Position numbers and translations under genes: made by a program
Origin: Zonotrichia leucophrys gambelii
Lineage: Eukaryota; Chordata; Aves; Passeriformes; Passerellidae
Assembly: GCF_028769735.1 (NCBI RefSeq)
Contig: NW_026992306.1
Coordinates: 62,001-126,000 of the forward strand
Direction: 5' to 3'
DNA length: 64,000 nt
Notes under the pieces: model-generated
Database searches by the model: none
What the model was told of the DNA's origin: nothing
Seen by the model: only the letters and a program-made list of their open reading frames with translations
Part shown: positions 1-64,000 of the stretch, piece by piece
How the letters are laid out: each line of letters starts with the position of its first letter
Position numbering within the stretch: the stretch's first letter is position 1

Positions 1-131
1 ACTTCTCGCTTTATTCCTTTTAGTATAGTAATAATGTATTATATATCATATATCAATAAATCCAGCCTTCTGATCAAGAAACAAGATTCTCGTCCTTCTC
101 TCTCACCATGAAGACCTCATCAGGTCGCTGT
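1..131 (+). mobile_element. LTR 3' end fragment (R/U5)
   Basis: The stretch resembles the last third of the complete solo LTR at 34683-35076: shared TTTTAGTATAGT, a TA-rich run, an AATAAA signal (about 55-60) and a pyrimidine-rich end. It is cut by the window edge and abuts an env remnant. The first ATG frame of the window starts inside it, so that protein start is chimeric and not a native gene start. Confidence 0.55.
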
Positions 132-345
132 AATAATCAAGGAAACAAGATCCAGATGGAAAGCAGCAACAACTGGTTCTGTGGACTTTTCAAACACTGG
201 GGGATCAAAAGCTGGCTCTCATCTCTAGTTAAGACTGTTTTGTGGGCTTTGTTTATTGTGTTCATTGTGCTGGTTATTGTATCCATTTTTGCTAAATGCC
301 TGCAAAACTCTGTGGCAGGAGCCTTCTTTATTGAAAACAAAAAGG
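132..345 (+). pseudogene. ERV env transmembrane-end remnant, copy 1
   Basis: The open frame here encodes a stalk motif (WFCGLFKHWGIKSW), a long hydrophobic membrane span rich in V, I, L and F, and a short tail, as expected for the C-terminal end of a retroviral Env transmembrane subunit. Nearly the same segment recurs at 8020-8220. The surface subunit, fusion peptide and heptad region are missing. The frame continues past 345 into LTR sequence, so the last part of the apparent protein is spurious. It is the env end of the provirus whose LTR follows at once. Confidence 0.7.
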
Positions 346-827
346 AGGGAGAGACGAGGGCCCAGAAGCCTACCATTGGAGCTGTAATACCTCAGGGCAA
401 AGTGACCAAGATAAAAGAGAGACACTGCTCAGAATGCAATGGTGACACCGATGGGCATTTGCAGGCTCATGGTGATGCCGCACGTTTTGCTGGTATCACC
501 CAGTTCAACTGCTGTATTTTCCTTATATGTACTCCCTCTAGAATGTTCCCCACTCTTGGGGGACCTGATATATATATACCAATATACCCTATTGGTCCTG
601 GCTTACTGTAATGCTCTGCTGCCATTCCCCCCCCATATAAAACGCAGTGTCCCCAGCCCCATTTTTCTCCCTCCCTGGACCCTCTTCATTGCAATACACA
701 ATGTTTGGAGTTCCACACAAAGATCCCTTTAGAGCCTCATTCACCAGCAGTTTAAGCAAGCGTGCTCCCAGCTCTGGGAGTTCCATTTCCTCACAGAGGC
801 TGGCTGTGGACAGGCCACCACACAGGA
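346..827 (+). mobile_element. LTR of betaretrovirus-like ERV, left copy
   Basis: This aligns by eye along its length with 8676-9107. Shared blocks include GGAGTTCCACACAAAGA, CAGCAGTTTAAGC and CCCAGCTCTGGGAG. A TATA box (TATAAAA) lies at 636-642. It follows an env 3' end, as a 3' LTR should. The two copies are clearly diverged, so the insertion is old. Confidence 0.65.
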
Positions 828-960
828 ACTGAGTGCACCAGGGAACCTGGCCTCCAATAAAAGGCATGAATCCCACAGCACACCCAAACCAATGCCTTGC
901 ATGTCTCTACTTTTTCCTCCTACTCTCATCTCTCTTGTCACTTTCCCCATTTTCTCTGAG
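828..960 (+). mobile_element. Leader/PBS-side repeat of the same ERV, left copy
   Basis: It begins with a degenerate version of the primer-binding site seen at 9110-9127, then CCAATAAAAGGCAT and a pyrimidine-rich tail. The block recurs at 3690-3830. Its place directly after an LTR suggests a 5' leader, which would mean another provirus once followed. The AATAAA could also be a poly(A) signal of an unrecognised LTR. Confidence 0.4.
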
Positions 961-1254
961 TGGGAGCTTGGCTTCTCTCTCCTGTCTGCAGGTTCAGCCA
1001 CACGTGTGACCCTGCAGGAACAGCCTGACCCACAGGGAAGTGGGAGAGGACTCTTTGTCAGGAACTGTAGTGACAAGAAAAGGAGGAATGGGATCAAACT
1101 GCAAGAGTTGGAAGAGATTTGATGATGGGAAGAAGTTCTTTATTGTCAGGGTGCTTGTCCCAGACACGGGGACCAGTGCAGAGAGGCTGTGGATGCCCCA
1201 TCCGAGCAACATCCAAGGCCAGCTGGGACAGTGGCCACAGCAACCTGGTGTGCT

Positions 1255-1332
1255 GGGAGGTTGCTCAGCTTGGAACCAGATGATCTTTAGGGTCCCTTCC
1301 AAGCCAAACCATTCAAGGATTTGATCATTCTG
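1255..1332 (+). repeat. CR1 LINE 3' end fragment
   Basis: The segment has the typical avian CR1 3' end: a GATGATCTTTAGGGTCCCTTCC run, CCAAACCATTC and a terminal ATTCTG-like repeat. Nothing of the CR1 ORF2 is seen upstream, so it is a severely 5'-truncated copy. Confidence 0.7.
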
Positions 1333-1557
1333 CCATCTCCATCTCCCACTGCGCAGCAGCCCTGAAATTTCAGTGACATCACAGCTCCCAGAGGGTTCCA
1401 GGTGGAACGTCCAGGACCTGGAAACGAGCAGAGCAGGCACTTCACTGGCTGCCAAGCATCAGTTGCCACTCTCTCTGTGCTCTGCCCCTCACTGCTCAGC
1501 TGTTGCTTCTGACTGGGCTTTTCCTGCTGCCTGCTCTGGAGCACCCATCCTGGCAGG

Positions 1558-1899
1558 ATGTGCACTGCTGTGCCAGTGGAGGTACAGTGCCATTCCAGGC
1601 AGGGGGGCACCTGGCTTGGGCAGGCTGCAGCCATGTGGCAATGGATGGTGTGGGACAGGAAGCCCACTGGGAGATTGTGCTGCCCCTTGCAGAGTGCCAG
1701 AGACAGTGTGGAGGAGATGGAAGTGGACATGGTGCTGGAGAGGGAGGAGAAGATGGAGGTGGACGAGGAAGATCCTGTTGAGGAGATGGAAGTAGAGGAG
1801 GGGGACAACATCGAAGACATGGAGGTTGATGAGGAGGATGACATTGAGGACATGGAAGTGGACGAGAAGGATGAGGAGGAGCCCATGGTCCTTGGATGA
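1558..1899 (+). CDS. Small acidic-repeat protein, unrecognised
   Basis: An open frame of 113 codons. Roughly residues 48-113 are almost wholly acidic, built from repeats of the type EEMEVD / IEDMEVDEED, and end in PMVLG. The N-terminal half has no recognisable domain and may be non-coding: GTGGAG|GTACAG at 1581/1582 and CCCTTGCAG at 1692 could bound a 111-nt intron, and the frame stays open either way. After the stop (1897-1899) there is a good splice donor (CACAG|GTAAG, after 1915) and an acceptor (TTCTTCCAG, ending 2189). The next exon holds a 3' UTR with repeated TGTAAATA motifs and an AATAAA. The stop lies 16 nt before the donor, too close to trigger nonsense-mediated decay. The preserved intron argues against a processed retrocopy. 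I do not recognise the gene, and the true start may lie in an upstream exon. Real gene is likelier than chance, but a transcribed pseudogene is possible. Confidence 0.5.
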   Translation: MCTAVPVEVQCHSRQGGTWLGQAAAMWQWMVWDRKPTGRLCCPLQSARDSVEEMEVDMVLEREEKMEVDEEDPVEEMEVEEGDNIEDMEVDEEDDIEDMEVDEKDEEEPMVLG

Positions 1900-1915
1900 A
1901 GATGGAGCCCCACAG

Positions 1916-2189
1916 GTAAGACAGGCAGCTGCTTCCCACGCCCTGCCCACACACACACTGGGTCCCCTGACGCCAGGCTGGGGCTGGGCTGGATGGCCCC
2001 GCTCAGGGACACGGTGCCCGCAGGGGGCCTGGATCGTGGTGGCACAAGCACCAGTCCTGGCCTGCCCTATGCTTGCCTGGGGCCACGCCAGCACTGCCAG
2101 CCCCAGCCCAGCCCCTGGGGCCCAGCTCCCAGCCCTGCTGGGCTCAGTGCTGGCAGCTGAGTCCAGCCCTGCTGCTTCCTTTCTTCCAG
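1916..2189 (+). other. Predicted 3'-UTR intron of the acidic-repeat gene
   Basis: The 274-nt segment is flanked by CACAG|GTAAG and a pyrimidine tract ending TTTCTTCCAG. It is GC-rich with no long conserved frame. Support is by splice consensus only; transcript data would be decisive. Confidence 0.5.
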
Positions 2190-2224
2190 GACTGATGCAG
2201 ATGATGGCACAGTTGTGATGCCTT

Positions 2225-2395
2225 TGTAAATACGTTTCAAAGTTTGGAAGTTGCTTGTAAATACGTTCAGTTCATTAGAAGTTTTCTGTAAATACGTTTT
2301 GAAGATTGTTAGTCCATCGGATCCCATGTAAATATGTTCTGTACATTGTTGTTGTTGTTATAAGGATTGTTATGATGAAACATGTTCTGTAAATC
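2225..2395 (+). promoter_or_regulatory. Cluster of Pumilio-type elements in a putative 3' UTR
   Basis: TGTAAATA, which fits the Pumilio consensus UGUANAUA, occurs at 2225, 2256, 2287 and 2327, with TGTAAATC at 2388. The first three are spaced exactly 31 bp apart within a diverged tandem repeat (TGTAAATACGTT core). The cluster sits between the predicted splice acceptor and the poly(A) signal, where PUF proteins would act on an mRNA. Confidence 0.55.
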
Positions 2396-2401
2396 TGAGC
2401 T

Positions 2402-2424
2402 TTTGCCGATCTTCGGCAAATAAA
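2402..2424 (+). terminator. Poly(A) signal with overlapping hairpin
   Basis: TTTGCCGA (2402-2409) and TCGGCAAA (2413-2420) form a perfect 8-bp stem with a 3-nt loop, and the stem's last bases run into AATAAA (2419-2424). A T-rich stretch follows within 20 nt. This is a plausible 3' end for the acidic-repeat gene. Confidence 0.6.
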
Positions 2425-2439
2425 TACTGTTTCTTTTTA

Positions 2440-3275
2440 AAACATCTCTACTTTTTGCCATTCTTTTGGGCGCAGGCAGCGTTTGCACACTTGTGGGTTC
2501 CTCTTGATCTGAGTTCCCAGGGCTGGAGGTCCCTGGGCATGCTGTCACTGCCACTCCAGGGCTGGGGGTCCCTGTGCACAGGGGCTCCCACTGACACCAC
2601 TCCTGGCACTGGGCACTGCTGCTCTTCCAGCCCTGGGGCACAGCGCTGTTCCCAAGAGATCAGATGTGACCAGCTCTCACCCAGGGGGCTCTCACAGCAC
2701 TCGCCCCTGCAGCCATGCCACCAAAGCAGGCAGCAAACCTTCAGCCACCCTTCCTGCCTGAGTCACAGGGACTCCTGGGCCCAGAGCCGGCAGCAGGCCA
2801 CAGGCATGCAAAATCCACCTGCACGCTCTGAAGGCCACCACAGCCTTGGCAACTGGGGCACCTGCATCTGGGCTGCTGCAGGGGCTGATCTTTAAGGCTT
2901 GCAGCCTCCAAAGGCTCCGGCCTCTGCTTCCCAGCCTGCTCTGCACTGCCCTGAGCCCGCATTGTTCAAGAGACAAAAGCCAAGCCAGGGCATCCTCACC
3001 CTGCCCGCATTCCTGCTGCTGGCAGCGGCCACTGGCCCTGGGCCCCACTCGGGTGACAGCTGCAGGAACAGGGCAGGCTGTGCTGGGCAGGGGCACGGGG
3101 CTTTGCGCCCTGGGGCTGCTGCTGCTGCTGCTGGGGGCCATGGGCCCAACAGGGCCCCGAGCTCAGCCCCTGCCCGGGCAGCTGCCCCCAAAGCCCCACA
3201 CTCCCTGAGCATTCCCATCACAGCTGCCAAGGGGAAATCCCATGGGCTTCAGGAAAGAAATTCCCAATAGTGACT
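2440..3275. other. GC-rich non-coding stretch with short CTG tract
   Basis: No gene is supported. There is a short (CTG)n run near 3115-3135 that encodes a leucine stretch in one frame and alanines on the other strand. Open frames here exist on both strands simply because of GC content. Confidence 0.4.
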
Positions 3276-3279
3276 AAAC

Positions 3280-3689
3280 CAAGGGGTCCAACAGGAAGGT
3301 CAGCACCAGGTGATATTTACAGTACCTTTACGAATGTGGGTGCAGAGCAGGTGAGATCTCCAGGGCCTCTGGCAGTGCCTGCTCTGCAGGTGAGGCTGTG
3401 GGGCTGCTCCCAGTGGGACAGAGCACCATGCTCAGGCCAGCCCTCAGCCCCTCACAGCTGATCCCAAGGAGCAGGCTCAGAAAGCATTTTCAGACCACTT
3501 GCTGCAGATATTTCAAAGGACTTAATGTCATTCAAAGTCACCTTGCACATTTAGTTTTGGTGTTGTGGCATGAGAAGCCATGTAGGTGCGTCTGAATGTG
3601 CACTCAGGGCACTTCCACTGCCATCCCAAAGGACAGGCCTCTGCTTTCAGCACTGCTGAGCTCCTCACCCAGCAATGGAGTCTCAGGAA
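3280..3689 (+). mobile_element. ERV U3-side repeat, 5' copy
   Basis: It aligns with 8243-8660 over about 400 bp, for example the shared GTCAGCACCAG, TACCTTTACGAATGTGGG and CAGACCACTTGCTGCAG. In the right copy this block sits between env and the LTR core; here the LTR core is missing and leader sequence follows directly. It is therefore a deleted 5' LTR region of the provirus whose genes lie at 3840-8240. Confidence 0.55.
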
Positions 3690-3830
3690 GAGGCAGGAAT
3701 TGAGTGCACCAGGGAACCTGGCCTCTAATAAAAGGCATAAATCCCACAGGCCACTAAACCCAAAGCCTTGCATGTCAGTACATTTTTGTCCTTCTCTCAT
3801 CCCTCATGTCACTTTCCCCAAAACCTACCA
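3690..3830 (+). mobile_element. Leader/PBS-side repeat, second copy
   Basis: A close match to 828-960 (GAGTGCACCAGGGAACCTGGCCT, then AATAAAAGGCAT). It leads into degenerate gag sequence from about 3840. Confidence 0.4.
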
Positions 3831-3839
3831 TTGCACAAA

Positions 3840-4440
3840 TGGTCGAGGCATGCACCCTTAAGGCATCCTAACACCTTTATGCCAGCCTAGATAAGGCTAC
3901 CAGTCAGGGTCTATTTGTGGTGCTAGTAGCCTCCCAATTTATTCCCTGAAATATACATGAAAAATGACCTTGCATTAAATGTGGGGAAATGAGGCATTTT
4001 CAACAGAATTGTAAAAATACAGGCTATTACCAGGGACCTTCTAGGTGTCACAACCACTGTCCTCACTGCCCCCCTCATCCACATGCTTTCCAAAACCAGC
4101 AAAACCGGTGGTCTGCAATGACACCAAATGTGAGGCCGTTCCGCCCTACTCACCCGTACATCCTTGAGAACCAGCACAGTGACCTTCTCAGATCCATCGG
4201 GACAGCTCGATTGCTGCAGAAACTCGACAGAAGACAGTTCTGCCCTGGAACCCAAAGGCAGCTGGTAAGAGCCGTTTCAATTCCAATCCATAATATTTAT
4301 GTTCACCATATTCCAACAGGCAAATACGGGCCTGAAGAACGGCGCAGAGACATTTTGATTTTAACCAACACCAGGGAAGGGTTGGACACACTCACTATAC
4401 TACATGATGTAGTCGCCTTGACATTATGCAGGAGATAACT
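3840..4440 (+). pseudogene. gag: Betaretrovirus-like gag nucleocapsid / dUTPase-region remnant
   Basis: A classical CCHC zinc knuckle (CIKCGEMRHFQQNC, C-X2-C-X4-H-X4-C) is encoded from 3971. A second cysteine/histidine-rich stretch follows but has lost the knuckle pattern. The long frame from 3989 then runs through sequence with the place and character of a betaretroviral dUTPase-containing pro region, but no full dUTPase motif set can be read in one frame. Upstream capsid sequence is reduced to a fragment with stops. The gene is dead. Confidence 0.6.
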
Positions 4441-4683
4441 GTCCAGGCTCTATGCTTAGATCCTCCCCTTTTCATTCCAAAAGGAACAGTTATAGTCAGA
4501 GACTACCTCCTACTGGACATGATCACCACACCAGCTGATCCAATGGTGATGTGGGCACAGATTACGGGCCGAAATAGACCCGTTCTAAAGTGTGCTTTGT
4601 CGTGTAAAGGGAGAAAGAGATGTCTTTCAGGATTATTAGATACAGGACCTGACATCACGAAAATTTCCGCTCTGATTGGCTAA
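4426..4683 (+). pseudogene. pro: dUTPase/protease remnant
   Basis: The frame encodes the end of a betaretroviral dUTPase-like domain (VQALCLDPPLFIPKGTVI) followed by a retropepsin active-site segment. That segment reads LLDTGPD, so the usual alanine after DTG is a proline here. The flap and C-terminal half are not readable in frame. Confidence 0.6.
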
Positions 4684-4833
4684 AGGATGGCCCCTGGTTC
4701 CAACTGCTGGGGAAATTTTAGCCATCGGGAGAGCCACTACCAGCTTCTGGAGTCAAGACACCATCTGCATGGAAGGTCCTGAGGGCACAGTTGCTACAGT
4801 AAGATCATTCATCACCTGGGCGCCAATAACACT

Positions 4834-5775
4834 TTGGCGAAGAGACCTCTTGTCCCAGTGGAGGACAAGGCTAGAGATCCTATCAACACCTCAGGGTTTC
4901 TAGATGGGGCCACTGAGCAACGTGTCACCCTACAGTTAACCAGGAAGACCAACGACCCCATATGGGTGGATCAGTGGCCCCTCCCAGGCAGAAAGTTAAA
5001 GGCCCTGCAGTCCCTCGTGCAGGAGCAGCTTTCTGTGGGCCACATTGTACCATCTACTAGCCCCTGGAATGCGCCTGTCCTTGTCATACAAAAGCCTGGC
5101 AAAGACAAGAAGCGGCTCCTGCAGGACCTTAGGAAAATCAACGAGGTCATTGAGGACATGGGTCCCCTCCAATCCGGCCTGCCCTCAGCCTCCATGATTC
5201 CCCAAGACTGATAGATGGTTGTTATAGAACTAAATGACTGATTTGTTGACTCCCCCTTGCATTCTAATGACAAATCTGGTTTGCCTTTTCCATCCCTAAA
5301 CTGACAAGCACTTTTACAGAGGTACCAGTGGACCTCATTTCCTCAAGGAATGAAGCAGAGCCCTGCTATTTGTCAATGGCTTGGAGCCCAAATTCCCTTA
5401 CCCATCCAGAAAAGACATCCTCACACTATCGTTTTTCATTATATGGATGATACACTCATTTGTGCAGAAGCTCAAATCATTTTGGACGTTGCAGTAGAAG
5501 ACGTCATCAGTGCAGTACGGGAGAAAGGTTTTGAGATTGCAGCAGATAAAGTCCAAAAGACAGCCCCCTGGAAGTACCTCGGCCTAAAAAGCACAGAGAG
5601 AACCATCACACCCCAAAGACTGCAAATCAAGGACAACCCAAAGACTCTGCGAGGACTCCACAGGCTCTGTGGAAGCATCAGTTGGGTACATTCACGGCTG
5701 GGAATCACCACAGAAGATCTTGCGCCACTGTTCCTGCTGCTCCTTAAACACAGTGAAGAACTCAATTCCCCGTGA
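4834..5775 (+). pseudogene. pol: Reverse transcriptase remnant
   Basis: The first part (4834-5211) shows the N-terminal RT fingers, with a PLPGRKLKALQSLV-type start, SPWNAPVLVIQK and a RLLQDLRKINEV motif. The second (5350-5775) has the active site YMDD at 5440-5451 and the following WKYLG thumb-entry motif. Between them (5212-5349) stop codons and small indels break the frame. It belongs to the same plus-strand betaretrovirus-like element as the zinc knuckle upstream. Confidence 0.8.
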
Positions 5776-7480
5776 TCACTGACACCGGCAGAGGAAGCAG
5801 CTGTACAAAAGGTAACCCAGGCGATTCAAACTAAACAGGCACACAGATACCACCCTGATTTTCCTTTCTCCCTGGCAATCCTTGGTGTAAGTCCAAAATG
5901 CCATGCATTTATGTTTCAGTGGGAACTCAACTACCTCAGATCCCTGAGAGAAATTGAATGTGTTTTCAGAGCAACACCTACTAAAACTATTACAACCCCA
6001 CAGAAAGTTACTGCGAACTGATCGGGAAGCTAGAGAGTCATGCTCCTTGCAGAACAGACCTTGTGAATATGTACATAGTTCTCACTCAAAAACACCATTG
6101 GCTACTTCAAAACATCTGAAACTGCAATACGCCTTAGATAGTTTTTGAACAGGCAGGATCAGCCATCAACTTCCATCTCAAATATCCTATGCTGCTTAGA
6201 TCTTTAAATTACCTGAGACAACAGATCCACTGTAGCCACCTGCCCAATTGTCGACATGCCTTGCTTCTGTCAGAGTGGAGTCAATCCAGTGACGACAGAG
6301 ACCCCAGACGGCCATCAGATATCACCACTAAGCGCTTGGCAGACTAAAACACCACGTCTCAATTGATGCCTTTTCCATGGCATCCTTGGTGTAAGTCCAA
6401 AATTCCATGCATTTATGTTTCAGTGGGACTCAACTACCTCAGATCCCCTGAGAGAAATTGAATGTGTTTTCAGAGCACACCAACCTACTAAAACTATTAC
6501 AACCCCACAGAAAGTTACTGCAGAACTGATCAGGAAAGCTAGAGAGTGTCAGTGCTCCCTTGCAGGAACAGACCTTGTGAATATGTACATACTTCTCACT
6601 CAAAAAAACCTCAATTGGCTACTTCAAACATCTGAACCACTGCAATACGCCTTAGATAGTTTTTGAACAGGCTAGGATCAGCCATCACTTCGATCATCAA
6701 AATATTCCTGTGCTGCTTAGGATTTTTAAAATTACCTGAGACCAGGCAAGATCCACTGTAGCCACCTGCCCAAATTGTCAGGAACATGGCCTTGCTTCTG
6801 TCAGAGCTGGAGTCAATCCAAGTGGACGAGAGAGTCTCCACATCTGGCCATCAGACATCACACACTAAGCCGCTTTGGCAGACTAAAATACATCCACGTC
6901 TCAATTGATGCCTTTTCCAGTGCGGTTTTTGCCTCTGCCCATGTTGGTGAAAAAATCAAAAGACGCTATAAAGCATCACTTTTTAATTTTTTGCACCTTA
7001 GCAGTTCCACAGGAAATTAAAACTGATAATGCTCCTGCCTTATACCTTGTACTGATTCCAACACGTTTCTGACCACTGGGGTATAAATATGTGACAGGCA
7101 TTCCACACTCCGCCACAGGACAGTCCCGAGTGAGGAGGGCTTACTGATCCATCAAAAGGATCCTTGATCACCTGGGTGGGGAGTCCAGATATTAGCTCCC
7201 TTTGAGAGACTGGCCAAGGCTCTTTAGGTATTCAACATTTTGAACAACTCATTTATGGAGAAAATTCCCACAATCATCAGGCATTTTACTAATTCACCTG
7301 CAGCCCAATTAAAAGAAAAGCCACCTGCGTTGATCAAAGAACCTGAATCTAAAGAAATTATGGGCCTGTTCCCATTAATTACTTGGGGAAGAAAATACAC
7401 TTGTGTCTCTCCAGCAGCAAACCCAATACAGACCCCAGCAAAATCATAAAACCATTTCTGGGAACGGCGAGGCAAACACT
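5776..7480 (+). pseudogene. pol: RT connection / RNase H / integrase remnant
   Basis: Pieces of the RT connection, RNase H and integrase region can be read in short frames. They include a segment ending in QYALDSF (present twice), an integrase zinc-region-like piece, and near 6890-7000 a piece with the I-H-V-S-I-D-A-F-S pattern of the integrase core around its first aspartate. No full DDE triad is readable. A duplicated segment lies inside (5879-6379 and 6380-6917). Confidence 0.6.
5879..6917 (+). repeat. Tandem duplication inside the ERV pol remnant
   Basis: Copy 1 (5879-6379) and copy 2 (6380-6917) both start at CCTTGGTGTAAGTCCAAAAT and run through the same RNase H/integrase sequence. Copy 1 differs from copy 2 mostly by scattered loss of single bases, so it is about 40 bp shorter and its frames are more broken. 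Confidence 0.8.
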
Positions 7481-7823
7481 AGAGCCACCATCAGAAGAAC
7501 AGAATGAAAGCCAAAGAGTGAGAGCAGCAGCCTGGGAAAGAGAAAGGATAAAAGGACAAACAAAGATCTTCTAAGCAGCGTTGACCACCCACACCAAGAC
7601 CAAGATAGCACACACACCACTATTCAGGATATATGACTTAACTTTGCAAAAACTATATTTTAGCATTGATATGTGATCCTTCTAATAAGCTGCGATCACA
7701 CACTTGGCATACAGAAGAGAAAGTTCAGTAGGACCAGAACTTAGGTTTCACCTTCTACTCTCTTTATCTGTTTACTTTTAGGCCATCCAAGCCTCCAGAT
7801 ACTACATGAGCTAAAGTCAGAGG

Positions 7824-8270
7824 ATGCTGCCGTTTGTTGCCGCTGCAGCAGGAATCTGGATGCTCCTCCCTGAGCCGCGTGCCTTCAGCTGGGTGCTTCC
7901 ACAGTCAAGCCCTAATTTCATGTCCATGGCCATGGCTGACAGGCATTTGAAGGCATGTGTTTTTCAACCTGTGTCACAGAGGGAGTCAATATACCAGAGC
8001 ATCCAGCTGCTGAAAGATCGAGGAAACAAGATCCAGATGGAAAGCAACAACGACTGGTTCAGTGGACTTTTCAAACACTGGGGGATCAAAAGCTGGCTCT
8101 CATCTCTAGTTAAGACTGTTTTGTGGGCTTTGTTTATTGTATTCATTGTGCTGGTTATTGTATCCATTTTTGCTAAATGCCTGCAAAACTCTGTGGCAGA
8201 AGCCTTCTTTATAGAAAATAAATTGCATTTGTTTTTCAATGAGTCCAAGGGGAAAGTCAGCACCAGCTGA
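7824..8270 (+). pseudogene. env: ERV env remnant, copy 2
   Basis: The 148-codon frame ends with the transmembrane segment (WFSGLFKHWGIKSW and a long hydrophobic span) that is also present at 132-345. The N-terminal part has a hydrophobic, signal-peptide-like start, but the surface subunit, furin site and CX6CC region are absent, so most of env is deleted. The frame's stop lies just inside the U3-side repeat. Confidence 0.65.
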
Positions 8271-8675
8271 TGTTTGCAGTACCTTTACGAATGTGGGTGC
8301 AGAGCAGGTGAGATCTCCAGGGCCTCTGGCAGTGCCTGCTCTGCAGGTGAGGCTGTGGGGCTGCTCCCAGTGGGACACAGCACCGGGCTCAGGCCAGCCC
8401 TCAGCCCCTCACAGCTGATCCCATGGAGCAGGCTCAGAAAGCAGTTTCAGACCACTTGCTGCAGATATTTCAAAGGACTAAATGTCATTCAAAGAAGCCA
8501 CCTTGCACACTTAGTTCTGGTGTTTTGGCATGAGAAGCCCTGAAGGTGCCTCTGAATGTCTACTCAGGGAAATTCCACTGCCATCCCAAAGGGAACACAA
8601 GGGACAGGCCTCTGCTTTCAGCACTGTTGAGGTCTGAACCCAGTAATGAAATCTCAGGAAGTAGTAGTTTTGTGG
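8243..8675 (+). mobile_element. ERV U3-side repeat, 3' copy
   Basis: The downstream partner of 3280-3689. It lies between the env end and the LTR core at 8676. It is either the 5' half of a long U3 or a non-coding 3' region of the provirus. Confidence 0.5.
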
Positions 8676-9107
8676 AGGTCCAGGGGCCTACCAGTGGAAC
8701 TGCAATACCTCAGGGGAAAGATAATGTATTAAAGTGAAGCAGTCCTCTAAATGTAATGATCCTGCCCAACGCCTTTTGCAGGCTTATGGGGATTCAACAG
8801 GGTTTCTTGGTATCATGAACTTCTTTTTTTCCTTATACGTACTCCACCTAGGATGTTCTCAGGTCTCTTTTCGCCTGTTGTTCCTGGGTTGCTGCATTTA
8901 AGACACTTTAATCGCCTATATATAAATCCTGTGTTCCCTTCTCCATTTTGTCTTCCTCCCTGGACCCTCTTCAGCACAATCCACAGTGTCTGGAGTTCCA
9001 CACAAAGACCCCTCTCTTGCCTCATTCATCAGCAGTTTAAGCGAGCCTGCTCCCAGCTCTGGGAGTCCAGGTCTTTCACAGAGACTGGCTGTAGACACAC
9101 CACAACA
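8676..9107 (+). mobile_element. LTR of betaretrovirus-like ERV, right copy
   Basis: It aligns with 346-827 and ends in CACAACA directly before a primer-binding site, which fixes its 3' boundary. A TATATAAAT box lies near 8919-8927. The 5' boundary is uncertain because the repeat continues upstream. Confidence 0.65.
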
Positions 9108-9109
9108 AG

Positions 9110-9127
9110 TGGTGCCCAAACAGGGAC
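9110..9127 (+). other. Primer-binding site, tRNA-Lys-like
   Basis: TGGTGCCCAAACAGGGAC lies 2 nt after the LTR end. It differs at two positions from the tRNA-Lys3 complement used by many betaretroviruses and lentiviruses. A PBS downstream of what is also a 3' LTR means another provirus body follows. Confidence 0.65.
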
Positions 9128-9428
9128 CTTCTTTGAGAATTCCCTGAGAGCGACTCCAGTGAAGATCCGGCTGTGCCACCGTCACCAGACAGAAAACACC
9201 TCGGGTCAGCCTCTGCCCTGGAGTGGGACCTGAGTTCTGTCAGGGCTTGCTGAAGGCATCCTCAAGGGGCAGGAGGGCCGGCTCAGCTGGTGAAGCCCAT
9301 GGGACATTTTGAAACACCTGCATCCAGAGCTGCCAGAGCAGTGAGTTGGGGGACAGGCGCCTGCAGTGCAGGATCCTTGGGTGATATTTTAGTCCTGTGG
9401 GTGGGCGACCCTTTCCATCAGGGCAGCT

Positions 9429-10003
9429 ATGGGTAACAAATTATCCAAAGCTGAGAGAGACATATATGTTCCAGTTAGGGAGGTTCTCCTTTCAGAGGGG
9501 AAGAGTTTTACTAAGGGAAATTTGAAGCCTTTTGTTGATTGGCTCTTTAAGGAGTTCCCAGACATTTCTGTTGATTCAGTTCGTCATGGCGCAACTTAGA
9601 ACTCATTTAGGGGAAGACTCTTTCTTTTGCAAACTGAGTGAATGGTAAGAGTCACAAAATTGTACTAAATTTTTCACATGACTTATAGAGTTTTCTCAAG
9701 GGTTCAAAGTTCTAATATTCAACCCAGATTTTGTGCTCTGCCCTCAGCATTCCTGAACCCACTGACACCAAGATTAGGATGAGAGACAGAAACTGCTCTA
9801 AAGAACAGACAAGCTACCTGCTGTCTGCCATCTCCCCTCCTTCTCTACCCCCTGCCCAGATCTGTACTGATCACACGGGCCTGGATTCTACCCTAACGCA
9901 TTCTCCAGTACCTCTTCTCCCTCTGTGCCCTTCAGATAGCTCACAAAATGGAGTCCCTCATCAAAATCCCTCCCACCCCCGGCTCTCATTGGGTCATCCC
10001 CCG
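9429..10003 (+). pseudogene. gag: Betaretrovirus-like gag start (matrix), truncated
   Basis: The ATG at 9429, about 300 bp past the primer-binding site, opens a 57-codon frame beginning MGNKLSKAERD. Glycine at position 2 fits N-myristoylation of a matrix protein. A stop occurs at 9597-9599. Further gag-like, proline-rich sequence follows from about 9730, and the copy is cut at 10003 by another LTR. Confidence 0.55.
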
Positions 10004-10491
10004 TGTGAAAAATGCATATACTTTATGATTGGCTTTTCGCAAATATTAAAATGAATATTATACGTGTTGTGTTAGAAAGCAATGCTGTATTAATTTTCTT
10101 AAGTACTGTGTTAAATATAGTTTTAGGTTATAAACGTTGTATAATAGAAACTATGCTATGTAAGATGCTTTATTTAAAAGCAAGGACTTGCAGCGAGATA
10201 GCAGCCACAGGACACCTAGATCTTTCAGAGAAAAAGAATTTATTGCCTTCTTATCAGAAGAACGAACTTTTTCCCGCCTCGAAGGCGCTATTAGCATTAG
10301 AGGGAAGAAGTTGACACTGACCAGACAGAATCCTGTGTTTGAACAGAATTTATGCATCATTTATGAAGTGTATGAATATGCAACAGGCTATTGTTTTTAA
10401 GGGTTAATGCTTTATTAACGGGTGTCCCTTTTCGGGCTCGTGATGCCCGTAAGTCTTTGTTTCTATTGTCTCATATTGTCCTAATTCAATT
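10004..10491 (+). mobile_element. LTR (TGTGAAAAATGCAT family), plus strand, 3'-truncated
   Basis: It starts TGTGAAAAATGCATATAC and contains TTTATTGCCTTCTTATCAGAAG and a GCTCGTGATGCCCGTAAG block. A diverged copy lies in inverse orientation at about 30940-31356, which continues a little further at its 3' end. Here the 3' end is cut by the next LTR. Confidence 0.6.
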
Positions 10492-11123
10492 TGTCCATGT
10501 CCAGGTTCAGAGCAAATTTGGGGAAGAATCCCCCAAAGGAGCTCCGGTGGGAAAAGCAGATCCAATTGGCCCCTCCCCACAACTGGTCTGGGAGGGAAAA
10601 AAAATACCTCCTTGGAGAAAGGTGGAAAAAAACCTGTTTATTAAACAATAAAACCAACACAATATCAAACAATGAGACTTATTGCCACTCTAAAAGAGAT
10701 GACAAACTGAGAAAACTCTGGGTTGAAGCTCAGCTCACTCAGTCTCTGATCAGTCCCTCAGGGCTGGAATTGTCGCAGGCCAGGCCCGGCCTGGTGGGCC
10801 ACAGCTGCAGCTGCCGGTGCTCTCCTGGGTGTTCAGTCTCGAGCAGTTTCAAGAGGTCCAAAGCAAAAGGGAATAAAACAGTCCAGGGAACTTCTTTGCC
10901 TCAGCTAGCTAACTAAAAAACAAAAGAAGAGCTCTGTCTTGCTGTCTGATCATCCACAGACAACAGTCAGGAGCAGGAACGTGGAGGAGGACTTCAGTGT
11001 CTGAAAAAAAACTGTGTGCTTCTTCTCTCCCCCCCTTCACTCTCTGGAACACAAAACGTATTATTCAACATAAACAGAATGAGACAATTGGGGATAAAAG
11101 CATCATATAGTCAACCCAGGACA
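10492..11123 (-). mobile_element. 3' LTR of the minus-strand ERVL-like element
   Basis: Read on the minus strand it begins TGTCCTGGGTTGACTATATG and ends in CA at 10492. Immediately upstream on the minus strand is a purine-rich tract (GGGGATAAGGGGTGGAA, about 11124-11140), as expected before a 3' LTR. The element's pol lies farther right on the same strand. Confidence 0.6.
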
Positions 11124-11175
11124 TTCCACCCCTTATCCCCATATTGTCTGCTTACTACTAAAACTAATATAAATT

Positions 11176-11994
11176 TGTTATGAATAAGGAGCTTGACTAG
11201 GCCAATATTCAAGCAGCAATCAATTTATTATTTAATATGGTAAAGTATGAGCAATACAGTGCTGGGTACAGTGGGGGAAGTTTTCCCTCCAACTGCACAC
11301 CGATAGTTGATGGCTATAGGTATTTATAGGGGTACTCATCAGGTTTTTTTCAGCAGTTTCTATTTCCAATCTTTTACTCATCAGCAATTTTTATTCCAAA
11401 TTATTACATCACAATTCTATACACTGTTGTGATTTTAATTTCTCAGGATGTATCTCAAAGGAGTATCCCCAGGTGGTAACGGTCCAGTTTCCAAAAGAAG
11501 AAAGTCAAATCCCATCTGGTGGGGTCCAGCTTCCCAGATGTGGGTCCACCTTTTAATTGCAGAGACTATAAATCTAATAACAGTGATGTCCAGCTTCCTT
11601 TTGGTCGAAACCATAAACCCTTGAGTTGATGTTCATCTTCCTTTCTCAAGCTGTTTTTCTCTGCTTCAATAAGGCGTGAGATAAGCATATTTCCTTTATA
11701 TATATTCCAAAGCTATAGTTTCAAGGATACAAGTAATATTCTAAAATTAGACTTCAAAAGGTTATTATTGCAGAGCTTTTTATGGATCAAATGCGAGCAA
11801 AAAGCAACACCTTTAACACCTTAATTCTAATGCTCCTAAATCAACCAGGGTTAATTGCAAACAAAAGATACGTTCAAAGGGCTTTTTCCATGCTTTATTT
11901 TCCTCAGTTATTATTAGAATTCGCAACTGTCCCATTGTCGGTGTCCAGACATATCGCAATCACAAGTACACACATCACCTGTTTGTACCTGACA
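11176..11994 (-). mobile_element. LTR lodged in the ERVL-like 3' region
   Basis: On the minus strand it begins TGTCAGGTACAAACAGG and ends CTTATTCATAACA. It carries a CTATAAATACC TATA box near 11317-11327 and an AATAAA about 90 bp later. Removing it leaves only about 170 bp between the pol stop and the 3' LTR, which suits an element without env. I see no clear target-site duplication, so the boundaries are approximate. Confidence 0.45.
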
Positions 11995-12116
11995 TGAAGC
12001 ACAGCTTTGCATCTCACAAATTCTAACTCTACAAGTACATACATGATACATCCATTATACAGCTATACACAGACAATGGTAATAACATTCAGCAAACGGT
12101 GATATTTACACAGGTT

Positions 12117-15100
12117 TTATCCAACAATCAGATCTCCCTGAGGTACACAGCGTGTTCTTCCATCTTTTTGCATTATCCACCATGTGCAACCTGGTCCCTG
12201 AGCAAAAACAACCCCACAAATGGGTTTGTCTGTATTCGAGGCAGGATTAATCCAAACTGTCTTCCCTAATAAACGTCTGACATGTACCACTGGGACTTTG
12301 TCTCCATCTACTCTCTGCAAAGGCTCAGACTGGGCAGGGCCCACTCAGTTAGTTGAGCCTCGGGTGTAACCTAACCAGGTGGCTTTTGCCAGATGCTGCT
12401 CCCAGTTCTTGAAAGATCCCCCACCTAATGCTTTCAATGTGGTTTTTAACAGTCCGTTGTACCTCTCCACTTTGCCTGCAGCTGGTGCATGGTAGGGGAT
12501 ATGGTACACCCACTCAATGCCATGTTCCCTAGCCCAGGTGTTGATAAGGCTGTTCTTGAAATGAGTCCCATTGTCTGACTCGATCCTCTCAAGGGTACCA
12601 TGTCTCCACAGGACTTGCTTTTCCAGGCCCAGAATGGTGTTCCGGGCCATAGCGTGAGACACAGGGTTGGTCTCCAGCCATCCAGTGGTGGCTTCCACCA
12701 TGGTCAGCACGTAGCGCTTGCCCTGGCGTGTCTGGGGCAGTGTGATGTAGTCAATCTGCCAGGCCTCCCCATACTTGTACTTGGACCACCGCCCACCGTA
12801 CCAGAGGGGCTTCACTCGCTTGGCCTGCTTGATGGCAGCACACGTCTCACAGTCATGGATAACCTGAGAAATACTGTCCATGGTTAGATCCACCCCTCGG
12901 TCTCGTGCCCACTTATAGGTGGCATCTCTGCCCTGGTGGCCTGAGGCATCATGGGCCCATCGAGCTAGGAATAACTGTCCCTTATGTTCCCAATCTAGGT
13001 CTATTTTGGACACCCCTATCTTTGCAGCCTGGTCTACTTGTTCATTGTTTTGGTGTGCCCCATTAGCTCTACTCTTGGGTACATGGGCATCTACATGGCA
13101 GACCTTCACAGGCAGTTTCCCTACCCTGGTAGCAATGTCTTTCCACTCTTCAGCAGCCCAAATTGGTTTTCCTCTACGCTGCCAGTTAGCCTTTTTCCAC
13201 CTCTCCAGCCATCCCCACAGAGCATTGGCTACTATCCATGAATAGGTAGAGCTTTGGCCACTTCTCTCTCTCAGCAATGTCCAGGGCCAGTTGAACAGCT
13301 TTGAGTTCAGCAAGTTGGCTTGGTCCACCTTCTCCTTCAGTGGCCTCTGCCACCTGTTGTGTGGGGCTCCATACGGCTGCTTTCCACTTCCGGTTCATTC
13401 CCACAATGCGGCCAGAACCATCAGTGAAAAGAGCGTATTGTGTATCTTCTGCTGGCAGTTGGTTGTATGGTGGAGCTTCTTCAGCCCGTGTCACTTCTTG
13501 TTCCCCTTCATCAGCGAGACCAAAGTTTTCACCTTCCGACCAGTTTGTAATTATTTCCAGAATCCCAGGGCGATTCAGTTTTCCAATACGGGCGCGCTGT
13601 GTGATAACAGCAATCCATTTGCTCCATGTAGCAGTGGTGGCATGATGCGTAGAGGGAAACTTTGCTTTGAACATCCACCCCAGCACTCGTAGTCGGGGTC
13701 CCAGGAGGAGTTGTGCTTCAGTGCCTATTATCTCTGAGGCAGCCTGGACTCCTTCATAGGCAGCTAAGATTTCCTTCTCTGTGGGAGTGTAGTTGGCTTC
13801 AGAGCGTCTGTAGCTTCGACTCCAGAATCCCAGTGGTCGGCCTCGAGTATCCTCAGGCACCTTCTGCCAAAGGCTCCAGGACAAGCCATGGTTCCCGGCT
13901 GCAGAGTAGAGCATGTTCTTCACCTCTGGTCCTGTCCTGACTGGGCCAAAGGCTACAGCATGAGCGATCTCCTGCTTGATCTGTGCAAAGGGTTGTTGCT
14001 GCTCAGGGCCCCAATGGAAAGTGTTCTTCTTACGGGTGACCAGGTAGAGAGGGCTGACGATCTGACTGTATTTGGGAATGTGCATCCTCCAAAAACCTAT
14101 GGCGCCTAGGAAAGATTGTGTTTCTTTCTTGCTGGATGGTGGAGACATTGCTGTGATCTTGTTGATAACATCGGTGGTAATCTGACGCTGTCCATCTTGC
14201 CACTTCACTCCCAGGAACTGGATCTCTTAAGCAGGTCCCTTGACTTTGCTCTTCTTGATGGCAAAGCCAGCTTTTAGGAGAATCTGGATGATTTTCTCCC
14301 CTTTCTCGAACGCCTCTGCTGCTGTCTTCCCCCACACAATGATTTCATCAATATATTGCAGGTGATCTGGAGCCTCACCCTTTTCCAGTGCAGCCTGGAT
14401 CAGTCCGTGGCAGATGGTGGGGCTGTGCTTCCACCCCTGGGCCAGTCAGTTCCAGGTGTACTGCACTCCCCTCCATGTGAAGGCAAACTGAGGCCTGCAT
14501 TCTGCTGCCAGAGGAATGGAGAAAAATGCATTGGCTATGTCTATAGTGGTGTATCACGTTGTTGCCTTGGACTCCAGCTTGTACTGGAGCTCTAATATGT
14601 CTGGCACAGCAGCGCTCAGGGGTGGGGTCACTTCATTCAATGCATGATAGTCCACAGTCAATATCCATTCTCCTTCAGATTTTCGCACAGGCCAAATGGG
14701 GCTGTTGAAGGGGGAGTGGGTCTTGCTGACCACCCCTCGGCTCTCCAGCTGACGGATCATTTTGTGGATGGGGATCACAGCATCTCGATTCGTTCGGTAC
14801 TGTTGGCCGTGCACTGTTGAGGCGGCAATTGGTACTCGTTGCTCTTCCACCTTCAGGAGACCTACTGCAGATGGGCTTTCTGACAGTCCAGGCAAGCTGT
14901 TCAACTGCTTGATACCCTCTGTCTCTACAGCAGCTATTCCAAATGCCCATCTGAGTCCCTTTGGGTTTTGAAATACCCACTTCGAAGGTGGTCTATGCCC
15001 AAAATACACGAGGCCTCTTGGCCAGTCACAATAGAGTGTTTCTTCCACTCATTCCCAGTCAGGCTCACATCAGCTTCCACCAAAGTGAAATCCTGGGATC

Positions 15101-15200
15101 CCCCTGTCACACCGGCAATGGAGACAGACTGTCTCTACATGTCTCGGTGGAATTAATGTGCATTGCGCACCAGTATCAACAAAAGCTTTCTATTCTTGTG
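12117..15200 (-). pseudogene. pol: ERVL-like protease, RT, RNase H and integrase
   Basis: Read leftwards: a protease motif with DTGAQCTLI near 15165-15195; RT N-terminal region at 15048-14554 (SPFNSPIWPVRK, then LTVDYHALNEV); an RT active site that reads YIDE at 14344-14355 instead of YxDD; RT connection and RNase H at 14208-13186 (ALFTDGSG, AELKAV, FMDSSQ); and integrase at 13328-12345. The integrase has an H-X4-H...C-X2-C zinc region and a DDE triad with exactly 35 residues between the second D (SDNGTHF) and the E (KVERYNG). A C-terminal integrase piece follows to 12117. Frames change at several points, so it is inactive. The family resemblance is to spuma/ERVL-type (class III) elements. 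Confidence 0.8.
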
Positions 15201-15284
15201 GTTCCGATGTGCAGGCCAACAAATCCACACAGACCAGAAAACAAGATTTTCCCTGGCCTCTACCTGGCCACAGGCAGGGCCCCT

Positions 15285-16010
15285 CTAAGCCTGGTTATCC
15301 TTCTTTCCCTGGGCATATGTCTTGGATGTTCCTTCAAGGGGATCAGACATGTCATCATCATCATACCTGGCAGTTTGGCTACGGGCAACTGGAGCTGCTT
15401 TCCTTCTGGTGGCTTCCTTCAATTCACGCACCTGTCGTGCCAGAACAGCAGTAGGTTTTCCATCCCACCTCCCCATGTTTTCTCCACAATCACGCAGGTA
15501 GAACCACAGCTCATTTCATGGGGTGTACCATCTCTCACCATCTGGGAAACATCTGCCTGGGATACCACAACCTCTGATCCGTACTGCCGAGATTTGGAGA
15601 AGGTCTTTAATCTCCTCTCTGAGCTTCTTATGATTCTTCTCTATCTCATCCTCTAATTTCTGCAGACGTGTTTCTACTGCTGCAATTCTGGTATGTGTTG
15701 GGCCGTGCAGAGCATCTGCATATGCTCGCAGCTTCCTTGCCATGTCAAGCACAGTCTCATCCCTCTCATCCCTCTTCATGATGGCTAAGGCAGAAGCATA
15801 TTCATGTGGCCCAAGTCGCACAAGTTTTTGCCACATCACAGACGTGCATGGTACCAAGTCTGGGTTCCTCGTTGTTACATCATCTGAGAAGATAATCTCT
15901 GCCACGGCCATTTCTCTCAGGCATTGGATCCCTTGCTCTATGGTCTTCCACTGAGTTTGTTGCATATAAAGATCATCTGCACACAGGTATCTTTGTGCAA
16001 CACTGTCCAA
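15285..16010 (-). pseudogene. gag: ERVL-like gag, C-terminal half
   Basis: The 15516-16010 frame contains a helical stretch with heptad character (residues about 108-145: RLQKLEDEIEKNHKKLREE), which suggests a coiled coil. It continues in another frame at 15285-15476 with a short acidic DDDD motif and basic residues. No CCHC knuckle is visible. It follows the N-terminal gag frame at 16156-17115 and precedes the protease. Confidence 0.6.
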
Positions 16011-16155
16011 GACCCGTGACCAGAGGCTGTGTGGATTAGCCCCCCCTCATCATTCTATGGTCGATGACAGGATCCTGTGCCATGGATCCCAAATGCCTGG
16101 CTTCAGTGCCATCCAAAACTGTAGCCTCGCCTGCAGCATCCCAGAGATGGACCAG

Positions 16156-17115
16156 CTAACTAATTATGGATTCATCAGGTTGTTGGGTGTAATCCTTCCT
16201 TAGGCCACAAAGGTCCTTCAGGGAAAAGGACTCAATATTTGCATCTGATCTTGCACCTGCTGCTTTGACTCTTGATTTTATGTCAGGAGGCATTGAGGTT
16301 CCTTCTCCTGTATCACCATCATCATCATCATCATCATCATCTACTGGTCGATTGGTCTTGTCTGTGCATTTCCCACTTCTAGTATTGGCAGCAACAGCCA
16401 TGGGTTTAGATGCTGGCTTAGGCTCACGGTCTGGTCTGGCAGCTGGCTTCGAGCTTGGGCTGTTGGCTACAGCTTGAGTGACTGGGATAGCTGATTTATC
16501 TCCCTGCCCCCCTGCCTCTGTCTGCTGCCCTACACTATCTAACAAAGTGCGATAAGCATAGGCCAGGGCCCAGCTTATTGCAATTAGCCTTTTCTCTTTA
16601 GAATCGTCATGGCACTTCTCCTTTAGGTATTTCCCCACTTCAGCTGGGTTCTGAGTTTGTTCCCGTGGAAAATCCCAGTCTACAGGATCAGAAAATTCCT
16701 TCAGGGTTTGGCCTATTTTTTCCCATTCTCCACTCCACTCAGGATTTTTCACGCCTGCATCTTCTTCTGGGTCAGGGGTCTCACCACCTCCTCTGGATAT
16801 CTCAGCCCTCATTCTAGAGAAGCTGCAGACCATAAAGAGGAAGCTTACCAGATTAAATACCAGAAAGATGGTCTCTTTAACATTCAGCAGAAACTGAACA
16901 TTCTCAAAAAGTGACATAACCGATCCAAAGGAGAAGAGGGAAAGGGAAGGCTGGAAAGTCTCATTCTTGGCTCCTCCTCTAACAGACTGAGTGTAGTTAC
17001 TAATAAATTCCCAAAACGTACTGCTGGAATTGGGATGCAGGGTAGGATGAAGAAACCATAAACCATACATGTCGTAAACAGATGCCAGTATCTTTGTGAA
17101 CACTTTATAAACCAT
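16156..17115 (-). pseudogene. gag: ERVL-like gag, N-terminal half
   Basis: A 319-codon frame with a hydrophobic segment at about residues 70-100 (LLNVKETIFLVFNLVSFLF), a conserved-looking GQTLKEFSDPVDWDFPREQ region, a low-complexity middle and a run of eight aspartates from a CAT/ATC triplet tract at 16317-16341. It continues in a different frame at 16010. Its 5' end coincides with the LTR edge at 17116, so the native start and the 5' LTR of this element are lost. Confidence 0.65.
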
Positions 17116-17496
17116 TGACGAAGGAAGGAGACCAGGATATCAATTGATCATCACAAGCCCAATTTTATTGAACAGTACGGCGGGTTAAATACAGTTCATA
17201 ATGAACTTCATGCATATTGCAAAAGTTGAGCTCAGGATTGGTTAGTTACATATCAGCAGCTACACCTACTTCTGCATTCCTATGGTTTTACTTTTGATAC
17301 TTTCTACATATTCTTAGGAGATATTCAGGACTAATCTTTACTCCCTTTCCTCATGTTGCAGCAAGGTCACTGATTGCTAATTGCTGACATCTCCTTTCAG
17401 CTTGCTGACTGCTGATTTCCCTCTCTTAGCTTAACCAGCTGTATTATGTCAGCATGGCCTTTCTCAGCTAACCAACTATTAATAAAACTCTCCACA
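17116..17496 (-). mobile_element. 3' LTR of the provirus
   Basis: It starts TGTGGAGAGTTTTATTAA on the minus strand and ends CGTCA. The env stop lies about 100 nt inside its U3. It abuts the ERVL-like gag frame at 17115. Confidence 0.85.
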
Positions 17497-18020
17497 TTTC
17501 CCCCGTTTTCTTCTTGAGCAAGGAGATTAGTTTGCCAGGTTTTTGCTATTGTACGGCTGACCATGTTTTGAATACAATTAAAGATACAAGGCATAATAAG
17601 CAAAACCAGTAAAATTACACCCAGCAGTCCTATAGCATAGATCACAAGGTTCCTCAGCCATGGCCCAAGTCCTAAGCTTTTAAGCCATTCGTCAATTTCT
17701 AAACCTTCTTCTTCCTTAAGATTGTGAAGTCCCTGTTGCAGTTCTTTTATCTTAGTGTGAATGGACACTGAATGATCAGATAGATTCATGCAACACATTC
17801 CTTCAAACTCTTCACATCCATGTCCCTGTGCTAAGAGCAAAAAATCTACGGCAGCTCTGTTTTGCAAAACAGCATGGTTAACACTCTGCACATCTGCGGT
17901 TAGCATGTCTAGAATTTGTGATGTCTTGTTCAGCTCATCCTTTGCCCAGCACCCTAATTGCTTTGCTAAATTCATAGCCTTATTGGCAGATCCTCCCGGC
18001 AAGATAGTTGAAACAACCAC
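17397..18020 (-). CDS. env: Env transmembrane subunit, CX6CC type
   Basis: This frame of 207 codons carries the hallmarks of a gamma/alpha-type TM subunit: an immunosuppressive-domain-like helix (LQNRAAVDFLLLAQGHG), followed by CEEFEGMCC, which is a CX6CC motif able to link covalently to the surface subunit. A membrane span follows at about residues 128-150, then a cytoplasmic tail of about 55 residues. The N-terminal glycine- and alanine-containing hydrophobic stretch would be the fusion peptide region. It continues from the surface-subunit frame at 18021-18554, but a frame break and stop separate them, so env is not intact. The tail reads into the LTR U3. The env type contrasts with the betaretrovirus-like pol. 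Confidence 0.85.
   Translation of the reverse strand: MVVSTILPGGSANKAMNLAKQLGCWAKDELNKTSQILDMLTADVQSVNHAVLQNRAAVDFLLLAQGHGCEEFEGMCCMNLSDHSVSIHTKIKELQQGLHNLKEEEGLEIDEWLKSLGLGPWLRNLVIYAIGLLGVILLVLLIMPCIFNCIQNMVSRTIAKTWQTNLLAQEENGGNVESFINSWLAEKGHADIIQLVKLREGNQQSAS
17497..17515 (-). other. Polypurine tract
   Basis: AAGAAGAAAACGGGGGAAA on the minus strand directly precedes the 3' LTR. It lies inside the env reading frame. Confidence 0.75.
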
Positions 18021-18789
18021 CTATTTGAATGTGCCCCAAAACTGTGGATCTCCTATCGAGCCGCAGTCTAAGTCATGTATGCTACGTCTCTTTCTGTTAA
18101 AATTTTGACTCAGCTGCATTAGCAAGGACACATTAGGGTGAAACAATGACAATTTTCCTAAATAACAGGGTCCACCCTGTGGTCTAGCTGGTATACCATT
18201 CCACGCCCTGTCTCCACAAATTAAAAATATTCCTGTGGGTAATTTCATTGGTGCTGTGATTTTTGTGCTGTTACATTTACTGTAATGCTGCGGAGAGATT
18301 CCACACACATTCAGGAATGAATCTAGGGTGGCCCATTTTTCTTTCGGTCTGTTTGAAAATTGAAAGCTAAACCATCCACCAGTTGAAGTGTTAGACAAAC
18401 TGGCGTTTGTACTGTCAAAAAGATCCAATTCCTCAGGAGGAGAATACAAAGAGGTGTTGAGTGATTGGATCAGTAAACATTGACGATAGCCATCACTCTG
18501 ACCTGCAGTATATCCTTGTTGCCCTGGCAATTTGATGTTTGACATGTTAGGCATACATAAGGTTTGATTTTTTTATCAAACTGCAAAATTCTCCGGGAGA
18601 CCACACTGGAAGTCCCACCAGGCATGTTCGAAATGGGTTAGTGACTCCTCCAAGACTAAGACAAAACGATGATTGGTTAATTTGATTAGCAAGTGTTACC
18701 CATAAATTTTTTCTTGGCTGACTAAAACGTGTTATTTCTACTGCTTCACTTGCTACAGCATTGAGCAATATAACAAGAACAAACCTCAT
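18021..18789 (-). pseudogene. env: Env signal peptide and surface subunit, frame-broken
   Basis: The start at 18789 (MRFVLVILLNAVASEAV) is a good signal peptide. The 80-codon first frame runs into the next frame from 18554. That frame has several N-glycosylation sequons (for example NTS, NAS, NTS, NST, NVS) and ends close to a furin-type site RKRRS (about 18080). Together they are only about 255 codons, short for a retroviral SU. The start codon overlaps the stop of accessory frame B as ATGA. Confidence 0.75.
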
Positions 18790-19508
18790 TTTTTCTTCTG
18801 CTTGCTTTGTTTTTCCTTTCTTCGCTGTCTTTTCCCTGGTTTGCTAGATTGTCTATTGTAAGACTGAATCAATTTTTGAATACACTGATCTAATTCTAAA
18901 TCAGCATCTTTGATTACAGGTATAGCGTGAGATAAGTTTGAAGGCAAATCAGCTTTACAGCGAGCTGCTATGATGCGTGAGGCTTTATTAATTTCAAATA
19001 TTCTAAGTGTTCCCTGCAACTTCCACCTAAGATATGCTATAATTGCTTGTTCTGCACTCTCAAAAAGCTGTAATCCTGTCCGTCCTGGCAGGCCAGTACT
19101 TTGTTCAAGAGCTCTAACCCAGATAAAATTTCGAATCCACTTTCCAAAACAAGGTATACACCATAAATATCCTATTGACCTTTGTGAATACCAATAAACC
19201 TGATTACAATCTGCACAATGCAAAGCTACCCATGCATAGCACTTATCATTATCCCTTTTGCAAACATAACAAGGAAGCGAATGTAAGTAAGGACCAGTAT
19301 AAAAGTCTGTCTCTTCAATCCAATGCAACCAATTCAATGGTGGTGATTGCAAAGCCTCTTTAGCTTTTTTACTATATGAGGCTAATAGCTCAAGGTCTTT
19401 CTTTAACACAAGACGTATTTTATTTTGCAATCGTAGTTCTTGTTCGTTATCTTCCTCAACAACTATATCCTCTCGAGGATCCCACAACTGTAAAAGTGTC
19501 CTAATCAT
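18786..19508 (-). CDS. Accessory frame B, cysteine-cluster protein with basic tail
   Basis: An intact 240-codon frame between pol and env. Layout: an acidic N-terminus (residues 1-25), a helical stretch (26-55), a seven-cysteine cluster at 19149-19271 (C-X2-C-X6-C-X7-C-X2-C-X15-C-X2-C, with an AWxAL core and conserved W/Y around the last pair), a conserved SAEQAIIAYLRW element, a QCIQKL element, and a very basic tail of about 20 residues (KRQRRKEKQSKQKKK) that could serve as a nuclear localisation or RNA-binding signal. The cysteines suggest zinc binding. It shares all of these with frame A just upstream, so the two are duplicates. It ends in an ATGA overlap with env. Position between pol and env is where complex retroviruses carry regulatory genes. 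I do not recognise the family. Confidence 0.75.
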   Translation of the reverse strand: MIRTLLQLWDPREDIVVEEDNEQELRLQNKIRLVLKKDLELLASYSKKAKEALQSPPLNWLHWIEETDFYTGPYLHSLPCYVCKRDNDKCYAWVALHCADCNQVYWYSQRSIGYLWCIPCFGKWIRNFIWVRALEQSTGLPGRTGLQLFESAEQAIIAYLRWKLQGTLRIFEINKASRIIAARCKADLPSNLSHAIPVIKDADLELDQCIQKLIQSYNRQSSKPGKRQRRKEKQSKQKKK

Positions 19509-19537
19509 AGAAAGTTAATTAGCAATCACCAATAGCC

Positions 19538-20253
19538 TTATTTAGACAAGGTCGTTCCCTTTTTTGCCTTCCTTTTCTTATCTATCTTCAATCTTGCTGC
19601 TGCTACTTTTACTGGTCCTGCCACTTGCAAACTCAATTTCTGCAACTTTTCAATGCAGCAGTCTAGTGCCCTTTCAGGATTTCCCTTGAAGGGCCCTACA
19701 ATTGAGTGCTGTGTTAAAGGTACTACTTTCCTACACCTTACAGAAACTATGCGTGATTTACTTTGAACCTTAATTCTATTCACGACACATTGTACTTCCC
19801 ATCGATAATAAGCAAGAATTTTTTGTTCAGGAGACTCATAAAGACTTAGAGCTATATACGCATTTTGCCCATTTGTCTCCTTAATTCATCTTGCCAACTT
19901 TTACCCCACCGGTGCTCGTGTTCACAAGTGTGACACCACAAATCCCACAATAATGATTGTTCTAACCAAAAAGTTCTATCACAACCCCCACAACGTAGGG
20001 CTGTCCAGGCAGCACAATGTGGATCGTGACAGTCAAGGCAATGTTCCTTTGCTGGATTTGTTAAACGAAAAGTTGATAATGAGTCAATAAAACCAATCAG
20101 CTCCTGGGTTGTCTGACAGTAGTGTGTCAGTGCTCTGTCCACCGCTTTCGAGTATCCCTTCAGCTGTAGCAGTAGCGGTTGTAGGACCAAAAGCAGTTTC
20201 TTTCCCAGTCGCTCCCTGTCCTCCTCCGTGAGGTGGTCCACCAAAGGCTGCAT
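19538..20253 (-). pseudogene. Accessory frame A, homologue of frame B with one frameshift
   Basis: From the ATG at 20253, inside the 3' end of pol, the frame runs to 19852. The homology to B continues in another frame to 19538, so one single-base indel near 19865 separates the halves. The total of 716 nt corresponds to about 238 codons, close to the 240 of B. Shared features in the same order: a LVLxxxLxxLxxYSK helix, the seven-cysteine cluster at 19924-20040 (C-X2-C-X4-C-X7-C-X2-C-X15-C-X2-C with AWTAL), ESPEQKILAYYRW, an SRI motif, a CIEKL element and a lysine-rich tail (KKRKAKKG). The frame overlaps pol by 170 nt. An upstream ATG at 20469 exists but would add residues with no counterpart in B. 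B starts 30 nt after A ends. Confidence 0.65.
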
Positions 20254-22830
20254 CAAAAGCAGGTTTAGTCCACTTAGCAGGCACCCACAGAGGCCCTGTA
20301 GGTGAGGAAACACAAAGATACCCCCGACCCCAATATAATACTTTTGCAGGTTTTTCCCATAATCCTGTACTGGGGTTCTTATACTTAACCCAGACCTCTG
20401 TTTCCTTAGTATTTTCCTGACCTGACCTTGGATGATGTTTAATTGCAGGAGGGGTATCATCTTCCCCAAAAATACATAAATGATTAATTACATACAACAC
20501 CTTAGCCAAACATGCTTGTGGATCTCTCAAATCTTGATGTTTTTCAATATATTGCTTAAGGGTACCGTTTGCTCTTTCCACTATTGCCTGTCCAGTAGGG
20601 GAGTGTGGAATACCTGTCACATGCTTAACTGACCACTGATTCAAAAATTTCTGAACCCTAGCACTCACATAAGCTGGAGCATTATCCGTTTTGATACTCT
20701 TTGGAACTCCCATGAGAGCGAAGCCACTTAACAGGTGTCTGATAACATGTATAGCTTTCTCTCCTGCCTGAGCCGTAGCCCATATGTAATGACTATACGT
20801 GTCTATAGTGACGTGCACACACTTGACTTTACCAAATCTAGCTATATGTGTAACATCCATTTGCCATTTCTCATTTATTTCTAAACCCCGAGGATTAACT
20901 CCAATGCCTAAACCTATTCCACCATTATGATAACTACATGTTGGACATGCTCTAACAATAGCCTTAGCTTCTGACAAACTCAATTCAAAGTGCTTTGCTA
21001 ATCCTTTTGCATTTTGATGATATCTACTATGTGCTTCTCTGGCCAATGTATGCTTATCAATAGGACAAGAGTTATCAATGGGTAGGGTAACCAATTTATC
21101 TGCACGTTCATTTCCTTCTCCTAAACCTTCAGACCATTTATGGCTCCTAATATGAATCACCGAATACGCTGCATTTCTCTCCCGTAGAGCTTTCCTTAAT
21201 TGTACCAACAACTCATACAATCGTTTATTATTCACTTCCTTAATTGCTGCTTCCTCTATTCGTCTGACTACTCCTGCAACGTACATAGAGTCTGTAACCA
21301 CATTTAAAGGTCCCTGTAAGTTGGATACTGCCCATACTACTGCTAACAATTCCAAAGTTTGTAAACTATCCGCAGGGTCTGCTGTGATGATTTGATGTTT
21401 CCATTGTCCTTTTTCTTGCCAAGTGACAGCAGCACGCCTTGATTTCTTTCCTGCATCTGTAAAGGCTGTAATAGCTCCTTCTATAGGGCGTTCTTCTCTC
21501 AAGGGAGAGTAATCCAGTTCCATTCTGTCATCCATTGCAAAACTTTAGGCACTAATTTGCTGGTATCTACTTTAGCAGACAATGTCAATAATGCTTCCTG
21601 TAAATCCTTCGAATTAATCAGGTACCAGTCCAAGGTTTCTTTTTCCATAGGCAATCTAATGGTAGCAGGTTCTCTACCATTCACTTCAAGAATTCTAAGA
21701 TGCCCCTTTTTGATTAATGCAGCCAATTGTTCAATTTTTGAACATATTGTTTTCTTATGCTGTAATGGTGGAGACAACCATTCCAACACCCGTATCTCCC
21801 CCGTTTTCTTTTGTTGTTGAGAGAGAGCACCAAGCAGGTGGCAAGGGCTATTCCAGATAGTAAGGTCAATAGGGTGGTCGAGTTGTCGACGAGACACGTA
21901 CCCCTGTTGTACACAGTTACTGATTTGCTGCAAAGCAAGACGATGCTCCTTTGTCAGGTATACAGGAGTAGTAGGGTCAACACCCTTTAACAAAGGCCGT
22001 AGGGCTTCTAACAAATGATTTGGTATTCCCACAATGGGTTTCAGGCACTGTAAGTCTCCCAACAACTTCTGTGCATCATGTAGAGTCCTAATGTCCAATT
22101 GTAATTCCAATTTTTGAGGTATCACTATTTGATCCATCAAAGTCCATCCCAAATATTTCCAGGGCTTTGTAGTTTGAATTTTCTCTGAAGCAATAACAAG
22201 TGAATATGCAGCAAGAGTATTTTTAATAATGTCAATCTGCAAAGAGGAAAATGGTTGTTGCTGTGCAAACAAAATATCGTCCATGTAATGATATATTATA
22301 GTTGCTGGCCATCTGCGACGTAGTGGCTGTAATGCTGCATCAACATAAAGCTGACATAAGGTCGGAGAATTACGCATGCCTTGCGGAAGAGATGTCCATT
22401 CAAATCTTTTATCTGGTTCTCCATGATTTATTGCTGGTAAAGGCAAATCTCTTCGCATCATTAGGATGCAGGGCAATGGTGAAGAAACAATCCTTTAGGT
22501 CAATAATTAAGAGTGGCCAGTGTTCTGGAATCATAGCTGGATTTGGAAGACCAGGCTGTAAGGCCCCCATAGGTTCCATTTGGTCATTTACAGCCCGCAA
22601 ATCATGTATTAAACGATATTTCCCTGATTTCTTTTTGATCACAAAAATAGGTGTATTCCAAGGGCTCGTGGAAAGTTGTAAATGTCCCTTTGAATATTGT
22701 TCCTCTACCAATTCATGAGCATGCATAAGGCTTTCCCCTTTTAGTGGCCATTGCTTAACCATCACCGGTGTATCCGTCTTCCAGGTGAGTGGAATGGGGA
22801 AAGTCCAAGCAATGGCAATTACCCCAAAGG
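20084..22830 (-). pseudogene. pol: Betaretrovirus-like pol (RT, RNase H, integrase)
   Basis: Read leftwards: an RT start typical of betaretroviruses ([12 protein letters not shown] near 22770); RT fingers with [20 protein letters not shown] and [10 protein letters not shown] (22409-22765); a frame break near 22440; the active site YMDD at 22276-22287; WKYLGW and thumb/connection to about 21510; another frame break; then RNase H (FTDAGKK, LELLAV, VTDSMY, NERADKL, giving D-E-D-D) and integrase (HHCC zinc region, WQMDVTHI, KTDNAPAY, VERANG, with 35 residues between D and E). The integrase frame at 20084-21535 is 483 codons and uninterrupted. Two frameshifts inactivate the gene. The 3' end overlaps accessory frame A. 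Confidence 0.85.
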
Positions 22831-23540
22831 GTGCTGATTAGTTAACACCACTCCCAATTGTGTTAAAATGTCCCTTCCAATTAAACAGGAGACTGTAGGA
22901 GGCAGTTGCACAATTGAAAACACAGCAGATATTTGTTGATCCTCAATGCACACAGACAAAGAAGGTGACCTGCTTGCCAATGTAAATCTTCCTACTCCTG
23001 TGAGCATGTTTGCTGATGGGAATAGAGGCCAATGTTGTGGCCATGCTTCTGGAGAAATAATGCTGGTATCTGCTCCTGTATCCAATAATCCATAAAGGGT
23101 TATGCTTTGATGCCCATAAGTAATTTTAACTTTTTGCTTTGGTCTATTTTGTAAATCCACAGTTAAAAGCGTAACATCAGTAGAGCCAAAACCTTTTTCA
23201 TCCCGTGTTTGCCCAGTAAATGGTTGTATTCCCAATGTCATTTGTGATAGTGGTACCAATTGTGCAATGCGTTGTCCTTTTATTATTTTAATTGGAGGAT
23301 AAAGGGTGTAGGCCATGATTTGTATTTCCCCTGTAAAGTCTGCATCAATAACTCCAGGCAAAACAAATAATCCCAACATAGTTGTAGAAGAGCGTCCTAA
23401 TAATAATGCTCCACATGTTTGTCCATTTAATATAAGAGGACCCTTTACTCCAGTTGGTATTTTCTCAGGCCGATTCGTCATTAGTGTGACATCTACTGCT
23501 GCTGATAAGTCTAAACCGAAGCTCCCTGTTGTTGCAGGTT
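22819..23540 (-). CDS. pro: dUTPase-protease (pro frame)
   Basis: The frame carries dUTPase motifs in order: [10 protein letters not shown] (just upstream of the first ATG at 23481, reached only by frameshift from gag), [29 protein letters not shown] and KGFGSTD. A retropepsin follows with active site [11 protein letters not shown] and a later GRD motif near the C-terminus. A dUTPase fused before protease is a betaretrovirus trait. The frame relation to gag and pol fits two successive ribosomal frameshifts, though I see no textbook slippery heptamer at the gag/pro junction. The frame is open throughout, and this is the best preserved enzyme of the provirus. Confidence 0.8.
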
Positions 23541-25521
23541 GCAGACAGGAGGTGGCAGCAATGTTGCGGCAGCTGGTGTCTCCGATGTCACGGCGGCAAC
23601 TTGTGTCTGGGCGCGGCCCCCGTGAAGCGCGCTCTGCTGATGGTTTCCCGACCGGCGCCTACAAGCTGTGGTATTGTGAGAGCTGTATCGGCAGTGCTGA
23701 CACCAAATGCCAGTCGCTCGGCAAGTTCGGCGTGTGTGTCCCTCATTGCTGCACCGCACCGGTAACACTTGATAAATGGCTTTGAACCTCCTTGCGTGAA
23801 TGAGCCACTTCGGAGAGGAGCAAGAGCAGCTAACACCTGATTCTGATTAGACTCTGCCTGCTTTTGTAACCCCAATCCTAATTCCTTTAGAGGTTCTGCT
23901 ATGAATGCCTGCGAAGCCGTTGGCATTAACGCCATTTGCTCTAATGCTTCCTCAATGGTCCAATTTGCTCCCAAAGTAGTTAACACTCTTTGGGTTGCTG
24001 GATTACTATTTTGCAAGGCACACTGCTTTAATAGCGCCCCCTTAAGGTAGTCTGCAACACCGGCCATCTATAGCATAGCTACCCTATCGATAAAATTCAA
24101 ATGATTCTTCTCTACCTTGCTTAATACCCATATAAGCTGGTAACCCTCCTGGCTCTTTAACCATATCTATTGCTGTACGCACTAATCGCATAGCCTCTCT
24201 AAGCTTATCCGGTCCCGATATCATCTGTGCCTCTGTACGCAAATATGCCCCTAAGCCCATGAGCTCATCCATTGTTACCCCATGTAATGGGTCTCCCTGG
24301 GCTCGTTGTACAGCAACTGATTCGTTTACTAACGCTTGCCAATGTGCATTAAACAATAACTGCTGATGTTGAGTGAATATTAAACGCACTATTCCTCTTA
24401 AATCATTTGGGCATAAAATCTGAGTATTAAAGAGATAATCTAACATTTGCCTAACAGGTTCACTTTTTACTCCAAACTGACTAACCGTAGAACGTAGCTG
24501 GGTTAACAACTTCCAATCTAAGGGAGAATATGCTGCTACATTATGCATTAAGTTCCCCTGTGCATCATACTGTGGTGTGTATGTAACCGGACATGCAAGG
24601 CTAGAAGCTATTTCCACTGCCTCGCCATCCCCCATTTGCATTGCTTCTTTTGCCACAGCAGCCCAAGCTTCCCTCCTTTGATTAGCCATTTCCCCCCATA
24701 GATCACGGCGTGCCCCTGGGATGGGAGCTGGCTCTTTGGGGGTGCTATGCTGCCGGCATTTCGGTGCAGACACCGAGTTTTCACACAGGGAAGCAGTGAA
24801 GCAGAGGCTGGCTCGCGTGGGGAAGCGACCCCCCGCCAGAGCTGACGTGAAACCGGAGCCGGCTCGAGCGGAGCCGGCGCGCGCGGGGGAGAGGGGCCCC
24901 CCCCGCTGGAGCTGTAACCGGAGCCGGCCTGCTCGGGGGTAGCGGCGGAGGCAAAGCTGGCGGCGGAGGCGAAGCTGGCTTGCTCCCACCCCCACCATCC
25001 GACCCGCCTGAAGCCGGCGGCGGAGGCAAAGCTGGTTTGCTCTTACCTCCCCCATCCGACTCGCCTTCCCCCTCTGACAAGGGGGGTGCAGACGGTTCCA
25101 CTATGTCTATAGGCAAATCCTCCACACCACTATGCTGGGGACTCTTAGGCATAAGTATCCTAGTTACAGAAGGTGCTAAGGGATCATCCTCACGACCATA
25201 TCCTATATTCCTCTTATGAGCTTCTGTCGCCCTTTCTGCTGCCTTTCTCTCAGAGACCTGCTGAAGTAACGTATTATACACCACCCGCCATAACTTCCTG
25301 AATTTCTTCGCTGACTTATCATCGCCTAATACTGTATCCAACACTATTTCCCCAAACTTTCTCCACTCTGATAGCTCATGAACTGTGTGCGGGTTACTAA
25401 ATATACCTTTAGCATGGCCGTAAGCTAATAACCCCTGTAACTCCTTTTTTAAATCTATCCCTTTTATTCCTCGCCTTTCTAAATATGAGGAGAAGAGATC
25501 GTATGCCGCTTGCCTATCCAT
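23511..25521 (-). pseudogene. gag: Betaretrovirus-like gag, frame-broken
   Basis: Matrix starts at 25521 (MDRQAAYDLFSSYLERRG, no glycine at position 2) with helical matrix-like sequence, then a PSAPPL late-domain motif and a proline/glycine-rich region. A frame break in the GC-rich stretch near 24800-24960 leads to the capsid frame (ends 24084). A frame change at about 24088 and a TAG at 24068-24070 interrupt capsid before the 24067-23588 frame. Nucleocapsid has two CCHC knuckles: the first (CYRC...GHTRRTC) is split by a frameshift near 23750, and the second (CQHCRYSSHNTTAC) is intact in the 23511-23768 frame. Confidence 0.8.
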
Positions 25522-25742
25522 ACCTATTAATCAGCGCGCGCTGTTGCAGCTCTCCAGGCTCCGGCGGCAGGTAGAGGCTTGAGTCACCGTTGTGATCCTC
25601 AAGGGTGCTTTTAAAATCCGGCACCGTCCCGGCTGCAAGGACCCTCACCCAACTTCCTCGACCATTGTGAGTTCCCTTTTTTCTTTTTAATCCGAGGAAA
25701 AAGGAAAGAGGTTCAACGTTGCTGCATCGTTGCCCGCAGCAT

Positions 25743-25760
25743 TGCCCGCATTCTCCACCA
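25743..25760 (-). other. Primer-binding site, possibly tRNA-Ala-like
   Basis: Two nucleotides inside the 5' LTR the minus strand reads TGGTGGAGAATGCGGGCA. The first nine bases fit the 3' end of an animal tRNA-Ala (complement TGGTGGAGA) and the rest matches imperfectly. It does not fit Lys, Pro, Trp or Leu primers. Confidence 0.5.
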
Positions 25761-25762
25761 TT

Positions 25763-26143
25763 TGTCGACGGAAGGAGACCAGGACATCAACTGATCATCA
25801 CAGGCCCAATTTTATTGATCAGTACGGCGGGTTAAATACAGTTCATAATGAGCTTCATACATATTGCAAAAGTTGAGCTCAGGATTGGTTAGTTACATAT
25901 CAGCAGCTACACCTACTTCTGCATTCCTATGGTTCTACTTTTGATACTTTCTACATATTCTCAGGATATATTCAGGAATAATCTCTACTCCCTATCCTCA
26001 TGTTGCAGCAAGGTCACTGATTGCTAATTGCTGACATCTCCTTTCAGCTTGCTGACTGCTGACTTCCCTCTCTCAGCTTAACCAGAGGCATTATGTCAGT
26101 ATGGCCTTTCTCAGCTAACCAACTATTAATAAAACTCTCCACA
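25763..26143 (-). mobile_element. 5' LTR of the provirus
   Basis: It has the same length and termini as the 3' LTR (TGTGGAGAG ... CGACA). The flank at 26144 is minisatellite sequence, and the paralogous unoccupied site is readable at about 40616 on the other strand. Confidence 0.85.
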
Positions 26144-27660
26144 GCTGTGCCCTGTTCCCTTATTCCCATGGGGCTCTGCAGGGTCACAGTGGTGGTGTCA
26201 CATTGGATTCTTGCTTCCATGAGGCCCCGATGTTTCACACTGGCCTCTTGTTTCCATGGGACTCCAGAGTGTCACAATAGTCCCTTGCTTCCATGAGGCC
26301 TGGCAGTGTCACAGGGGTGTCCTTGGTGCTGTAGTGTCACAATGGACCCTTGGTTTCATGGAGACTCACAATGTCAGAAGGGTCTCCTTGGTTCCATGAG
26401 GTCCTGCAGAGCCCCTTGATTCAATGAGGCCTCCAAGTGTTACCATGGCCTTCAGGATTCGATAAGGCCCCTCAATGTCACAATGGACCTTTGATTTCAT
26501 GGGGTCCTGCACTGTTCCATGAATCCTTAGTTCCATGGGGCCCTGGGGTGTCACAATGGATTCCTTGGTTCCATGGTGCCACACAATGTGGCAATTGCCC
26601 TTTGGCCTGCTGGGACTGCAGAGTGTCACAATGGTTCCTTGTTTCCATGACACGTGGAGTGTCATAATGGTCTCCATGATCCCATAAGGCCTTGCAGTGT
26701 CACAACAGACCATTGGTTTCATGGAGCACCATAGTGTCACTATGGTCCCATTGGCTCCACAAGGCATTGAAGTGCCAAAAAGGCCCTTTGGTTCCACAAG
26801 GCCTCTAAGTCTAAAAATGGCCTCCAGGTTCTATGAGGCCCTGCTTTGTCACAATGGACCTTGGCTTCCACGATGTCCCAGAGTGTCACAATGGTATCCT
26901 TGGTCCCACAGTGTCAGAATGGACCCTTCATGCCATGAACACCCACAGTGTTCACGGCAGTGCCCTTGATTCCACCAGGCCCTGCCATGCTCTAATGGCC
27001 CCTTGGTTCCAGTGCAGTCCCAGTGGTCCAGTGGTCCCCTTGGTTCCAGTGTCAAGAGTCTCCATTGTTCCCTGAGGCCCCACAATGTCTCTGTGCTCCG
27101 CTTGGTTGCACAGGGCCCCACAGTGGAACAATGGACTCTTGGTTCCATGAGGTTCCTCAGTCCCAATGGTCTCCTTGGATCTGCAGTGTCACAGTGGCCC
27201 CTTGGCTCCATGTGGCCACGCTGTGTCACAATGGCTCATGGTTCCATGAGGCCACACAGTTTAACAAGGGAACCTTGGATCCATCAGGCCTTTCTGTGTC
27301 ACAAGGGACTTGTGGTTCCATGAGCTCTCACACAGCCAGCAGCAGTGTCCTTGGTTCTGCAGAGTCACCATGGACCCTTTGTTCCATGAGGTCTTGCAGT
27401 AGTACATGTTCACCTTGGTTTCATGAGGTTCTGCAGTGTCACAATGGACCCATTGGTTCCAAGAGATTTCTCAGGGTCACAATGGTCTCCTTGGATCCGC
27501 ACTATCACAATGGACCATTGGTTCAATGTGGCCCCAAGATGCCAAAATGGATTTTGGTTTCATGGTGTTCTGCTGTGGCAACATGGACCCTTTGTTCCAT
27601 GAGTTTGCACAGTGTCACAGCTGACTCCTTGGTTCTGTGAGGAACCACGGTCAGCAAACC
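26144..27660 (+). repeat. Minisatellite of about 37 bp, inverted copy
   Basis: A tandem array of diverged units around GTGTCACAATGGNCCNTTGGTTCCATGAGGCC. It is the reverse complement of the arrays at 39240-40616 and 51420-52790. Long open frames exist on both strands because many units keep length near a multiple of three; I do not regard them as genes. Confidence 0.85.
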
Positions 27661-28720
27661 TCTGAAATATCAGAATAAGGCTCTTTAACACTGATTTGCT
27701 ATTTCAGAGGGGATCATTTATTCAGGCCTGAGGTCTGGTGAGAGAAAATTGCAAAGCTTACATGTACATGTGATTCTACCAGCATGTTGCTTATACACAG
27801 TCCCTAAATGTGAATTACAATTTACTCATTTTTATGAAATCCACCCAAAGGTCCCAGATTCACTCCATGTTTTCTCTATCCCTGCACCTTGATGCCAGAT
27901 GTCTTCTACTTTTCTTCCAACCATCCTTGCTGGGAAAGCAGCCCCTGCATGCCTTGTTCCTATGCTGAAAGTTCACAGGCAGGGTAAAAATGGACTGAAC
28001 CATTTTGGTATCAGCCCCAGGCTTTGTGTGGGCAGGCAGAGGCAGGCAGGAGGCAGAGCTTCAGCAAAGGAAGGGCCAGCCAGGTGGGGCAGCCGGGGGA
28101 TGCCGACAGCCTGCAGGGACAGAGGCGCAGGGCAGGGACAGCGTAGCACAGCCTGGCTGCACAGGGCACAGCATGTGCAGCAGCTGCAAGACAGCCCTGC
28201 CAGAGCCAACCTGGGCAGCACTTTGGCCATGGCTGCTGGGCCTGGGCCTGAGGCAGCAGCAGGAGACAAGTGACCCTTGCAGGCCTGGGGCCTCATTGCC
28301 TCCTTGTCCCTGCTCAGCAGCCTGGCAGGGGCCGCCCCATGCTCCTGCCCTTGCCATTGCACATCCCCACATGCCAGTGCCCATCCCGGCAAGAGCCCTG
28401 AGCAAGGAGGGAGGGACAGCATCTGCCTGGCCAGGGGCTGGGGCTCAGGCCTTGGCCCTTTGCATTCCTCAAACACATCCAGCTTTGCTCAGCCCCAGAG
28501 ACACCTTGGCCTTGTTTGTCCCCAGCTGTCATCACTTCCTCCAAGGTTCTGCTCTAACTGGAACCTGGGGACACTTTCCCAGTTGTGTCCCTCAGTGGGA
28601 CCCATTAAAATTTCAAGAAAGTTCAGAGTTTCAATTTAACTTTGAGTTCTTGAGAAGTTTTTTTAAGATGTTCTCAGCAACTGAGTCTGGTGTAAACAAC
28701 ATCAAAGCCCTGTGAGAATC
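27661..28720 (-). repeat. Inverted copy of the GC-rich block at 38170-39240
   Basis: The block runs from the CTGAAATAGC/AATAAA-like edge beside the minisatellite to the GATGTAAACAACACCAAAGCC edge, in reverse orientation to unit 1. Open frames of 110-240 codons here are products of GC content and occur in all copies with different stops. No gene is supported. Confidence 0.75.
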
Positions 28721-29269
28721 ATTAAAGTTTTCCTAATCCAATTATGGAGGAAGATTTCAAAGAACTTGTAAGAAATACACATTCCTATTTTAAATAATCT
28801 ATTTGATTTTATTTCTCATTAGAGCAGAGGTGATTACAACATTCTGTGATTGATATTGACCCAGGGTCTCTCCTCAGCAGCTCTGGCCTGCTCACAGAAG
28901 CTGTGCTTTGAGCTCTGACCCAGTGTGGACAACCTTGCTCCACATTGCCCAGCCCCATCCTGTCTGTCCTCACTCCCCTGGGACCTGCTGTGCTTGGAGA
29001 GCTGGCTGCTCTCAGCCTAAGAGGGGTTTTCATGTTTTGGGGTTTTTTGAATCAATCTGAAACTCCAGAGTTTCCCCACTGCAAACAGACACCCTGCTCA
29101 GGTGTGTGCCAGCCCCAGGTGCCACCAAAGCCACTGCAGAGCTGCCCTGGGCCAGCTGTGAGGGTGGATCATCAGCCCAAGCTGCACTGGGCCCCTGCAA
29201 GGGGCTGTGGCCATGGGCACTGCACTGACCCCACTGCTGGGTTTGGCTGCCACGGCCACCGTGAGAAAT
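28721..29269. other. Unassigned intergenic sequence
   Basis: Starts AT-rich and becomes moderately GC-rich. It has a TTTGATTTTATTTCTCATT stretch but no conserved frame, splice pattern or repeat that I can name. Confidence 0.4.
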
Positions 29270-29690
29270 CGATCTGTCCTTGGAAACACTGGGCAGGACT
29301 GGGACATACTGGGGAACACTGGGAACGCTGTGGGAGACACTGGGACGTACTGGGAGTGACACTGGGGAGTCCTGGGATAACCTGGGAAGAAGAGGAATGC
29401 TGAGAGGGAATCTGGGTGGAGTGGAATGGATGCTGGAGGTCCACTGGGACATACTGGGACATAACAGGACATACGGGGAGTTATACTGGGACCAACTGGG
29501 GACACTGGGGACATTGCGGAGAAGACTGGGGACACTGGGGCATCCTGTGGATGACATTGGGCGGAACTGGGAACGACTGGGAATGAACTCAGGTGTATTG
29601 GGAGGGACTGGGCTGTTCTGGGGTTGTACTGGGGTAGTACTGGGGATGAACTGGTCTCTACTGGGTGGGACTTGGGAGGTTGAACGGGCA
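29270..29690 (+). repeat. ACTGGGA minisatellite
   Basis: About 420 bp composed of short diverged units around ACTGGGACATACTGGGG. GGG triplets recur every 7-12 bases on the plus strand, which favours G-quadruplex formation. The frames across it are not coding. Confidence 0.8.
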
Positions 29691-30480
29691 GTTTCCGCCT
29701 ACACCACCTCCCATTTTCCGAGGCTCCCGCCGATCACCGACCGCAGCCAATCAACACCAGGGAGCTGGGTCTGGGGGCGGTGCCTAGATGGGCGCCATAT
29801 TTTATTTTTGCATACAACTCCCGTCATGCCACGCGGCCGGATACAGCATCATTGGAGCCGAGACTATAACGCCCGTCATGGCCCGCGCTCCACAGAACCC
29901 CGGCATCGCGCCCCATCTGTCCCATAAGTTTCCCCCAGACCCTCTAGGATCCCTCAGTGCCCCCTCACCGCCCAGTCGGGACCCCCACAAGCGTCCCGCA
30001 CCCCCTGAGTGCTCCCATCCCCACAGATGCCCGGTACAGCCACTTCTGGGAATTCATCTCCTCTCATCCCCCGCAGCCCCAGAGCCTCTCAGAACAGAGT
30101 CCCGTCCCTAAAACTCCTGCCGTGACCCGAGCCCTAAAGAGCCCCGTAAGAGCTCCCTGAGCTCCCCTCAAGGGCTCCCGAACCGTTTAAGTTCCCCCGA
30201 GGATCTCAAGTCGCGGCTCGGATGCAAAAGTCTCCCCCAAGTGCCTTCCTGGACCCCCAAACGCTGCGTTTCAACTACTTCCGGAACAACAGTTCCCATC
30301 ATGCTCCGCGGCGCGTGTCAAGCGCTAGTCCAGTCGGGACTTCATCTCCCGTCATGCCCCGCGCCCCACCGAAAGCCATTGCAGCTGCGCCTAGAACTCC
30401 CGTGATGCTCCGCGGCCTTGTTACCCTGTGTGATACCCGCGCCTTCAACTCCCATCACCCCCCGCGCCCCAGAGAGCTCC
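29690..30480. promoter_or_regulatory. CpG-rich block with repeated ZNF143/THAP11-like motifs
   Basis: A CpG-rich block opens with CCAATCA and GGGGCGG boxes and GGGCGCCATATTTTA near 29750-29805. A motif of the form CAACTCCCRTCATGCYCCGCG recurs at about 29814, 29866, 30285, 30339, 30393 and 30443. It resembles the ZNF143/THAP11-associated promoter motif (ACTACAAYTCCCAGMATGC). No first exon or conserved frame is evident on either side. Confidence 0.5.
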
Positions 30481-30939
30481 CCCCCAAGGGCTCGCCCGGA
30501 CGCCGAAGGGCCCCAAATTCCCCTCCCTGACCTCCAAGGGCCTCCCTGGACCCCCAAGTGCTGCCCCGGACCCGAACTGTCCCTCAGAATCCCTGAGTGC
30601 CCCTCCAAGTGCCCACCTGGCACCCCCAAGTGTCCTCCAGATCCTCAAGTTCTCTCGGAATTCCCTCCCCAGACCCAAAACTGCCCCAAATATGACCCAG
30701 AAATGTCTCCATGGACCCCAAAGTGCCCCTTCTTGACCCTGTATTGTAAAAAGACTATAAAAAAGATGATTAAAAGTCTACAAATATATCTAATATATAT
30801 ATGGAAAGAGGAATAAATAAATAGCTACTGGAGCTTAATAAATTAATGAAGGTGTGAAAAACGCCAATCACTTGTTTTCAAAATTTTTAAAGTTTAATTG
30901 TAATAAAATTGTTTTAAAAATAGCAATACAATTAGAGTA
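30481..30939. other. CCC-rich tail then AT-rich stretch
   Basis: To about 30740 the sequence is cytosine-rich with recurring GGACCCCCAAGTGC-like phrases, a degenerate short tandem repeat. From 30740 it is AT-rich with no recognisable gene. Confidence 0.4.
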
Positions 30940-31356
30940 ATAATAATTTGTACAAATTGAATTAGGACAATATGAGACAATAAAGACAAAGAATTACGGA
31001 CGTCCAGGTACCTTTTTATGGGCAGCATGAGCCCAAAAAAGGACACCTGCTAGCAAAGGATTAACCCCTAAAAGCAATAGCCTGTGGCATAGTCATGCCC
31101 TTCATACATGATGAATAAATTCCATTCAAATACAGGATTCTGTCTGGTCATCAGCAACTTCTTCCTTCTAATCCTAACAGTGCCTTTGAGGAAGAAGTTC
31201 GTTTCTTCTGATAAGAGGGCAATAAATTCTTTTTCTCTGAAAGATTTAGGTGTCCTGGGGTTGCTATCTGGTGCAAGTGCCTCATTCCTTTCTTAAAAAA
31301 TCCCACTAACATATGGTAAATACCTGCATGGAGCCATATACTATGCACTTTTCACA
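30940..31356 (-). mobile_element. LTR (TGTGAAAAATGCAT family), minus strand
   Basis: On the minus strand it begins TGTGAAAAGTGCATAGTATA and shares with 10004-10491 the blocks AGAAAAAGAATTTATTGCC, CAGACAGAATCCTGT and CTCATATTGTCCTAATTCAA. The two copies have several indels, so they are separate old insertions. The 3' boundary is approximate. Confidence 0.6.
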
Positions 31357-32689
31357 AAGTGAATTGTGTTAGTTAGAAACGTTGAGCATTAATTTTCTTG
31401 CCTACTAAAAATGTAGTGATTTTTCTATATAAATATAAAAACTAGGTAATAAAATCCAATACTGTTGTTATAAATATAAATAAATATAAAAATATATAAG
31501 TAATAAAATGGTAACACCAAATAATGTGTTACAGAATAAAAAAAAGAAATAAAATATTCCATGAACTTTTCTGGGTGTTTTTTGGGATCTCAGTCCTAGG
31601 GGGTCATGGTGAGGTTGGGCGTGAGGAGCAGGTTTCCAAACTGGCTCAGCCTGCAAGGGGCTCATTCTTCTCCCTGCCCAGACCTCCTAAGGAGACATTC
31701 AGCATCAAGATCACTTGGGGAGTGCTTCCATCACCTCTTCTCTGAAATGAAAAGTAAAAAAATGCACCCTTGATTAAAAACCAATCATGATGTGCACTGT
31801 GGAATCTCCCTCCTGAAGACAACTCCAAACTGACTCCAATCACTGCACAAGCCCTGGAGACTCAAAGACAATGGAAGGGAGACAAAGAGCTCCTGAGGCC
31901 TTTCTGTATTTTAATCATCCCCACGCTGGACTTGGGGCTGGGTCCAGGAGCCTCAGGCACGCAGAGAAGGATGAAGAAGCTGCTCAAGGAGTCAGCAGCA
32001 AAACTCCAAGTGCTTTGGGGCATGGCTGGGCCCCAGTGAGGGCAGGGAGTGCCAAAGGCTGCCCAGGGCCTGGTGAGAGCAGATCCTTGAGGGCAGGATT
32101 GCAGGGAGCCCAAGGCTCTGAGCAGGGAACTGCAATGCTGAGCAAGGCCTGGCTTGGCTGCAGGAAGCAGAAAGGCCAAGCCCTGAGCCCAGCCTGGGCC
32201 AGCAGGGCCTGTCCCTCACGGCTGCCTCGGGGCTCTTGGTGGGCCAGGGGGATGTGAGGGGCAGCAAGGACAAATGGCATCAACCCGCAGCCCCTGTGAG
32301 CCTCCGCAGGGAGGCCGAGGGAGAAGCAAAGTGCAGCCCCTGCCAGGAAAGTTTCTCCTGTGGGGCCTCCAGAGGCGCTGCCCGAGCCCAGGGCACAAAG
32401 GCCTGGGTGCCTGTGGCCCTGCCAGCCCTGCCCAGCCCTTGGCCATCTGTCCTGCAGGCTGTGCCCCCTGGGCGTGCTGCTCCTCTGCCCTGGCCGGCTG
32501 CACTCGCCCATCTCCTTGTGCCCCAGCATTTCTCACCCAGCGTTTCTGTGCCCTCCCTGGGCTCCCTGCACCCAGCGCTGCCGGCTCCTGGCACACAGAG
32601 GCCCGCCATGGCCCAGCCTCACGCTGCCACACCTCCAGCACCAACATTCTGCCCTGCAAGGGACTTTGCTTTCTCCTCAGCTCCAGACT
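31357..32689. other. AT-rich then GC-rich non-coding DNA
   Basis: 31357-31560 is AT-rich with repeated ATAAATATAAA. 31600-32690 is GC-rich and yields overlapping frames on both strands, none with recognisable domains, conserved starts or splice structure. I see no gene. Confidence 0.4.
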
Positions 32690-32865
32690 GAGCCTTCCAA
32701 GCTGCACTTTGGGGAGGTTTCCTGCAATTCCCACTGCCAAGGAAAGCTCTGTCTCCTGCTGGTCACAAGCAGAGAAGGGCTGGCAGAAGATGTAATTGTC
32801 AGAGACTGTTTGGGGCCCAGTGACTGTGAAATTATTGAAGATTTTAAATATTCTGTGAAAGGAGG

Positions 32866-33302
32866 TGTTGTATTGGACTAGATATTTAGTTGGTTTCACT
32901 GGGTGTTGGGAAAATATGTTATTGGGTCACGTGGATGGTATATTCCCCCTCACATGGCTTCTCCCTCACCCCCCTGGTCTCTGTATCTCTGGTGGTCTGC
33001 CCCACGGGTGGTCCCTCCCCTCACCCCTCCCCAGTGTTATCCCATTGGCTGCGGTCCTCTTTCCCTGCCCCCATCACCTGGGGCATAAAACCCTACTGCA
33101 GGTGAGGCTCTACCTCTTTGCTACCTGGTGGTCGCTCACTGCAGAAGTGTCCCTGTCTCAAGCCAATAACCTGGATACTCATCTCCACATTGGCAGAGAG
33201 CGCTTTTCATCTTTTGTCTTGTTCATGCAATTCTGTGTGGACTTTAGTGTTGAGCAAGCCGGCTCTGGATTACAATAAGCCTAGAGACCCACAGTTATCG
33301 CA
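32866..33302 (+). mobile_element. Solo LTR with 6-bp target duplication, 437 bp
   Basis: It starts TGTTGTATTGG, ends ATCGCA and is flanked on both sides by AGGAGG (32860-32865 and 33303-33308). A TATA-like CATAAAA lies near 33084. Units 2 and 3 read straight through the unoccupied site (GGAGTGGCATCAAC in unit 3). Confidence 0.75.
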
Positions 33303-33849
33303 AGGAGGGGCATCAACAAATCTTCTACACTGGAGTTCCAGGGAGCAGACTTTAGCCTATAAAGGATTGAGCTGGGGAGAAACAAATCAGGTACTGATTT
33401 TTTAAAGGGAAACAGCCCTTAAAAACAAAGGATTCCAAGAAAGGTGGACACAATTGAAGAAAATAATTTTGACAGAGCAGCAACAGCCTGTCCCTCTATG
33501 CCCAAAAGTGAGCTAGCAAGGAAAATGAATGACCTGGCAGGGCATGGAGCATTTTCGAGGAACTCAAGGGAAAAAAATTAGGGTGCATCACCTTTGGACA
33601 GAGGGACAGGAAACTCAGGACATGTTAAAGGATGTTCTTAGGTCATGCAGAAAGAAAATTAGAGATGTGAAAGCTCAATTAGGATTTAACCAGGCCACTT
33701 CTGTGAAGGATAATAAAAATGATTTTATAAATATATATTAATGGCAAAAGGAAGGATAAGGACAACTTCCATTCCTTATTGGAGGGGAAATGGTTAAGAT
33801 GAGGAAAAAGCTGAGGTACTTAACCCCTTCTTAGCCTCAATTTTCAAGA

Positions 33850-34400
33850 ATAAGTCAAGTTGTCCTCAGGACAAGTGTTCTCCTGAGCTGCTGGAAAGGC
33901 ACAGGGAGCAGAACAGCCCCCTGTAATCCAGGAGGAAGCAGCTGGGGACCTGCTGAGCCACTCAGATGCTCACAGGTGTCTCTGGGAGCAGAGGGGATCC
34001 ATTCCAGGGGGGTGAGGGGGCTGGTGGATGAGCTCCCCAAGCTGCTCTCCAATATTTAGCATCAGTGCTGGCTCAGCAAGGAGGTACCAGAGGACTGGAC
34101 TGGAGGTGCCAATGTGAGCCCATCCCCAAGAAGGGCTGGAAGGAGGAGCTGGGCAACTCCAGGCCTGTCAGCCTGACCTGGGTGCCCGGCATGGTTATGG
34201 AACAGATCACCCTGAGTGCCATCACAGGGCACCCACAGGATGGCCAAGCGATCAGAGTGGCTGGAGAGCAGCCACGCAGAAAGGGACCTGGGGGCACTGC
34301 TGGACAGCAGGCTGGACATGAACTAGCAGAGTGCCTGGGTGGGCAAGAAGGCCAATGGCTCCTGGCCTGGATCAGGAGTGGTGTGGCCAGCAGGAGCAGA
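33850..34400 (+). repeat. CR1 LINE fragment, unit 1
   Basis: Degenerate ORF2 sequence with the RT phrase SRPVSLTWVPG-MVMEQI (in 34065-34230), then 3' part. Compared with 45130-46190 an internal piece is deleted near 34240 and the 3' end is missing. Confidence 0.75.
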
Positions 34401-34682
34401 GTTGCTGTGCCACCCATGACATGCCCCCAGCTCTGCACACACACTTTGCTGCTGCAGCTGCAGAGAAGGCAGCAAAAGGGGAATTGCCAGGGAAGACATT
34501 GCTTGGAGATGCTTTAAGTCTCTTAAAACCACTGAGAGCAGAAGTCCTCATGGACACACTCTGGGGCCACAGCAAATGTGGAGAAAAACAAAATGAAATA
34601 TGGCTCAAACAATGCCATTTGTTCTAATATTAAAAGATTAAGAAAAAGGGAAGGAAAGAACAAATCAAATACTAAACTCAAG

Positions 34683-35076
34683 TGTCGCAGATATATTTTT
34701 ATGAAAATCCTGTCTTAGGATTTTTTCATCCTGAGAAGCTGAGAGGCTCTAGGAACAAAATGTAAACAATGGTTATCTGCTGCTGTGGAATGCATCAGGT
34801 CGATTTTTGATTGGCCCATCTGGGATGTTTATAATTAATGGCCAATCAAGACCGAGCTATCTCTGAGAGAGTCCAAGACAGCTGCCTTTTGTTATCATTA
34901 TTTTCTATTTTATTCTTAGCTTAGCTAGTCTTCTGAGATGAACCTTTTCCTTCTATTCTTTTAGTATAGTTTTAATGTAATATATATATCAGAAAATAAT
35001 AAATCAAGCTTTCTGAAATACAGAGTCAGATCTACGTCTCTTCCCTCACCTGAAAACCCCTGTGAGCACTGTCACA
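34683..35076 (+). mobile_element. Solo LTR, 394 bp
   Basis: It starts TGTCGCAGATAT and ends CACTGTCACA. The flanks are CTCAAG and CCCAAG, a 6-bp target duplication with one mismatch. AATAAA lies near 34999. It sits 60 bp downstream of the stop codon of the first olfactory receptor. Unit 2 lacks it. Its 3' third resembles window positions 1-131. Confidence 0.8.
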
Positions 35077-35135
35077 CCCAAGTATTATCAAAGACGAAAT
35101 TTATTACAAATGACTTGTAGAAACTGGCAAGAAGT

Positions 35136-36068
35136 TTAGTGTTCCTGAAGCCATCCAGTCGTCATTGTCCACACTGCAGCCTTAAGCTCCTGGTTCCTGA
35201 GGCTGTAGATGAGGGGGTTCAGGGCTGGAGGCACCACCGAGTACAGAACTGACAGGGCCAGATCCAGGGATGGGGAGGAGATGGAGGGGGGCTTCAGGTG
35301 AGCAAACATGATAGTGCTGAGGAAAAGGGAGACCACAGCCAGGTGAGGGAGGCAGGTGGAAAAGGCTTTGTGCCGTCCCTGCTCAGAGGGGATCCTCAGC
35401 ACAGCCCTGAAGATCTGCACATAGGAGAAAATCATGAACACAAAACAACCGAAACCTAAAGATGCACCAACCACAATGAGTCCAAGTTCCCTGAGATAAG
35501 ATTTGGAGCAGGAGAGCTTGAGGATGTGTGGGATTTCACAGAAGAACTGGCCCAGGGCATTGCCATGACACAAGGGCAGGGAAAATGTATTGGCTGTGTG
35601 CAGCAGTGAATAGAGAAAGGCACTGGCCCAGGCAGCTGCTGCCATGTGGGCACAAGCTCTGCTGCCCAGGAGGGTCCCGTAGTGCAGGGGTTTGCAGATG
35701 GACACGTAGCGGTCATAGCACATGATGGTCAGGAGGGAAAACTCTGCTGAGATGAAGAACAGAAAGAAAAAGAGCTGTGCAGCACATCCTTTGTAGGAGA
35801 TGTTCCTGGTTTCCCAGAGGGAATTGTGCATGGCTTTGGGGACAGTGGTGCAGATGGAGCCCAGGTCGCTGAGGGCCAGGTTGAGCAGGAAGAAGAACAT
35901 GGGCGTGTGCAGGTGGTGGCCGCAGGCTACGGCGCTGATGATGAGGCCGTTGCCCAGGAGGGCAGCCAGGGAGATGCCCAGCAAGAGGCAGAAGTGCAGG
36001 AGCTGCAGCTGTCGCGTGTGTGCAAATGCCAGCAGGAGGAAGTGCCTGATGGAGCTGCTGTTGGACAT
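35136..36068 (-). CDS. Olfactory receptor, family 14-like, copy 1
   Basis: A one-exon, 310-codon class A GPCR with seven hydrophobic segments. It starts MSNSSS, giving an N-glycosylation sequon before TM1. Receptor motifs in order: GN in TM1 (LLGNGLII), PMFFFLLNLALSDLGSI in TM2, MCYDRYVSICKPLHY at the end of TM3 (DRY intact), the extracellular-loop-2 cysteines, KAFSTCLPHL before TM6 and PPALNPLIYSLRNQELK in TM7 with the tail. All key residues are present, and length and start match the family. It would couple odorant binding to Golf in sensory neurons. Sequence character fits the bird-expanded gamma-c (OR14-like) clade. It is about 90% identical by eye to the copy at 47287, with differences concentrated in TM3, extracellular loop 3 and the C-tail. 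A solo LTR lies just beyond its 3' end. Confidence 0.93.
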   Translation of the reverse strand: MSNSSSIRHFLLLAFAHTRQLQLLHFCLLLGISLAALLGNGLIISAVACGHHLHTPMFFFLLNLALSDLGSICTTVPKAMHNSLWETRNISYKGCAAQLFFFLFFISAEFSLLTIMCYDRYVSICKPLHYGTLLGSRACAHMAAAAWASAFLYSLLHTANTFSLPLCHGNALGQFFCEIPHILKLSCSKSYLRELGLIVVGASLGFGCFVFMIFSYVQIFRAVLRIPSEQGRHKAFSTCLPHLAVVSLFLSTIMFAHLKPPSISSPSLDLALSVLYSVVPPALNPLIYSLRNQELKAAVWTMTTGWLQEH

Positions 36069-38169
36069 TTGCTGTCTCTGGCTATTGGAAGCTGTTCATG
36101 GAGAAAAGTCAGTGACTGGTTGGGATAAACTTCTTCCAACAAAATCAAAGCCGTTTCCCACAGACCCTTCTCCTGTAACACTCTGACACCCTTTTCAATT
36201 TCCAGCAGATTTTCCTTCAGCTGCAAGTGTGGAGCCCTGGCTGGTGATGCCTGAGTGGGACTTCAGGTTCAGGGCAGGTACTCACAGAGATTTTTGTAGT
36301 TCAGCCTTGCTGCGCAGACATAGGAGGGGCACAGGGACCTGTCCTCGTGTTCCACTTTGAATCTCTGTTAAAACAGAAAGCCCTGTCAGCATCTGCCCTC
36401 CCACTGCCAGAGAACAGGAATGGTATAGTCTGTTTAAATGTACCAGTGTTATTTACAGCTTTTCTTCATCTCCTCTGCTGATTATTTTTGGATGTCAGAA
36501 AAATCTCTGCATTTCTGCTGCCCTCTGAGAGAACAGTGAGTTCCGTGAGGTAAGGTGGTGAGTGGAGAGGAAGGGAAGGAGGTCCGTCACCCTGTCCTGT
36601 TCCAGGATTGTCTGGGCTTTCACCTTTCCCTGACAGAGGATGATCACCCTCCCATGCTTCATTTAAAAACCATCCTGACATTGCTGAGAGCAGATGGATC
36701 CCCACAGTCCACCAAATGTCCATCCCCTTCTCAAGGTCTCAGCCCCACATTTGTACCCAGGACAAGGCTCATTTCCCCAACCCAACAGCATTTTCTCATT
36801 TTAGACCTTTTGTGTCTCACCGTGGGGTTTTTAGATAACACAGAGATGCTACAGGACAGGTTTGTATCCTGGAGGGAAGCTCAAAGCTTGGACTGAAATC
36901 TCAGGGAGATTCCAGGTGTCCTTCTGATGGCATTGGATCGAGGGAGATGCAGCTCCTTCCCTGGCTGCCCTGACAGCATTGCCCAGAGCCAGGCACTGGG
37001 GACAGCGTCACCCTGAGCCAGCTGTGCCCCCTCCAGAGCCCCCAGGGCCGGGCAGCTGCTCCCAGCCCTGTGCTCTGCAGAGGGAACTGGGCCCGGGGTT
37101 GCAGAGCTGCCCCACGGCTCTGCTGCAGCTCTGCCTGCACAGGAGGGGCTGCACGCCTTGGAGCCCCAGCCCTGAGGGCAGAGGCTGGGCTGGGGCACAG
37201 GAGGGAGGGGGCTTGTTCAGAGGGAGGGGCTGCACTGGAGGGGATCCTGTGAGCATCTCTAAGCTCTCCCTGCCACAGCATTGCTGGGGTTTGTTTTCTC
37301 TCATTGCCTGATCTTCTCTCTGCTTCCTGGTGATTTTCCTCCTGCAGGTGTTTCCCAGTGCCTGATCTCTGTGTGCCAGCACTCACAGACCCCAAATCTC
37401 TGTGCCCACTCCTTGGCCCTACAGGACCCTGCCTGTTTGCAGGGCCCTGGCTGGGGCAGGTTCTGTTTGCAGGTGGGACAAAGGACAGCTCAGACTGAGC
37501 CTGATGGCTCCAGCAAAGGGAATACTGGTGCTGTCCATGGGCAGAGAGGCTGCAAGCACATTAGCCATCTCCTGTGAATCTACAGAACACTAAAATAAGA
37601 GTTCCAATGTCTCAGGAACTTTCAAAATTTCATAATAAATAATTCATAACCAATCTTTACTATTGATCACCCCACTCCCTGCCATTCTCCAATATTAGGA
37701 AACAGAATACAAAGTCTTTGGAAATGTCCTATTTTTTAAGGAAATCCTTGTATTGGAAATATTTTATGACTGACCAGCATTCCTCAGCATGTCAAAGCTC
37801 CATGAGCATTTCACCTCCCCTGCACCAGAAATATTCAGAGTTTTACTCACAGAGTCTGGCACTAGGATGCTCCAGGTTTAGGAGGTGGCTCCAGGAGCTG
37901 CAGCTGCCTTGTCCTGCAGCCAGAGGTTCCTGTGCCAAGGGCTGGCAGTGATTGCGCCCCAGGCACTTCTCAGCACTTTCCCAGCCGTGACTGATTGAAT
38001 CTCTCTGTGCCTCTGTGCTGTGCCCAGGGTGGCTGCAGGCAGTGCCCCAGCCCTGCTGGGCTGGTAGAGGAGCTGCTCCTCAGGAGAAATGTCTTTTTGA
38101 AGCTCTTCTTGGTTTGCAAGGAGCTGCCTCTGGGCCAGGAGCCCAGCCCAACTCAGGAGCACAGACACA
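36069..38169. other. Upstream region of OR copy 1, unit 1
   Basis: This lies 5' of the receptor. It parallels 48220-50340 closely. Frames such as those at 36901-37395 are shadows of GC-rich sequence. No second exon or gene is supported; a 5' UTR exon and promoter of the receptor would be expected here but cannot be placed by eye. Confidence 0.45.
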
Positions 38170-39240
38170 GCACAAGGACCTTAATGAGCCTCTCAGGGCT
38201 TTGGTGTTGTTTACATCAGACTCAGTCCCTGAGAGAGTGTTCAAAGAACTTCTCAAGAACTCAAATTTAAAATGAAACTTTGAAGTTTCTTGAAGTTTTT
38301 ATGGGTCCCACTGAGGGACATGAATCAAAAAGTGTCCCCAGGTTCCAGTTAGAGCAGAACACTGAAGGCAGTGATGACAACTGGGGACAAACAAGGCCAA
38401 GGTGTCTCTGGTGCTGAGCAAAGCTGGATGTGTTTTAGGAATGCCAAGGGCCAAGGCCTGAGCCCCAGCCCCTGGCCAGGCAGATGCTGTCCCTCCCTCC
38501 TTGCTCAGGGCTCTTGCCGGGATGGGCACTGGCATGTGGGGATGTGCAATGGCAAGGGCAGGAGCATGGGGCGGCCCCTGCCAGGCTGCTGAGCAGGGAC
38601 AAGGAGGCAATGAGGCCCCAGGCCTGCAAGGGTCACTTGTCTCCTGCTCCTGCCTCAGGCCCAGGCCCAGCAGCCATGGCCAAAGTGCTGCCCAGGTTGG
38701 CTCTGGCAGGGCTGTCTTGCAGCTGCTGCACATGCCTGCGCCCTTTGCAGCCCAGGCTGTGCTACGGTGTCCCTGCCCTGCGCCTCTGTCCCTGCAGGCT
38801 TTCAGCATCCCCTGGCTGCCCCACCTGGCTGGGCCCTTCCTTTGCTGACAGCCCTGCCTCCTGCCTGCCTCGGCCTGCCCACACAAAGCCTGGGGCTGAT
38901 ACCAAAAGGGTTCATTCCATGTTTACCCTGCCTGTGAACTTTCAGCACAGGAACAAGGCATGCAGGGGATGCTTCCCCAGCAAGGATGGATGGAAGAGAA
39001 GAAGAATACGTCTGGCTCAGGGGTGCAGGGATAGAGAAAACAAGGAGTGAATCTGGGAACTTGGGGTGGGTTTTATGGAAATGGGTAAATTGTAATTCAC
39101 ATTTAGCAACCGTATGTGAGCAATACACTGGTAGAATTACACTTTCATGGGAGGTTGGGAGTTATCCCATGTTGGACCTCAAGCCTGAATAAATGACCCC
39201 TCTGAAATAGCAAATCAGTGGTAAGGAGCCTTATTCTGAT
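38170..39240 (+). repeat. GC-rich block, unit 1
   Basis: Parallels 50340-51420 and, inverted, 27661-28720. It ends with CAAGCCTGAATAAATGA, an LTR-like poly(A) context, before the minisatellite. Origin unknown. Confidence 0.55.
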
Positions 39241-40630
39241 ATTTCAGAGATTTTCTGACAATGGTTCCTCACAGAACCAAGGAGTCGGCTGTGACACTGT
39301 GCAAACTCATGGAACAAAGGGTCCATTGTGACACAGCAGAACTCCATTGAACCAAAATCCATTTTGGCACCATGGGGCCACATTGAACCAATGGTCCATT
39401 GTGATACTGCAGATCCGAGGACACCATTGTGACCCTGAGAAACGTCTTGGAACCAAGGGGCCATTGTGACACAGCAAGGCCTGGTGGAACCAAGGGTCAC
39501 TTATTAAACTGTTTGGCCTCATGGAACCATGAGCCCTTGTGACAAAGCTTGGCCAAGTGGAGCCAACGTGCCACTGTGACACTGTGGATCCAAGGAGACC
39601 ATTGGGACTGAGGAACCTCATGGAGCCAAGAGTCCATTGTTCCACTGTGGGGCCCTGTGAAACCAAGCGGAGCACAGAGACATTGTGGGGCCTCATGGAA
39701 CAATGGAGGCTCTTGACACTGGAACCAAGGGAACCACTGGACCACTGGGACTTCACTGGAACCAGGGGGCCATTAGGCAGGGCCTGGTGGAATCAAGGGC
39801 ACTGCCGTGAACACTGTGGGTGTTCATGGCATGAAGGGTCCATTCTGACACCGTGGAACCAAGGATACCATTGTGACACTCTGGGACATCATGGCAGCCA
39901 AGGTCCACTGTGACACAGCAGGGCCTCATAGAACCTGGAGGCCATTTTTAGACTTAGAGGCCTTGTGGAACCAAAGGGCCATTGTGGCACTTCAGGGCCT
40001 TGTGGAGCCAAGGGGACCATAGTGACACTGTGGGGCTCCATGAAACCAATGGTCTGTTGTGACACTGCAAGGCCTTATGGGATCATGGAGACCATTGTGA
40101 CACTCCAGGTGTCATGGAAGCAAGGAACCATTGTGACACTCTGCAGTCTTGGCAGGCCAAGGGGCAGTTGTCACACTGTGTGGCACCATGGAACCAAGGA
40201 GGCCATTGTGACACTCCAGGGCCCCATGGAACTAAGGATTCATGGAACAGTGTGGGACCCCATGGAACCAAAAGTCCATTGGGACATTGTGGGGCCTCAC
40301 GGAATCCTGAAGGCCATGGTAACACTTGGAGGCCTCATTGAATCAAGGGGCTCTGCAGGGCCTCATGGAACCAAGGAGACCCTTCTGACATTGTGAGTCC
40401 CCATGGAACCAAGGGTCCATTGTGACACTGCAGCACCAAGGAGACCCCTGTGACACTGCCAGGCCTCATGGAAGCAAGGGACCATTGTGACACTGGAGCC
40501 CCATGGAAACAAGAGGCCAGTGTGACACATCTGGGCCTCATGGAGCCAAGGATCCAATGTGACACCACCACTGTGACACTGCAGAGCCCCATGCGAATAA
40601 GGGAACAGGGCACAGCTCTGGTTGGCTTGG
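39241..40630 (-). repeat. Minisatellite of about 37 bp, unit 1
   Basis: Units of the form CCATTGTGACACTGCAGGGCCTCATGGAACCAAGG. The reverse complement of the array at 26144-27660. Confidence 0.85.
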
Positions 40631-40659
40631 CCTGACTGCTCCAACTGCCCTTGGCATGC

Positions 40660-41960
40660 CCTTCTCATGTATCCCTGAAACCCTGGGGCTCCGGGCTTTA
40701 CTTCAAATGGAAAAGAACTGCTCTTCTCATTCAAGCATCCATGGCCAAAATGGGATTCCCCCTGCCAACCTTTCTAATATGCAGGGATTGCTCCCAGACA
40801 AAAGCTGCCATTACCAACAAGTCTGGCTGCCCTTGTCTTCCTGAGAGCTGGGTCTGACCTGCCTTCAAACACTGGGGCCCTGTGCTTTCCTTCCTATGGA
40901 AAAGAAACATCCTTCTCAAGGTGCCCATGGCTGAAATTGGGAATCCACCTCCAAAAGTCCTATATCCAATGATTGCTCCTTCACAAAAGCTGCCATTACA
41001 GACAGGTCTGGCTGGCCTTGGCCTGCTGACGGCCGGCTCTCACCTGTCTTCCAAACACAGGGGCTCTGTTCTTTCCTTTCTATGAAAAAGAACTGGGTTT
41101 GTCCTCCAAGCACAAATAGCTGAAATTGGTATTCAGCATTCAAAATTCTGAATATCCAAGGGTTGCTCCCAGACAAAGCTGCCAGGACAGGCAGATGTGT
41201 CTGTCCAGAGGCCTTTGTCACTGGTCACTGCAGTTCATCAGCCCCTGAAAGGGTGGGGTACCACGGTTTCCTTTCTGTGGAGAAAATGGTGACACTTTGG
41301 GGCCCTGTGGAACCAAAGGACTACTGTGACATTTTGGGTATCATCAATACCAGACACCATTGTGACACTGTGGGACCCTGTGGCACCAAGGCCTTCGCTG
41401 TGGCTCTGTTGGGCCGCATGGTCCCAAAGGCCCAGTGTGAAGCAGCAGGGCTTTGTGGAACCAAAAGGGCTGTTGTGATCCTGAAGGGCACCGTGGATCC
41501 ATGGAGAGCAGTGTGGAATTGCAAGGCCCCATGGAATCATGGAGAGCATTGTGACACTGTGGGGCCTGGGGAACCAAAGGGCCACTGTGACCCTGCAGGG
41601 TCTCTGGAAGCACGGGGCCATTGTGACACTGCAGAAGCAAAGGGGAACATTGTGACACTGCAGGGCCTTGTGGAACCAAGGGAACATGGAACAGGTCTGG
41701 CTGGTTTGGCCCCAGGGGCACCTGAGGTCCATGTGCTCTTGAAATGCTGAGGGCTGCCTCTCATCAGTTCTTGAAGAAGTGGGGCTCTGTGCTTTCCTTC
41801 CTATGGAAAAGAACCATCTGTCTTCCCAGGTGCCCACAGCTAAAATTGATACTCCCTCTGAAAAATTCCCTATCTGCAAGGGTTCTCCCAGACAAAAGCT
41901 GCCAGGACAGAGAGTTCTGGCTGGCCTTGGCCTCTGCTGGTCACCTCTCATCTCAAGGAA
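40660..41960. repeat. Repeat of about 180 bp interleaved with the 37-bp minisatellite, unit 1
   Basis: Units with the phrases TGTGCTTTCCTTCCTATGGAAAAGAA, CCCATGGC(T/C)AAAAT and GATTGCTCCCAGACAAAAGCTGCC occur at about 40660, 40855, 41030 and 41740. A second minisatellite block (41270-41700) separates the third and fourth. A higher-order structure of two tandem repeat types. Confidence 0.7.
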
Positions 41961-42841
41961 GCCCTGAGAAAGTATTTGAACAGGTTTGACTACTGGAACA
42001 TCAATGAGTCTCTCCTCCTCTGAAAAACTCAGATGCTCTTCTGATCATATGTGTCTTTTTTTCCTCATTTTGTATTATGCATGAAATATTATTTTAAGCT
42101 ACATAATATTATTCTTCTCCCGCTACCAATGTTATCTGACATGAATCACCTCCTCTACATATGGATCCAGGTCACCTGTACACGCAAACACAAGAAAGAA
42201 TGCAGCAGGAATGATTTGTGTCTGCTTCCCATCTGTCCCATCTCCTCTGGAGCTGGAGGTGCAGCCCCAGCACTTGGCAGGGCTCAAGGGCTCCCAAGCT
42301 CAGCTCCCACCCAGAGAACTTGCAGACCCTGGGCTGCTCTTCTTGGCCCCTGCACGCTCAGCCAGGCTGAGATGGACACTGATGGTTTCTGGGCCAGGCT
42401 CTCTGAGCCCAGCCCAGCTCCCTGCAAGCTCTGCCAGCTGCCCTGAGCTCTGGGCAGCACCAAGGGCCTCTCCCCAGCCCAGCCCAGCCGGTTCTGACCA
42501 TGGTTGAAGAGGACACAATTCAATAAAAATCACGCTCTCCCCTGAGCTATGTGCAACGTCCCAGCAGCGTCTGACATGTCCACCATCCACAAGTGATTTC
42601 CATAATAAAATTATTTTTAGAAAAATATGGTTCTGTGATAAACACAGTGCAGTTCTTGTATCAGGATGCCCATCTTGGAATGGGGGCAAAGCAGCCTGAA
42701 CAATTCCTGATTTGCAAAGCTGTCAGTGATGGATGGAGAATGGGGTCAGGCTGCTTTTGGTGTTAAGGAAATGCTGAAACCAGCCTGATTCATTACATCT
42801 CCTCCTGTCCTTGCTGATCAACCCTCTTTCCCCTTCCACCC
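41961..42841. other. Non-coding stretch, unit 1
   Basis: Parallels 53975-54493 and then 55776-56115, with unit 2 carrying about 1.3 kb extra between the two parts. AATAAAA occurs near 42521. No coding support. Confidence 0.45.
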
Positions 42842-43251
42842 TGTTGGAGATTTTTTCAGGGATGGCCTAGAAGGCAGCTGTGAGGAGCAGATTCTCACAG
42901 CCTGTTTCTGTGGACAGCAGAGGTTCTCAGGCTATTTTTAATTACAGGTAAAGGTGACAAGCATGAAGGCCTTGACAGCCTTGCACATCAGAGTTCTCAG
43001 GCAGCTTTCTCATAACAAGTAGATGTTCTATCTTTGGCTGTTTTGGGAAAGCAAGAATAATTTTGAGAACCCAAATCTTGGTATTGGAAACATAAGGAGG
43101 GGTTGGTATGTTATCTCTGACCTATTGTGAGCTCAGATTTTGCAATATGCATGAACTTGATTAACACTGTTATAAAAGGTGCCTGATTGATTAATAAATC
43201 GGAGTTGATGCTGATCAATGCAAGGTAGGTCCTCTCCCTCCGACTTCAATA
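42842..43251 (+). mobile_element. Solo LTR with 6-bp target duplication, 410 bp
   Basis: It starts TGTTGGAGATTT and ends TTCAATA (TA in place of the usual CA), flanked by CCACCC at 42836-42841 and 43252-43257. TATAAAA at 43171-43177 and AATAAA at 43193-43198. Unit 2 has the unoccupied site (CTTCCACCCATTGGC near 56117), so insertion postdates the duplication or the unit-2 copy was cleanly lost. Confidence 0.8.
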
Positions 43252-43734
43252 CCACCCATTGGCTTTTGTCTCCCCCCAGGCCCCCCGGTGAAGAGCCTGG
43301 CTCTGTGTTCTCCATCCCCTCCTCGCTGGCACTGCCAGGCTGGGATGAGGAGCCCCTCAGCCTTCCCTGCTCCAGGCTGGACCAGCCCAGCTCCCTCAAT
43401 CTCTGTCACAGCCCAAGGGCTCCAGCCCCACCTTGGAGGCCCTTCCCAGGCCCTGCTCCAGCTGCCAGACATCTTTCCTCCCCTGGGGACCCCAAACCAG
43501 GCCTCAGTGACCTGGAGAATCTGTGTCCTTCATGTCCTGGTCACACAGCCCAGCCCCTTGTCCCTGTGACAGCTTTTGGGGTTGATCTTGTGGAATGTCC
43601 TTGGGGGAGGCTGTGGCTCCAGGTGGGCCATGGGGATAACAGGGGACAGGGAACTTGCTGGTAATGAACAGCTTTGGACTTTTGGGGGGAAACTGTGAGG
43701 GGGAGCTGGGGCAGAGTGACCAACCCAGTGACCT

Positions 43735-43990
43735 CACACAGTCCTCCTGTGATGTCACAGCTTGCTCTGTGGTGTCACAGCCTGTTCTCTAATGTCACAC
43801 AGGTGGTCTCCGATGTCACAGCAAACTCTCTGATGTCATAGTCTGCTCTATGATGTCAGTCCTTCTCTGCTGTGATGTCACAGCTGGGTATGTGATGTCG
43901 CAGAGGCAGCCTGTGATGTTGTACTTGATCAGTGACCTCACATAACCCACTCTGTGATGTCATAGCCCACTCTGTGACCTCATGTTACCA
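43735..43990 (+). repeat. CRE-like minisatellite, unit 1
   Basis: About ten diverged copies of CTCTGTGATGTCACAG. Each core is a partial palindrome close to the ATF/CREB site TGACGTCA with the CpG lost (TGATGTCA). The unit-2 array is at 56595-56955. Confidence 0.75.
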
Positions 43991-45120
43991 GATGATAAAT
44001 TGTCTACACCAGGTGAGCACACACAATGCTGGTTCTCCAAAACCCTAAGCCTGTGGAAACTATACAATGCCCATTGTGTGAGAAGAGGAACTGAAATTCA
44101 CCAGCCTCGGTGTCCTGCCAGCTCAGCCAGGCCCACGGGAACATTGGGGGCCACGAGCACCAGGGACCACCAGAGAGACCCCCAGGACAGGAGAATGCAT
44201 GGGTAAAGGGAGGAGAAAAGTTTCAATGATTGTGGGGAAATGATTATCCTATATGTGTTTAGTCCAGGACAATCAAGGAATATGTATGCAAAATACAGAA
44301 TATAAACAGAAACTTTCCTGTACTGAGCATGCACAGATTTGGGAGGAGCTATCCCCCCGTGCATCTGGCCAAATAAAGAATGCTGCTTCTTAATGCTGCA
44401 TTGGGGTTATGGAGTTTTATTATTTTGCCAAATTTTTGGTAACAGTCCCACTCCCAAGGAAAGCTCTGTCTCCTGCTGGTCACAAACAGAGAAGGGCTGG
44501 TGGGAGATTTGGTGGTTGAAGGCTGCCTGAGGCAAAGTCACCATGAAATAACAGAGTTTCCAATATTCTATGAAAGAAACAGGGGCTGCAACAAAAGTTC
44601 ATCACTGGAATTATGGAGGGCAGACGTTGGCTTATTCAGGCTGCAGATTTGGAGAGTACCAAATCAGATACTGACTTTTTAAGGGTAACAGTCCTTAAAA
44701 ACAAAGGTATCCAGGAATGATGGACACAGCTCAAGAAAGAAAACTTGAGGGAGAAGGAGCAGCCTGTGCCTCTGTGTTAAAGTTTAGCCACCTAATAATT
44801 GTCCTGGCTGGGCATAGAGCTTTTGTGGGAACTGACGAAAAAAGAGGGTGCATCACCTTCGGACACAAGATCAGGCATCTCAGGAAGTGTTTAAGGAAGT
44901 TGTTGGGTCATGCAGAAAGAAAAGTAGAGTGGTAAAAGGTCAATTAAAACTTAACCCAGCCTCTTCTGTGAAAAATAATAAAAAATTTATTAAAACGAAC
45001 CTAATAGCAAAAGGAGGGATAAGTAGAACATCTACTCTTTGTTGGAGGCCGTGGAGAATACAATAAGTAAGATAAGGAAGAGCCAAGCTGCTTAACACCT
45101 TCTTTGCCTAAACTTTCAAC
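43991..45120. other. Non-coding stretch around the unit 1/unit 2 boundary
   Basis: Parallels 56960-58070. It contains AATAAA contexts (44372, 44988) and the unit boundary near 44445. No gene is supported. Confidence 0.45.
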
Positions 45121-45129
45121 AATAAGTGA

Positions 45130-46190
45130 AGTTGTCCTCAGGAAAAGTGTTCTCCTGAGCTGGTGGATGGGCACAGGGAGCAGAACAGCCCCCTGTAATC
45201 CAGGAGGAAGCAGCTGGGGACCTGCTGAGCCACTCAGATGCTCACAGGTGTCTCTGGGAGCAGATGGGATCCATCCCAGGGGGATGAGGGAGCTGTGGAT
45301 GAGCTCCCCAAGCTGCTCTCCATCATTTACCATCAGTGCTGGCTCAGCAGGGAGGTCTCAGAGGACTGGAGGTGCCAATGTGAGCCCATCCCCAAGAAGG
45401 GCTGGAAGGAGGAGCTGGGCAACTCCAGGCCTGTCAGCCTGACCTGGGTGCCCGGCAAGGTTATGGAACAGATCACCTTGAGTGCCATCCCAGGGCACCC
45501 ACAGGATGGCCGAGGGATCAGAGGCAGCCAGCGTGGATTTGAATATCTGCATTGATGATCTGCATGAGGGGACTGAGTCCAGCATCAGCAAATTTGCAGA
45601 TGACACCAAGCTGGGTGTGAGTGTGGATCTGCTGGAGGGTAGGAGGGCTCTGCAGAGGGACCTGGACAGGCTGGATCCAGGGCCCAAATCCAACAAGGTG
45701 AGGTTGAACAAGTCCTGCACTTTGGCAACAAAAACCCCTGCAGTGCTACAGGCTGGGGACAGAGTGGCTGGACAGCGGTCAGGCAGAAAGGGAGGCACCA
45801 ATGGACAGCAGGACAGGCATGAGGCAGCAGTGTGCCCAGGTGGGTAAGAAGGCCAATGGCTCCTGGCCTGGATCAGGAATGGTGTAGCCAGCAGGAGTAG
45901 GGCAGTGATTCTTCCCCTGCACTCGGCACTGGTGAGGCCACACCTCGAGTGCTCTGTCCAGTTCAGGACTCCCCAATTTAGGAAGGTCATGGAGAGGCTG
46001 GAGCATGTCCAGAGAAGGGCAAGAAGGCTGGGGAGGGGTCTGGAGCACAAGTCCTGTGAGGAGAGGCTGAGGGAACTGGTGTTGTTTATCCTGGAGAAGA
46101 GGAGGCTCAGGGTAACAAGGCAGTGTCAGGGCACAGGTTGGACTTGATGACCTCCAAGGTCTTTTCCAACCTTACGGATTCTGTGGCTCT
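45130..46190 (+). repeat. CR1 LINE fragment, unit 2
   Basis: Shows the degenerate RT phrase SRPVSLTWVPGKVMEQI, then the FADDTKLGVSVDLLEG region and the 3' part with [23 protein letters not shown]. It finishes with a typical CR1 end (GGTCTTTTCCAACCTTACGGATTCTGTG). Frameshifts and an internal deletion make it inactive. Confidence 0.85.
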
Positions 46191-47220
46191 CTGAAACTAT
46201 CCTTGGAGCAGTGGAAACAGCATCTGCAGTGGGACAGCAAACTCCCAGCTCATGCGAATAAACTTTCTGGCTGACTGCAGAGGCCATGACAAACCTGAGT
46301 GGTTTCCCTGGTGTCCCCCAGCCCTCTCTGGCCCCAGGGGCTGATGGCATTTGTGCTCCCTCAGGTTCATGTCCCCACAGCAACAGCATGGGGGTGCTCC
46401 CCCTGCTCTGTGCAATGCAAACAGGGGCTCCTGAGCCAGTGCTGCCATGTCTGTGCCTGCAAGGATGGGGCACCTGTGTGAGCTGGGGGAGAGGCCAGGG
46501 CTGCAGAGGGGGGATGTTGTTGGCAGCTCCATGAGGATGCTCTGGGACGCTGCCCTGGGCTGTGCAGCGCACTGGGGATGGATCAGCCCCTGCTCTGCTG
46601 CTCCTTCCCGTCTGCCCCAGGGCCCTTGCAGAGCCCCAGCCATGCTGTTTGCCCCCAGCCTGCCCACAGCCAGCCTGGGGCTGCTCACGGGGCTTTTCTG
46701 TGCTGAGCATTGGCCTGGGCATGTTCTTGAGAGAGCCTGGGCAAGGAGCCTGGAGCCCCCAGGGCCTGGGCTGAGGCGTCAGCGCTGCCCCAGCAGTGCC
46801 CATGGCCTGTCCCTGCTGCAGCCCCGGCACTGCCACCCCCAGGGCTGTGCCCGGCCCCGAGAGCACTCAGGCCCTGCAGCAACACCAGGGCCACCAGGGC
46901 AGCAGGGCAGGGCCACGGCAGCAGCACTGGCAACACCAAGTGCTGCTGCTGCTGCTGGGCACAGCTGCTGTGCCAGCCCTGATCTGCCCCAGCTCTGTAC
47001 ACAGACATTGCTGCTGCAGCTCCGGAGAAGGCAACAAAAGGGGGAACTCTAGTGAAAATTCTGCTCGGTGATCTTTTAGTTCATTTAAAGCCACCAACAC
47101 TGCAGCTCCTCATTGACCCAATCTGTGGCTAAAGAGAAAATGGAGAGAAAGAAAATGGGAAATTTAAAACACATTGGCCTTGGTTTAGAGACTATTCGAA
47201 AACAAAGAAACAAAAAATGA
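46191..47220. other. GC-rich stretch 3' of OR copy 2
   Basis: The first two-thirds are unit-2 specific, with overlapping frames on both strands and no domain. A (CTG)n tract lies near 46943-46957. 46970-47110 parallels 34410-34560 in unit 1. I see no gene. Confidence 0.4.
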
Positions 47221-47286
47221 AAAAAATCGACAGAGTTAACAAAGATGACTTTTATTAGAAGTGATTTGCAGAAATTGGCAACCTGT

Positions 47287-48219
47287 TTAATGTTTCCTAA
47301 ATAGTCTATTCATCAGTCTCCACACTGCAGCCTTGAGCTCCTGGTTCCTCAGGCTGTAGATGAGGGGGTTCAGGGCTGGAGGCACCACCGAGTACAGAAC
47401 TGACAGGGCCAGATCCAGGGATGGGGAGGAGATGGAGGGGGGCTTCAGGTAGGAAAATGTGCCAGTGCTGAGGAAGAGGGAGACCACAACCAGGTGAGGG
47501 AGGCAGGTGGAAAAGGCTTTGTGTCGTCCCTGCTCAGAGGGGATCCTCAGCACAGCCCTGAAGATCTGCACATAGGAGAAAACAATGAACACAAAACAGC
47601 CAAAACCTAAGGATGCACCAACCACAATGAGCCCAAGTTCCCTGAGGTAGTATTTGGAGCAAGAGAGCTTGAGGATGTATGGGATTTCACAGAAGAACTG
47701 GTCCAGCGCATTGCCATGGCACAGGGGCAGGGAAAATGTATTGGCTGTGTGCAGCAGTGAATAGAGAAAGGCACTGGCCCAGGCAGCTGCTGCCATGTGG
47801 GCACAAGCTCTGCTGCCCAGGAGGGTCCCGTAGTGCAGGGGTTTGCAGATGGACACGTAGCGGTCGTAGCACATGACGGTCAGGAGGGAAACCTCTAATG
47901 ACATGAAAAACACAAAAAAAAAGAGCTGTGCAGCACATCCTGAGTAGGAGATGTTCCTGGTGTCCCAGAGGGAATTGTGCATGGCTTTGGGGACAGTGGT
48001 GCAGATGGAGCCCAGGTCGCTGAGGGCCAGGTTGAGCAGGAAGAAGAACATGGGTGTGTGCAGGTGGTGGCCGCAGGCTACAGCGCTGATGATGAGGCCG
48101 TTGCCCAGGAGGGCAGCCAGGGAGATGCCCAGCAAGAGGCAGAAGTGCAGGAGCTGCAGCGGCCGCTTGTCTGCCAATGCCAGCAGGAGGAAGTGGCTGA
48201 TGGAGCTGCTGTTGGACAT
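47287..48219 (-). CDS. Olfactory receptor, family 14-like, copy 2
   Basis: A one-exon, 310-codon receptor with the same frame, length and motif order as copy 1: sequon at the N-terminus, LLGNGLII, PMFFFLLNLALSDLGSI, MCYDRYVSICKPLHY, KAFSTCLPHL and PPALNPLIYSLRN. It is intact. About 30 residues differ from copy 1 by eye. Clusters of change are in TM3 (LFFFVFFMSLEVSLLTV), around the TM6/loop-3 region (GTFSYLKPP for IMFAHLKPP) and in the cytoplasmic tail; TM2 and the DRY region are unchanged. This is what one expects of a recent duplicate that has diverged at ligand-facing sites, but gene conversion of the rest cannot be excluded. Confidence 0.93.
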   Translation of the reverse strand: MSNSSSISHFLLLALADKRPLQLLHFCLLLGISLAALLGNGLIISAVACGHHLHTPMFFFLLNLALSDLGSICTTVPKAMHNSLWDTRNISYSGCAAQLFFFVFFMSLEVSLLTVMCYDRYVSICKPLHYGTLLGSRACAHMAAAAWASAFLYSLLHTANTFSLPLCHGNALDQFFCEIPYILKLSCSKYYLRELGLIVVGASLGFGCFVFIVFSYVQIFRAVLRIPSEQGRHKAFSTCLPHLVVVSLFLSTGTFSYLKPPSISSPSLDLALSVLYSVVPPALNPLIYSLRNQELKAAVWRLMNRLFRKH

Positions 48220-50339
48220 TTGCTCTCTCTGGCCATTGGAAGCTGTTCATGGAGAAAAGTCAGTGACCGGTTGGGAGAAACTTCTTCCAACAAAATCAAA
48301 GCCGTTTCCCACAGACCCTTCTCCTGTAACACTGTGACACCCTTTTCAATTTCCAGCAGATTTTTCTTCAGGTCCAAGTGTGGAGCCCTGGCTGGTGCTG
48401 CCTGAGTGGGACTTCAGGTTCAGGGCAGGTACACACAGAGGTTTTTATAGTTCAGCCTTGCTGTGCAGACATAGGAGAGGGACAGGGACCTGTCCTCGTG
48501 TTCCACTTTGAATCTCTGTTAACACAGAAGTCCCTGTCAGCATCTGCCCTCCCACTGCCAGAGAACAGGAATGGTATAGTCTGTTTAAATGTACTAGTGT
48601 TATTTACAGCTTTTCTTCATCTCCCCTGCTGATTATTTTTGGATGTCAGAAAATCTCTGCATTTCTGCTGCCCTCTGAGAGAACATTGAGTTCTCTGAGG
48701 CAAGGTGGTGAGTGGAGAGGGAGGGAAGGAGGTCCATCACCCTGTCCTGTTCCAGTATTCTCTAGGCTTTCACCTTTCCCAGACAGAGGATATCACCCTC
48801 CCATGTTTCCTTTAAAAACCATCCTGACATTGCTGAGAGCAGATGAATCCCCACAGACCACCAAATGTCCATCCCCTTCTCAAGGTCTCAGCCCCACATT
48901 TTTACCCAGGACAGGGCTCATTTCACCAACCCAACAGCATTTTCTCATCATAGACCTTCTGTGTCTCACAGTGGGGCTTTTAGATAACACAGAGATGCTA
49001 CAGGACAGGTATGTATCCTGGGGGGAAGCTCAAAGCTTGGACTGAAATCTCAGGGAGATTCCAGGTGTCCTTATGATGGCATTGGATTGAGGGAGATGCA
49101 GCTCCTTCCCTGGCTGCCCTGACAGCATTGCCCAGAGCCAGGCACTGGGGACAGCGTCACCCTGAGCCAGCTGTGCCCCCTCCAGAGCCCCCAGGGCCGG
49201 GCAGCTGCTCCCAGCCCTGTGCTCTGCAGAGGGAACTGGGCCCGGGGCTGCAGAGCTGCCCCACGGCTCTGCGGCAGCTCTGCCTGCACAGGAGGGGCTG
49301 CACGCCTTGGAGCCCCAGTCCTGAGGGCAGAGGCTGGGCTGGGGCACAGGAGGGAGGGGGCTTGTTCAGAGGGAGGGGCTGCACTGGAGGGGACCTGTGG
49401 GCATCTCTAAACTCTCCCTGCCACAGCATTGCTGGGGTTTGTTTTCTCTCCCAATTGCCCAATCTTTTCTCTGCTTCCAGGCTATTTCCCTCCTGCAGGT
49501 GTTTCCCTGTGCCTGATCTCTCCCTGCCAGCACTCACAGACCCCAAATCTCTGTGCCCTCTCCTTGGCCCTACAGGGCCCTACAGGCCCTACACAGCCCT
49601 GCCTGTTTGCAGGGCCCTGGCTGGGGCAGGTTCTGTTTGCAGGTGGGACAAAGGACAGCTCAGACTGAGCCTGATGGGTCCAGCAAAGGGAATACTGGTG
49701 CTGTCCATGGGCAGAGAGGCTGAAAACACATTAGGGATCTCCTGTGAATTTACGGAATACAAAAATAACAGTTCCAATGTCTCAGACACTTGTAAAATTT
49801 CATAATTAATAATTCATAACCAATTTTTAATATTAATCTCCCGGCTCCCTGCCATTCTCCAATACTAGCAAACTAAATATAAAGTCTTTGGAAATGTCCT
49901 AATTTTAATTAAATCCTTGTATTGGAAATATTTTATGACTGACCAGCATTCCTCAGCATGTCAAAGCTTCATGAGCATTTCACCTCCCCCGCACCAGAAA
50001 TGTTCAGAGTTTTACTCACAAAGTCTGTAGGCATTGGGATGTTCCAGGTTTAGGAGATGGCTCCAGGAGTTGCAGCTGCATTGTCCTGCAGCCAGAGGTT
50101 CCTGTGCCAAGGGCTGGCAGTGATTGTGCCCTGGCACTTCTCAGCACCTTCCCAGCCCTGACTGATTGAAGCTGTCTGTGCCTCTGTGCTGTGCCCAGGG
50201 CGGCTGCAGGCAGTGGCCCAGCCCTGCTGGGCTGGTAAGGAGCTGCTCCTCAGGAGAAATGTCTTTTTGAAGCTCTCTTAGTTTGCAAGGAGTTTGCCTC
50301 TGTGCCTGGAGCCCAGTCCAACTCAGGAGCACAGACACA
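48220..50339. other. Upstream region of OR copy 2, unit 2
   Basis: The counterpart of 36069-38169, with high similarity and small indels. The frames at 49128-49805 and 49157-49546 are not conserved as proteins between units. Confidence 0.45.
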
Positions 50340-51420
50340 GCACAAGGACTTTAATGAGCCTCTCAGGGATTTGGTGTTGTTTACATCAGACTCAGTCCTG
50401 AGAGAGTGTTCAAAAAACTTTCAAGAACTCAATGCTAAATTGAAACTCTGAAGTTTCATGAAGTTTTTATGGGTCCCACTGAGGACTAAAACTCAGAAAG
50501 TGTCCCCAGGTTGCAGTTAGAGCAGAACACTGGAGGCATTTGATGACAGCTGGGGACAAACAAGGCCAAGGTGTCTCTGGTGCTGAGCAAAGCTGGATGT
50601 GGTTGAGGAATGCAAAGGGCCAAGGGCTGAGCCCCAGCCTCTGGCCAGGCAGATCCTGTCTCTCCCTCCTTGCTCAGGGCTCTTGCCAGGATGGGCACTG
50701 GCATGTGGGGCTGTGCAATGGCAAGGGCAGGAACATGGGGCGGCCCCTGCCAGGCTGCTGAGCAGGGACAAGGAGGCAATGAGGCCCCAGCCCTGCAAGG
50801 GTCACTTGTCTCCTGCTCCTGCCTCAGGCCCAGGCCCAGCAGCCATGGCCAAAGTGCTGCCCAAGGTGGCTCTGGCAGGGCTGTCTTGCAGCTGCTGCCC
50901 ATCCCTGTGCCCTGTAAGCCCAGGCTGTCCCACGGTGTCCCTGCCCTGCACCTCTGTCCCTGCAGGCTGTCGGCATCCCCTGGCTGCCCCACCTGGCTGG
51001 CCCCTTCCTTTGCTGACAGCTCTGCCTTCTGCCTGCCCCTGCCTGCCCTCACAAAGCCTGGGGCTAATACCAAAAGGGTTCATTCAATTTTCCCCCTGCC
51101 TGTGAAGTTTCAGCAGAGGAACAAGGCATGCAGGGGCTGCTTTCTCAGCAAAGATGGTTGGAGGAGAAGAAGAAGACATCTGGCTCGAGGGTGCAGGGAT
51201 GGAGAAAACAAGGAGTGAATCTGGCAACTTGGGGTGGGTTTTATGGAAGTGGGTAAATTGTAATTCACATTTAGGGACTGTATATAAGGAACACCCTGGT
51301 AGAATTCCATGTCCACATAAGGTTAGAAGTTATCCCATGTTCGACCTTAAGCCTGAATAAATGATTCCCTCTGAAATAGCAACTTAGTGTTCAGGAGCCT
51401 TATTCTGATATTTCAGAGAT
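50340..51420 (+). repeat. GC-rich block, unit 2
   Basis: The counterpart of 38170-39240, again ending with an AATAAA context before the minisatellite. Confidence 0.55.
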
Positions 51421-53960
51421 TTGGTGACAGCAGTGCCTCACAGACCCAAGGAGTCAGCTGTGACACTTTGCAAACTCATGGAACAAAGGGTCCATGGTGA
51501 CACAGCAGAACCCCATGGAACCAAAATCCATTTTGGCACATTGAGGCCACATTCAACCAATGGCCCATTATGATAGCGCCGATCATTGTGACCCTAAGAA
51601 ACCTCTTGGAACCAAGGGACCATTGTGACACAGCAAGGCCTGGTGGAACCATGGGTCCATTGTGACACTGCAGAACCTCACGGAACCAAGGTGAGCGTGT
51701 TCTATTGCGGAACCTCATGAAACAAAGGGTCCATGGTGACACTGCAGAACCAAGGAGACCATTGGGACTGAGGAACCTCATGGAACCAAGAGTCCATTGT
51801 TCCACTGTGGGGCCGTCGGGAACCAAGGGGAGCACAGCGACATTGTGGGGCCTCATGGAACAATGGAGACTGTGCTGACACTTTGGGACCCACTGGAACC
51901 AAGGGGCCATTAGAGGATGGCAGGGCCTGGTGGAATCAAGGGGACTGCAGTGAACACTGTGGGTGTCCATGGGATGAAGGGTCCATTCTGACACCCTGGG
52001 ACCAAGGATGCCATTGTGACACTCTGGGGCGTCATGGAACCAAAGGTCTATTGTGACACAGCAGGGGCGCATGGAACCATGGAGGCCATTTTTACACTTG
52101 GAGGCCTTGTGAAACTAAAGGGCCATTGTGGCACTTCAGAGCCTTGTGCAGCCAAGGGGACCATAGTGACACTGTGGGGCTCCATGAAACCAATGGTCTG
52201 TTGTGACACTGCGAGGCCTTATGGGATCATGGAGACCATTATGACACTGCAAGGCCTCATGGATACAAGGAACCATTGTGACACTCTGCAGTCCTGGCAG
52301 GCCAAGGGGTAGTTGTCACACTCTGTGGCATCATGGAACCTAGGAGGCCATTGTCACACTGCAAGGCCCCAAGGAACTAAGGATCCATGGAACAGTGCAG
52401 GACCCCATGGAAACAAAGGTCCATTATGACATTGTGGGGCCTCATGGAATCCTGAAGGCCATGATGACACTTGGAGGCTTCGTTGAATCAAGTGGCTCTG
52501 CAGGGCCTCATGGAACCAAGGAGACCCTTCTGACATTGTGAGTCCCCATGGAACCAAGGGTCCATTGTGACACTGCAGCACCAAGGAGACCCCTGTGACA
52601 CTGCAAGGCCCCATGGAAGCAAGGGACCATTGTGGCACTGTGGAGCCCCATGGAAACAAAAGGTCAGTGTTACACATCTGGGCCTCATGGAACCAAGGAT
52701 CCAATGTGACACCACCTCTGTGACACTGCAGAGCTGCCCCATGGAAACAAGGGAACAGGGAACAGGTCTGGTTTTCTTGGCTTGACTGGTCCAACTGCCC
52801 TTGGCATGTCGAGGGTCTCTTCTCAAGTATCCCTGAAACCCTGGGGCTCTGTGCTTTCCTTCAATTGGAAAAGAAGTGCCCTTCTCATTCAAGCATCCAT
52901 GGCCAAAGCAGGATTCCCCCTCCAAAATTCCCAGTATCCAGGGATTGCTGCCTAACAAAAGCTGCCATTACAGAAAGGTCTGGCTGACCTTGTCTTCCTG
53001 AGAGCTGGGTCTCACCAGCCTTCAAACACTGATGATTTCTGCTTCTCTTCCTATGGAAAAGAACTGTTCCTCCTGCCAAGGCACCCATGGCCAAAACTCG
53101 TACTTTTCCACTGAAATTCCTATATGCAAGGGTCTCTCTCAGGTAAAACCTGCCAGGACAGACAGGTCTGCCTGGCCTCAGCCTCTTGTGACTGCAGTCC
53201 ATCAGCCCCTGAAACACTAGGGCTCCGTGGTTTCCTTCCTATGGAGACCATGATGACACTGCGGGGCCCATGGAACCATGGTGACCATGGTGACACTGTT
53301 GGGCCTTCAGAAATGAAGGGATCATTGTGACACTGTGAGGACCCCATGGCACCAAGGCCATCACTGTGGCTCTGCTGGGCTACATGGTCCCAAGGGCCCA
53401 GTGTGAAGCAGCAGGGCTTTGTGGAACCAAGAGGCCATTGCTGCATTCCAGGGCCCGGTGGAACCAAAGGGCCGTTGTGATCCTGCAGGGCCCTGTGGAT
53501 CCATGGAGAGCATTGTGGAATTGCAAGGCCCCATGGAATCATGGAGAGCATTGTGACACTGTGGGGCCTGGGGAACCAAAGGGCCACTGTGACCCTGCAG
53601 GGTCTCTGGAAGCACGGGGCCATTGTGACACTGCAGAAGCAAGGAGAACATTGTGACACTGCAGGGCCTTGTGGAACCAAGGGAACATGGAACAGGTCTG
53701 GCTGGTTTGGCTCCCAGGGGCCACCTGACAGGTCCATGTGATCTTGAAATGCTGAAGGCTGCCTCTCATCAGTTCTTTAGGAAGTGGGGCTCTGTGCTTT
53801 CCTTCCTATGGAAAAGAACCATCCGTCTTTCCAGGTGCCCACAGCTAAAATTGATACTCCCTCTGAAAAATTCCCTATCTGCAAGGGTTCTCCCAGGCAA
53901 GAGCTGCCAGGACAGAGAGTTCTGGCTGGCCTTGGCGTCTGCTGGTCACCTCTCATCTCA
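51421..53960. repeat. 37-bp and 180-bp minisatellites, unit 2
   Basis: 37-bp units at 51420-52790 and 53240-53700, with 180-bp-type units at about 52810, 52980, 53210 and 53770. The array lengths and unit counts differ from unit 1. Confidence 0.8.
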
Positions 53961-54493
53961 AGGAAGCGCTGAGAAAGTATTTAAACAGGTTTGGCTACTG
54001 GAACATCAATGAGTCTCTCCTCCTCTGAAAAACTCAGATGCTCTTCTGATCATATTTGTCTTTTTTTCCTCATTTTGTATTATGCATGAAATATTATTTT
54101 AAGCTACATAATATTCTTCTTCTTCTGCTACCAATGTTATCTGACACAAATCACCTCCTCTACATATGGATCCAGGTCACCTGTATAAGCAAACACAAGA
54201 TAGAATGCAGCAGGAATGATTTGTCCGTGCTCCCATCTGTCCCATTTCCTCTGGAGCTGGAGGTGCAGCCCCAGCACTTGGCAGGGCTCAAGGGCTCACA
54301 AGCTCAGCTCCCATCCGGAGAACTTGCAGACCCTGGGCTGCTCTTCTTGGCCCCTGCACGTTGAGCTAGGCTGAGATGGACGCTGATGGTTTCTGGGCCA
54401 GGCTCTCTGAGCCCAGCCCAGCTCCCTGCAAGCTCTGCCAGCTGCCCTGAGCTCTGGGCAGCACCAAGGGCCTCTCCCCAGCCCAGCCCAGCC

Positions 54494-55775
54494 GGCTCTG
54501 GCCCCACAGCTCTGCTCAGGCCAGGCTGCTCTGGGCACTGCCCACGGCCTCAGCCCCTGGCAAGGGCACAGCAGCAGCTGCAGCTGCCACAGGACTCAGC
54601 CCCAGCATGGGGGAAGGTGCCTGGCCAAGGGAAAGGAGGCTCCCTGGGTGCCCTGTTCTCCTGTGCAGGAGATGCTGAGAGCTCTGCAGCCCCTGCTGCC
54701 ATCCCATCTGCCCAGGGCAGCACAAAGCCCCGGCCTTGGGGCCCTCAAGAGCTGCTCCTGCTCCAGGCCCAGGGCCCATCCCAAAGCTGGGCCAGCCACA
54801 AAGCTGTGCCCATTTCTGTTCATTCCTGCTCTGATCAGGATGGATCCTCAGCACCTTGGAGGTTGGTGATGAATTTTACTTTTCCAGAGGCCTCTTCTTT
54901 CTTGAGCTTCTCATTTGAGAAATGTAGTGACAAAGGTTCATTTACATTTGTTCAAAACACCCAAACAAGACAAGCCCATGGGAATAATTCAAATCTTCAG
55001 TTCTTCTGTGGTTAATTAGACAAATTTCAGAAGTGTATTCAAAGTGAATCTACTACACTGAAAACAAGGAAGAGAAAAATGTTTTTTCCTCTTTAATTTT
55101 CTTTCTGTGTTTATAGATTAGTATCAGCAATCCCCAGTTGATATTGATCCCCAGCCCCTCCTCATGCAGTCTGAACAGATATGAAAATCAAGACCCTTCA
55201 TGGCTGACAATCAGTCACACTTTGTCCCTACCCCCTCCCCATCATTTCCCCTATCCAACCCCTGGCACTCAGAGCAGTTGAGGAATGGAGTCACATCCAG
55301 CGGTGTCCCCAGGGCTCACGATTGTGGCCAGGTTAGTGAAATCTCTTTATTGCGGATCTGGACGAGGCCATCGAGGGCACCCTCAGTCAGTTCCCAGGTG
55401 AGCCCAAGCTGGGTGGCAGTGTGGCTGTGCTGGAGGGCAGGAAGCTCTGCAGAGGGATCTGGCCAGGCTGGAGCCATGGGCGCAGGACAGTGGGATGAGG
55501 TTCACCAAGGCCAAGGGCCACGTCTTGCCCTGGGCTCACAACCACCCCAAATCCCTGGATGTGCCCTGTCCCTGATCCCCACAGCCTGTCCTGTTTCCTT
55601 CATCCCTGCATTGCCAGGGACTCTCTGGGACAAGGGAGCTCTGCTCTGGGGATGGAGGGAGGTGCAGGTGCCACCACTGGAGTGGGAACCAGAACTCACC
55701 AGGTTTGTGTCCTTTGGGGGTCAGGAACTGGTGGGACTGAGAGGCACAGGAAGTTTCTCTTCATGGCCAACCAAC
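54494..55775. other. Unit-2-specific segment
   Basis: Unit 1 joins CAGCCCAGCCGG directly to ACCATGGTTGAA, whereas unit 2 has 1.28 kb between them. The segment is GC-rich, then AT-rich, and contains a CR1 fragment. It looks like a deletion from unit 1, since no target-site duplication flanks it. Confidence 0.55.
55335..55560 (+). repeat. CR1 LINE fragment inside the unit-2-specific segment
   Basis: Phrases typical of the CR1 ORF2 3' region: GACGAGGCCATCGAGGGCACCC, then GGTGGCAGTGTGGCTGTGCTGG and GGCAGGAAGCTCTGCAGAGGG. Truncated at both ends. Confidence 0.7.
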
Positions 55776-56594
55776 CATGGTTGAACAGGACACAATTCAA
55801 TAACAACCACGCTCTTTCCTGAGCCATGTGCCGTGTCCCATCAGTGTCTGACATGTCCACCATCCACAAGTGATTTCCACACTAAAATTATTTTTAAAAA
55901 ATATGATTCTGTGATAGATGTGAACACAGTGACGTTCTTGTATCATGATGCCCATCCTGGAGTGGGGGAAAGCAGCCTGAACAATTCCTGGTTTGCAGAG
56001 CTGTCAGTGGTGGATGGAGAAGTGGGTCAGGCTGCTTTTGGTGTTGAGGAAATGCTGAAACCAGCCTGACTCATTTCAACTCCTCCTGTTCTGGCTGATC
56101 TCCCCTCTTTCCCCTTCCACCCATTGGCTTTTGTCTCTCCCCATGCCCCCTGGTGAAGAGCCTGGCTCTGTGTTCTCCATCCTCTCCTCGCTGGCACTGC
56201 CGGACTGGGATGAGGAGCCCCTCAGCCTTCCCTGCTCTGGGCTGGACAAGCCCAGCTCCCTCAGCCTCTGCTCACAGCCCAAGGGCTCCAGCCCCACCTT
56301 GGAGGCCCTTCTCAGGCCCTGCTCCAGCTGCCAGACATCTTTCGTGTCCTGGGGACCCAAACCAGGCCCCAGTGACCTGGTTAATCCACATCCTTGATGT
56401 CCTGGTCACACAGCCCTGGCCCCTTGTCCCTGTGTCAGGTTATGGGGTTATTCTTGTGGAACATCCTTGGGGGAGGCTGTGGCTCCAGGTGGGCCAGGGG
56501 GATACCAGGGAACAGGGACCCTGCTGGGCGTGAACAGCTTTGGACTGTTGGGGGGAAACTGTGAGGGGGGGCTGAGGCGGAATGACCAACCCAG

Positions 56595-56955
56595 TGACCT
56601 CACACAGCCCTCCTGTGATGTCACAACTCATTATCAATGTCACACAGATGGTTTCTGATGCCACAGCCAACTCTCTGATGTCATACTCTGCTCTGTGATG
56701 TCACACTGCCACCCCCACTGTGATGTCACAGCATGCTCTGTGATGTCACAACACATTTTCAATGTCACACAGATGGTGTCTGATGTCACAGCCAACTCTG
56801 TGTTGTCCTTATCTCCTCTATGATGTCAGACCTCTGCCCTGTGATTTCAGAGCTGGCTCTGTGATGTCACAGAGGCAGTCTATGATGTCCCAGCTGCTTG
56901 ACGACCTCACGTAACCCATTCTGTGATGTCATAGCCCACTCTGTGACCTCATGTT
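56595..56955 (+). repeat. CRE-like minisatellite, unit 2
   Basis: A dozen or so diverged CTCTGTGATGTCACA units. Longer than the unit-1 array. Confidence 0.75.
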
Positions 56956-57410
56956 ACCAGATGATAAATTGTTTCCACCAAGTGAGCACACACAGTGCTG
57001 GTTCCCCAAAACCCCAGGCCTATGGAAACCACACAATGCCCATTGTGTGAGAAGGGGAACTGAAATTCACCAGCCTCAGTGTCCTGCCAGCTCAGCCAGG
57101 CCCACTGGAACATTGGGGTCCATGAGCACCAGGGACCACCAGAGAGACCCCCAGGACAGGAGAATGCATGGGTAAAGGGGAGGGGAAATATATTAATGAT
57201 TTTGGGGAAATGATTATCATATGTATGTTTAGTCCAGGAAAATCAATGAATATGTGTGCAAAATAAAGAATATAAACAGAAACCTTCCAGCACTCAGCAT
57301 GCGCAGCTTTGGGAGGAGCTATCCCCCTGTGCATCTGGCCAAATAAAGAATGCTGCTTCTTAATGCGACATTGGGATTATGGATTTTCTGTTTTACTGAA
57401 TTTTTGGAAA

Positions 57411-59190
57411 AAGTCCCACTCCCAAGGAAAGCTCTGTCTCCTGCTGGTCACAAACAGAGAAGGGCTGGTGGGAGATGTGGCGGTTGGAGGCTGCCTGGGG
57501 CACAGTGGCCATGAAATAATTGAGTTTTCAACATCTTGTGAAAGAAGGAGTGGCATCAACAAAATGTCTACACTGGAATTAGAGAGAGCAGACCTTGGCC
57601 TACTTGAGATGCAGATTTGGAGAGTACTCAGTCAGGTACTGATTTTTAAAGAGAAAACAGCCTTTAAAAACAAAGGTGTCCAGGAAAGGTGGACACACTT
57701 AAAGAAACTAATTATTGGGGGGAAGGAGCAGCCTGTCCCTGCCAAAAGATGAGCAAGCTAGGAAAATTACTATCCTGGCTGGGTATGGAGCTTTTGTGGG
57801 AACTCAGCAGAAAAAAGAGGGTGCATCACCTTTGGAGAGAAGGTCTGGCAACTCAGGGTGTGTTTTAGAATGTCGTTAGGCCAAGCAGAAAGAAAAGCAG
57901 AGATGTGAAACGTCAATTAGAGGTTAACCTGATCACTTTGGTGAAAAATAATAAAAAATATTTGTATAAATAAATTAATAGCAAAAGGAAGTGTAAGGAG
58001 AACCTCTATTCATTGTTGGATGCAGTGGGGAATAGAGTAACTAAAGATAACGGAAAGGCTGTGGTACTTGAACCTCTTCTTAGCCTCACTTTTCAACAAA
58101 AAGTGAAGTTGTCCTCAAGACAAGTGTACCCTGAGCTGCTGGAAGGGCACAGGGAGCTAAACAGCCCCCCTGTAATCCCGGAGGAAGCAGCTGGGGACCT
58201 GCTGAGCCACTCAGACACTCACAGGTGTCTCTGGGAGCAGATGGGATCCATCCCAGGGGGATGAGGGAGCTGTGGATGAGCTCCCCAAGCTGCTCTCCAT
58301 CATTTACCATCAGTGCTGGCTCAGCAGGGAGGTGCCAGAGGACTGGAGGTGCCAATGTGAGCCCATCCCCAAGAAGGGCTGGAAGGAGGAGCTGGGCAAC
58401 TCCAGGCCTGTCAGCCTGACCTGGGTGCCCGGCAAGGTTATGGAACAGATCACCCTGAGTGCCATCCCAGGGCACCCACAGCATGGCCAAGGGATCAGAG
58501 GCAGCCAGGGTGGATTTCAATGTCTGCATTGATGGTCTGCATGAGGGGACTGAGTCCAGCACCAGCAAATTTGCAGATGACACCAAGCTGGGTGTGAGTG
58601 TGGATGTGCTGGAGGGTAGGAGGGCTCTGCAGAGGGCCCTGGACAGGCTGGATCCAGGGCCCAAATCCAACAAGGTGAGGTTGAACAAGACCAAGTGCTG
58701 GGTCCTGCACTTTGGCCACAACAACCCCTGCAGTGCTACAGGCTGGGGACAGAGTGGCTGGACAGCAGCCAGGCAGAAAGGGACCTGGAGGCACTGATGG
58801 ACATCAGGCTGGACATGAGGCAGCGGTGTGCCCAGGTGGGCAAGAAGGCCAATGGCTCCTGGCCTGGATCAGGAATGGTGTGGCCAGCAGGAGCAGGGCA
58901 GTGATTCTTGCCCTGCACTCAGCACTGGTGAGGCCACACCTCGAGTGGTGTGTCCAGTTCTGGGCCCCAATTTAGGAAGGCCATGGAGGGGATGGAGCGT
59001 GTCCAGAGAAGGGCAACAAGGCTGGTGAGGGGTCTGGAACACAAGTCCTGTGAGAAGAGGCTGAGGGAGCTGGGGTTGTTTATCCTGGAGAAGAGGAGGC
59101 TCAGGGAGACAAGGTGGTATCAGGGCACAGGCTGGAATTGATGATCTTCAAGGTCTTTTCCACCCTTGCTGATTCTGTGATTCTCTGGAA
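57411..59190. repeat. Segmental duplication unit 3, partial
   Basis: Repeats the start of units 1 and 2 from CCAAGGAAAGCTCTGTCTCC through the CR1 fragment. The duplication then ends, and no third olfactory receptor follows in this window. Confidence 0.8.
58080..59180 (+). repeat. CR1 LINE fragment, unit 3
   Basis: The best preserved of the three copies. It has the RT phrase [46 protein letters not shown] and the [23 protein letters not shown] region, followed by a CR1 3' end at 59140-59180. Frameshifted and inactive. Confidence 0.85.
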
Positions 59191-59479
59191 CCACCCTTGG
59201 AGCAGTTGCAGGAGGATCCCTGGGCCTCCTCTTCAGCAGCTCCAGCAGCCCAGGTCCCTCAGCTTCTCCTGCCAGCCCCAAAGCCCATCCTGTCAGTCCT
59301 GCAGAGCCTCTGCAGCCCCTCCTCACTGCCCAGAACAGGGAGCCCCAGAGCCAGACACAGCAGCCCAGATGTGCCCCCTGGCCTGGGGTGCCTCTGGCAA
59401 GGGAGCAGCACGAGGCACTGCAGGAGCCTGCAGACAATTCCTGCAGCATTTGTAGGATGATCCTGCTGCCCAAGGTGTA
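59181..59479. other. GC-rich spacer between CR1 and LTR
   Basis: CAG/CTG-rich sequence without a recognised feature. Confidence 0.4.
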
Positions 59480-60156
59480 ATAAACAGGGCCAGGAGACTT
59501 CTTCTCCTTTATAATGCCTTTATTAAAAGTGATCAGCTCAGGATTGGGCGGCTCGGCAGGGCTGCAGTCCCCATCGCGTCTCCCAGGGCAACTCAGAGGA
59601 GGAGGATATGCGCAGCTCCGTCCACTAGGGGCAGAGTCGGGGATCCAGTCCTCGTGGGAGCTTTAGGGCGTGAGGTCACTGTCAGATGTTACTTTGCCTG
59701 GCTCGGTCCTGTCTGGTCCCGGCGTCCGGACGACTCTCTGCTCAGGGCGAGAGGGGCTCTGAAGGTGTTCAGCATCTCTGCAGGCTCAGCACTCGGCTCC
59801 TCACGTCCAGACATCACTTTAATCTCTCAACTCTTAGGTGGCTCGTTGTTTTTGGGGTTTTTTCTGTGCCTCTGGAGTCGGGGTCCCACAAAGCATTCTG
59901 GACTTTGGAGTCACTTTGCATAACCCCCCCCACCCTCTCAGGTGTCTTCCCTATGCTGGAAGGGCGCACTGCCTCGGGGAAGGGCCATTTCCCCACCCAG
60001 CCAGGCTTTTTACTAATACAAAAGAAGGAGATAAGCCTTAACGACCCGGTATTACAATAACAAAGCACTAAGAATCCTGGCAGCGCCTGAGACCTGGCTG
60101 CCCCCCTGCAACTCTTTCTCACAAAAAAAATATTAACTGAATTTTTGTTCATAACA
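59480..60156 (-). mobile_element. 3' LTR of a gammaretrovirus-like element
   Basis: On the minus strand it starts TGTTATGAACAAAAATTCAG. The poly(A) context TTTAATAAAGGCATTATAAAGG lies near 59500-59525. The purine tract at 60157-60178 fixes the 5' edge; the other edge is approximate. Confidence 0.65.
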
Positions 60157-60178
60157 GTCCCCCCTCCTTTTCTTTGAT
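60157..60178 (-). other. Polypurine tract
   Basis: The minus strand reads CAAAGAAAAGGAGGGGGGAC directly before the LTR. Confidence 0.75.
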
Positions 60179-60191
60179 CGAGCTTAAATTC

Positions 60192-61226
60192 TTAAACTCG
60201 CATCAACTCACAATTTTTTGTTTTGAATCTACTATAAATCTCTTGTGCACTTTGGTAATCATGCTTACTTAACCTTGTTACTTTGCTTGGTTTTTCCAGA
60301 TTGGTTTGTACAGCCAATACTGTTTTACTAAAACAGACAAATAAGCATAGTAAAAAGAGCAATCCTCCAAGTACACACACAGCGAGAAAAACCACTTTTT
60401 CCCATACATATTTTCTGAAAATCTCTAAATTCTCCCACCCACTGGGATCAGGTGTAGGAGTTTGATCTTGATTATTTACACATGCCAGTCTTTTTATTTC
60501 GTTTGTAATGTCCCTAATAATTGAATTCTTTATTTTTAATACTGCCTGTAGCCGGATGACTTTGTTCAACACAGATTTTGGGATCCGAACTTGACTTTTA
60601 CAATTTTGGATTTTCCCAATTGCTATTTCACTTTCCCGGTTTTGTTTAATTTCTCCCAAATCATTATATATAGGAACTCCCAAACTTGATCCAGTTTCTT
60701 TGGGTAATAAGAAAATTGGTTTTATCACTCTAGCAATGCAGTTGCCAGATGAGATCAAACTTAGGGATTTAGAGTTCCCCTGAAATGTGTTCCAAAAGGG
60801 GTTTATCTCTTTTCCAGTACACTCATCTAAATACTTGTAACAAACAACTTTTCTTACTATTTTCACCATTTCTTTGCTTTTTGCTAGATCTGCTGAGCTT
60901 GTTTCAGCAGCATCACATTCAAAGCAAAACCAGGCTTCCTCTATAGGGCACTCTCCTAGGAGTGGCTGCCTAAAAGTGGCAGTATTCTGGACTATCCAAT
61001 ACACTCTCTTATTTTTCTGATAAAGGACCAAGTGGGAGAGGTTAACACAATCAGGGTTAGAACTGATGTGGACTCTCGACAAGGAGCTCACTTCTTTTTC
61101 ATAGCGGGGTTGGTAGCACTCACTGCACGGCTCAGCTGGGCTCCCCTGAGCACCACCAGCAATTAGAGCCATCAGTACCACCCTTCCCAAGAGTCCGGTA
61201 TGGGTCATCTTGCACAGCCTGCCCAC
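60192..61226 (-). CDS. env: Env-like type I membrane protein, intact frame
   Basis: An uninterrupted 344-codon frame just before the polypurine tract, in the position of env. The N-terminus holds a hydrophobic signal-like segment (residues 11-28, LGRVVLMALIAGGAQGSP). The ectodomain of about 240 residues has around a dozen cysteines (CSEC, CFEC, CYKYLDEC). A predicted helical stretch (about 215-245) precedes one strong membrane span (about 277-300, VFLAVCVLGGLLFLLCLFVCF), followed by a tail of about 40 residues. I see no furin site, no CX6CC and no CWLC-like motif, so it is not a standard gamma-type Env. It could be a much shortened env, an env of an unfamiliar subtype or another membrane protein carried by the element. 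It is open while pol of the same element is deleted, which raises the question of recent insertion or selection. Confidence 0.6.
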   Translation of the reverse strand: MGRLCKMTHTGLLGRVVLMALIAGGAQGSPAEPCSECYQPRYEKEVSSLSRVHISSNPDCVNLSHLVLYQKNKRVYWIVQNTATFRQPLLGECPIEEAWFCFECDAAETSSADLAKSKEMVKIVRKVVCYKYLDECTGKEINPFWNTFQGNSKSLSLISSGNCIARVIKPIFLLPKETGSSLGVPIYNDLGEIKQNRESEIAIGKIQNCKSQVRIPKSVLNKVIRLQAVLKIKNSIIRDITNEIKRLACVNNQDQTPTPDPSGWENLEIFRKYVWEKVVFLAVCVLGGLLFLLCLFVCFSKTVLAVQTNLEKPSKVTRLSKHDYQSAQEIYSRFKTKNCELMRV

Positions 61227-61619
61227 CCGGCCTTGCCTCTTGGGGAATTTTACTGAGAAGAAGCTTCCAAGCTCTTTAGAGTCCCTTCTACCCGCTTCTC
61301 TGGTTAAGCCTCTCTTGGTCTGTTCCCTACAAATTTTAGTTTCCCCCCCCAGGGGAGTGTTCTGTAGAGGATTAACCTGGAGTCTTGAGAAGTATATTGG
61401 GGAACTTAAACTAGAATTACTTATTTACAGCCTTAAACTTTTTACCAACATAATTTACACAAAACAGTTTTGAAACATTTTAAGCAATATTAGAACTCTG
61501 ATACCAATTTTTCCCATACAGTTCAGTCTTTTTGACTCCTCTTCCTGAGAGTCAACTCCAAATCACAGTATACCCAGGTGAATTAACTTGTGATGTGGAT
61601 GAATCCTTATCCAGTGCCC

Positions 61620-61850
61620 GGAGGTGAGTGGTGTGGACTCTGGCCCAATGCCAGAGGGGAAAACTGGGAGTCTGGCCCAATGCCAGAAGGAGAAAGGGGT
61701 GGAGTCCGGTCCAATGCCACAAGGAGAAACTGGAAGTCTGGCCCAATGCCAGGGAGAAAGGGGTGCAGTCCGGTCCAATACCAGAATGCCAGAGGGTAAA
61801 ACTTGGTGTTGAATCCTGGTCCAATACCAGGGGTGAGAGTGATGTGAGTC
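61620..61850 (+). repeat. Minisatellite in the ERV interior
   Basis: Four to five diverged units around TCTGGCCCAATGCCAGAGGG, alternating with GTCCGGTCCAATGCC and spaced about 30-55 bp. Confidence 0.75.
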
Positions 61851-62587
61851 CAACCGTCTTAGTAATGAAGAACACCTGAAACGGGCTTTCAAACACAGGC
61901 ATTAATGGTCTACTGTTAATGATTTTATCAAAACTCAGCCTCTCTGTTTAATGTTATCAGTAATTTCTCTTTTTCCATAGCTTGTATGTTTCTCTCATCA
62001 ACTTCTACATACTCTGTATTTTGCAAGGAGTTGTATTTCTCAGCTAGCTTAACTCTCAAAGTACTTTTATTCTCCTATTTTTTCTGTGTATTTAATTCAC
62101 TGGTTTTCTGTTCTATTTTCAAGATCTTATTTATTTATCTCTTGCTTCTGTTTCTTACTTTTACTTACAGCTTAAATACTTCTTTCAACCCCTTACACTT
62201 TATCTCTTTTTTCCTTTTTTTTTTTTTCTTACACCATTCTTTTACACAATACACTTCCTTCTAAGGAGATGTGGTAAAACTTGTAATGCACAATCTACAT
62301 CACTTCTATTCTAACTCATCTATATTCACTCTCTCATTTCTCATTCACTTTCACACACTCCTCCACACCTTTAAGACACAAACTTATTGCTAGAAAATCA
62401 CAGGTCCCTATAGCCCCCCCTCACCTTGGGGTTGGCCCACAGGTCTCAGTATCTCTGGGCCTCTTGGAAGGGCCCTGACTCTGGTTGCCTCTGGTGCACA
62501 TTCACCTGTGAGGCTGCCTGCGTGTCACTCACGCTCTTACAGCTACGGCTCCCTCACACATCTGGGGAGCACTAGTCTGGTTTGCAG

Positions 62588-62588
62588 G

Positions 62589-62633
<45 letters not shown>

Positions 62634-62706
62634 TTGGTCACAGCCCCCACCCGCCCGGGGCCACAAGCCTGGTTTGCAGGTCACACACACACACACACAC
62701 ACACTC
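62588..62706 (+). repeat. Two (AC)n microsatellites in a short duplication
   Basis: Two (AC)n tracts (about 62589-62631 and 62681-62703) each follow GGTTTGCAGGTCAC, so the tract and its 5' context are duplicated. Confidence 0.85.
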
Positions 62707-62799
62707 CCACTGCCCCCTTCCCACCTGCCCAGGAAGTTGAGGCTGACTTCGCTTGTGACTAACTCTCACACACACAACAAGACAACAATAAGGTACCTT

Positions 62800-63051
62800 T
62801 TACTTTCACACCACTTATTACAAGTGTAGTCTTACTGGCCAGTTTTGGTGCTATTGGATATCCTTTCTGCCTAGCTGTTTTTGCCTAACTTGAGATGTTA
62901 CTTTGTTGAGACAGGACTTATCTGCTCCTGTATCAACTAAAAATTCAAATTCTTCATTTAGGGGTCCCACCTCAAAGTTTACCAAGGGCTCTTCTAGATG
63001 TTGCATTGGGTCCCCTAAAGTATAAAGCCCCTGACCCTCTACTCATCACCT
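62800..63051 (-). pseudogene. pro: Gammaretrovirus-like protease remnant
   Basis: In the same frame as gag and after its UAG stop, the sequence reads GPLNEEFEFLVDTGADKS near 62915-62965, the retropepsin active site. Same-frame placement after a UAG is the gammaretroviral readthrough arrangement. Two further stop codons (TGA TGA) right after the UAG would block readthrough today. The protease is lost beyond about 62830. Confidence 0.65.
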
Positions 63052-64000
63052 CTAAGGATCTTTCCAGACATCATCTTGTTCCCTGGCTATTGCCACATCG
63101 AGACTACAAAACCTCCTGGTGTGTCCTGGCTCTCCACAGTAATAGCAATGTCGTTCTCTCAAAGGGACTTGAGGTGTCTCTATCCCTTTTGCACCTGACA
63201 GTACAAGAGGCCTATCCTTGCCTCCTCCTGGTGGTGGACCCGCCCACCCTGCACTTTCTCTAGCTACAGCAACCATGATCTTAGCCTTGGCCTTTGCTTT
63301 TTCTTCCTCCCTCCTTAAATACACCTTCAGTGCCTCTCTTAATAACTCATTAATGTCCTTCGCTTGCCACTCTTCCATCTTTTCCAGTTTCCTCCTTATA
63401 TCAGGCCAAGATTTGGTAACAAATTGGACTTTTAGTAGCATTTGACCTTCTGGGGTGTCTGGGTCTATTCTAGAGTACAACTGGAAGTTCCGCCTTAGGC
63501 GATTAAGCCAGGCAGCAGGAGCTTCCTCTTTCTCCTGCATGCCCTCAAATGCCAATTGGGTGTTAGTTCCTTTGGGAACTGACTCTTTGATCCCCCGTAT
63601 TATCAAAGACCTATATTCCATCATGGCCTTCCTCCCCTCCTCCTGGTTAGGGTTCCAGCTGGGATCCGTTAGTGGCAATTTCTGTTCACCTGATGGCACC
63701 TGGGGTCCTGGATGGTTATCTTTCTCCCAAATGCTTATGCCAGCCACCCTAATCATCTGGACCTCTTCTGGAGAAAATAATATACTCAGGATGGAATTCA
63801 TCTCCCCCCAAGTGTAGATATTTGGACCTAGAAATTGATCCACTTGGTTGGCTATGCCCACTGGGTCCTCAACTAAATGCCCCAACTCTTTCTTGAATCC
63901 TCTCACCTCAGAAGCAGTTAGGGGAGCATTCACAAAGCCAACACCTCCCACTACTCCTCCCATAGGAACCTCTCTGAGGGGAAAGAGTCTCTCTGCCTTG
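63052..64000 (-). CDS. gag: Gammaretrovirus-like gag, capsid and nucleocapsid (partial)
   Basis: An open frame that runs off the window's right edge. Upstream of the first ATG (63963) it remains open with LFPLREVP, which resembles the p12/capsid boundary of gammaretroviruses, so the true start is outside. Capsid sequence follows (NQVDQFLGPNIYTWGEMNSILSILF...), then a charged helical region (LRREEEKAKAKAK) and a single CCHC knuckle (CYYCGEPGHTRRFC). The one knuckle and the UAG at 63052-63054 fit a gammaretroviral gag. No break is seen in the 316 codons visible. Confidence 0.8.
   Translation of the reverse strand, partial: KAERLFPLREVPMGGVVGGVGFVNAPLTASEVRGFKKELGHLVEDPVGIANQVDQFLGPNIYTWGEMNSILSILFSPEEVQMIRVAGISIWEKDNHPGPQVPSGEQKLPLTDPSWNPNQEEGRKAMMEYRSLIIRGIKESVPKGTNTQLAFEGMQEKEEAPAAWLNRLRRNFQLYSRIDPDTPEGQMLLKVQFVTKSWPDIRRKLEKMEEWQAKDINELLREALKVYLRREEEKAKAKAKIMVAVARESAGWAGPPPGGGKDRPLVLSGAKGIETPQVPLRERHCYYCGEPGHTRRFCSLDVAIAREQDDVWKDP

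What the first reader, a model, noticed from the sequence alone, without database searches (positions are those of the whole stretch)
18786..20253. Two homologous, unrecognised accessory genes between pol and env of an avian betaretrovirus-like provirus
Frames A (19538-20253) and B (18786-19508) are about 238 and 240 codons. Both have a YSK-containing helix, a seven-cysteine cluster with identical spacing apart from one gap (C-X2-C-X4/6-C-X7-C-X2-C-X15-C-X2-C), AWxAL, an E-Q-x-I-x-A-Y-x-R-W element, a C-I-x-K-L element and a lysine-rich tail. Simple betaretroviruses have no such genes. The basic tail and cysteine cluster recall nucleic-acid-binding regulators (inference). Retention of seven cysteines in both copies suggests selection before insertion.
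Basis: partly seen in the sequence, partly recalled or inferred. Interest (0 to 1): 0.87.

Follow-up and report, generated by a model that had tools for sequence, protein, structure and literature searches.

The report
Duplicated accessory genes in bird retrovirus
Between the polymerase and envelope genes of an old, broken bird-type retrovirus lie two distantly related extra genes, each with the same cysteine cluster and lysine-rich tail, that convincingly matched no known family searched and look like real viral accessory proteins.

Summary
Mostly confirmed. A minus-strand provirus (LTRs 25757-26143 and 17111-17496, 94.6% identical) with a beta-like gag-pro-pol and an avian-type env carries two paralogous frames between pol and env. 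B (19508-18786) is an intact 240-codon frame; its stop overlaps the env start. A starts at 20253 but is not one open frame: it stops after 133 codons and its second half lies in another frame (19885-19538). A/B protein homology is far above shuffles (z about 15 for each half), yet blastn finds no DNA match and 30 of 74 shared residues use the same codon, as independent draws would give (mean 30.9). So the pair diverged to near synonymous saturation under protein-level constraint, mostly before this insertion (LTR distance 0.054). The highest-scoring acceptor-like site of 694 AG sites lies 42 nt before A's ATG. No convincing Pfam, NCBIfam, PHROG or PDB sequence match; structure models were poor. 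Other copies and the large protein database could not be reached, so spread and prior description are untested. Best reading: a duplicated accessory gene family expressed with env; a zinc-stabilised nucleic-acid-binding regulator is likeliest, but that is inference.

The parts
25757..26143 (-). 5' LTR of the provirus (limits of the BLAST match)
   Evidence: 387-nt match to the other LTR, 94.6% identity
23511..25521 (-). gag, in several frames (broken)
   Evidence: ORFs; Gag_p24 3.5e-33; frame changes
22819..23658 (-). pro frame: dUTPase followed by aspartyl protease
   Evidence: dUTPase 9.1e-21, RVP 8.5e-19
20084..22837 (-). pol: RT, RNase H, integrase, in three frames (broken)
   Evidence: Pfam; integrase best PDB matches 7usf and 3jca, E 3.4e-67 and 1.3e-66
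20295..20317 (-). acceptor-like polypyrimidine tract ending in CAG; predicted first exon base 20295
   Evidence: rank 1 of 694 AG sites on the sense strand of the provirus, 42 nt before A's ATG
19852..20253 (-). gene A, first half: ATG at 20253, 133 codons, overlaps the 3' end of pol; now ends in a stop
19924..20040 (-). seven-cysteine cluster of A
   Evidence: pattern match, residues 72-110 of the first-half frame
19538..19885 (-). gene A, second half, in a different frame: EQKILAYYRW, CIEKL and lysine-rich tail
18786..19508 (-). gene B: intact 240-codon frame
19149..19271 (-). seven-cysteine cluster of B
   Evidence: pattern match, residues 80-120
18789..18893 (-). basic C-terminal tail of B (13 K/R and 2 D/E in the last 35 residues)
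17397..18789 (-). env: ATG at 18789 overlaps the stop of B (ATGA); broken by a frame change and an in-frame stop; its end lies inside the 3' LTR
   Evidence: Avian_gp85 1.2e-17 and TLV_coat 2.1e-16
17111..17496 (-). 3' LTR of the provirus (limits of the BLAST match)

Best explanation
A and B are two copies of one virus-borne accessory gene, duplicated and diverged while the virus was still replicating, and carried between pol and env of an avian beta-like retrovirus. They were most likely translated from an env-type spliced mRNA whose acceptor lies at about 20295: A from the first, weak-context ATG, B from a second weak-context ATG, and env last, its start overlapping the stop of B. Each protein probably has an N-terminal helix, a zinc-stabilised cysteine/tryptophan module, a helical EQxIxAYxRW segment and a lysine-rich nuclear or nucleic-acid-binding tail. 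The likeliest job is to bind viral (or host) nucleic acid and regulate viral RNA, the job that Rec and Rem do from within env in other betaretroviruses. Shown: the frames, the homology, constraint before insertion, and the breaks in the present copy. Predicted from consensus only: the acceptor. Inferred: translation scheme, zinc, nucleic-acid binding and regulatory role. I put about 0.9 on real accessory genes and about 0.35 on the regulatory role; the figure below is for the statement as a whole.
For: Homology of A and B at z about 15 for each half. No DNA-level match. 30 of 74 shared non-Met/Trp residues use the same codon; 2000 sets of independent draws from the codon usage of pol, pro and env frames average 30.9, and 1272 of them reach 30. 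LTR K2P distance 0.054, 20 substitutions of 386. No frame of 240 codons in 2000 first-order Markov sequences of 900 nt, one strand. The other five frames of the B stretch hold 11 to 26 stops. Compact layout: A overlaps pol, and B's stop overlaps the env ATG. Acceptor-like site ranked 1 of 694. No ATG in 20250-19890, seen in 1 of 1735 sliding windows of the provirus (stretch chosen after looking). Basic tails in both, 13 and 11 K/R of the last 35 residues. The env frame begins with a short signal-peptide-like stretch rather than a long Rec/Rem-like leader (by eye).
Against: Only one copy was seen, and A is broken in it. No convincing family, PDB or structure-library match supports a zinc or nucleic-acid-binding fold (the nearest is Zn_ribbon_FGT1_1 on the first half of A at E 0.17, 12 bits against a cut-off of 27), and both structure models have mean pLDDT of 40-44. 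The codon test is uneven: the first half of A is at saturation (12 of 40 same; drawn mean 16.7), the second half shows more agreement than drawn (18 of 34; mean 14.4; 255 of 2000 draws reach it; against codons re-paired within the set, 0.9% of 2000 reach it). No good acceptor lies just before B or env (best scores 2.6 and 3.2 within 300 nt), and six ATGs stand between A's start and B's, so B needs leaky scanning, reinitiation or an unseen splice. That B is intact proves no selection after insertion: with 8 breaks elsewhere, 0.78 would be expected in B and the chance of none is 0.46.
Confidence: 0.45

Rival explanations
1. A and B are counter-defence adaptors, working like lentiviral Vif or Vpr/Vpx: the zinc module and helices bind a host restriction factor and a ubiquitin ligase. 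The duplication would reflect two targets.
For: Same genomic slot and overlap with the end of pol as vif, and a diverged paralogous pair like vpr/vpx (both recalled). [quoted passage not shown] In this provirus the LTRs differ by A in the 3' copy and G in the 5' copy at 8 sites against 1 the other way (two-sided binomial 0.039), which would fit editing of the virus, although the direction of the changes is not known.
Against: No convincing Pfam match. The cysteine pattern is not the HCCH motif that I recall for Vif. A lysine-rich tail fits a nucleic-acid binder better. The same passage says that editing was much more limited in the medium ground finch. Nine A/G differences are few, and editing of the virus says nothing about what A and B do.
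Confidence: 0.25
2. A and B descend from a host gene captured between pol and env and later duplicated, as reported for KIT ligand in a crocodilian ERV (PMC4299795, passages).
For: The insertion site fits that precedent. An origin from a fast-evolving host zinc protein could leave no profile match.
Against: No convincing Pfam match, although that library covers host families. No PDB sequence match below E 0.1.
Confidence: 0.12
3. Structural function: A and B are virion components (for example nucleocapsid-like helpers) rather than regulators.
For: Basic tail and cysteine cluster resemble nucleic-acid chaperones in composition.
Against: They are placed for spliced expression with env, not for Gag fusion. 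Their cysteine spacing is not that of a CCHC knuckle (recalled).
Confidence: 0.1
4. Chance open frames or a non-coding repeat.
For: None found beyond A being broken.
Against: Protein-level homology between two stretches with no DNA match, near-saturated synonymous sites, and no Markov sequence with such a frame.
Confidence: 0.02

Closest known systems
Avian beta-like (alpha-beta intermediate) ERVs, Jern et al. 2005 (PMC1224870, passages)
   Same: dUTPase before protease, and no G-patch visible by eye after the protease frame; the paper reports dUTPase in 21 such chicken ERVs (many others lacked it) and a G-patch in no chicken betaretrovirus.
   Different: No accessory gene is named for them in the passages that I read; the paper says unknown accessory genes are hard to recognise.
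JSRV orf-x and additional ORFs of bat betaretroviral ERVs (PMC3621094, passages)
   Same: Extra frames of unknown function in class II retroviruses; orf-x also lies within pol.
   Different: None in those passages is a duplicated cysteine-cluster pair between pol and env.
Rec (HML-2) and Rem (MMTV)
   Same: Betaretroviral regulators of RNA export (PMC3621094, passages); basic regions (recalled).
   Different: Encoded within env; no seven-cysteine cluster (recalled).
Lentiviral Vif and Vpr/Vpx
   Same: Position between pol and env, zinc binding, paralogous pair (all recalled).
   Different: No sequence similarity detected by profile search; different cysteine pattern (recalled).
KIT-ligand capture in CrocERV29 (PMC4299795, passages)
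   Same: Extra coding sequence between pol and env.
   Different: There the source gene is known; here no host match was found in Pfam or PDB sequences.

Membership tests
Betaretrovirus (genus); not filed as a member, called beta-like | dUTPase N-terminal to protease | tested here: met
   dUTPase at residues 38-160 and RVP at 170-272 of one frame
Betaretrovirus (genus); not filed as a member, called beta-like | Integrase closest to betaretroviruses | tested here: met
   7usf and 3jca, E 3.4e-67 and 1.3e-66, ahead of 7jn3 and the avian sarcoma group at 4.2e-38; that the first two are MMTV is recalled. PDB sequences only, no tree.
Betaretrovirus (genus); not filed as a member, called beta-like | G-patch after protease | tested here: not met
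   None seen by eye in the frames; PMC1224870 says no chicken betaretrovirus had one (passages)
Betaretrovirus (genus); not filed as a member, called beta-like | Lysine-tRNA primer binding site | tested here: inconclusive
   The sequence after the 5' LTR begins TGGTGGAG, unlike the lysine site as I recall it; the primer tRNA was not identified. The feature is from PMC3621094 (passages).
Class II ERV | 6-bp target-site duplication (PMC4299795, passages) | tested here: not met
   No duplication at the LTR ends (by eye); the flanks look rearranged
Retroviral accessory gene | Frame outside gag/pro/pol/env, under protein-level constraint | tested here: met
Retroviral accessory gene | Expressed from a spliced mRNA | tested here: inconclusive
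   Strong acceptor-like site before A, none before B; no transcript data
Retroviral accessory gene | Conserved across related proviruses | not testable with these tools
   No other copy reached (empty; the genome search unanswered nine times)
Vif | Profile match | tested here: not met
   B and the two halves of A against Pfam at E up to 1: only DUF3381 (0.11) and Zn_ribbon_FGT1_1 (0.17), both below cut-off
Vpr/Vpx | Profile match | tested here: not met
   as above
Rec/Rem | Encoded within env | tested here: not met
   A and B lie upstream of the env ATG at 18789, apart from the overlap of B's stop with it
Captured host gene | Similarity to a host protein family | tested here: inconclusive
   No convincing Pfam or PDB match; bird proteomes not searched

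The most novel reading that the evidence does not exclude
An undescribed family of zinc-cluster accessory proteins, duplicated within one virus like vpr/vpx, made an avian beta-like lineage a 'complex' retrovirus, and evolved independently to regulate viral RNA or to counter the editing defences of birds.
Probability: 0.3. Interest if true: 0.85.

Novelty: new variant of a known kind. Interest (0 to 1): 0.6.

Why it matters
Bird alpha- and beta-like retroviruses are generally treated as simple (recalled). A duplicated accessory gene family kept under protein-level constraint would mean that accessory genes arose in this branch too, and would give a fossil probe of past conflict or RNA control in birds. 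PMC1224870 notes that unknown accessory genes are hard to recognise (passages); a pair with a nine-cysteine signature gives a concrete search model.

Tried and rejected
Chance frames: rejected. Known family: B and the two halves of A gave only weak hits: Pfam DUF3381 0.11 and Zn_ribbon_FGT1_1 0.17, PHROG 6955 at 0.054, NCBIfam none. PDB sequence hits lie at E 0.53-1.1 for B and 0.17-7.4 for the alignment; I read them as chance. Relatives: pattern-based scans found none in viral contigs (B; RNase H-integrase frame) or genome contigs (B), and tblastn none in phages; these collections are poor places for bird ERVs, so this says little. Intactness of B as proof of selection after insertion: rejected (P = 0.46). 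Third-position identity (0.35 and 0.42 against 0.50-0.55) is biased by the protein alignment, so I rely on codon tests. The first of these (expected 32.4) took codon usage from the same genes; one search used other frames but read one env piece out of frame; one search corrects that and is the one cited. The control on the acceptor, 4 of 500 sliding 60-nt stretches, only says that the site is unique: at steps of 15 nt four stretches hold any one site. Rfam: two sub-threshold matches, RSV_RNA in the RT region and sR52 at E 0.5; I read the first as shared RT coding sequence.

Literature: nine searches, each judged from titles and starts of abstracts of the listed papers: 25 listed of 36; 15 of 16; 20 of 296; 20 of 21; 5 of 5, on editing; 2 of 2; 2 of 2; 10 of 16; 4 of 4, on vpx/vpr. 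None was seen to describe such a gene pair; only open-licence PMC papers are held. I read passages of PMC6523648, PMC4299795, PMC3621094, PMC1224870 and PMC10536682; all other papers I saw only in listings. PMC4866542 is not held.

Full report
What is there. The finding lies in a provirus on the minus strand, bounded by LTRs at 25757-26143 and 17111-17496, 94.6% identical over 387 nt (20 substitutions of 386, K2P 0.054). The gene order along the sense strand is gag, pro (dUTPase then protease), pol (RT, RNase H, integrase), A, B, env. The integrase matches PDB chains 7usf and 3jca best (E 3.4e-67 and 1.3e-66; recalled to be MMTV), well ahead of the avian sarcoma virus group (4.2e-38). The surface piece of env matches Avian_gp85 (1.2e-17) and the transmembrane piece TLV_coat (2.1e-16). 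So this is a beta-like core with an avian-type env, like the alpha-beta intermediate ERVs that Jern et al. describe in chicken (PMC1224870, passages). I built no tree, two features of mammalian betaretroviruses or class II ERVs were not met (G-patch; target-site duplication), and the host species was not established, so I call it beta-like only.

The two frames. B is an intact frame of 240 codons from ATG 19508; its TGA overlaps the env ATG at 18789. A begins at ATG 20253, inside the end of pol, and runs for 133 codons to a stop at 19852; the rest of the gene continues in a different frame, 19885-19538. I searched and compared its two halves apart.

Homology and constraint. Each half of A aligns with B far above 500 shuffles: 142.5 against a mean of 36.8 and maximum of 66.5, and 140.5 against 35.2 and 73.5; BLASTP gives 3e-8 and 3e-14. 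44 of 111 and 35 of 104 aligned residues are identical. The seven-cysteine pattern occurs in these two places only in a six-frame scan of the window, and two more cysteines align. Yet blastn finds no A-B match at word size 7 and E up to 1, and among 74 shared residues other than Met and Trp, 30 use the same codon, where 2000 sets of independent draws from the codon usage of pol, pro and env frames average 30.9. The halves differ: the first is at saturation (12 of 40; drawn mean 16.7), the second shows somewhat more agreement (18 of 34; mean 14.4; 255 of 2000 draws reach it; under re-pairing of the same codons 0.9% of 2000 do). Overall, synonymous sites are near saturation while the protein is kept. 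With LTRs only about 5% apart, most of that divergence happened before this insertion, that is, in a replicating lineage. This is the strongest result here.

Present state of the copy. I count eight breaks outside B (three frame changes in gag, two in pol, one in A, one in env, and one in-frame stop in env; the assignment is mine, and the gag-pro and pro-pol changes are left out because they fit programmed frameshifts). At that density 0.78 breaks would be expected in B and the chance of none is 0.46. So the open frame of B says nothing about selection after insertion.

Expression. Scoring all 694 AG sites on the sense strand of the provirus with an approximate acceptor matrix (recalled frequencies), the top site (11.3; next 9.5) is at 20295, 42 nt before A's ATG. 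No such site precedes B or env (best 2.6 and 3.2 within 300 nt). Candidate donors in the leader score up to 7.7. A's ATG is the first after the acceptor, and both A and B have weak start contexts while env has A at -3 (sequences, judged by recalled Kozak rules). The stretch 20250-19890 has no ATG in any frame, seen in 1 of 1735 sliding windows of the provirus and in 0.05% of 2000 shuffles; I chose the stretch after seeing it. This suggests one env-type mRNA read by leaky scanning or reinitiation. Against it, six ATGs with short frames stand between A's start and B's. The scheme is inference.

What it might do. Both tails are basic (13 and 11 K/R of the last 35 residues), with short KRQR and KKRK motifs. 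The cysteine spacing, with CX2C pairs, suggests zinc, but this is not shown: the models are poor (mean pLDDT 40.3 and 43.8), the structure search has nothing better than E 2.3, and the one zinc-ribbon profile hit is weak (E 0.17). I favour a nucleic-acid-binding regulator because env appears to begin with a short signal peptide (by eye), leaving no visible Rec/Rem-like product, and because both paralogues keep a basic tail. A counter-defence role is the main rival: the slot and the paralogous pair recall vif and vpr/vpx (recalled); PMC6523648 reports strong APOBEC modification of zebra finch LTR elements, though much less in the medium ground finch (passages); and the LTRs of this provirus differ by 3' A / 5' G at 8 sites against 1 the other way, a possible editing trace of unknown direction.

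Known or new. No convincing match in Pfam, PHROGs, NCBIfam or PDB sequences. In nine literature searches (listings capped) I saw no description of such a pair. Precedents for extra frames exist: additional ORFs in bat betaretroviral ERVs and JSRV orf-x (PMC3621094, passages) and host gene capture between pol and env in a crocodilian ERV (PMC4299795, passages). I could not reach the large protein database or any genome search. So whether other copies keep these genes, and whether they already sit in databases under some name, is open. I file it as a new variant of a known kind: retroviral accessory genes, of an apparently new family.

Noticed in passing
17397-17496: The open frame of the env end runs into the 3' LTR before its stop, so the env tail appears to be encoded in U3.
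   Followed up: no
26144-28000; 38910-40616; 51078-52765: The 5' flank of the provirus lies in a diverged repeat block present three times in the window; both other copies stop matching within one base of the provirus edge. The 3' flank (16000-17110) has no match in the window and no target-site duplication is visible, so the site looks rearranged.
   Followed up: partly
17111-17496 and 25757-26143: Of 20 LTR substitutions, 8 are A in the 3' copy and G in the 5' copy and 1 is the reverse (binomial 0.039): a possible trace of editing.
   Followed up: partly
22437-22724: Rfam RSV_RNA scores 68.8 bits, below its cut-off of 105, in the RT-coding region on the sense strand; probably shared RT coding sequence.
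   Followed up: no
13186-14226: A second, separate retroelement stretch on the same strand with RT_RNaseH-type domains.
   Followed up: no
26210-27564: Degenerate repeats with recurring 'TTCCATGAGGCC'-like units next to the provirus.
   Followed up: no
25735-25762: The sequence after the 5' LTR begins with TGGTGGAG, unlike a lysine-type primer binding site as recalled; PMC3621094 gives lysine for betaretroviruses (passages). The primer tRNA was not identified.
   Followed up: no
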